Below are positions 1 to 39,912 of a DNA stretch of 39,912 nt, in pieces. The notes beneath the pieces are model-generated. The model saw only the letters and a program-made list of their open reading frames with translations, was not told the DNA's origin and searched no databases. Position numbers and translations under genes: made by a program. The DNA is from a virus. The stretch's first letter is position 1, and every line of letters starts with the position of its first letter. Location: IMG/VR virus record IMGVR_UViG_3300037541_000208, positions 1 through 39,912 of that record, one strand, 5' to 3'.

Positions 1-938
1 TGGCAATCTCTGGAAAACATGTTAGTCTTAAAACCATTGTAGAGAGAGTCTACATGGATTTTGGCTTTAATTATAGCCTATCATTTACTGAAGCAGCTGA
101 ATGGGCAGGTAGTATTATGGCTTTATTGAAAGTTCCTTTGACTTTACAAAATAAAGTAGAGGAGATTGAAATCCATGAATCAAGAGGTACATTACCTTGT
201 GATCTAGAATCTATCATACAAACAGCTAGAATGGTAGAGCATGGTAGTGATGGTTGTACAGCAATGGTAATCTCTACATTAGATAGAGGTACTGAGTTTG
301 TGGAAGTTTCAGCAATAGATATTGTAAATAGAAAGTTCAAGCTTTGTGGTTGTAACTCTTTTACATCTTGTGATGAATGTACTCCAGAAGGTTGTGAACC
401 TAGAAAACCTATCATTAGATCTGCAGGTGGTAATTTAGCTGTACCTAGATATAGACTAGAGCCTATGAGATGGGCTACTGATACCTTCCATACAAAACAA
501 CATTCTACTGATTATGACTTTTACTGTAAATCAGGAAGTACATATACAGTAAACAGTAACTACATATTTACTAATTTTGATAAGGGTAAAGTAATGATGT
601 CTTATTTAGCTATCCCTACTGATGAAGAAGGTTATCCTTTGATACCTGCTGATGAGTGGTGGAGACAAGCTGTACAGTATGAGATTGCTTACAAGATTGC
701 TTTTAAGATGTTTGTTCAAGGTACTATTACAGATAAGGTTTATCAAACTATTGAGAAAGAAAGAGATTGGAAAGTAGCACAAGCAGTTAATAAAACTAAA
801 ACTCCTGGTATTGATGAGATGGAATCATTTAAGAATCAGTGGCTTAGACTTATCCCTAAATACAACAACCACAGTAGTATGTTTAGAAATATGCAGCTAC
901 CTGAAAAAATGTTTAATCATCCATACAGATACTTTTAA
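1..938 (+). CDS. tail-associated structural protein of crAss-like type (5' end at window edge)
   Basis: The first ATG is at 54, but the frame is open back to the window edge and reads AISGKHVSLKTIVERVY before that methionine, continuing one helix-like segment. Bases 1-2 are TG in codon register, so an ATG whose A lies one base outside the window would give a protein starting MAISGKH, about 312 aa. The ATG at 54 is therefore probably internal. Numbering from it, there is a cysteine cluster at residues 98, 100, 106, 109 and 114 (CxC-x5-CxxC-x4-C), which could bind a metal, and an aromatic helix near residues 202-222. The gene ends 3 bases before the muzzle/stabilization gene, a position held in crAss-like phages by ring or tail-hub components. 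That placement is inferred from gene order; I do not recognise a specific domain. Confidence 0.7.
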   Translation, partial: AISGKHVSLKTIVERVYMDFGFNYSLSFTEAAEWAGSIMALLKVPLTLQNKVEEIEIHESRGTLPCDLESIIQTARMVEHGSDGCTAMVISTLDRGTEFVEVSAIDIVNRKFKLCGCNSFTSCDECTPEGCEPRKPIIRSAGGNLAVPRYRLEPMRWATDTFHTKQHSTDYDFYCKSGSTYTVNSNYIFTNFDKGKVMMSYLAIPTDEEGYPLIPADEWWRQAVQYEIAYKIAFKMFVQGTITDKVYQTIEKERDWKVAQAVNKTKTPGIDEMESFKNQWLRLIPKYNNHSSMFRNMQLPEKMFNHPYRYF

Positions 939-941
939 AAT

Positions 942-3900
942 ATGCCTGCAAGTAAGAATACATGGAACAAAGGATTAAATTCAGATTTATCCAAGTTAAA
1001 AAGTCAACCTGATGGTTACCTTAATGCTAATAACATTAGGGTAATTACTGATGAGGGTAACTCTACATTTGCTATTGAGAATGTAAAAGGTAACAAGTTT
1101 AGCTTTAGATTACCTGTTGTTGAAGCTACTTATAAGATTGATTTTTCAGAGCAGTCTGGTCCTGTTGATGTTACAATAAGCAGAGGAACAGTTAGTATAA
1201 CTTTTACATTAAGTAATGTTGAAAATAAGAATAATGATTTTCTAGCTCAAGAGATTAATACTCAGATACAAGCATCTGGTTTACCAGATAAACAATATGT
1301 AATTGCATACTATAATAATAACTTTATTGTTATATATGACTTTCTACCACAATCTAGTAACAGTCAAGGTATAGTTGTAAGTACATTACCTAACTGTTCA
1401 GAGTTAAGAACTTCTAGAGTATCATTTCATACTATATTAGGATGGGGTTATTATAATGATAACTTGGTAATGATAAGTTGTTTTAGAAATAGTAACTCTG
1501 AAGATCCTCAAGATACTGAAGGTTTTATATGGGATTGTAAGTATGATAATGCTACTAATGAAATTGTAAGTTCTCAAATAGAAACTCAAAACTATCTATT
1601 ACCATTAACTACTTTAAAGTATGCAGGTAAATTAAACCTATCAAGACAGTATGCTATTAATGAGCACTTAAAATGTAGATATGAATCTACAGAAATAATG
1701 AGATTAATATGGACAGATTGGAATCAAAACTTAAGGCTTTGTAATCTATTTGATCCTCAAATATGGGCTACACCAGAAGAGCTATTCTCATATATACCTA
1801 TTCACTTACCGCAGAAACCTATTGTAAATAGAGTAATTATAGGTGGTACATTACCTACAGCTAAGTATCAGTATTTCTATCAACTGTTTTCTAGCCAAGG
1901 AGCAGAGTCTAGTTACTCTCCAGTGAGTAATTTAATTAATTTATTCCCTGGTCAACTATCACAGTACATTACAACAGGAGAAAACCCAGGAGTTTCTTCA
2001 GCTAAATCTGTAGAAATTTTCTTACAGAACTTAGATACTAATTATGATAGTATTAGAATAGGATATGTTATATATCAAATACCTGATTTTCCAGAAGCTT
2101 TCTTTTTTGATGAAAGACCTGTACCACCAACAGGTGAAATAACACTAGTACACAATGGTAATGAGAATGATATTCCTGTAGACTCTGGGGAGATTGCTAA
2201 TCTTAACAGACCACCAGAAGTATTTAAGACTATTGATGTAGTTAGAAATAGATTATTTGCAGCTAATGCTGTAACTAAATTCTTTGATTTAGAGTTTGAC
2301 GCTAGAGCTTATAGATTTAATTCAGACAATACTGCTAATTTATATGACTCTACAGATAATTATACTAACCCTTCAGTTGTAATTGAAGCTAATCCTGCAG
2401 GAGTTATACAAAATGTATTTGTTGATAATATTGATCAAGGTAATAATTTATTAGCAATAGAAGACACAAGAGATTTAGTTAATCCTTTTAATAATGAGGA
2501 TGATACCAATATTTTAAATGATTCAGATTGGGCTGCAAATTCTCAATTTAAATACCAATCAGATGGTGTTACATTAGGAGGTACAGGAGCTAACATTAGT
2601 TATGAGTTTGTAACTAGAGAAATGCAAGCAAGAATTGGGGGACCTGGTGGATTGGTTACTGGTTCGCCATATGTTAGACCTAACTTGGATTTTAATGGTC
2701 AATATACTTCTGAATTTGCAGATACTTATTCATACGCAGGGGGTGCTGATGTTGCTTTAGATACTATGAAAAGTCCTTATTTAGATACTATATTTACTGG
2801 CTATGCTAGAGGTGAAGTATATAGATTTGGTATAGTATTCTATGATAGATATGGCTACCCTTCATACACTTATTGGATTGGTGATATTAAATTTCCATTT
2901 GCATTTGATGATGGTTTTGCACCAAGTAATAATTATACCACTCCTACTGGAGGAATTCCTGGTGGACATGATGTATTTACTAAACAACTAGGAATTAGAT
3001 TTTCATTAGATACAGACTCTCCACAATTCCAAGCAATTAAAGATCAAATATCAGGTTGGTCTTATGTAAGAGTTAGAAGAGATTTAGCTAATAGTACAAG
3101 ATTAGGTACAGGATTTATCCAACCTACTTGGATTATAGAAGCATCTAATGTTGATGGATACAGTAACTCATATGCACTAACTCCTTTTGATTGGGGAACA
3201 TCTAGGTGGGGTTCTTTCCTAGGTCCAATATCTTCTTTATTTAGAACAAGATTACAGTTTCAAGCATTCTACTCACCTAATTTCTTTAATAGAAAAGCAG
3301 GTCTATTTATAGGTGGTGACTATATTAGAATGATTGGTAGAACTAATGTATTTAATGATATAGTTTTTCCTTTTGAACAAACTTACACTCAAAGTATATT
3401 ATCACCTGATCCAGATAACACTTTCTTATTTTATATAGCAAGTAGTGATTTTAACTATAACTATGCGGATTCAACTACACTATTCAGTCCTAGTACTGAA
3501 GATAGTGAACCAACTAGTGCTGATTATACTGCTAACAATAATAAGTACGATGTTTTAAATAGAGTATATGTAACATATTCAAGTAATGAAAATGTTATAC
3601 TTCCTAATAACGGTGGGTTAGATTTCCCATTTGTAAACATGGGTAATGCTAATTTTACTGAAACAAACAGTCTTCAATTTAAAGAATGGGGAAGTGCCTT
3701 AGAATTATTAAATATAGGTAATGGAGCAACAGGTCTTCCAGATACCACCAATGCACAAGCGTTTTTAAGAACTCCAATATATTTAGCATCATACGAAAGG
3801 TATTTAACTGTACAGTATGGTGGTAACTTAAGGTCTGATAGATATGCTAATGAGTATATTCTTACTAATCACTTCATGCCTTACAGTAAAACAGTTACTG

Positions 3901-5360
3901 GTGTAGTTAGTAATGGAGTATATGGTGGTGATACTTGGGTTAACTACTATGATATTCAAAGAACTAACCCTAACTTTGATGGTGAAGGTGGTAGTGGTTA
4001 TGATGTAGGTAATGAAGATGAATTTACTAAAGCCACAGGAGTAGCAGTATTCTTTCCATGTGAATCCTCATTTAATACAGAGTTAAATATTAGTAAACAA
4101 CACGCATCTGTTAGAACTACCGCTAACAGTATATTTCCATCAAGTTATCAATATAATGCTGCACTATCTCAAGAGAACACAACTAATATCTTTATATCGA
4201 AAGCTTTCAATCAAACTAATGTTAAATATGAACCACATACTATATATGGTACAGAACCTAAGTTAGATAATGAAAGACTGGATAGCTGGAGAAAGTTTTT
4301 AATTAATAACTCACTTACTGTTAATGGTAACTATGGTGAAATTAATAGAATCATACAGTTTAATGATAAACTTTTCTACTATCAAAATGATGCCTTTGGT
4401 GTTGCATCTGTTGATGAAAGAGTACTTGCTAATGAGGGTGATACTTCACAAACTCAATTAGGTACTGGTACTTTACTTCAAAGATTTGATTATGTATCTA
4501 CTGAAACAGGGTCTAAGCATTCATTTGCTGTAAGATCAACTGGATCAGCAATCTATCATTATGATGCTTTTATTAATAAGCTATTTAGATACACAACTAC
4601 TAAAGCTAAAGATGGTACTTCATCAGCAGGTGTATCTCCACTAACTGACATTAAAGGATTAAGTGGATTCTTTAGAACTGCTTTTGTAGATACTAATCTT
4701 AAATCAGAAGATAAGATTCTTAGAACAGGAGCTGATGGTAGAGTAGGTATTACATCAGGATATAACTCAGAGTATAATACTGTTTACTTTACATTCTTTG
4801 ATGAACCTAATAGTATTAAATATACTATATCTTATAATGAACTACTAGATTCATTTGAATCATTTTATGATTTCTACCCATCTATGTATCTTAATATGAG
4901 AAAGAGATTCTTGTCAATAGATCCATCAAATACTGGAGAAACATATATACATAATATTGGTAAGAGAAATACATTTTACAATCAACCTTACTCATTATCA
5001 TCAGTTACATTTAGAGTTAATGAAAATTCAGATCTTGTTAAAACATTTGATAACTTTATTATTAACACAGAAGTGATTCTGGATAATATCCAACTAGCAG
5101 AAACTATAACTCAACTAGGTATAGTGAATGACTATCAAATAGTTAATCAACAAAATGCTAACTTTACACAAAAGATTAGAAGCTGGAGAAAGCAGATACC
5201 TAGGGATGAAACTAATCCTAATTTAAATATTAAACCTAGAATTGCAGATAAGTATATAGATGTTACATTCACACATGATCCTTTAAATCTTGATAAGACA
5301 TTTAGACTACATGATGTAATAACTGAGTATTCAATGAGAAGTAAAATATTACCTAGATAA
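942..5360 (+). CDS. tail stabilization / muzzle protein (P22 gp10-like, crAss type)
   Basis: This 1,472-aa protein starts at an ATG 3 bases after the previous stop. Its N-terminus (NKGLNSDLSKLKSQPDGYLN, then NIRV at residues 31-34) has the G-N-x-D...Y-x-x-A-x-N pattern that opens the large tail proteins annotated in crAss-like phages as the P22 gp10-like stabilization protein, and in virion structures as the muzzle. The rest is rich in Tyr, Asn, Thr and Gly, with many short beta-strand-like segments and no predicted membrane helix, as expected for a beta-propeller/beta-sandwich structural protein. It is expected at the distal tail, closing the channel until ejection. No catalytic motif is visible. 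Two bases separate it from the next gene, so the two are probably co-translated. The family call rests on the N-terminal pattern, size, composition and gene order; no profile search was possible. Confidence 0.78.
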   Translation: MPASKNTWNKGLNSDLSKLKSQPDGYLNANNIRVITDEGNSTFAIENVKGNKFSFRLPVVEATYKIDFSEQSGPVDVTISRGTVSITFTLSNVENKNNDFLAQEINTQIQASGLPDKQYVIAYYNNNFIVIYDFLPQSSNSQGIVVSTLPNCSELRTSRVSFHTILGWGYYNDNLVMISCFRNSNSEDPQDTEGFIWDCKYDNATNEIVSSQIETQNYLLPLTTLKYAGKLNLSRQYAINEHLKCRYESTEIMRLIWTDWNQNLRLCNLFDPQIWATPEELFSYIPIHLPQKPIVNRVIIGGTLPTAKYQYFYQLFSSQGAESSYSPVSNLINLFPGQLSQYITTGENPGVSSAKSVEIFLQNLDTNYDSIRIGYVIYQIPDFPEAFFFDERPVPPTGEITLVHNGNENDIPVDSGEIANLNRPPEVFKTIDVVRNRLFAANAVTKFFDLEFDARAYRFNSDNTANLYDSTDNYTNPSVVIEANPAGVIQNVFVDNIDQGNNLLAIEDTRDLVNPFNNEDDTNILNDSDWAANSQFKYQSDGVTLGGTGANISYEFVTREMQARIGGPGGLVTGSPYVRPNLDFNGQYTSEFADTYSYAGGADVALDTMKSPYLDTIFTGYARGEVYRFGIVFYDRYGYPSYTYWIGDIKFPFAFDDGFAPSNNYTTPTGGIPGGHDVFTKQLGIRFSLDTDSPQFQAIKDQISGWSYVRVRRDLANSTRLGTGFIQPTWIIEASNVDGYSNSYALTPFDWGTSRWGSFLGPISSLFRTRLQFQAFYSPNFFNRKAGLFIGGDYIRMIGRTNVFNDIVFPFEQTYTQSILSPDPDNTFLFYIASSDFNYNYADSTTLFSPSTEDSEPTSADYTANNNKYDVLNRVYVTYSSNENVILPNNGGLDFPFVNMGNANFTETNSLQFKEWGSALELLNIGNGATGLPDTTNAQAFLRTPIYLASYERYLTVQYGGNLRSDRYANEYILTNHFMPYSKTVTGVVSNGVYGGDTWVNYYDIQRTNPNFDGEGGSGYDVGNEDEFTKATGVAVFFPCESSFNTELNISKQHASVRTTANSIFPSSYQYNAALSQENTTNIFISKAFNQTNVKYEPHTIYGTEPKLDNERLDSWRKFLINNSLTVNGNYGEINRIIQFNDKLFYYQNDAFGVASVDERVLANEGDTSQTQLGTGTLLQRFDYVSTETGSKHSFAVRSTGSAIYHYDAFINKLFRYTTTKAKDGTSSAGVSPLTDIKGLSGFFRTAFVDTNLKSEDKILRTGADGRVGITSGYNSEYNTVYFTFFDEPNSIKYTISYNELLDSFESFYDFYPSMYLNMRKRFLSIDPSNTGETYIHNIGKRNTFYNQPYSLSSVTFRVNENSDLVKTFDNFIINTEVILDNIQLAETITQLGIVNDYQIVNQQNANFTQKIRSWRKQIPRDETNPNLNIKPRIADKYIDVTFTHDPLNLDKTFRLHDVITEYSMRSKILPR

Positions 5361-5362
5361 TT

Positions 5363-8300
5363 ATGGCTGAAAAAAATTCACTCTGGAAGAACATTAGAAA
5401 CAAAGCTGCACAAAATAAAAGAACTGGTGCTACACCTAAAAAGCCTAGTGCAGAAATGCTTAGGCAAGAAAGAAAAATTAAATCTGAGAAAGCTGAAGGA
5501 GGACCTGTAGGCGAAGATGATAATTTACTTTACAGACAGCCAAATATTCCAATGGAGGAATATCAACCAGAGTTATTTGATAGCTCTAGTATTTCTTTGA
5601 GAAGATCAGGGTCTAATAAAGTTAATTTACATACTCCAGAATATCGTAAGGAAATTAGTAAACGATTGAACTTTAATCCTTACCTTAATGTAATTACCCC
5701 TACCCCAAATACATATGTATATTCTGGAGGTATTGATGCAGATTTAAATCTATTAAATAAAAATAATAATAGGTTAAGTCTAACAGGAGGGCTTGGTACT
5801 GGTATTGTAAAACACCCTGGTGGTTCAGAATATATTGGAGTAGAACCTTCAGTAGGTTTATCTTTTACTAGAAAATTTAATCAAGGTGGACCATTTAATC
5901 CTGATGGAGGTACTTACGCTAATAAGCAAGGAGTGATAATGGGTCCTGTTGAGAATCCTGATGGTAGTTATACATTACCTGTTAGTAATGAAGGATTACC
6001 ACAAGTTAACCTCCCAGAGTTTGAAGTTGCCTTGGAATCTAATCCTTATGGACCAATTACATTTGATGAGTATTTATCTAGTAGTTTTAACCCTTTGCAA
6101 TTATTACTACCCAGTGTTCCAGAATATCAACAACAATTTAGACCTGATGGTACACTAATACCTGCTAGTGGTAGAGTAGATATTGATAATACTCTTCCAT
6201 TAGCATTTATGGGAGCTAAACCTAGTTATGCTAATTTTGAAAGAGGGGTTACTAAATTAGATTTAAATAATACACATAAATTAAATCCTTGGGCATTTAA
6301 GACTGATCCTAATAAATTTTATAGGCAAATAGATAATACTACTTATAAAGAAGGATTGCAGAGTGGTTTAATAAAAGGAAAACAAGGTATCGATAAAACT
6401 CAAGGTGAGGGTATTATTAATTTAAATAAAGCATTTGCAGATGATGCTTATTACAATAAAGGAAGTTTATATTATAAGGATAATAAAAATTTACCTTATT
6501 TATATGAAGCAAATTTACCTGAAGAGAAATTTATACCTAAAGTAAACGGTAAAACAAAAAAATTTACAAAAGAAAATACTTCTGTTAGAGTATCCAAAGA
6601 ACCTATTTCAATTAATGATCCTTTTATAAAAACTTATAAAAAAGATTGGTTACAAGGGTATAAACCAGTAAAAGGTTATAAAGCTGATGGTGGATATATA
6701 TATAATGTAGGTGGACCCTTTGGTGTAACTGATGAAGGTAACTCTGTAACATTATATAATAAAACTCAGTATGATCCTAATCAAAATAAAACTATAAGTT
6801 ATGTAGGTAGTGATGATAATAAATACTACATGATGCCAGGTGACACTATGATCCAAGGTAGATTACCTGAATTTGAAGTTGTAGAACAAGGTATTGAAAA
6901 ACCAAAATCTTATAAATCAATTTTTCCTAAAGGTTTATCAGAAAGAGATGCAGAAAATACATATAGTGATTTTAATGATCAATATCATGATTATTCTAGA
7001 AAAGGAAATATATTAAGAGATACAGTAATAGATTTAACTAATCAAAAAATGGGTTGGTTTCCATTTGATGCTATTCCTAGTGAACAGTATTCTAGCATAC
7101 TAGGAAATAACTATATTGAAAGAATAGTAGGAGGTACTGGTAGTCCTGAAGACTTTGCTAAGAATTGGACAACAAGAATGTCAAATCCAGAAGATACTTT
7201 TAGAAATAAAGATTATGCAGAAGAAGCTAGAAGTTATTATCATAGTAAAGATATTCCTGCTTTCTATGGTATAGAAAACGGTAAGTTTAAAGTAGGTAAT
7301 CCACAAGATTTTTCTGAAAATACAATGATTGTTCCTGTAAGAAATAGTACTACACCATATTCTAAAGTAGATTATGAAAATGGTCTACTTACTGATAAGC
7401 TATATACTTATGATAAAACAGGTAATAAAACATGGAATTTAGATAATAAAGATAAATTTATAGTTTATTCTCCTAAAACTAAAAAGTCATTTTTTAGAGC
7501 ACAGTCTAATGATATGTCATTTGGAAAATCAAAAGAGGAAGAAATTAGTTTAGCAAAAACTAAAAAAATACTTGAGGATTTTTTAAAACAAAATCCTGAT
7601 GCATATATTATTCCTATAGATGAAGGTAGGTTTAGATCATATATTGCTAATCCTAGTGGAGTTACAGAAAATCAATTTAAAAATTGGAATTCAAAAGCAG
7701 GTACGGCTCTTGAACACTATTTAATACAAGATCCAGAAAATACAAATACACCAATAAATTCTCCAAGTGGAACTGGTTATGGATATAATATGGGTATAAT
7801 AAAACAGCAAGCTAAAGGCGGTCACATATATGATACTGGTGGTTTTGTGTATGATGGTGTTGATTTTACTGGTGATGATGGATCAACTAAACCTAAAAAA
7901 GATTTACAAACAGCAGCACCAAAACCTCCTGTATACACTAGAGAAAATTATCTAAGAGATATTCAAGCTAATACTGATAAATATTTTAAAGATGGGACTT
8001 ATGTAACACCTTATACTGAAATTACCAAGCCTGATGAGAAAAACTGTATTAATGGTATCTGTTACTTAACAAGAAAATTGACTAACAATGCTCTAAATAT
8101 AGATTACACAAGTAATCCTAATTTTGAAACAGACTTAAATAAAAATAATTTTTACAGGGCAAAGTTAGAAGATGGTTTTGAAATAGGAGATATTTTACAA
8201 TACTATACTCATAAAGGTTCTATGCTGAGTGGATTTCCAGGTAAAGTTACTCCAGTGAATTCAAAAGATCCTTGGACTCAACATGCTGTATCAATAATAG

Positions 8301-11300
8301 GTAAAAGAATAGATGATAAAGGAAAAACTTTTTTTAAAATAGTTAATAACCGAGGTACAGATATTGCTAAAATTGAAGAAATTTCTGAGCTGGATTTAAT
8401 GAAAAGAGCTCAAGAGGGTTACAATCATTATGATGGTATAGTTGTAAATAGATATGATCCTGAAAAAGTTCAAGAGTTTAATAGAATTAAAAAAGAGAAT
8501 GCTGATATTTTTAGTGGTAAAAATAGTTATGCTAAAGAATATGACAATGCACAATACACAGGAGCATTTAAACCTAAAGATATTTACGGTAAAACTCTAG
8601 AAGAAAGCGCAAGTTCAGTAGAGTTTAGAAAAATAATAAATGAGTTATATCCTACATTAGGCAAAAGTTCTAATATGCCTAAAGAAGATTTTGATTTTCT
8701 AATGAACTATCTATATGGTATAGGTCACCAAGAAAGTAATTGGGGTAATAGTGGTATGAAAGAAATTAAAGATGCTATACCTGAGTCTCTTTATCCTACA
8801 TTAAGAGGTTGGTCAGATTCTGATAAAGATGATTGGAGACAAGATTATTGGAATAGTAATGCTAATAATGTTAAAAATAAATATAAAAGCGTAGATGAAT
8901 TTAAAAAATCTACTTTAAATAGTAATGTAGATCCTGAAGTAACTGAATATCTAAGAATGCATTCTCCAAAGAGTAAAGGAATATTTCAACAAAAAGAACT
9001 TTCAGAAAGAGGTAGATATTTTAATTATGGATTTGATGATACTAAATCTCAAGTAGCTAGTGCTGCTGCTTTATTAGTAGATAATTACCATAAAGTAAAA
9101 AAGAAATATCCAAATAAACCAGAAGGAGAACTATATCAATTAGCTGTTTTAATGCATAATTCTCCTTCAAGAGCTCTTAATCCTACATATGCAGATTATT
9201 ACCCAAAACGTAATGATGTTGATTACTTTAATAAAGTAAAAATAAAAGCATCACAACCTCAAGAAATAAAACAGGCAAGCCCTTTAGTAAAATCTCAAAC
9301 AATAAGTAAATCAGAAAAAGAAAAAATACTACAATTCTTAAATAAGACTAAAAGTACAGGAGGTAATATATACTCTAATGGTGGTCCTATAAAGTATGAC
9401 GATGGTGGTGGTATAGGTGAAGATGGTGGTACTAAAGTTCTAAATAGAGATGGTTTACTAATAGCTCCTACATTACCTGAATTTGAAGTTGAAGGTGTAA
9501 GATCTCCTGGTAGCGGATTACCACTAGCATCAGGTAAAACTGAACCTACAATGGGTCCAGTTGAAGCTATGCTATTTGCACCAGCTGCTGGATCAATATT
9601 ATCTAGTACAGTACCTAGAATAGGTAGTAGTTTAATGACTGGATTAGGAAGATCATTACCAGGAATGTCTACTGTTCCTGGAGCAACTTTTGGTAATCTT
9701 TTAGGTGCCTATGGTGCTACTGATGCAATGGTGAATAGAATACCATATGTACCTGGTCAATTAGCAAGAGGTGAATATGGTAACGCATTTGCTAATATTC
9801 TTACATCTGGTTTAGATTTATATGGAGCTAATATGGTTAGCCCAATAGCAAAAGTTCCAGGTCAACTTCTTAGAGAACAAATATATAATGCTGTTGATCC
9901 AGTTGGGTATGGTGTTAGAGAAAAACTATTATATGCACCAAAAACATGGGCAAGAAATACATTTAAACCTTCGCAGAGAGTTGAAAGAATTGGAAAGGGT
10001 TTTGATCCTTACGGTGCATACTCTAAGGATGAACACATTCAGTTGGGTAAAAATAGATTGGATTCTTGGAGAATAGGGTTAAACCTAGATCAAAAATATG
10101 ATACATTTAGAAATCTAGGAAACGGTACTTATAGAATTAACGCAATGAAACCTGATGAAGATTTGTTAAATGATCTTTACAGTGATATTCTTGCAAGTGA
10201 AGTTACTAAATCAGGATATCATTTTGGTGATGATCCATTAGTTAATATTGCAAATAGAAATATACTTGCAAAAGCACGTAGGACAATTACTAACCCTAAA
10301 AGTTTTAAAAGCCTTTACAGTAGTCTGGCAAATCAGACTGCACCTTGGCAGCAAAATAGAATTGTAGAAACTGCAAAAAATCCAGAATTTAGACATTCAA
10401 TATATGATGTAGATACTCAAGGTATAATGGGTCAATATAGATGGGATGTAAAAAAACTAGATGACGGTACTTTACATTACCAAAGTAATGATACTTGGGA
10501 TATTAATCCTTGGGAAAAAAGAGGATCTGTTAGTTTAGATCATACAACAGCCTCTCCAGGATATAGAAAATGGAATCCTTTTTCAAATTTAGAGTTTTTA
10601 AAATTAGTTGGAGGTAAACCATTTAAGATTCAAAATAATTTTAAAGTAAACCCTAAAACTTATGAAATAATTGAATCATATGAAAATGGTGGTCCAATGC
10701 AATATAAAAGAGGGGGAGATTTAGAAGACGTTGGTAAATTATTGGTAAATACAATAGCATCTCCAGTTGAACAAATATCAGGTAATAATTTTGTTAATTG
10801 GAATTATGATAATAAATGGGCTGCTGATGCTGCAGCTGTATCTGAAGGAATTATAGGTGCAGCCACTGATGTTACAGGTAGTATATTATTACCAGGAGTT
10901 TATGGACAAGCTAAAGGTGCTATACAAGGAGTTACAGGTAATATAGGGAATAGTACTGAATATCAAAGAGGTGCTAATCAATGGGCTAACACAACAGGTC
11001 AAATAGGTTCTAGTGTTGGTGATTTAACAGCTGGTATAATTGGTGGTGATGCTAAACAAATTGTTTCAGGATCAGGGCAACTTTTAAATACTGTTGGTAA
11101 AGAAACTGGTGTTAAAGAACTAAGTATGCTTGGACAAGCTGCTGGAGTTGGTTCAATGTTTATAAATCCATCACAAGCTACATCTTCAACTGATAACTCA
11201 ACAATACTACCTGACGCAGGTATTCCAACAGAATCTATAGTAAACCAAGGAATGTCATTTGCTGCTCAAGGTGGGCATGTAAACAATGAAAAATATTTAG

Positions 11301-13000
11301 TAAATTCGCAAACAATGAAAGGTAGATATAGTAACTACAGAAATAGATATGCCAAAGGAGGCGTAATTAAAGATAAACTTAAAGCCAACGGCATAGTTAA
11401 AATACCTTCTTATGTAGGATATCATTCTGAACATCCTGATGGTGGTCAAGCAATGGGTAAAAATGCTTCAGTTGAAAGAGATGAACTTGTTCAATTTGCT
11501 GGTGGTGGTCATGCAGGAATGGGCAATCCTGAATATGTTTATCCTGCAGATGTAGATAACACTGCAAATACAAACCCTGAAGAAGCTATATATATGCCAA
11601 AAATGACTAGTGATTACAAAATGATTACTGATAAATATGGTATGCCAACATTTACTGATAAGTCACCTGCTAAATGGTTAGAAGAAAAACTAGCTATGAG
11701 AAATAGTGAGTTTAGAGTAAATGTTGATGGTCCAACAAAAGAGTCTAATAACCAAGCTGAAACTGTTGCAAAAGGAGGTAGAGAAGTTTCATTACAAGCT
11801 AACCAACTAAAAGAACAGTTAGCACAAGCTGATGCTATGAGAATTGCTGAAGAAGAATATGCTGCTGCTTATGGTGGTACAATCTCTAAAAGATATAAAG
11901 GATTAAATATGCCTAGAAAGGCTAAAGGTGGTTATACATATAATGCAATGACACAACCTATGTTAGCACAAGGTGGTCCAATGGTATCTAATATCCAACA
12001 ACCTTTTAATGGACCTGCTGCTCAGAACAGAGGTGGTATGATGATGGCTAATGGTGGTATGATGAATCCAGAAGAGCAGATGATGCAAGAACAAATGATG
12101 CAGCAACAGCAAATGCAACAGCAAGGTGGTCAAGATCCTATGATGCAAATGGTTCAACAAGTTGCACAAGCAATTATGGGTGGTGCAGATCCTAGAAAAA
12201 TAATGCAAGACCTTATGAAATCTGGTATGCCTGAAGAACAAGTACAGCAAATTGTACAAGTTGCTATGCAAGAAATAGAAGGTCAGCAACAAGGTATGCA
12301 ACAACAAATGGTACCTCAACAAGGTATGGCTATGGGTGGTAGAGTGGCTTATGACGGAGGTACTCCTCCAGAAGGAATTAAAAAATATGAGCATGAAGAA
12401 CCTTGGATGAATTACGCAGCAGGGTTTGCTCAAGTAGTACCTTCTTTATATGGAATTAAAAAGTTTTCAGATCTTTCTAAAAGAACTATGAATCCTAGCT
12501 ACTCAGCACCTTCTAAAACTAGTTTAGAAAATGCTAGGATAGCTGCTAAAGAAGAAGGTAGAGGAATGCTAAATGCAGGATTAGATAAAGTCAGAGGAGT
12601 TGCTTCAAATGCTAGTCAAGTATTTAATACAACAAGAGAAAATATAAGTAAATATCTTAAAGGTATTGCACCTGTTATTTCAGAGTTGTATGAGAGAGAA
12701 GCAAATACTAATGCTCAGTTTGAACAACAAAGTAATTTAGCAAACCAACAAGCTAGTAATGCATTTAAACAATTAAATGAAGAAATGTACCAATCAGGTA
12801 TTCAAGGTATAATTGACTCTTCTCAAGAAGCTGGTAAAATGACTGGTGAAAATCTTAAGTCAATTAATAGATTAAGAAACCAAAGAATGCAAATAGAAAA
12901 CATGGATACTGATAATTACATATGGGTAGAAGATGAAAATGGTAACCCAGTAAAAGCAGTTAAATCAACTGATGGTAAGTATAGAATAATGAAAAAATAA
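5363..13000 (+). CDS. giant multidomain virion cargo protein with peptidase-like and lysozyme-like domains
   Basis: At 2,545 aa this is the likely counterpart of the cargo protein encoded just after the muzzle gene in crAss-like phages. It reads as discrete domains joined by Gly-Gly linkers and three copies of LPEFEV (residues 217, 501 and 1371). Visible parts: a possible ADP-ribosyltransferase-like segment starting FYRQIDNTTYKEGL near residue 319; a C/H/N pattern like NlpC/P60 or CHAP peptidases (C895 or C900, H974, N995); a transglycosylase/lysozyme-like domain with HQESN (E1124) and SKGIFQ (1204-1209); two hydrophobic Gly/Ala-rich segments at about 1395-1490 and 1789-1925 that could insert into membrane; a Met/Gln-rich tract at 2224-2327; and a coiled-coil C-terminus. 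The mix suggests an ejected protein that opens the cell wall and lines a membrane passage. The enzyme calls rest on short motifs only. Confidence 0.8.
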   Translation: MAEKNSLWKNIRNKAAQNKRTGATPKKPSAEMLRQERKIKSEKAEGGPVGEDDNLLYRQPNIPMEEYQPELFDSSSISLRRSGSNKVNLHTPEYRKEISKRLNFNPYLNVITPTPNTYVYSGGIDADLNLLNKNNNRLSLTGGLGTGIVKHPGGSEYIGVEPSVGLSFTRKFNQGGPFNPDGGTYANKQGVIMGPVENPDGSYTLPVSNEGLPQVNLPEFEVALESNPYGPITFDEYLSSSFNPLQLLLPSVPEYQQQFRPDGTLIPASGRVDIDNTLPLAFMGAKPSYANFERGVTKLDLNNTHKLNPWAFKTDPNKFYRQIDNTTYKEGLQSGLIKGKQGIDKTQGEGIINLNKAFADDAYYNKGSLYYKDNKNLPYLYEANLPEEKFIPKVNGKTKKFTKENTSVRVSKEPISINDPFIKTYKKDWLQGYKPVKGYKADGGYIYNVGGPFGVTDEGNSVTLYNKTQYDPNQNKTISYVGSDDNKYYMMPGDTMIQGRLPEFEVVEQGIEKPKSYKSIFPKGLSERDAENTYSDFNDQYHDYSRKGNILRDTVIDLTNQKMGWFPFDAIPSEQYSSILGNNYIERIVGGTGSPEDFAKNWTTRMSNPEDTFRNKDYAEEARSYYHSKDIPAFYGIENGKFKVGNPQDFSENTMIVPVRNSTTPYSKVDYENGLLTDKLYTYDKTGNKTWNLDNKDKFIVYSPKTKKSFFRAQSNDMSFGKSKEEEISLAKTKKILEDFLKQNPDAYIIPIDEGRFRSYIANPSGVTENQFKNWNSKAGTALEHYLIQDPENTNTPINSPSGTGYGYNMGIIKQQAKGGHIYDTGGFVYDGVDFTGDDGSTKPKKDLQTAAPKPPVYTRENYLRDIQANTDKYFKDGTYVTPYTEITKPDEKNCINGICYLTRKLTNNALNIDYTSNPNFETDLNKNNFYRAKLEDGFEIGDILQYYTHKGSMLSGFPGKVTPVNSKDPWTQHAVSIIGKRIDDKGKTFFKIVNNRGTDIAKIEEISELDLMKRAQEGYNHYDGIVVNRYDPEKVQEFNRIKKENADIFSGKNSYAKEYDNAQYTGAFKPKDIYGKTLEESASSVEFRKIINELYPTLGKSSNMPKEDFDFLMNYLYGIGHQESNWGNSGMKEIKDAIPESLYPTLRGWSDSDKDDWRQDYWNSNANNVKNKYKSVDEFKKSTLNSNVDPEVTEYLRMHSPKSKGIFQQKELSERGRYFNYGFDDTKSQVASAAALLVDNYHKVKKKYPNKPEGELYQLAVLMHNSPSRALNPTYADYYPKRNDVDYFNKVKIKASQPQEIKQASPLVKSQTISKSEKEKILQFLNKTKSTGGNIYSNGGPIKYDDGGGIGEDGGTKVLNRDGLLIAPTLPEFEVEGVRSPGSGLPLASGKTEPTMGPVEAMLFAPAAGSILSSTVPRIGSSLMTGLGRSLPGMSTVPGATFGNLLGAYGATDAMVNRIPYVPGQLARGEYGNAFANILTSGLDLYGANMVSPIAKVPGQLLREQIYNAVDPVGYGVREKLLYAPKTWARNTFKPSQRVERIGKGFDPYGAYSKDEHIQLGKNRLDSWRIGLNLDQKYDTFRNLGNGTYRINAMKPDEDLLNDLYSDILASEVTKSGYHFGDDPLVNIANRNILAKARRTITNPKSFKSLYSSLANQTAPWQQNRIVETAKNPEFRHSIYDVDTQGIMGQYRWDVKKLDDGTLHYQSNDTWDINPWEKRGSVSLDHTTASPGYRKWNPFSNLEFLKLVGGKPFKIQNNFKVNPKTYEIIESYENGGPMQYKRGGDLEDVGKLLVNTIASPVEQISGNNFVNWNYDNKWAADAAAVSEGIIGAATDVTGSILLPGVYGQAKGAIQGVTGNIGNSTEYQRGANQWANTTGQIGSSVGDLTAGIIGGDAKQIVSGSGQLLNTVGKETGVKELSMLGQAAGVGSMFINPSQATSSTDNSTILPDAGIPTESIVNQGMSFAAQGGHVNNEKYLVNSQTMKGRYSNYRNRYAKGGVIKDKLKANGIVKIPSYVGYHSEHPDGGQAMGKNASVERDELVQFAGGGHAGMGNPEYVYPADVDNTANTNPEEAIYMPKMTSDYKMITDKYGMPTFTDKSPAKWLEEKLAMRNSEFRVNVDGPTKESNNQAETVAKGGREVSLQANQLKEQLAQADAMRIAEEEYAAAYGGTISKRYKGLNMPRKAKGGYTYNAMTQPMLAQGGPMVSNIQQPFNGPAAQNRGGMMMANGGMMNPEEQMMQEQMMQQQQMQQQGGQDPMMQMVQQVAQAIMGGADPRKIMQDLMKSGMPEEQVQQIVQVAMQEIEGQQQGMQQQMVPQQGMAMGGRVAYDGGTPPEGIKKYEHEEPWMNYAAGFAQVVPSLYGIKKFSDLSKRTMNPSYSAPSKTSLENARIAAKEEGRGMLNAGLDKVRGVASNASQVFNTTRENISKYLKGIAPVISELYEREANTNAQFEQQSNLANQQASNAFKQLNEEMYQSGIQGIIDSSQEAGKMTGENLKSINRLRNQRMQIENMDTDNYIWVEDENGNPVKAVKSTDGKYRIMKK
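5887..10740 (+). repeat. dispersed Gly-Gly / LPEFEV linker modules inside the cargo protein
   Basis: LPEFEV is encoded at 6011-6028, 6863-6880 and 9473-9490. Gly-Gly clusters of the form GGxIYxxGG occur near residues 444-452, 819-827 and 1333-1341, with related GGPF and GGPMQYKRGG copies near 174 and 1776. They fall between the recognisable domains, so they look like repeated inter-domain connectors or processing sites. The protein copies are similar, but the DNA copies have diverged at third codon positions, so they are not recent duplications. Confidence 0.7.
12032..12343 (+). repeat. Met/Gln-rich low-complexity tract
   Basis: In-frame, low-complexity coding sequence gives runs such as NGGMMNPEEQMMQEQMMQQQ between residues about 2224 and 2327 of the cargo protein. 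ATG, CAA and CAG codons dominate. A spurious open frame appears on the opposite strand here as a result. The tract probably encodes a flexible or amphipathic segment; no function can be assigned. Confidence 0.8.
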
Positions 13001-13005
13001 GAAAT

Positions 13006-15279
13006 ATGAAACTAGCTCAATTTAAACCAACTCAATATGTAGACACTTATTCTGATTTACCTATTGAATTTATGCAAGGTCAATTAGAAAATGCTCAAAA
13101 AAGGTATGATATTCAAAGGTCTGCTTTAGATAAAGAAGTTACCTTATTAAAAAATATAGAATATGGAGAACTTGGTAAAGACATTTATGGAAATTTAAAA
13201 TCTGATTACGAAACTCTTTTTAAAGGAATGAGCGATGAGCTAGGTTTAACAGGAGATGTATCAACTATATCTAGAAAATTTTCAGATGCTGTCAGAACAA
13301 TGGCTTTAGATGAAAGATTTAAAGAGCTTAAAAAAGAAAATGAAGCTTATCAAAAATACCAGGAAAATATATTAAAAAACCCAGGAGCAGTAAATCTTTT
13401 ACCGTATGCAACTGAAGCTGGTTTACAAATAGGCAAAGATGTACCGCTTAGCCAAGCTTTACAATACTATCAAGTAACTGAACCTCAGAATAGTTTTGAC
13501 GAAATTGAAAATACTTTTAGATCTTTAAAAGCTTCTCAAATTGATGATAATACTTGGGAATTTAAAGACCCTCTAACACAAAAAGTTTACAGAGGAGGTG
13601 CAGATGTTAAAGGTTTATCTGATAAAAGATTAAAAGAAACATTAGATTCTTATTACAATACATGGAATGTAAGTGGTAAATCACAACACCATAAACAAAA
13701 AATATTACAAGCTGCAGGGTTAAACCCTATAACAGACATGGGTGTTTTTAACACACCTAAAGGTAAAGAGCTGTATGATAAGTATGCTGAATTTTTAATG
13801 GGGTATGCTTATACAGAAAAGGATCCTGCTAAGCAGGACGAATCTAGTGGATCAAAATCAAAAACTGGTACTAAAGAGGAGAAAGAAGAAATACCATTCT
13901 TACCAATGACTTCTACTACATATGGTTACCAAAATGGTAATGGTTATGTAACTAATGCTGATGGTAGCGTTACTGATATTCCTTTAAATAGTAGACCAAA
14001 CTATGAATTACAGTTGGATAACTATGATAAAGCTGACGAAGATTTATTTTTAAAACTAGAATACCTTGAATCAATTAATGCGCCTTTAGCAGAAAGAAAA
14101 GCTATGGCTGATAAAATTCAAGAGAATGGTAGAAAAAGAGATATTATTGCAAGAGAGCAAGAAAAAATTGAAGGTGATTTATATGGGTATAAACCTGATC
14201 CTAATGCATTGAAAAATGCATTAATAGAAACATTAGGTAATACGCCAGGGTTTCCAGAAGTTAATTCAAGTAATTATGGTGTAAATTATGAATACATTGA
14301 AAAAGGAGGGGAATATTATATAAAATATATTAACCCTACTCCTGCTGAAAGATTTTTAGGTATTAAACCTGGGCAAGAACAAAAAATGACAACTAATGGA
14401 ACTACAGGTGGAAAAGGTTCTGAAAGTGTAAATAGTAAAATAAGTAGTACATTAGAAGGTAAAGATGCTGAATTGTTTAAAAGGTATGATGCATATAATT
14501 CTTATTTAACATCAGGTAAAGCATATAGTATTACAAATTCAGATGATGTTAAAATCTTGACAACCTTTATACAAGGCTATCAAAACAAAAATCTTAAGTA
14601 TAAAAATGTTCTAACTGATAAAGAAACTAATATTGATTCTTTTGATTCTATAATACCAAAAAATGAAGATGGTGTTCCTGATTATTCTAGATTAAGTTAT
14701 GAAGTACTTCTTGATGAAATAGATGGACCAGTACTTGTAATACATGGTGTTGGTGAAAATGGAAGTGAAGGATATGAAGTCCCTCTTGAAAATTTTGGTA
14801 ATGTAAGAGAATTCTTTGGTAGATTAATATCTCCTGAAGAACAAGCCTATATGACAAAATTTACAGAAGCTAGTCAAAGTTTAAAAGCAAGTAAAAATAA
14901 AAACGAAGGTTCATTTAATGTAAACAGATTTGATGGTTCTGCAAATAGTATTTCTTTTAGTAGAGAAAAAATTGGAAGTGGCAAGTACGGATATACAGTA
15001 GCTAATTCTTCTGATGGTACTAAAGATAAAATGTACGGTAGTATGGAAGAAATGATTTATGGTGAGATATTACCATATTCTATGGAAGACTCAGTACTTA
15101 AACTAAATTATGACAAAATGCTTCAAGCTGTTAAAAGTAATGATTATAATAGCGCAAGTCGCTATATGAATACCATTAATCAAATAATGATTGAAAAAGA
15201 AAAGAATAAAAGAGATGGTAGCTCGGGAAAGCAGAATCCCCAGACCAGCAGCAGGGGTCCTCTAGGTCTGGGGAGATAA
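13006..15279 (+). CDS. internal virion protein (zero-frame product)
   Basis: This 757-aa protein starts at an ATG 5 bases after the cargo protein's stop. The N-terminal 120 residues are charged and helical (MKLAQFKPTQYVDTYSDLPI, then long Glu/Lys-rich helices), a style common in internal or ejection proteins of podoviruses. A low-complexity Ser/Lys/Glu linker lies near residues 276-298. I recognise no catalytic motif. Gene order matches the protein between the cargo protein and the RNA polymerase giants of crAss-like phages. The last 16 codons form an unusually GC-rich stretch containing a slippery heptamer at codons 740-742 and a stable stem, so some ribosomes probably shift -1 at Lys742 and continue into the lysozyme frame, giving a 931-aa extended form. 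The Gln/Ser/Gly-rich tail after residue 742 would be present only in the unshifted protein. Confidence 0.85.
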   Translation: MKLAQFKPTQYVDTYSDLPIEFMQGQLENAQKRYDIQRSALDKEVTLLKNIEYGELGKDIYGNLKSDYETLFKGMSDELGLTGDVSTISRKFSDAVRTMALDERFKELKKENEAYQKYQENILKNPGAVNLLPYATEAGLQIGKDVPLSQALQYYQVTEPQNSFDEIENTFRSLKASQIDDNTWEFKDPLTQKVYRGGADVKGLSDKRLKETLDSYYNTWNVSGKSQHHKQKILQAAGLNPITDMGVFNTPKGKELYDKYAEFLMGYAYTEKDPAKQDESSGSKSKTGTKEEKEEIPFLPMTSTTYGYQNGNGYVTNADGSVTDIPLNSRPNYELQLDNYDKADEDLFLKLEYLESINAPLAERKAMADKIQENGRKRDIIAREQEKIEGDLYGYKPDPNALKNALIETLGNTPGFPEVNSSNYGVNYEYIEKGGEYYIKYINPTPAERFLGIKPGQEQKMTTNGTTGGKGSESVNSKISSTLEGKDAELFKRYDAYNSYLTSGKAYSITNSDDVKILTTFIQGYQNKNLKYKNVLTDKETNIDSFDSIIPKNEDGVPDYSRLSYEVLLDEIDGPVLVIHGVGENGSEGYEVPLENFGNVREFFGRLISPEEQAYMTKFTEASQSLKASKNKNEGSFNVNRFDGSANSISFSREKIGSGKYGYTVANSSDGTKDKMYGSMEEMIYGEILPYSMEDSVLKLNYDKMLQAVKSNDYNSASRYMNTINQIMIEKEKNKRDGSSGKQNPQTSSRGPLGLGR

Positions 15280-15286
15280 GTGAGGA
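15225..15286 (+). promoter_or_regulatory. programmed -1 ribosomal frameshift signal
   Basis: The heptamer G GGA AAG is at 15225-15231, correctly phased to the upstream frame (tcg gga aag). After a 5-base spacer there is a perfect 10-bp stem, TCCCCAGACC at 15237-15246 pairing with GGTCTGGGGA at 15265-15274, with an 18-base loop. Loop bases TCCTC (15258-15262) can also pair with GAGGA (15282-15286), allowing an H-type pseudoknot. The zero-frame stop TAA is at 15277-15279. The -1 frame is open from 15222 through the lysozyme domain to 15800 and has no ATG before that domain. GGGAAAG is the known slippery site of the lambda G/GT tail genes. Heptamer, spacer and stem are seen directly; frameshifting itself is inferred. 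Confidence 0.85.
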
Positions 15287-15800
15287 AAGGTTAATTAAAT
15301 TTAACAATGCTTTGTATGCTCATGAAAGTAAAACTTCAGGAGGATATAAGGCTGAAGCAACTGGTAGTTCTGCAGTTGGTAAATACCAACACTTATGGGA
15401 TACACATGGAGTAAAACAAAAAGGTCAAGAAGTTTCTGAGATTGAAAGAGTTACAGGAGTTAAATCAAGACAAGAATACCTAAATAATCCTCAAGCGCAA
15501 GAAAAATATCAGCTTCATTTAATATCTCAATATGTAAATAATATTAGTTCATTAAGATCAACTTTTAATGTTCCTAATGATACTCCTGATGAAGCACTAA
15601 TGGCTTTACAGCATTTTAGAGGATTGGGAGGTGCTAGAGTTTATTTAGAAGCATTACAAAGAACAGGTAGCTATGATGAAGCTCAAAGTGCTGTTGATGC
15701 TTATACATTAAAAGATCTTAGAAAAAGAAACCCTAAAGCAACATTACCTAAAAACTCATCAGTAAGGGCGTACTTAGAAAAAGTACTATCCAATATATAA
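15231..15800 (+). CDS. lysozyme/transglycosylase-like domain, probably expressed by -1 frameshift
   Basis: This frame encodes a muralytic fold: a helix ending ALYAHES with the likely catalytic Glu, followed by ATGSSAVGKYQ, which matches the Glu-x(n)-G-x-GxxQ layout of lysozyme-like transglycosylases. It would cleave peptidoglycan during genome entry. The frame has no ATG; the only nearby start, TTG at 15312, would give 162 aa but would cut off the helix leading into the catalytic Glu (EERLIKFNNALYAHES). Read from the -1 shift at 15231 it adds 189 residues to the first 742 of the upstream protein, placing the catalytic residue at E774 of a 931-aa fusion. The first three codons upstream of 15222 include stops, so the domain cannot begin further back in its own frame. 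Independent TTG initiation remains possible but less likely. Confidence 0.8.
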   Translation, partial: AESPDQQQGSSRSGEISEERLIKFNNALYAHESKTSGGYKAEATGSSAVGKYQHLWDTHGVKQKGQEVSEIERVTGVKSRQEYLNNPQAQEKYQLHLISQYVNNISSLRSTFNVPNDTPDEALMALQHFRGLGGARVYLEALQRTGSYDEAQSAVDAYTLKDLRKRNPKATLPKNSSVRAYLEKVLSNI

Positions 15801-15812
15801 GTTATTTTACAT

Positions 15813-15820
15813 TATATTTG
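15813..15820 (+). promoter_or_regulatory. Bacteroidetes-type -7 promoter box (TATATTTG)
   Basis: TATATTTG matches the Bacteroidetes -7 consensus TAnnTTTG and sits in the 38-base gap before the RNA polymerase giant, 18 bases from its ATG at 15839. No clear -33 TTTG is present upstream. The position suggests that the polymerase giant can be transcribed separately from the genes before it. Confidence 0.6.
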
Positions 15821-15838
15821 CATAAATCATAACCATGT

Positions 15839-18800
15839 ATGAATGATATAGAACAGTTATTTCTAGAAGGAAAAATTGATGTTGCTACTTACACAAAATT
15901 AATGTCTCAGCAACAAACACAAGGTCTTAGTGAAGATGCTATTAATGTTCAAAGATCTTACAACCAAGGTATAAAGAAAAATTTAGGAACAGACCCTTCT
16001 TTACTACCAAATTCAGGTACTAGATATCAAATGTCAATGTCTCCTGAAGAACTTGAATCATACACTTCAAGAGGTATTACTCCAAGTACATTTAGAGACT
16101 ATGAAGATGATAGAGCTGAAAGACAATCTATAGCTGATAAATGGGGTAATGGTGTAGCTAAGCTTTTAGGTAAATCCATAACTGCTACTGCAGGAGGTGT
16201 TGGTATGCTAGGTTCTGCATTATATAATGTAGCAGGTCAGTTTGAAGATCTTATAATGGGTATGGATGCTTTTGGTGGTAGAGAAGGTGACACTTCACTT
16301 CATCAAATATATGACAATGATCTTATGAAGGCTTTAGATAAAGCTAACAGAGAAATGGATACTGCTTTTACTAATTATGTTACAAGAGAAGAAGAAGATT
16401 ACAGTGCATTCAAAAGAATGGGTACTGCTAATTTTTGGTCTAATGATTTCTTACAAGGTGCTTCATTTGTTGTAGGTGCAGTATTAACAGAAGGTGCTTT
16501 TGCTGCAGCTTCTACTGCAATGAGATTAAAAAATTTAACTAAGGTTTTAAAAAGTGTAGATAATATTGTAGGTGTAGGTGATGATGTTATAGGTGCTACA
16601 GCTAATGTCATGGGTAAATCAGCTGTAAGACAAAATTTATATGAAGGGGCTACTTTAGCTAGACAAATGATTACTAGCGCAGGTTATGAATCTGGAGTAG
16701 AGGCTATGTCTTTTGTTGATGATGCTAAACAAAAATGGATTTCTGAATATGTTGCTACTCATGGTGTAGAACCTTCTGCAGAAGAACTAGCTACTGCTAT
16801 GGATGAAATCTATAAGGTAGGTAATTCTGTATTTGGTGTTAACTTAATTGTTACAGGACTTACACAAGCTAAAACATTACCTGGAGTATTCTCCCCTAAG
16901 CTTGGTAAAATGTTAGGTACATCTGCTAACCCAGAGAAAAAGCTAGTTGATGAAATGGTTAGAACTTCAACATTAACTAATAAAGAATTAATCAGAGCTT
17001 CTAAGTATCTTGGTAAAACTGTAGATGAAGTTAAAGCAATGGAAAACATTAGCAAGTATGCTACATTAACAAAAGCTCGTAAAATTGCAAGAGGTACTTC
17101 TAGAGGATTAGAAGGTACTGTATTTGAAGGTGGTCAAGAAGGTTTGCAAAAAGCAATCAGCTATGCAGGTGAAGATTATCTTCAAGATAGATTTGATACA
17201 TCAGAGTCAGAAGATATTATTAAGTCAGGTGTAGAAGGTTTAAGCAAAGCATTTGGTAACAATGCAGAAAGCTGGTCAGAAATATTTATTGGTGCTATAC
17301 TAGGTTCTACTGGTGGTCCAGGTGGTAAAGGTACTAAATGGCAAGGTGGTATTATAGAAGCATTTAGAGATCCAGGTAAATCTGCTGATTTAAATAACTT
17401 TATAGATCTTGCAAATAAGTATGCTGTTAACAGTGAAGGTATAATGAATAATTATGCTAAACACCTTGTATTATCAACTAATTCTGAAGTTAAAAAGAAA
17501 GAGTTTGCTGCTAACAATGATACTTATAATTATAAGTCAGAAGAAGCTAAACAGCTTTTTGATTATTTAAATATGATGTCTAAGATGGGTAGGCTTTCTG
17601 AAGTTGAAGAAAAGCATCTCAAAGACTTAAACAAACTTAATAAACAACAGTTTGAAGAACTGTATGGTTACGAGAATTTAACAGATGAAAAGTTCTCTCA
17701 AAGAAAAGCTGAGCTATCGGCAAACCTTAAAGCACAAGTAAAGTCAGCACAGGAATCTAGAGATAAAGCATCTAGTATTTATAGAGGTGGAGATTCTGAT
17801 GTATTAGATGGTATTGCATATTCTATTTACGCTAATAAAAATTTAGATGATAGAAGAAAAACTATGGTAAATGAGATATCTCAAATGCTTGGTAAAGCTA
17901 TACCAAATAACTTAAAAGATGTTTCTGAAATACCTAATGTAAAAGAAGTTACAGATTTAAAAGCAGCTATTCTAAGTTTAGAAAATGCTAAAGTAAATCC
18001 AGAAAGTGATCAAGCTAGATTAGATCAAATAGAAAAACTTAATAACCAATTAGATAAAATTCTAATTGATAATTATGACAAAAAGCAAAGAGCTGATAAG
18101 AGAGCAACAGCTACTACAAAGACAGAATACAAAAACTCAATAGGTTTTGCTGTTTATAAATCATCAGTATTAGCACAAGTAGATGTACTAAATGAAATAG
18201 CAACTAGTGAAAATCTAGATCCTATAGAAAAAGCAGATGTTGAAAAAAAGCTAGAAGATCTTAGAAAAATAGTTGCTGAAGAGAAACAATATGTTGGAAA
18301 CTTTAACAGGTTACTAACTAAAAAAGGTATTGATGAATTAGAAAATCAAGTTACTTCTTTAAGAGATGAATACCTTAAAGAGGAAATTGATGCAAGAACT
18401 TATACTATTCTAGAAGCTAGAAGAAAAGCAGATCCATCAGAACAAATATACAAAGCACAAGAAGAAGCTTTTAGAAGAAGTGCAGCTGCTGTAAACTTTA
18501 ACCTTGATATTATTGGAAATATGGCTGCTACAAAAGAGCAGCTTGATGAGATTGATACTATTATAAAAGATCTAGAATTAAAAGACCAAGAAAAACTAGA
18601 CATTATAAAAGAATGGTTTACTAAGTTTCACCAAGCATTAGCTATATATGATTCTCTTCCTAATGAAGAAGCTAAAAAGAAATACTTAAATGAAACTTTA
18701 AAACCTGCAATTGCAGAACTTAAATTTAATCTTCTTAATTTAAAGATAACTAATCCAGAAGACTATGAAAAACTAGTTGCTTCTGGTATATACAAAAGAT

Positions 18801-21800
18801 TAACAAACCTTGTAGCATCATTAGGTATTAGCCCTACTAATACATCTACAGCATTAACACCTGTTAACTCTGATCCAAGACAGCTACAAACAATGACTTG
18901 GATACCTGAAGATAGTCCAGAATATACTCCAGAGGTTGCTGCTATTAGAAACAACGCTACTGATATTGAAGATCATGTTAATTTTAGAGTTGTAAGAGAA
19001 GATCTTATTGATGCTGATGGTAATGTAAAACAAGATTTTGTAGAACCAAACAATCAGGTAAGTGAAGAAATGGTTGGTACTGGTGTTAAGGTAGCTGTGG
19101 GTATCCCTGAACTAAAGCAAATGCTTAATGATACAGAACCTGGAGTTAAATATGCAATCCAAGTATTCTACGATAATGTTCATATTGGGTTTTTAAATAC
19201 ACCTAATAAATATAGGTTTGGTGATTCAATGGATGAATTTAATGGCAGTGTAGAACACTTAGCCATGTTAAATCCTAGGTATGTTAAAACTGAAGATGAT
19301 GGTACTATTGTTCCAAGTAGAGAAGGTATTAAGTTTATTAACATCTATAAAAATTCAGCGGAGTCATTTAATAAACTATTGAATCAAATTAAAGATGGTG
19401 ATAAATTTGATTTTACTAATCAAGAAGTAAAACTTATCTATGATGTACACTTTGATTTTTCTGGAATGAAGAAAGATTCTGTAGGTTTATCTCTACAGGA
19501 GTTGTCTCTAGTAGCTAATGGAAATACAGTATCTAGATTAGAAGATATACTATCAAGTGTTCCTGATGATTTACCAAAAGAAGGTATTATAATATATAAT
19601 AAAAATCTAAACGTATACTATATATTTGATCATGTAGCACAAGAAGCTTTTGAAATACCTGGTGGTTATAACTCTGAACTAAATAGCCATTTTGCAACTG
19701 CTATTACTAAAATGAAAGAAAACTCTTTTGCTTTAGGTGCACTATATAACATTAATGATAAATCTTTATTTACTATTATTAAAGATGAAGAAGTAGATGT
19801 TCCTGAGTTTGATTCTCTTTTTACACAAGAGCTTTCTGATGATTTAGAGAATGCTATAGAAGAACTAAAAGAACTAAAAGCTGCTTATAAACTAAATGAT
19901 TTCTTTACAACTAAGCAGGGTAAAAATACAAATTTAGCCAGACTCAATTCAAAATTTAGAAAATATAGATTTACATCTTTTGGTAGAAATTATGTAATGG
20001 GGTATGTTGCTAGAAGAGATAGCACAGGAGAACCTTATATTGAATTACAATTATCAGTTTCAACAGGAAACACTGATGCATTTACTAATATTACTTTAGG
20101 TGTTTACAATCTTAAGAAAGAAGCTATACCTTATGTAAAAGGAAGTAAAATATCAGCAACTAGCCAACCTTTCCTATTTGATGATAAAGCTTTCTTATTT
20201 ACAAAAAATGGTTTAAAGTATAATGGTAACATTATCAAATCATCTAAAAATCTTATACAAGCGTTAAATCAAAAAATTGATAATGAATTAACTAAACAAA
20301 AAAATGCTAGAACTAAAAATCCTAATGACAACTATGCATTAGGTCACATTATTAATTTATCTTATGTAGATCCTGCAACAGGTAAAGCTGTACCAGCATC
20401 TATAGAAAATGTAAAAAGGAATGTATCTTCAGATAAAACAGCATCTAATTTAAATAATTACAAAACATTAAGAACACCTGATTTAAAAATAACATTTACA
20501 AAACCAGGTGGTGTAACTGGATTAGTTGTAGATGAACTTGAAGCTTCTATAGAAAGAGCTTTAAATGCAACAAGCTCTTATAGTGAAAGAGCATTACTAG
20601 ATGCTATTCAAACACTAAAAGATTCATTCCTTGGTCAAAATGCTGAAGTACAGAATAACTATAGAATAAAATATAATAAAGCATTAGGGCATGTTAATGC
20701 TCTTATTAATAAGAGACCAGCTTCTGCTACACCTACAACTGTATCTGAAGGTAGGTATGTAGCTAAGTTAGAAGGTGGTGTTTGGAAACTATATGATAGT
20801 CTAGGAGAAAGCTTAGGTCTTACTTACAACACAAAGGAAGAGGCTATTCGAGAAATGAAAATCGGTGTAATAACTGAAAAAATACAAGAAGCAGTATTAT
20901 CAGAAGATAACTATAATAACTGGAGTAATATAAGAGACCACTCTGATGATGCTGAGTTTGAAAATGCTTTTGAGTTTGCAATGGATAATGTAATTGACCC
21001 TTCTTTAAAAGGTAGTCTTACACCAGAGATTATAAAAATGTCACTGGATCAGCATAAAATAACTAAAAATACAAATATTCAAAATACTATAATTCCATTA
21101 CTAGTAGAGCTAGAAGCAATACTAAATAATCCAACCACTACAAGTGCTCCAGCAGCTCCTACTACAACAGCACCTGACCCAAATGCATCAGGTGGACTAG
21201 GTTCTTATTCTACTAGTGAAGTATTATCAAAAGAGTATGAAGAAATATCTGAAAAGAAATCTAGGTTGTTAGACTTATTACCAGACTGGGTATCTATTAG
21301 AGATATTGAAACTGTTCAAGAAGGATTATCTAAAACAGGATTTACCTATGGTATGTTTAAGAATGCTGCTATCTACTTAGCTAGAAATGCTCCTAAAGGT
21401 ACAGAGTACCATGAGGCATTCCATGCTGTAATGAGAGTGTTGCTTACAGATAATCAAATCATAAAGATTTTACAAGAAGCTAAAACTAGATATGGTAAAC
21501 CTACCAAAGAGCAGTTAGACAATCTAAAAGCTAAATCAGGTAAGTATGATAAACTAACAAAAGAGCAACTTGTTAATTTATGGTATGAAGAACAAATGGC
21601 TGATGAGTTCATGGATTACATGAACAACAAAAAGCAAATGGAATCAACTTCTTTTATTAGAAAGATGTTTGATAGACTTATCAGAGCTATTAAAGGATTG
21701 TTTACTAGTAAAGATGGTTCTGGTGTTACAGATTCTATAATAGATAAGTTGTTTACAGATATATCAGAAGGTAAATTTAAGAAAGCTCCTAAGGTAAAAC

Positions 21801-24800
21801 AATCTATTATACCATTAGATGTTGAAGCATTCAAGCTATTGAAAAATAATGACAATAGTTTTATGAATGTTGAAGCTACTAATAACATTATGAATAGTGT
21901 TTTCTTTGATGCTCTAACTTTCAAAAATGAAAACGGGTTCCTTACAAGTGATGAGATTGATGCTATTATAGATAGTATTAGAGAAGAAGTCTATGCTCCT
22001 AGTAACTTTAGTTTTATGTTAGATAATATGGCTGAAGAAAATCCATCTGAAGCTCTTAGAGTTAGAGATAACATACAGACTATGTATGATAGTATGAATA
22101 GTGAGGATAACAAAAAAGAAATTATTAAAGTTATACTTGATATGGTATCTTTGTATAAATTTACTGATTTTGATATTGATGTTGATATGGAAGATGATAA
22201 AGGTATAGAACTTATACAGAAATCAAACCAAAGAGTAGGTGGAATGGATTCTCTTGGGAACAAGCTAAAACAGTACATAATGTTTACACCTACTATATCT
22301 GATAAGTATGGCTTTAAATTATCTAAAGAAGAACTAGAGGCATTAGTAAATGATGAGAATGTACCACTATCTTTAAGAAAAGCATTTGTTAACTATGTAG
22401 ATGGTTATAAACTCCATAACTCTATGGAGAGGATGTTAGTTAATACTAAGAGAGAAGACTTATTAAATAAGTTATATAACTTGACAAATGAAAATGCAGA
22501 TTTAAATGCATTCTATACTAGAATAGTTATAGACATCTATAATGATTTAAAAATAGAATTACCAGATAACTACAAGAAAGATATACTTAGTATACCAATT
22601 ACTACACTAGCTAAGTCTACACACTTTAGAATGTTTACTGCTGGTTATAATAAGCACAAAGTAAACTCTATTATTAACAGGGTAGATAAGAAAACAGGTA
22701 TGTCTAAACTGCACAGATCTAATCTAAATGATGTTCAAGACAACCAGTTAAAAATATGGTATAATGATTTTAGAGGTTCTAATTTCATGAGCACTCCAAA
22801 AAGTGTTATTGAAAAAGCACTTACTGATGTTGATGATGCTTTAGCAATGGTTAACCCTGCTCAGTTCCAAGCTAAGTTTGAAACTATTAAAAGGGTAATG
22901 AGAGATGTTTATAAGATTACTCTTAGTGACAATTATATTAAACTGTCCTTGTTTCATAAAAACTCTGAGCTATTCCAAAATGTACAGGAAGGTAGTGAGC
23001 TTTATGAAATTAAAAAACTATATGAGTCTTATAAAGATATAGAGTATTTGAGTAAAGAGATTGTCTTGGCTATTGATTCTTCAATTAGATTTAATAAAGA
23101 TGATCAAATAATAACACACCATTTTACTAAAAGTAAAGAAGAGCTTGATAAAGATAGAGATGAGGATGTACAAAACTCTGAGTTAGATGCGTCTAACCTA
23201 GGTGCTGTTTCCTTAGTAAAGAAACTAGCTTATGGTAATTCAATGTTTGATGTATCAGCATCACCTTCAACTTTTACTAATGTAAATAATGAAAAGGTAT
23301 ACAATCACTTATACCCTAATTACTTAACTACATTTGCTTTAGCTGTAAGAAATAGTATGGCTAAAACTAATTTTGATTTTATAGATGCTTATGATTATAA
23401 TGAAGGGTTTGAATCCTTTAAGAAATTTATGTTTGAAAACAACTTAGCATCTCCTTTAGAAGATGATTTAGTTTTAAACATTTACTATAGACAATTGAGG
23501 TATAATCCTGTACTTAATAATAAAAGTATAAGAGAAGCCTTTGTAAATAACTTTGAATGTTTTATTAATGATGGTTTAAAATCACAATCTTTTGATGCTA
23601 GCTTTAAAGGTATTGAGTTTGCTGATTCTTATGCATCTCTTGACCCTAGAGCAAAGGTTTTGTTTAACTTAAATCAATTTGCAAACCAGGAAGAAAACTC
23701 TATTGATAAAGATGTAAAGAATAATAACAATGGTGAAATAACTGACGTAAGGTTATATCCTATTACTTGGGTAGAGAATGGTGGTAAGAGTACACAATGG
23801 TCAGCATTGGTACCAGACCTTAGTTACATTAATGACTTAGGGTTAATTAATGATACTGCTATTTCATCTTATACAGCTTTACTAAAAGCAGAACTTGAAA
23901 GAGTTAGGGAAGAGTATCAAACTATTATTAATGGTGATGGTGTTGTTGATGGGTATAATACTATACCTGGTAATACACCTGAACAGAATGCAAAGCTAAT
24001 TGAGACACTTACAAACCCAGCTTCTGAGGAAGAGTTCATGAAAGCTATCTCTAAGTTTAGAGCACTTAGATTAGCTCACTTTGAAGTAATTAAAACCATT
24101 AACCTTGATTTATATAAATCATTAATTATCAATGCTATAAATGGTGATACAACATTTGATGGTAAAGCTATAGCTGAACTAGTATCTGATTATCATTTTA
24201 ATGAATTCATTGAATTCTTAAAAAGCCCAGACATTAGAGTTATCAGTAATAAAGAAAATATGCTTCCTGCATATTATACTAAAGATGGTGGTCCTGATAT
24301 GAATTTATTAAAGCAGTTTTTCTTAAACTATTTTATTAACTCAGCATCATTAAACAATCTATTAGTAGGTGACTTAAATGCTAACTACAAAAGCCCTACT
24401 GACTTGTTCAAGAGGATGGCAGGGTTAAATGCTGCAGGTCCATCTCAAGGGTTTGGAGAAAGTAATATTGCTATTGTTGATGATATTATAGTTAAAGATC
24501 CTTTACTAGGTGATATTAAAACTACAGATGGTCAATCACAAGCTACTATTTGGTGGTATATGAATCAGTATTTACCTACAGGTGGTAAATGGAATCCAGA
24601 AATTGAAAGAATATATTCTAAAATTCTAAAGCTAGAAGAACTTAGCCCAGAGGAAGTTGCAATTTTGCAGGATACAGGAACACTATTAAATCCTAGAAAA
24701 ACCTCTGGGTATGCTTTTAACTTTTATGGTAAAACATCTACAGCTGTTATTTCAAGAAAAGAAACTTCATATGTATCTGAGCAAGATAGAGAATTGTTTG

Positions 24801-27800
24801 AACAAGAGGTAGTTAAGCTATTACCATCATCAGGATTAATTTATGGTACACAAGCATTCCAAGATCAAGTATTGTTAGTACAATCTTTCTATAAACCTAG
24901 AAGAGGTACTGAGGAACTCCATGATCTTTTAAATAAAATGGAACAATCTAATGTAGATTTACTATTCTTTAAGACTGCTGTTAAAACAATTAAAGCTGAC
25001 ATACAAAATGTTAATGCTAGTAGCTTTACTTATATGAAAGTGAACAATGAGTTTATTAGAGAGCAAGTTGTAACTGATAGTGTTAAGGATGAAATTATCC
25101 ATGGTACTCAGCTAATGCAATTAATCTGGAGTGAACAAGATGATGCTACTATAGTTAAGTTTAATGGTGAAAAAGTTAGTATTGGTGAGCTTAGAAAATC
25201 TTATAAAAACTTACTAGGCTGGAGAGTTAATGAGGGGTTTGAGCAATTACAGAAAGCTATTCTTAAAAATGATAAAGCTAACTATAAGATATTGTTAAAA
25301 TCATTTCAGCAATCTATTATAGAACAAGGTGCTGATCCAACATTACTTGAGTTGTTTAATTCATTAGGTGAATTACCTGAATACAATTTAAATAATCCTA
25401 GAACATTAGGAATGTTTGAAAAGATGTTTATGTCTTTTGTTAGCAAGAGTGTATTCTCTAGAAAAACAGCAGGACATAAGTTTACATTAAGAACAGATTA
25501 TGGTCACAATGTACTTAAAAGAAGTGATGGTAGTATAATATCTAGACAGGATTATGATGCTAATCCAGAAGCATATAGAAATGCTACAGTAGATAGGCTT
25601 AAAATTACAACTGATCCTAATAACCCTAAGATTAAATATGCAGAGTGTAAGATACCAATTCAATTAGCATCTATGTTAGAAATAGATGAAAATGGATTCC
25701 TTACATCAGAAGCTGCAGAAATGTTAGGTCTGCGTATTCCATCACAAGATAAGCACTCAATGCTTTACTTAAAAGTTGTTGAAGTATTACCTGCAGAATT
25801 AGGTCCACAAATTATAATGCCTAGAGAAGTTATTGCTTTATCTGGAGCTGACTTTGATATTGACTCTGAGTTTGCAAGAGCTCTAGAGCATTTTATGTCT
25901 AATGGTAACATTATAGCATTTGGAGGATATTTAACTAGCAGTAATCCTGTAGGTGCAGCGTATGAAGAATACTTAGAAAGTAAACATAACTCTAAAGAAG
26001 TTAAGATTCAAGCTGAGTATTTACTTAAAGATAACTTAGGGTATCAAGAGATTGCCAAAGACTATGAGAGAGCTAAGGGTGACTACAAAAAAACTGATAA
26101 GAAAGATAGAAAAGCTGTAGCTGAAGCTAAGGAGTTAAAAGAAAATATAAAAGCTGTAATTAAATCTTATAAAGATGCTGCTAATCAAAAGGCTATGGAG
26201 TACTTTGGTTACCCATCTAACTTTACTGAATTCAGTGATAGATACAGTGGTCAGATCTTAAACAATGTTAAAAAGTTTAAAGAACAGAAAATATCTGAAA
26301 TAACTCCATTAACTATGGAGGAAGCTAATAACCACTTACTAAATATTGAAAAGACTTTTGTACATAATGAAGGTAATAAGGAAATAGCAATGACTCCAGC
26401 TAGTGATAAAGCTGCTAGGTATTTTATGGAGAATTTCTATGATACTATAGAAGATCCATTATCAGCTGTAGATTATTCAACACCACAAGCTGTTATTAGA
26501 GGTTCTAATGCTAATGCTATTGGTCAGGAGAATATTGGTATTGCTGCACTAGCTAATGTTATGTTCCAGTATTTGAAAGATAACAATACTGAAATCAAAG
26601 GATTAGGTGTTGTAGATTCTTATAGATCAGAAAACAATGATAGAATAAATGATGCTATTTCTACAGTTGTAACAATGGCTGTGGATAACGCTAATGAGCA
26701 ATATGCAATTAGATTTAACCTAACACCTGCTACACAATCTGTATTTGTAAGTATGTTGATGCTACAAAATAACTTTAATTATGTATCATCATTAATGGTT
26801 CAACCAGCTCTTGTTGAATTTGCAGCAATGGAAGCTTTCAAAAAATCTCCTATAAAAAATAAGATAGAAGAGGGGGAAGAAAATATTGGAAGTTTACCTT
26901 CATTGTTAGGACAATATAAAACTGATGAAAATAAAACATATGAAGATCTATTTACAGAAGGTATTACAGAAGAGATACTAAAGAAAGCTAAGCTGTATGA
27001 TCAGAAAATTAAAAAAGGTCAGACTTTAGCAGCAGATGATTTAACAGCAGACCAGTACAAAGCAGTACAAGAGTTTGCTTTAAAAGAGTTTGAAAAATAT
27101 AAAAACCAAACAGATTCTCTATTCCATTTCTCAAGAGTACTTTCCTTAATTAAAGGATTAAAACCTTCTGTAGGTGATGTAATTACAACAGAAGAATCAC
27201 TAAGAAAATTGGGTATTGAAGTAAAGAATAATACTATTGTTCATACTGATGAGTATAAAGATGCTTTAGAAGATCCAGATAACAATGATTTCCCAATTGA
27301 TTACTTAAAAATATTTAATGGTAACTCATTCTTAAAAGCTGAAGTACTTACTTATACTAGAATGTTAAAACTACTACCTAAGTTTTTTGTAAGTAGAACA
27401 CCGTTAGCACTAGCATTATATGATGATGTTGCTAATAACATTAAGTACATGAAAGTTGAAGACTCTGAAAAACTAACTAGACTAATTAATGGTTATTTAA
27501 CTACAATAGCTTTTAAGAATAAGTATGATAAAGAAGGTAAGTTAATTAATTTTGAAGATTTAATTAGTGATGAAAATACAGAGTCCCTATTAGTTGATAT
27601 TTTAAAAAGGCTAAAGAAAAGTGATAATACTTTAATTAGTAAGAATGAGTTTATTAGATTCCTAGATTATGATAAAGTAACCTATGAGAATAAAAAGAAC
27701 AACTCACTAAATAATAAGACTACTTACACTTTAAAAATAGATTCATTTGCTAAATTAACACCTAACCAAGCTAGAGATTTATCTAACTCTTTTGCACAGC

Positions 27801-29281
27801 TATACACATCAGAAGATCCATTAGCTAGACAATTTGCTCAAAAGATTATATACCATGTACTAGGTAAAGATTTAGGTATGTATAAAAATAACAGTTACTT
27901 ATCTTTTATACCACCAACTATATTAAGACCATACATTAATCAGATTAATGAAATGCATGAGGAGTTACTAAAACCAACTCCTAACTATAAGGCAATATTT
28001 AATATGAGTAAAGAGGAGCTTATTGAAGATTTTACTGAAAAGTATATTAGAGATATTAACAATACAATGTCTATTAAAGGTGGTAGAAGAGTTGTTATTG
28101 GTAGGTTAACTAAAGATGCTATACGTAATGTATACTGGAAACTTAAAGCTTCTGACAAACTACTGATAGAAGCAGATCCAGTACTAGCACCAATTATTGA
28201 GAAAATAAAAACAGAAACTGCATTTACTAATGAAGATTATGAAAACATATGTCCTTTAGTTTTTAACAAAGAGGGTGATGGATTTGAAATTGATATTTTC
28301 AATAACTTCTTTATAACAAATGAAGATGGTACAAGTAAATTAAAAAATCCAGCAATCGTTAGATTCAATAAAAATGTATTGAAAAAAATTGGTTTGTTTA
28401 ACTATGAGATTGTTGAAAAAGATGGTAAGTACTATTCAAACATATTGTTCCCTAAAGGATTAAACATTCTATATGATGATGGTAAAAAACTATTCTATAG
28501 AACTAATTTAACTGTAGGTAAAGGTACAGTAAGTAATAATCCTAATGCAGGTGTTAAAGCTGTCTACAAACAAGTTAGTACACTTGGAAGTAAGCTTGTG
28601 TCACCATATGCTTTCTCAATATCAGAGCAAGTTAAAGAATCAATTAAATCTGGAGCAGTAACACCTGCTGTTACTACATCAGTTCCTGGAACACCTGCTG
28701 CTACTGTTGTTAATACAGCTAAACCAGGATTACAAAGAGGAGCTCCTCAACAACAAGTTACAGTTAAACAGCCAGTACAAATAAAAAATCCTGGTACAAA
28801 AGAATACTATAAAAATTTTGCTAAAAACGGAAATAGATTCCAAATAACACATAAGGGTGTAGTATATGACTTTGTTGTAAATATTACTAAAACTATTGCT
28901 GGAGATAAATATGTTGATTTTGTAGACAATGTTGCAACAGGAGGTAAACTATCTGTTGGTGGAGATAGGTTAGGTGCTAATAACATAGCACAATCAATAA
29001 TAACAACTATTTTAAATATTAAAAATGAAAATTTTGCTGAATTTCAAAATGATCTTAAAGATTTAAAGTTTACTGAAGTAACTGCACCAGTTGTTACACC
29101 TGCACCTGCAGCTCAACCTACTGCTAGTAGATTCAAAACCCAACTATTCTATATGAGTGTAAAGGGTAAATTGGAAGGTCAAGGTATAGATTGGACATAT
29201 GAACAGTATGCTGAATGGGCTAATAGTTTAACTGATGATGTACTTGAGAATGAGCTTAAATGTTTTGGACTTATAAATTAA
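15839..29281 (+). CDS. giant virion RNA polymerase / zincin metallopeptidase polyprotein
   Basis: This 4,480-aa protein starts at ATG 15839; the ATG at 15835 runs into a stop after three codons. Two enzymatic signatures are clear. A zincin site HEAFH (H1858, E1859, H1862) is followed by YEEQMADE (E1917/E1918), giving a plausible third zinc ligand. DFDID at 3338-3342, in the context SGADFDIDSE, matches the metal-binding aspartates of double-psi beta-barrel RNA polymerases, as in the virion polymerase of crAss-like phage phi14:2. Hydrophobic segments near residues 203-225 and 484-500 might interact with membrane. Thr/Ala/Pro-rich linkers at about 1763-1786, 4274-4308 and 4415-4430 mark domain borders. 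Expected role: packaged in the virion, ejected with DNA, and transcribing early genes. It is roughly twice the size of the phi14:2 polymerase, so it probably fuses several ancestral virion proteins. Confidence 0.88.
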   Translation: MNDIEQLFLEGKIDVATYTKLMSQQQTQGLSEDAINVQRSYNQGIKKNLGTDPSLLPNSGTRYQMSMSPEELESYTSRGITPSTFRDYEDDRAERQSIADKWGNGVAKLLGKSITATAGGVGMLGSALYNVAGQFEDLIMGMDAFGGREGDTSLHQIYDNDLMKALDKANREMDTAFTNYVTREEEDYSAFKRMGTANFWSNDFLQGASFVVGAVLTEGAFAAASTAMRLKNLTKVLKSVDNIVGVGDDVIGATANVMGKSAVRQNLYEGATLARQMITSAGYESGVEAMSFVDDAKQKWISEYVATHGVEPSAEELATAMDEIYKVGNSVFGVNLIVTGLTQAKTLPGVFSPKLGKMLGTSANPEKKLVDEMVRTSTLTNKELIRASKYLGKTVDEVKAMENISKYATLTKARKIARGTSRGLEGTVFEGGQEGLQKAISYAGEDYLQDRFDTSESEDIIKSGVEGLSKAFGNNAESWSEIFIGAILGSTGGPGGKGTKWQGGIIEAFRDPGKSADLNNFIDLANKYAVNSEGIMNNYAKHLVLSTNSEVKKKEFAANNDTYNYKSEEAKQLFDYLNMMSKMGRLSEVEEKHLKDLNKLNKQQFEELYGYENLTDEKFSQRKAELSANLKAQVKSAQESRDKASSIYRGGDSDVLDGIAYSIYANKNLDDRRKTMVNEISQMLGKAIPNNLKDVSEIPNVKEVTDLKAAILSLENAKVNPESDQARLDQIEKLNNQLDKILIDNYDKKQRADKRATATTKTEYKNSIGFAVYKSSVLAQVDVLNEIATSENLDPIEKADVEKKLEDLRKIVAEEKQYVGNFNRLLTKKGIDELENQVTSLRDEYLKEEIDARTYTILEARRKADPSEQIYKAQEEAFRRSAAAVNFNLDIIGNMAATKEQLDEIDTIIKDLELKDQEKLDIIKEWFTKFHQALAIYDSLPNEEAKKKYLNETLKPAIAELKFNLLNLKITNPEDYEKLVASGIYKRLTNLVASLGISPTNTSTALTPVNSDPRQLQTMTWIPEDSPEYTPEVAAIRNNATDIEDHVNFRVVREDLIDADGNVKQDFVEPNNQVSEEMVGTGVKVAVGIPELKQMLNDTEPGVKYAIQVFYDNVHIGFLNTPNKYRFGDSMDEFNGSVEHLAMLNPRYVKTEDDGTIVPSREGIKFINIYKNSAESFNKLLNQIKDGDKFDFTNQEVKLIYDVHFDFSGMKKDSVGLSLQELSLVANGNTVSRLEDILSSVPDDLPKEGIIIYNKNLNVYYIFDHVAQEAFEIPGGYNSELNSHFATAITKMKENSFALGALYNINDKSLFTIIKDEEVDVPEFDSLFTQELSDDLENAIEELKELKAAYKLNDFFTTKQGKNTNLARLNSKFRKYRFTSFGRNYVMGYVARRDSTGEPYIELQLSVSTGNTDAFTNITLGVYNLKKEAIPYVKGSKISATSQPFLFDDKAFLFTKNGLKYNGNIIKSSKNLIQALNQKIDNELTKQKNARTKNPNDNYALGHIINLSYVDPATGKAVPASIENVKRNVSSDKTASNLNNYKTLRTPDLKITFTKPGGVTGLVVDELEASIERALNATSSYSERALLDAIQTLKDSFLGQNAEVQNNYRIKYNKALGHVNALINKRPASATPTTVSEGRYVAKLEGGVWKLYDSLGESLGLTYNTKEEAIREMKIGVITEKIQEAVLSEDNYNNWSNIRDHSDDAEFENAFEFAMDNVIDPSLKGSLTPEIIKMSLDQHKITKNTNIQNTIIPLLVELEAILNNPTTTSAPAAPTTTAPDPNASGGLGSYSTSEVLSKEYEEISEKKSRLLDLLPDWVSIRDIETVQEGLSKTGFTYGMFKNAAIYLARNAPKGTEYHEAFHAVMRVLLTDNQIIKILQEAKTRYGKPTKEQLDNLKAKSGKYDKLTKEQLVNLWYEEQMADEFMDYMNNKKQMESTSFIRKMFDRLIRAIKGLFTSKDGSGVTDSIIDKLFTDISEGKFKKAPKVKQSIIPLDVEAFKLLKNNDNSFMNVEATNNIMNSVFFDALTFKNENGFLTSDEIDAIIDSIREEVYAPSNFSFMLDNMAEENPSEALRVRDNIQTMYDSMNSEDNKKEIIKVILDMVSLYKFTDFDIDVDMEDDKGIELIQKSNQRVGGMDSLGNKLKQYIMFTPTISDKYGFKLSKEELEALVNDENVPLSLRKAFVNYVDGYKLHNSMERMLVNTKREDLLNKLYNLTNENADLNAFYTRIVIDIYNDLKIELPDNYKKDILSIPITTLAKSTHFRMFTAGYNKHKVNSIINRVDKKTGMSKLHRSNLNDVQDNQLKIWYNDFRGSNFMSTPKSVIEKALTDVDDALAMVNPAQFQAKFETIKRVMRDVYKITLSDNYIKLSLFHKNSELFQNVQEGSELYEIKKLYESYKDIEYLSKEIVLAIDSSIRFNKDDQIITHHFTKSKEELDKDRDEDVQNSELDASNLGAVSLVKKLAYGNSMFDVSASPSTFTNVNNEKVYNHLYPNYLTTFALAVRNSMAKTNFDFIDAYDYNEGFESFKKFMFENNLASPLEDDLVLNIYYRQLRYNPVLNNKSIREAFVNNFECFINDGLKSQSFDASFKGIEFADSYASLDPRAKVLFNLNQFANQEENSIDKDVKNNNNGEITDVRLYPITWVENGGKSTQWSALVPDLSYINDLGLINDTAISSYTALLKAELERVREEYQTIINGDGVVDGYNTIPGNTPEQNAKLIETLTNPASEEEFMKAISKFRALRLAHFEVIKTINLDLYKSLIINAINGDTTFDGKAIAELVSDYHFNEFIEFLKSPDIRVISNKENMLPAYYTKDGGPDMNLLKQFFLNYFINSASLNNLLVGDLNANYKSPTDLFKRMAGLNAAGPSQGFGESNIAIVDDIIVKDPLLGDIKTTDGQSQATIWWYMNQYLPTGGKWNPEIERIYSKILKLEELSPEEVAILQDTGTLLNPRKTSGYAFNFYGKTSTAVISRKETSYVSEQDRELFEQEVVKLLPSSGLIYGTQAFQDQVLLVQSFYKPRRGTEELHDLLNKMEQSNVDLLFFKTAVKTIKADIQNVNASSFTYMKVNNEFIREQVVTDSVKDEIIHGTQLMQLIWSEQDDATIVKFNGEKVSIGELRKSYKNLLGWRVNEGFEQLQKAILKNDKANYKILLKSFQQSIIEQGADPTLLELFNSLGELPEYNLNNPRTLGMFEKMFMSFVSKSVFSRKTAGHKFTLRTDYGHNVLKRSDGSIISRQDYDANPEAYRNATVDRLKITTDPNNPKIKYAECKIPIQLASMLEIDENGFLTSEAAEMLGLRIPSQDKHSMLYLKVVEVLPAELGPQIIMPREVIALSGADFDIDSEFARALEHFMSNGNIIAFGGYLTSSNPVGAAYEEYLESKHNSKEVKIQAEYLLKDNLGYQEIAKDYERAKGDYKKTDKKDRKAVAEAKELKENIKAVIKSYKDAANQKAMEYFGYPSNFTEFSDRYSGQILNNVKKFKEQKISEITPLTMEEANNHLLNIEKTFVHNEGNKEIAMTPASDKAARYFMENFYDTIEDPLSAVDYSTPQAVIRGSNANAIGQENIGIAALANVMFQYLKDNNTEIKGLGVVDSYRSENNDRINDAISTVVTMAVDNANEQYAIRFNLTPATQSVFVSMLMLQNNFNYVSSLMVQPALVEFAAMEAFKKSPIKNKIEEGEENIGSLPSLLGQYKTDENKTYEDLFTEGITEEILKKAKLYDQKIKKGQTLAADDLTADQYKAVQEFALKEFEKYKNQTDSLFHFSRVLSLIKGLKPSVGDVITTEESLRKLGIEVKNNTIVHTDEYKDALEDPDNNDFPIDYLKIFNGNSFLKAEVLTYTRMLKLLPKFFVSRTPLALALYDDVANNIKYMKVEDSEKLTRLINGYLTTIAFKNKYDKEGKLINFEDLISDENTESLLVDILKRLKKSDNTLISKNEFIRFLDYDKVTYENKKNNSLNNKTTYTLKIDSFAKLTPNQARDLSNSFAQLYTSEDPLARQFAQKIIYHVLGKDLGMYKNNSYLSFIPPTILRPYINQINEMHEELLKPTPNYKAIFNMSKEELIEDFTEKYIRDINNTMSIKGGRRVVIGRLTKDAIRNVYWKLKASDKLLIEADPVLAPIIEKIKTETAFTNEDYENICPLVFNKEGDGFEIDIFNNFFITNEDGTSKLKNPAIVRFNKNVLKKIGLFNYEIVEKDGKYYSNILFPKGLNILYDDGKKLFYRTNLTVGKGTVSNNPNAGVKAVYKQVSTLGSKLVSPYAFSISEQVKESIKSGAVTPAVTTSVPGTPAATVVNTAKPGLQRGAPQQQVTVKQPVQIKNPGTKEYYKNFAKNGNRFQITHKGVVYDFVVNITKTIAGDKYVDFVDNVATGGKLSVGGDRLGANNIAQSIITTILNIKNENFAEFQNDLKDLKFTEVTAPVVTPAPAAQPTASRFKTQLFYMSVKGKLEGQGIDWTYEQYAEWANSLTDDVLENELKCFGLIN

Positions 29282-29282
29282 C

Positions 29283-29290
29283 TATCTTTG
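29283..29290 (+). promoter_or_regulatory. Bacteroidetes-type -7 promoter box (TATCTTTG)
   Basis: TATCTTTG fits TAnnTTTG and begins 2 bases after the polymerase stop codon. It lies 18 bases from the ATG of the 1,694-aa gene, the same spacing as the box upstream of the polymerase gene. A TTTTG lies about 15 bases upstream, a little closer than the usual -33 element, so the upstream half is uncertain. Confidence 0.6.
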
Positions 29291-29308
29291 TAAAAAATGA
29301 TTGTATAA

Positions 29309-32300
29309 ATGAAATGTGTTAACAAATCTCTTCCAGAGTATAAAAGGTTAAAAGAAAAAACTGGATTAAATGATCTTGTTTTATCATCTATTATAACTGA
29401 GTTTCAATTTAAATTTGAAAATGATGAGTTTCCTTCAATGGGTTACATCAATAATAGACCTGCATTTAGTAAAAATGAAGAACTACAAAGATTCTACAAT
29501 ACTGATTCAGGTAAAACTTTTTCCATTAAGTTAACAGATAAACAAAAACTGACTCTATTACAAACATTCAAAAATAAATATCCATCATTAGATGTTACAT
29601 TTGAAAGAGGTTTTGGTAACTCACATTTAAAACTTGTTGCTTATAACAAGCAGAGTACTGAAAATGCTATTACTGAAAATGCATTTTACAATCTAGTTAA
29701 TGATTTATCTAAAAGATTGAATATACCATATGAAGTAATTACTAAAGAAAGAGCATTAGAGATACTTAAAGATCATCCATATAATGGGGAGAGTGCTTTC
29801 TTTTTTAAAGGTAAAGTATACTTTACAGAATTTAATCTCAATGATGCTGTTCATGAATTTGCACATCCATTTGTTAGAGCAATAGCTAAAACAAATCCTG
29901 ATTTATTTGTAAACATTTTAGAACAAGTAATAAAAGAGCACCCTGAAATATATATAAATGTTGAAAGGTTGTATCCAGAAGAATTTACAAATGGAGAACC
30001 TTCAATACTTGCTTATGAGGAAATGGCTGTAGCAGCTTTGACTAAATTAGGAGCAGGTAATATTGATAGTAAGACAGGTAGAGCTGTGTTAGAAAGATTG
30101 TGGGATGCTGTTCTACAGATGATAGAAAACCTTACAGGTATAACAGTTAAAAATCTAAAACCTAATGCTACATTACAAGATTTAGCAGATTTGCTTACAA
30201 GCTATAAAGGTACTATTGATGTATCTAGTGATGCAAATCTATTTGTTGAACAACCAGCATTTACTAGAAGCAGTCAACCTGATACTATATCATTAGAACA
30301 TTCTACAGCTATTGAAGCACAAAAAGCTAGATTGGGTGATGATGTTACAGAAGCACAGTTAAGTGTTGTTTACAAGTTAGCTGATTCATCTATTAAATTG
30401 CAAGAATTAGATGCAGGTACACCACAGCAAAGAACAGTTTATTTTGAAAATGGTGTAGAATTTACTAGAGCTACTGAGTATTTAAAAGGATTACTGGGAC
30501 CAAATGAGCAACCAGATTATTATATATTTAATGAAGAAGATGAAACTAAATATGCTGAGTATAGAGAATGGGGTAATCAATATGATGATTTAGCTAAAGC
30601 TGTTATCATGGGTTACACATTTGATGAGGCTTTTTTATTTGTATCTAATGCTCATCAAGATAGATTAGAAGTAGTTGGTGATTCTATTGAAGGTGTATCA
30701 ATACCTGAATTAGAATTAAAGGCTGTATATGATAGCTTAACTGATGTAATTGAAAATGAATTAGCTGGTTATATGTTAATACCACAAGTTGTTTTTAAAT
30801 CTGACAAAAATAAAATTGCGGGTACAGCAGATATTGTGGCTATATCACCAGATGGTAAAATTAAAATATTAGATGTTAAGAGCTCTAAAGTAGCATTTGA
30901 AAGTATTAAATACAAAGAAGAGTATAGAAAGAATGGTACTGTAGGTGCTTCTAAATTTAATAGATATACTGCACAGGTTAGTTTATACAAAGGTATGGCT
31001 CAAGAAGAAGGGTTTGTCTTTGAGGAAAATAATGAACTTGGTATTTTTAATATTCTGTCAACAAGTACTAACAATAAAGAAGTAAGTACTGCAACACCTG
31101 AAGGACTATTTTATATTAATGGATTTGGTTATATAGCAAACAAGTTTACAGATAATTCAAATACTAAGCTTACTAAAGATGAGCTAGAGTCTATTAATAA
31201 AATTAAAATGGCTTTGGAAGAACAGCTATTTGTATTAGAGAAAAATTCAAATGTTAAAGCAGGTGATTTTAAAAAATACCAAATAGAGCAGCTTAAGGTT
31301 ATGCTATCTAGTATAGAGCAGGGTAAAGCTTTATACGCATTTATTGATGAGACTTATAAAACATTTATACAAAAAAAGATTGGTGAAGGTAAAGTTATTT
31401 ACGGTATTAAGTATAACATTAGAACACTGGCTAGTAAAATACAGTCTGGTGCTATAAAAGACCAAGATGCTTTAAATGAACTATATTACTATAAACAGCT
31501 AGTAGAAATATATGCACCTATTATAGATGATATCAGTGCTATCTTTTCAGATAAAGATTCTCCAGAAATGACTGGTAAGATAGGTAATATTGTAGAAGCA
31601 TTTAATCAAATTAGATCAGACTATAAAAAATCTGCTATTCCATTAGCAGCTGAAATTTTATTTAAGCAGGTAAATCCAGAGCTTAATAAAACCATTAAAG
31701 AATTTATAGAGCCTATTAAAAAAGAGCTTGAGCAAATTAAAGCTAAATATGGAGAAACCTCAAAAGAGTATAAAATAAAATCTTTATATTTAGACAAACA
31801 GCTCCTAAAATTAAAATCAGAAGAGGGGCTAACTAAAGAGGTAATCATAAGAACCCTACAAGAAGGTAGCCTTGAAGATATTGCTAGTATTGATATGTGG
31901 ACATCCCCAGCAATAAGTTCTAACAATGAGCTTATGTCTTTACTAGCTAAGCACTTTAAAGAAAGATCTGAGAATGCTAGACAAGAATCTATTGATTTAG
32001 AATATGTAGCAAGACAAGCATTTGAAGAATATGTAGGTGGTAGTAACTCTTTTGATCCTACAGGAGTTAACAGACCATTTTATGAAACTGTTAATGTATT
32101 CACAGGTAAATATGATGATACAGGTAAACCTATATATGAAGAACAAGCTTACTTTATTTCTGATACAGACTATAATAAATATGAGAAAGCTAGGGCAGAA
32201 GCATTAGCTACAGCTGCTACTATGGGTGTAGATGGTGGTACTTTTATGAAAGAATGGTACAGAGCTAATACACAACTTAGACCTAAGAAAAATATTACTA

Positions 32301-34393
32301 TTACTAATCCATATACAGGAGAAACTCAAATTATTGAAAAAGGGTTAGATACTTTACTAGAGGAAAAAGAAAAGCTTAGAGAAGATGGTATTATCACAGA
32401 AGGTGAGTTAAATTCATTTAAAAAGTCTTTAGAAGGTAGGGAAGAGAATGGTAAAGTATATTACAATAGAGAATTAACTATACCTAATAAAACTGTTTAT
32501 GGTAGTAACAAAGTAGAATCTTTATCACCAAAACAAAAGAAGTACTATAACTTTTTAATGTCTACATACATTAAATCTCAAAATAGAACATCTTTAGTTA
32601 GAAAAAATCAATATAAATTACCATCTGTTACAAAGCAAGGTGCTGAAAGAGCTGGTCAAAATGGGGTAGTAGATTACTTTAAATATAATATTTCCAATGC
32701 ATTTAGTGTAATGGAGGAAGACTTGGATAGATATGGTGAAAAAACATCTACTGGTGTTAGAACTATACCTATTTTGTACTCCCAGAAAATGAATGCTTCT
32801 GATGTATCTAAAGATTTACTAAGGTCTATAATGCTATTTGACAGTGCTTCATTAGTATATGAAGCTAGAACAGCTACATTACCACTAGCAAAAACCCTTA
32901 TAGATCTATCTAAAATGGCTCCACCATTATATAGAGATACTTTACTAAACAAAAGTGCTAATGCCTTTGCTAAACGTGCAGGTATTAATAATGAGTTTTT
33001 AAAAAGCAGTACAAATAATGTAGCTAAATTCTTAGAAGCTTGGACTAACACACATTTGTTTGGTGAAACTAATTTTGAATCCAATACTTCTTTCTTTGGT
33101 AAAACATTATCATTGGATAAACTAGCTGATAGTATTAAATCAGTTGCATCATTTACACAAATTGGTGGTGTTAACCCTATTGGTGCAGTAAGTAACTCAT
33201 TACAAGCTAACATGCAAATGTTAATTGAAGCTCATGGTGGGCAATATGTTAATAAAAGGAAGTTAGCTAAAGCAAAAGCTTTGTATGCTAAAGCAATGGC
33301 TAGTGGAGATTTTATTAAAGATTTTAATAATGGTATACCTACTAGTAAGTATGGTCAGTTAGCAGCTATATATGATGCTATGCAGGGTGAGTACTTAGAT
33401 AAGTATGGTAATAAAGTTACAGCAACTACAGCTAGAAAATTATTTAATACTGACAGTTGGTTTTTTGGTCAACACCAAGGAGAGCATGAAGCTGCTGTAA
33501 CTATGATGCTAGCCTTTTTAGACTCTGTTGAAGTTTCTCATAAAGGAGAGAAAATTACTTTATTAGATGCTTATGAATTAGGTAGTAACGGTAGAATAAA
33601 ACTAAAAGATGGTGTTGTTTTACCTGGAAAAGCTAGTGCAAATAATCTAATATCCATAACTGTTCAAAATAGATTACATGCTATTAATAAAAGAATGCAT
33701 GGTGTTTACAATTCTGCAGATAGACCAGAGTTAAAAAAACATTTTATAGGTAGGCTACTATTTATGTACAAAGACTTTATTGTACCAGGTCTTAAAAAGA
33801 GATACAAAACTATAGGAACAGATAATGAATTAGATGATATTACTGAAGGTTACTATACTACATTTTTTAGGCATTTAAAGAATGACTATAAAAAAATGGC
33901 AAGGCAGCTTATAGGGTTAGAAAAAAGTAAGCTTCAACCTTGGGAAAAAGCTAATCTAAGAAAAGCAGCTATGGAAATGGGTATGGTATGTCTTACAGGA
34001 TTTGCAGTAATGTTACTTAAGTCCTTATTTGAAAGTGGTGATGATGATGATAAAAAATATCTAAAGCACATGCTATTCCTAACAATGAAATTAAACCATG
34101 AAATGGGTATTTACTTTACGTTAGGTGACCCTCAAAATTGGGGATTACCAAGTGCAGGTGAAGCTTTAAAAACAGTTAAGCAACCATTTGCTATTATGGG
34201 TATAATAACAAGATTATTTGATTTAATTGACCAAGTAACTAATGAGCCAACTGCAGTTTATGAGAGAGACTCTGGTATTTTCCAAAAAGGTGATAGCAAA
34301 GTAATGGCTAAACTTTATAAACTAATAGGTATTACAGGTATAAACTGGGATCCAGAACCTGCAATCAAGTATCAACAATCTATGTCAAAATAA
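29309..34393 (+). CDS. large virion protein with zincin and PD-(D/E)XK nuclease-like domains
   Basis: This 1,694-aa protein is the last gene of the rightward module. Near the N-terminus HEFAH (H182, E183, H186) is followed by YEEMA (E237/E238), the same zincin layout as in the neighbouring polymerase giant. Residues 508-560 carry a PD-(D/E)XK/Cas4-like nuclease pattern: GTAD (D508), ILDVK (D522, K524) and QVSLY (Q556, Y560), the Q-x3-Y motif of RecB/Cas4-type nucleases. Long charged helices follow, and a hydrophobic stretch near residue 1565 (MGMVCLTGFAVMLL) may be a membrane segment. In crAss-like phages this position holds one of the large proteins packaged with the RNA polymerase. The nuclease could act on host or superinfecting DNA, or in DNA entry; that is inference. 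Confidence is high for the gene and moderate for the two domains. Confidence 0.85.
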   Translation: MKCVNKSLPEYKRLKEKTGLNDLVLSSIITEFQFKFENDEFPSMGYINNRPAFSKNEELQRFYNTDSGKTFSIKLTDKQKLTLLQTFKNKYPSLDVTFERGFGNSHLKLVAYNKQSTENAITENAFYNLVNDLSKRLNIPYEVITKERALEILKDHPYNGESAFFFKGKVYFTEFNLNDAVHEFAHPFVRAIAKTNPDLFVNILEQVIKEHPEIYINVERLYPEEFTNGEPSILAYEEMAVAALTKLGAGNIDSKTGRAVLERLWDAVLQMIENLTGITVKNLKPNATLQDLADLLTSYKGTIDVSSDANLFVEQPAFTRSSQPDTISLEHSTAIEAQKARLGDDVTEAQLSVVYKLADSSIKLQELDAGTPQQRTVYFENGVEFTRATEYLKGLLGPNEQPDYYIFNEEDETKYAEYREWGNQYDDLAKAVIMGYTFDEAFLFVSNAHQDRLEVVGDSIEGVSIPELELKAVYDSLTDVIENELAGYMLIPQVVFKSDKNKIAGTADIVAISPDGKIKILDVKSSKVAFESIKYKEEYRKNGTVGASKFNRYTAQVSLYKGMAQEEGFVFEENNELGIFNILSTSTNNKEVSTATPEGLFYINGFGYIANKFTDNSNTKLTKDELESINKIKMALEEQLFVLEKNSNVKAGDFKKYQIEQLKVMLSSIEQGKALYAFIDETYKTFIQKKIGEGKVIYGIKYNIRTLASKIQSGAIKDQDALNELYYYKQLVEIYAPIIDDISAIFSDKDSPEMTGKIGNIVEAFNQIRSDYKKSAIPLAAEILFKQVNPELNKTIKEFIEPIKKELEQIKAKYGETSKEYKIKSLYLDKQLLKLKSEEGLTKEVIIRTLQEGSLEDIASIDMWTSPAISSNNELMSLLAKHFKERSENARQESIDLEYVARQAFEEYVGGSNSFDPTGVNRPFYETVNVFTGKYDDTGKPIYEEQAYFISDTDYNKYEKARAEALATAATMGVDGGTFMKEWYRANTQLRPKKNITITNPYTGETQIIEKGLDTLLEEKEKLREDGIITEGELNSFKKSLEGREENGKVYYNRELTIPNKTVYGSNKVESLSPKQKKYYNFLMSTYIKSQNRTSLVRKNQYKLPSVTKQGAERAGQNGVVDYFKYNISNAFSVMEEDLDRYGEKTSTGVRTIPILYSQKMNASDVSKDLLRSIMLFDSASLVYEARTATLPLAKTLIDLSKMAPPLYRDTLLNKSANAFAKRAGINNEFLKSSTNNVAKFLEAWTNTHLFGETNFESNTSFFGKTLSLDKLADSIKSVASFTQIGGVNPIGAVSNSLQANMQMLIEAHGGQYVNKRKLAKAKALYAKAMASGDFIKDFNNGIPTSKYGQLAAIYDAMQGEYLDKYGNKVTATTARKLFNTDSWFFGQHQGEHEAAVTMMLAFLDSVEVSHKGEKITLLDAYELGSNGRIKLKDGVVLPGKASANNLISITVQNRLHAINKRMHGVYNSADRPELKKHFIGRLLFMYKDFIVPGLKKRYKTIGTDNELDDITEGYYTTFFRHLKNDYKKMARQLIGLEKSKLQPWEKANLRKAAMEMGMVCLTGFAVMLLKSLFESGDDDDKKYLKHMLFLTMKLNHEMGIYFTLGDPQNWGLPSAGEALKTVKQPFAIMGIITRLFDLIDQVTNEPTAVYERDSGIFQKGDSKVMAKLYKLIGITGINWDPEPAIKYQQSMSK

Positions 34394-34399
34394 AAAATA

Positions 34400-34428
34400 A
34401 GAGAGGGGCTTAAAACAGCCCCTTCTCT
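34400..34428 (-). terminator. hairpin terminator between convergent modules
   Basis: An 11-bp hairpin with one bulged T (GAGAGGGGCT, loop TAAAAC, AGCCCCTTCTC) fills the 35-base space between the two convergent stop codons. On the minus strand the stem is followed by TTATTTTTTATTTT, a good U-tract; on the plus strand only TTT follows. It should terminate the leftward dUTPase operon efficiently and the rightward virion module more weakly. Confidence 0.85.
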
Positions 34429-34857
34429 TTAACTACCTGTACTACCAAAGCCACCTTCAGACCTATCAGATTCTGATAATTCTTCTGACTCTTGTAGCTC
34501 AATCTGTGGATAAGGTACAATCATAAGTTGACATACTCTATCTCCTGGTTTATAATGTGAAGTATCAGGAATATGCTTAAACCTGACTTTAACTTCTCCT
34601 CTATACCCAGAATCAATTACACCAACAGAGTTAGTTAGAATTAAACCTGAATTACTGATAGAACTTCTAGGAAATATTAATCCTACATATTCTTCAGGAA
34701 TTTCAAAAGCTAGTCCTGTACCATACTCTAAATAACCAAACTCATTCTTATCAACCTTAGTTAAACTAATAGCTGTAAGATCCATAGCAGCATCCCCAAC
34801 CTTACTATAGGCTGGAGTTACTGCTTTAGCATTAAGTTTTTTAAACTTTACAATCAT
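34429..34857 (-). CDS. dut: dUTP diphosphatase (dUTPase)
   Basis: This 142-aa protein hydrolyses dUTP to dUMP and diphosphate, preventing uracil incorporation and feeding dUMP to thymidylate synthase. All five motifs of trimeric dUTPases are present: GDAAMDLTA (21-29), PRSS (63-66), GVIDSGYRGE (79-88), GDRVCQLMI (105-113) and the C-terminal RSEGGFGSTG (132-141) that closes over the active site. The length is normal for the family. The start overlaps the previous stop as ATGA, indicating translational coupling with the upstream small gene. It is the last gene of the leftward operon, directly before a terminator hairpin, and pairs functionally with the ThyX and ribonucleotide reductase genes upstream. 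Confidence 0.97.
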   Translation of the reverse strand: MIVKFKKLNAKAVTPAYSKVGDAAMDLTAISLTKVDKNEFGYLEYGTGLAFEIPEEYVGLIFPRSSISNSGLILTNSVGVIDSGYRGEVKVRFKHIPDTSHYKPGDRVCQLMIVPYPQIELQESEELSESDRSEGGFGSTGS

Positions 34858-35195
34858 GCTGCATTAAATAGTTTTTTAATCCAAGTAGGAATCTTATTAA
34901 GTTTACTTAGGTAACCTGATGATACAATACTTTCATTAGTTAATGAAAATCTTAGTTTCTGATTAGCACTTTTAAGATCTTTAACTGCATCTTCAAGATT
35001 AGTAATCTTTTGTTCACAACCTCTAAGACCATTCTCTAATGAAATTAACTGTGAATTCTTTTCATCAACCTTTGCATTGTGCTCTTCAATAGTTACAAAC
35101 ATTACAGGATTACCTGCTTCTGTTTTAACTTCATTGTTAACTTTTCTGTTATGAGGTTTCTTACCTGCATTTTTAACTGGACTATTGTTTTCCAT
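34854..35195 (-). CDS. small coiled-coil protein, unknown function
   Basis: This 113-aa protein has a basic, disordered N-terminus (about residues 1-28), then a heptad-patterned helix at about 38-85 (ENGLRGCEQKITNLEDAVKD and flanking residues), and a short amphipathic tail ending TWIKKLFNAA. It overlaps thyX by 14 bases at its start and dut by 4 bases at its end, so it is translated within the nucleotide-metabolism operon. I recognise no family. The coiled coil suggests oligomerisation, and the context allows a partner role with ThyX or dUTPase, but nothing in the sequence shows this. Confidence 0.75.
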   Translation of the reverse strand: MENNSPVKNAGKKPHNRKVNNEVKTEAGNPVMFVTIEEHNAKVDEKNSQLISLENGLRGCEQKITNLEDAVKDLKSANQKLRFSLTNESIVSSGYLSKLNKIPTWIKKLFNAA

Positions 35196-35826
35196 TTTTA
35201 GTTATTAATTTAATTGTTTGTTCAAAAGGATTTCCCTCAATAGACTTTACTAAGTCTAACATTTGTTGTGCTATTTCTCTAATTTCAACCTGAGCATGTT
35301 CACTATTTCTAAGCTTTAGAAAGTTAGCAAAGCTTCTCATGTTAAACATTACATCAGCTTGTATTTGAGAATTATAAGTCTTAAAGAACCTAGCAGATTC
35401 TTTAGCTCTCTTTCTACCAAGTATAGGAGTTAAATCTGTTAAACACTCATGATAGGCTTTATTAGAAGCTTCTGTAAAATAACTTAACTTACTTACCCAT
35501 ACATCAAGTACTTCTTGATTTTTCCAATCTGCAGGTAAATAATACTTATCTTCCTTTAACTCTTTATATCTAGCTGATTCTGCATTAATAGAAGCTATCC
35601 TATGCTTTAATAAATGTATATGGGATGCAATATCACAATCCACTAAGAAATGCACTGTAGCCTTCTCAAATGGTGTCTCATGACCATTACTCCATAAGAA
35701 ATTAATCAATGCAGGTATCCTAGCTTTCTTATCTTCTGTAAGCTCTCTTGAGGTGCTTGTCCATGCAGAACAAGCTATAACCTCATCAGAGCCATAGAAT
35801 CCTAATAATTCTACAGTATTATCCAT
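35182..35826 (-). CDS. thyX: FAD-dependent thymidylate synthase ThyX
   Basis: The protein makes dTMP from dUMP using methylene-tetrahydrofolate, NADPH and FAD. Family marks are HETPFEKATVHF (49-60), the signature KHRIASINAESARY (74-87), in which Lys replaces the first Arg of the usual RHR-x7-S, and NMRSFANFLKLR (162-173) followed by EHAQVEIR. I chose the ATG at 35826, giving 214 aa and starting MDNTVELLG, because it lies 2 bases past the upstream stop and matches the usual short N-terminus. An ATG at 35844 would add six residues and overlap the reductase gene by 16 bases. It is flanked by ribonucleotide reductase and dUTPase, a coherent dTTP pathway. The Lys-for-Arg change is conservative, and the rest of the active site looks intact. 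Confidence 0.96.
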   Translation of the reverse strand: MDNTVELLGFYGSDEVIACSAWTSTSRELTEDKKARIPALINFLWSNGHETPFEKATVHFLVDCDIASHIHLLKHRIASINAESARYKELKEDKYYLPADWKNQEVLDVWVSKLSYFTEASNKAYHECLTDLTPILGRKRAKESARFFKTYNSQIQADVMFNMRSFANFLKLRNSEHAQVEIREIAQQMLDLVKSIEGNPFEQTIKLITKNGKQ

Positions 35827-35828
35827 AA

Positions 35829-37751
35829 TTAAACTATTACACAACCATCTGCACCACAGGCTACTTCACCTGCTAAATCTGTAATATCATCATCTTCAGT
35901 AACTAAAGATAAATCAATAGATGTCAGTTGACCTACAAGTTCATTATATTGTTCTTCTGTAATATCCTCGAAAGGAGCTTGTGAATAGCTACCACCATCA
36001 AATGGAAGTACAGATAAACCATTATAGAATTCCTTGTTATCCCACATCCATTCTCCTACTACTTCCCATTCATCTTTTTTAACAAAGTGTCTTAATAAAA
36101 CATCAGGATAATCTTTATCTGTAATGTCTACATTATACATTCTATTCTTATCAATAGAAATAGTAGCAGATACATTGTGTGTATTATCACCATGAATATG
36201 TCCAGGTTTAATCCATTCTTGAGATACCTTCTTAACTCTCTCTAATGTATCTATAGCAGTTTCAGTTCTTATTACAGAACCAGCAGGTGCTTTAATAGGA
36301 ATCTCAACTACTGCTGAATTAGGAATTAACAAGTGGTCTTTAACTAAACTAGGATGATTAGCTGCTAGATACTTATAAAGATCTTCTGACTTAGACATTT
36401 GCATTCTTCTAATATAGAAGTCATTATGCCAAGCATGAATACCTGATGCAGTACCTAATACACAGCTTGTAGTACCTGATGGTTTAACACAAGTAATTCT
36501 AGCTGCTCTATTGATACCTAAAGTTTGAGCTAATTCAATGTTCATAAGTTCAGCTGAGTTAGCTGCTTGTGTAAGGTCATATTTAAATACTTCCATACTA
36601 GCAATACCAGTCATACCAATACCTACAAGAGCATCTTTCTCAGTAGTCTTTTTCCAAATAGGTCTCAAGTAATGGAAATCAGTAAACCCTGCTTGTAAAG
36701 TACCAAAGAATGATGCAGCAATAACTCTAGAGTTTAGATCATCTTGAGAAGTAACATCACTTACATTAACCTCACATAGATTACAAAACTGATAAGGTCT
36801 TAATGCAATCTCACAACAAGGGTTAGTACCCCAATCTGGATTGTTAGTAAAATAAATACCAGGTTCACCAGCATAACTGAGCTCAATCTTTTTCCATAAG
36901 TCTAAGAAGAACTCTTTAGTTACTCTATGTCTTACTAATACTGCAGAGTTATTAGCTCTACCACGTTGTGGATTAAGTTCCCACCAATTACCAAACTTAC
37001 AAGTTAGCATTTGCTCATCATCAGCTGAGAATAAACTAATCAAAGCTGCTCTTCTAATACCACCTGCAAGAACTGCATCTGCAATATGACAAACCATATC
37101 ATGAACTTCAATAGAAGATAATCTATCTCCATTCTCTTTTCTATCAAGGATTTGTTCTAGTTCAAATAAGCACTTCTTAAGTGGCTCAGGTCCAGGTGCT
37201 TTACCACCAGCAGTAATCAATCTTGCACCCTTGTGTCTAATATCACTAAAGTCAAATCTAGGTTTAGTATTTCTATAACCTAAATAACTTCCAATCATAT
37301 GTTTAACAGCATCAGCCCAACCTTCAATACTATCACCTACCAAAAACTTTTGTTCTTTAGCAGGTTTTCTAATCTCAGGTAATTTCTCAATGTGTTTAAA
37401 CTGTACAGAGTAACCTACTCCTGTACCACCAAGTAGTAAGAACATAATCTCACCAAAAGCTCTGTAATCATCAATAGGTAAATAGCAGCAGTTATAAATC
37501 CTAGCTTCATTCTTTTGAATAGCAGGACCTGCAAACTGTAATGCTCTCATAGAAGGTAATACCTTTTTCTCAAATAGGTAAGTACCATAGTGCATAATCT
37601 GATTAGCAAGGTCAGGGTATTTATCTACCATCATCTGTAGATACCTGATAATGATTTCATTATATGTTTCTCGTCTTTTTTGTTGTGGTAAGTATTTTGC
37701 ATACTTATTAAAGACTACCACGTTAGATAGAGTTTCTAATCCAATTTCCAT
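35829..37751 (-). CDS. nrdJ: class II (adenosylcobalamin-dependent) ribonucleotide reductase
   Basis: The enzyme reduces ribonucleotides to deoxyribonucleotides using coenzyme B12 as radical source. From the ATG at 37751 it is 640 aa. It shows an N-terminal redox cysteine (YNCCY, C88/C89), GGTGVGYSVQ, the catalytic NPCCE (N310, C312, E314), a second redox cysteine at C323 (QFCNL, 11 residues after C312, the spacing seen in the Lactobacillus leichmannii enzyme), and a C-terminal CGADGC pair (C632, C637) for re-reduction. Together these fit the monomeric triphosphate-reductase type rather than class I or III. A TTG at 37775 is also open, but it lies inside a -7 promoter box, so the ATG is preferred. 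It is the first gene of a four-gene operon with thyX, a coiled-coil gene and dut. The host must supply cobalamin. Confidence 0.94.
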   Translation of the reverse strand: MEIGLETLSNVVVFNKYAKYLPQQKRRETYNEIIIRYLQMMVDKYPDLANQIMHYGTYLFEKKVLPSMRALQFAGPAIQKNEARIYNCCYLPIDDYRAFGEIMFLLLGGTGVGYSVQFKHIEKLPEIRKPAKEQKFLVGDSIEGWADAVKHMIGSYLGYRNTKPRFDFSDIRHKGARLITAGGKAPGPEPLKKCLFELEQILDRKENGDRLSSIEVHDMVCHIADAVLAGGIRRAALISLFSADDEQMLTCKFGNWWELNPQRGRANNSAVLVRHRVTKEFFLDLWKKIELSYAGEPGIYFTNNPDWGTNPCCEIALRPYQFCNLCEVNVSDVTSQDDLNSRVIAASFFGTLQAGFTDFHYLRPIWKKTTEKDALVGIGMTGIASMEVFKYDLTQAANSAELMNIELAQTLGINRAARITCVKPSGTTSCVLGTASGIHAWHNDFYIRRMQMSKSEDLYKYLAANHPSLVKDHLLIPNSAVVEIPIKAPAGSVIRTETAIDTLERVKKVSQEWIKPGHIHGDNTHNVSATISIDKNRMYNVDITDKDYPDVLLRHFVKKDEWEVVGEWMWDNKEFYNGLSVLPFDGGSYSQAPFEDITEEQYNELVGQLTSIDLSLVTEDDDITDLAGEVACGADGCVIV

Positions 37752-37772
37752 TTTTAAATTTTTTAAGGGTGC

Positions 37773-37780
37773 CAAAGATA
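37773..37780 (-). promoter_or_regulatory. Bacteroidetes-type -7 promoter box before nrdJ (TATCTTTG)
   Basis: On the minus strand TATCTTTG matches TAnnTTTG and ends 21 bases before the nrdJ ATG at 37751. It directly follows the U-tract of a hairpin. No -33 TTTG is visible at the usual distance, because the hairpin arm occupies it. It probably drives the nrdJ-thyX-dut operon. Confidence 0.6.
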
Positions 37781-37781
37781 T

Positions 37782-37820
37782 AAAAAATTCCAGACTTCCT
37801 ACCCCTTTATATCTGGAATT
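37782..37820 (-). terminator. hairpin with U-tract upstream of nrdJ (terminator or attenuator)
   Basis: On the minus strand, AATTCCAGA (37820-37812) and TCTGGAATT (37794-37786) form a 9-bp stem with a 17-base loop, followed by a run of six T (37787-37782). This is an intrinsic-terminator layout that would stop transcripts coming from the phosphoesterase gene. It abuts the -7 box of the next operon. Confidence 0.75.
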
Positions 37821-37865
37821 AACCTGCGATCTTAATGGTTATCTCAAGGGTACAGGTATATTTTT
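37821..37865 (-). promoter_or_regulatory. possible structured leader upstream of the nrdJ hairpin
   Basis: Between the phosphoesterase stop and the hairpin, minus-strand TACCCTT (37852-37846) can pair with AAGGGGTA in the hairpin loop (37807-37800) with one bulged base, and ACCTG/CAGGT (37857-37853 with 37826-37822) can form a short stem. These pairings could modulate the terminator. No B12-box of cobalamin riboswitches is visible. Tentative. Confidence 0.3.
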
Positions 37866-38735
37866 TTATATACTCATTGGAATGTTTATTGGGAGTTTAC
37901 CACCCAATATAACACAACAAGCCACTACTGGCTTTCTAGTGTTCTGTTTACCATATGCAAATGCATACTTTTCATGGTCAATACCACAACCTACAGTAAC
38001 TCCAAATATTAAATCCTTGTAACTTGCCAAGAATCTAGTATTCATTACTGTATGTAAGTGACCTATTACAGTAGATTGTCTGTTTTCTCTAGCAGCATTA
38101 ATAGCTGCCATCTCTCCAGATAACCCTGTACCATGTTGGTAAATAACACCATTGATTTGATGTACAAAATCCCATTCCCAAGTAGGAGGACTTTGCAATA
38201 GTTCTTGATAAGTCTTTAACCAGGTCTTAGGAAGACCAGCTGTAAAAGCTTTTCTAAATGGTAATGCATCATGATTTCCAATGCAAACTTTTACATTAGG
38301 AAATGTGTAATACCATCTTTTCATTCTTTCTAAAGCTAGGCTAAACTCATCACCTGCTGACATACCTTCAGGATCCTTTTCATGATAACTAACTGCATGA
38401 TTATCAACTGCATCACCAATGTGAACTACAGTACCACAATCATACTCTTCCTGAATTGATCTACAAAACTCTAAGTAACCTTCTTTTGTGAAAGGTTCAT
38501 GAGGATCTCCAATTACAAGTACATTATCAGGATTACCATCTAAGTAAGGTTCAACAATACTCTCACTAGTTTTATCAATATTTCTAAATAGTTCTTTAGC
38601 TAATTTGATTATTTCTGAATTATTTTCACCAGTAATCTGACTAATTATTTCAGATGATTTTTTGTAGTAACCAGGCTTAGACCTTAAGAACTCATATACA
38701 AGATTGATTCTTGTATTGTAACTTTGTTTACTCAT
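37866..38735 (-). CDS. calcineurin-like metallophosphoesterase
   Basis: This 289-aa protein carries the full metallophosphoesterase motif set: GDPH (D77, H79), GDAVDN (D108, N112), GNHD (N154, H155), H201 in YQHGTG, and GHLH (H226, H228). These residues bind two metal ions and hydrolyse phosphomono- or diesters. An N-terminal extension of about 65 residues (helical, resembling a small winged-helix or substrate-recognition domain) precedes the catalytic core. The substrate cannot be told from sequence; phage relatives act on nucleic acid ends, nucleotides or protein phosphates. It lies between ung and nrdJ on the minus strand, with its own -7 box 13 bases before the ATG and a terminator-like hairpin after it, so it may be a single-gene transcript. 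Confidence 0.9.
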   Translation of the reverse strand: MSKQSYNTRINLVYEFLRSKPGYYKKSSEIISQITGENNSEIIKLAKELFRNIDKTSESIVEPYLDGNPDNVLVIGDPHEPFTKEGYLEFCRSIQEEYDCGTVVHIGDAVDNHAVSYHEKDPEGMSAGDEFSLALERMKRWYYTFPNVKVCIGNHDALPFRKAFTAGLPKTWLKTYQELLQSPPTWEWDFVHQINGVIYQHGTGLSGEMAAINAARENRQSTVIGHLHTVMNTRFLASYKDLIFGVTVGCGIDHEKYAFAYGKQNTRKPVVACCVILGGKLPINIPMSI

Positions 38736-38748
38736 AGTTTATTTTTTA

Positions 38749-38756
38749 CAAATATA
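38749..38756 (-). promoter_or_regulatory. Bacteroidetes-type -7 promoter box before the phosphoesterase (TATATTTG)
   Basis: Minus-strand TATATTTG fits TAnnTTTG and ends 13 bases before the ATG at 38735. It lies in the 27-base gap after ung. A perfect 10-bp palindrome sits one base upstream. No standard -33 element is obvious. Confidence 0.55.
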
Positions 38757-38757
38757 C

Positions 38758-38767
38758 GGTAATTACC
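38758..38767. repeat. perfect 10-bp palindrome GGTAATTACC, possible operator
   Basis: GGTAATTACC is self-complementary, overlaps the ung stop codon and sits one base upstream of the -7 box of the phosphoesterase gene. This is where a dimeric repressor or activator would bind. It could also be chance, since half of it is coding sequence. Confidence 0.35.
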
Positions 38768-39422
38768 ATTTTATATCATGATAAAGGTTAATAGCCTTAA
38801 AAACATTCTCATGATTCCAGTCTCTACCTGCATACCCTGAAGCTGCAGGATGTTCAACACAGAATACAATATGTTTGTCTTTATTGATATACTCTTTAAC
38901 AGATTGTGCCTCTTTACCCATAAGTAAATAACATATTTTGTTATCAGACCTATTAAGTAAATCAATGGTTTTGGCAGTAAAGAATTCCCATCCATACCCT
39001 TTATGGGACAAAGGTTTCCCTTTCTCAACGGTTAATATCTTGTTGAGAAGGAAAACACCTTGACTAGCCCATCTAGTAAGATCTGGATCTTGGTCTATCT
39101 TAAAACCACCATATATAGTTTGTTCAATTGCCTTAAAGATTATCCTCAATGATGGAGGTACTTTAACAGCATCTTGTATTGAAAATGATAAACCGTGAGC
39201 TTCATCAGGATTGAAATATGGATCCTGACCTATTATTACAACTCTCACTTTATCATAAGGTGTAAGTTTGTAAGCATTAAATACATTTTCTTGTTTTGGA
39301 TATATAGTCTTGATTGTTCTTTCTGAAGTAATTTTTTTACTTAAATGTAACATGTATTCTTTCTCAAACTCACCTTTCAACAACTCATGCCAACTATCAC
39401 CTAATGATGTCTTCAGATTCAT
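38763..39422 (-). CDS. ung: uracil-DNA glycosylase (family 1)
   Basis: This 219-aa enzyme removes uracil from DNA by cleaving the N-glycosidic bond. Seen: the water-activating motif GQDPY (65-69, D67 catalytic), then AHGLSFS (75-81), LLNKILTVEKGKPLSH (125-140) with GWEFFT (144-149), and the minor-groove loop HPAASGYAGRD with catalytic H191. In most family 1 enzymes that loop reads HPSPLSAYRGF, so the Pro-Leu-Ser intercalation residues are altered here, which may weaken base flipping. The length fits the family. The start overlaps the preceding gene by 26 bases, so the two are probably co-translated. Together with dUTPase and ThyX it would keep phage DNA free of uracil. Confidence 0.95.
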   Translation of the reverse strand: MNLKTSLGDSWHELLKGEFEKEYMLHLSKKITSERTIKTIYPKQENVFNAYKLTPYDKVRVVIIGQDPYFNPDEAHGLSFSIQDAVKVPPSLRIIFKAIEQTIYGGFKIDQDPDLTRWASQGVFLLNKILTVEKGKPLSHKGYGWEFFTAKTIDLLNRSDNKICYLLMGKEAQSVKEYINKDKHIVFCVEHPAASGYAGRDWNHENVFKAINLYHDIKW

Positions 39423-39912
39423 CTTGTGTCTTGTATTTATTAAAATATGTTTCTTGTTCTATATCAGCAATAGAAGATAACTCTGCATCTTCTGGTAACT
39501 TCATATCTATCTTTTTCTCTATTTCCAGTCTACGCCATTCTTTCTTATAAAGAACACCTGCTGGACCAAATTTATCATTTGAAGTTACTGAATAGAAATC
39601 CAATATTTTCTTCTTATCCTCAAGTCTAAACTTAGAATACTCACCATTATCAAAATGTTTTAGTGTCTTCAAGCTATCTGTTGGAAACTCAAATATAACC
39701 ATTACGATATACTTATCATTATCAACAATAGAATGAAAGTTAGCAGTCTTCTTAAACTTGTTTAGAAAATCATCAAAGATTGGATTAGGACTATATTTAT
39801 ACAATACAAAAAGATGAGTATCCAATTCTGGAAACTCTTCACAATATCTAAAAACATTAATAAAATTGCATTTAGGAAAATGTTCATCATCCTTAAAATC
39901 TGCAAGTTTACT
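39397..39912 (-). CDS. unknown protein, 5' end beyond the window
   Basis: The frame is open from the window edge to its stop at 39397. A TTG at 39825 would allow a 142-aa product, but the 29 codons before it are open and coding-like (KDDEHFPKCNFINVFRYCEE), with no ATG, so the true start lies outside. The visible 171 residues include a beta-rich segment (DKYIVMVIFEFP), a basic helix (KKEWRRLEIEKKIDMK) and an acidic C-terminus. I recognise no family. The 26-base overlap with ung suggests co-expression, but function is unknown. Confidence 0.75.
   Translation of the reverse strand, partial: SKLADFKDDEHFPKCNFINVFRYCEEFPELDTHLFVLYKYSPNPIFDDFLNKFKKTANFHSIVDNDKYIVMVIFEFPTDSLKTLKHFDNGEYSKFRLEDKKKILDFYSVTSNDKFGPAGVLYKKEWRRLEIEKKIDMKLPEDAELSSIADIEQETYFNKYKTQDESEDIIR

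Follow-up and report, generated by a model that had tools for sequence, protein, structure and literature searches.

Tail-assembly chaperones and capsid proteins are the best-known sites of programmed frameshifting in tailed phages, and the slippery heptamer used by the lambda G/GT pair is G_GGA_AAG. Frameshifting at lambda G/GT serves a tail-assembly gene (Levin 1993; Xu 2004; as cited in PMC8008677 and PMC10885494), the heptamer G_GGA_AAG is reported to be highly shift-prone in E. coli (PMC5009743), and a frameshift has also been described in the K1F capsid gene (PMC13370021). A transglycosylase is carried by the T7 ejection protein gp16, and domains of this type are exchanged among ejection proteins (PMC8954989). 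The Zeta group of crAss-like phages has disrupted RNA polymerase ORFs whose expression mechanisms are yet unknown (PMC7886860), the Quimbyvirus reverse transcriptase involves a double frameshift (PMC8008677), and a further mention of frameshifts alongside crAss-like phages concerns sequencing errors (PMC10569736). In line with what the initial annotation of the locus described here had supposed, no frameshift is reported at this gene in the Crassvirales literature searched, which included few subscription papers or preprints. The frameshift mechanism itself is already known, but its use at this crAss-like gene appears to be new.

The locus lies in IMG/VR record IMGVR_UViG_3300037541_000208, which was analyzed over its whole length (39,912 bases, positions 1-39,912) and is referred to below as the window. 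The window starts inside a gene matching the Pfam family CrAss_Ring_1, and the gene after it encodes a 1472-amino-acid protein that matches the crAss muzzle protein (Pfam, E 3e-144). Because of these ring and muzzle matches, the window is a fragment of a crAss-like phage, as had been claimed; its muzzle protein is only about 26% identical to the muzzles of known Crassvirales. ORFs of 2545, 757, 4480, and 1694 amino acids follow 3′ of the muzzle gene on the same strand, in that order. Positions 34429-38735 hold a divergently oriented block of nucleotide-metabolism genes on the minus strand, comprising a dUTPase, a ThyX-type thymidylate synthase, a B12-type ribonucleotide reductase, and a metallophosphoesterase.

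The 757-amino-acid ORF, which provides the zero frame of the proposed frameshift, stands two genes after the muzzle gene, as does cargo protein 2 of crAss001. Mass spectrometry has found gp45-gp47 in crAss001 virions, with gp45 and gp46 as expected components of the ejection channel (PMC10172136); the phi14:2 products at the corresponding position are likewise virion proteins by mass spectrometry. This gene position suggests that the zero-frame protein is a virion or ejection protein. The term "internal virion protein" in the initial annotation was thus a fair reading of the gene order, but profile homology to crAss001 cargo protein 2 does not accompany it. The PF25712 model (Crassvirus cargo protein 2) recognizes crAss001 gp46 and matched nothing in the window or its relatives, an hhalign comparison of the zero-frame protein with gp46 was not significant, and homology to phi14:2 g068 or to the cr1_1 ORF was not detectable. 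Since profile comparison revealed no gp46 homology, the 757-amino-acid protein was not filed as cargo protein 2. The ORF also has no PHROG match, and its neighbors, the crAss ring and muzzle genes and the 4480-amino-acid ORF, do not form a tail-assembly-chaperone context.

The site anatomy between 13006 and 15800 was confirmed (Table 1). The heptamer occupies the position and codon phase claimed for it, with GGA and AAG as zero-frame codons 741 and 742, and GGGAAAG occurs only once in the whole window, both strands counted. The spacer and the perfect, GC-rich 10-bp stem were also as described, with full pairing of TCCCCAGACC and GGTCTGGGGA, and the zero-frame stop follows directly after the stem. 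Start candidates in the -1 frame of the window begin with a TTG at 15312, and an ATG appears only at 15600, 321 nt past the zero-frame stop.

Table 1. Positions of the features at the candidate frameshift site in the window.
Feature	Position	Strand	Remark
Zero-frame ORF, 757 aa, probable virion/ejection protein	13006..15279	+	gene position of crAss001 cargo protein 2
Slippery heptamer G_GGA_AAG, in phase	15225..15231	+	unique in window; kept in 7 relatives
Spacer CAGAA, 5 nt	15232..15236	+	
Stimulatory stem, 5′ arm TCCCCAGACC	15237..15246	+	
Stimulatory stem, 3′ arm GGTCTGGGGA	15265..15274	+	
Possible pseudoknot stem 2, 5′ arm TCCTC, in loop	15258..15262	+	weak in window alone, better in L024
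Possible pseudoknot stem 2, 3′ arm GAGGA	15282..15286	+	
Zero-frame stop TAA, 2 nt 3′ of stem	15277..15279	+	
-1 frame ORF, opens 3 nt 5′ of heptamer	15222..15800	+	first ATG 15600
C-terminal extension after shift, 189 aa, lysozyme/transglycosylase-like predicted fold, invariant Glu32	15231..15797	+	

Queried with the zero-frame ORF, cultured phages yielded no match at either the DNA or the protein level, single-sequence scans of viral contigs with the same ORF were unsuccessful, and a scan of genome contigs found no relative. Because the cultured-phage searches with this ORF came back empty, the muzzle protein was used to find relatives, and divergent IMG/VR contigs were gathered through it, through record searches, and later through scans with the zero-frame protein. 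The resulting set comprises seven relatives (L024, L025, L026, L028, L035, L036, and L038; L032 was dropped as identical to L024), whose zero-frame proteins are 25-52% identical to that of the window. Six of the seven carry GGGAAAG in phase and L038 carries GGGAAAA, in all cases 14-19 codons 5′ of the zero-frame stop. The -1 frame of the relatives opens 0-36 nt 5′ of the heptamer, provides extensions of 184-713 codons, and has its first ATG 150-750 nt past the zero-frame stop. Across these and the sister loci (about 239,000 codons), in-phase GGGAAAG occurs nine times elsewhere, at no point closer than 150 codons to the end of an ORF, and the eight overlaps of about 20 codons each hold seven in-phase copies where about 0.006 would be expected. 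The -1 frame is also conserved at the protein level between the window and L024, with 59% amino acid identity and codon-position changes of 50/34/66.

The comparison of relatives that the initial annotation had proposed as a check shows heptamer, spacing, and a stem kept at zero-frame identities of 22-52%, with compensatory stem changes in six lineages. The contrary pattern, in which the signal decays beside a good start codon on the second frame, was not encountered; in no lineage does a second-frame ATG lie less than 150 nt past the zero-frame stop. Two further elements were seen near these sites. In L038 (about 8290-8316), the sole GGGAAAA site has AGGAGGAA about 10 nt upstream, similar to the Shine-Dalgarno stimulator of E. 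coli dnaX. The sequence TATATTTGC, which resembles the Bacteroidota -7 promoter box TAnnTTTG, lies at 15813-15821 in the window and also just 3′ of the -1 stop in L024, L025, L026, L028, and L036; it recurs between the -1 stop and the following giant ORF, and the single copy in the window is at chance level.

The stem of the window, sought 4-9 nt past the heptamer, is stronger than those of 200 of 200 shuffles and of 200 of 200 random positions (p ~0.005), whereas the folding z-score of the whole region is only -1.5; the stem signal is for this reason one of placement and not of raw energy. A stem is significant in seven of the eight phages, the exception being L028. Six phages (the window, L024, L025, L026, L035, and L038) share a homologous stem in one register, whose 5′ side has CCYCA and whose 3′ side has TGGGG. 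Since MAFFT put the loop gaps wrongly, the stem arms were cut by hand in register before counting, a procedure that favors the stem, although the slid-register controls nevertheless fail clearly. With the arms excised in this manner, 93% of cells in the six stems are paired, five of the ten pairs carry compensatory changes in both partners, and none of the 500 shuffles or slid registers reaches their covariation score. L036 has an unrelated perfect 8-bp stem that begins 6 nt past the heptamer, and L028 has only a weak 5-bp stem.

The H-type pseudoknot put forward in the initial annotation could form in the window through the TCCTC/GAGGA pairing, but this pairing alone is not significant there (p 0.06-0.16), and the argument for it comes mainly from the relatives, above all L024. 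Pairing of the loop with downstream sequence is possible in most of the phages and is best in L024 (7 bp, p 0.002-0.008). A Fisher combination of the eight genome-based p-values gives about 5e-4, an approximate value given that the lineages are related. A pseudoknot beside the frameshift site is likely.

The in-phase heptamer, the covarying stem, and the conserved -1 frame support the programmed -1 frameshift signal that had been claimed, and it is very probable that a genuine -1 programmed ribosomal frameshift makes a minority extended protein at this locus. Alternatively, the two frames could be two genes, with the second re-initiated near the zero-frame stop at the TTG at 15312, at a GTG in some relatives, or at a non-standard start. 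The TTG of the window does lie only 33 nt past the stop, and L026, L035, and L036 have a GTG within the overlap; the positions of these candidates all differ, however, and in L024, L025, L028, and L038 GTG and TTG are likewise missing ahead of the first -1-frame ATG, which leaves at least 150 nt past the stop without any of the three start codons. Initiation at the TTG of the window would also cut off the start of the first predicted helix of the extension, which ends in an invariant Glu, and re-initiation in general would leave the conserved in-phase heptamer and stem unexplained. It is very unlikely on these grounds.

Metagenomic contigs may carry indel errors, and a sequencing or assembly error could have split what is in truth one in-frame fusion gene, but eight contigs from different samples all show an identical one-base offset at this heptamer, which makes such an error extremely improbable. 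Hardly any likelihood attaches, either, to the stem being a transcription terminator or another RNA element of the gene end that is unrelated to frameshifting. A strong GC-rich stem at the end of a gene would be in keeping with such an element, but a U-run is absent, no terminator is called, the stem has no match in Rfam, and heptamer and spacing are conserved jointly with a stem. Transcriptional slippage was set aside, as the G run and the A run at the site are only three bases long each.

A -1 frameshift at this site would add 189 amino acids in the window, and this extension has no match among curated families, hydrolase families included, and one weak match to a PHROG of unknown function. 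An alignment unites six extensions out of the eight. The AlphaFold2 model of the window extension is helical and confident (pLDDT 84.7), and in it the invariant Glu32 terminates the first helix and a GKYQ motif is conserved, as in lysozyme-like enzymes. The fold matches are mostly of one kind but have poor E-values, none of them below 0.05; the best include MltE and T4 lysozyme from the PDB, with SLT and LT_GEWL domains among viral models. Distant homologues found by an alignment search include proteins whose equivalent region matches "baseplate hub subunit and tail lysozyme". Baseplate hub proteins containing Gp5_OB (L192, L194, and L195) have distant homologues of the lysozyme-like domain encoded in frame.

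The extension of L036 starts instead with a clear M23 peptidase (PF01551; 100.5 bits where the cut-off is 28.7; E 6.3e-29), followed by a domain that it has in common with L028 (51%); a moderate model of this common domain (pLDDT 75.5) gave no meaningful fold match. Past the first domain, the extensions of L025, L026, L028, and L036 have another C-terminal region, related among them and about 400 amino acids long, for which there is again no family match. On the predicted fold and its conserved residues, the extension of the window would be a peptidoglycan hydrolase of lysozyme/transglycosylase-like type. It is rather unlikely that the frameshift is real and the extension is a cell-wall or receptor-binding module or a structural tail. 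The poor fold E-values, the lack of a curated hydrolase family for the window extension, and the first domain of L028 with no meaningful fold match would fit a non-enzymatic role, but the invariant Glu that closes the first helix, the GKYQ motif, the homologues within tail-lysozyme proteins, and the M23 peptidase after the same site in L036 all argue for an enzyme.

In a maximum-likelihood tree, the eight frameshift phages are set apart from G008, G011, and G014 with support of 100/100, and fall into two deep groups. No comparable overlap was found at 34 loci downstream of the muzzle gene in sister and more distant records, and the annotations of crAss001, phi14:2, and cr1_1 show no such extension at the corresponding position, where in crAss001 the following gene begins almost at once. 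A search of 36 sister records with lysozyme profiles, run without a positive control, returned no match.

Protein identities before and after the frameshift site disagree in several pairs of phages. The window and L038 are 25% identical upstream of the site and 50% downstream, and L025 and L026 are 23% identical upstream and 59% over the full extension, while identity falls from 49% upstream to 23% downstream between L026 and L028 and from 46% to 23% between L036 and L038. This disagreement is most simply read as the outcome of recombination at the junction that left the heptamer in place. The six phages with a lysozyme-type extension are the same six that have the homologous stem, and the other two have different stems; therefore the stem may travel with the module and not with the upstream gene. 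Being present in both deep groups, the homologous stem would be either ancestral or spread with the modules. It is somewhat probable, at a little better than even chances, that the heptamer acts as a conserved socket that joins a virion-ejected protein to interchangeable wall-degrading modules swapped by recombination, with a stem that seems to travel with the module. If so, the swaps would preserve the translational ratio and hence the enzyme dose per virion, and a real frameshift here would mean that a recoding signal outlives the domains under its control. On a larger scale, the C-terminus of the muzzle protein in L012/L028 (record G009) is 94% identical to that of the window and the next-but-one gene only about 25%, a difference that, set against window positions 942-15800, points to whole-module replacement by recombination.

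The most likely reading of the locus as a whole is that frameshifting puts a predicted peptidoglycan hydrolase on a minority of the copies of a probable ejected virion protein. Most ribosomes would read to the TAA at 15277 and produce the 757-amino-acid protein, and a minority would pause when they meet the stem or pseudoknot, their P site on GGA and their A site on AAG. The two tRNAs would then presumably slip in tandem one base back, from GGA/AAG to GGG/AAA, and the shifted ribosomes would read 189 further codons to give a 931-amino-acid fusion. The frameshift ratio would thereby place the wall-cutting domain on only some copies per virion; these extended copies would open the cell wall locally during genome entry, and their minority share would limit both the enzyme dose and the bulk inside the ejection channel. 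If real, this arrangement would offer a testable answer to how the wall is breached with few copies of a wall-cutting enzyme. Standard annotation would split the extended protein and miss or mis-start its enzymatic half.

Among described systems, lambda G/GT shares with this locus the -1 direction, the same heptamer, and a minority C-terminal extension of a virion-region gene. Unlike in lambda, however, the gene does not encode a tail-assembly chaperone and has the muzzle gene on one side and giant virion-region genes on the other; its extension is predicted to be a wall-cutting enzyme, and a strong covarying stem follows the site. The 10A/10B capsid gene of T7 and K1F likewise shifts to -1 near its 3′ end to yield a minority of extended virion subunits, but in another gene and another heptamer context, and 10B carries no enzyme (PMC13370021). 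Cargo protein 2 of crAss001, gp46, occupies the same position after the muzzle and cargo protein 1 (PMC10172136), and differs in lacking an extension and in belonging to PF25712, to which the protein here has no detectable match. In the baseplate hub/tail lysozymes of the T4 gp5 type, distant homologues of the extension domain are encoded in a single frame. In T7 gp16, as probably here, a peptidoglycan-cutting domain is joined to an ejected virion protein, ejection being suggested here by gene position. The gp16 domain is N-terminal, encoded in frame, and present on every copy, whereas the domain here would be C-terminal and present on frameshifted copies only, and a low enzyme dose would, unlike in T7 gp16, be reached by frameshifting.
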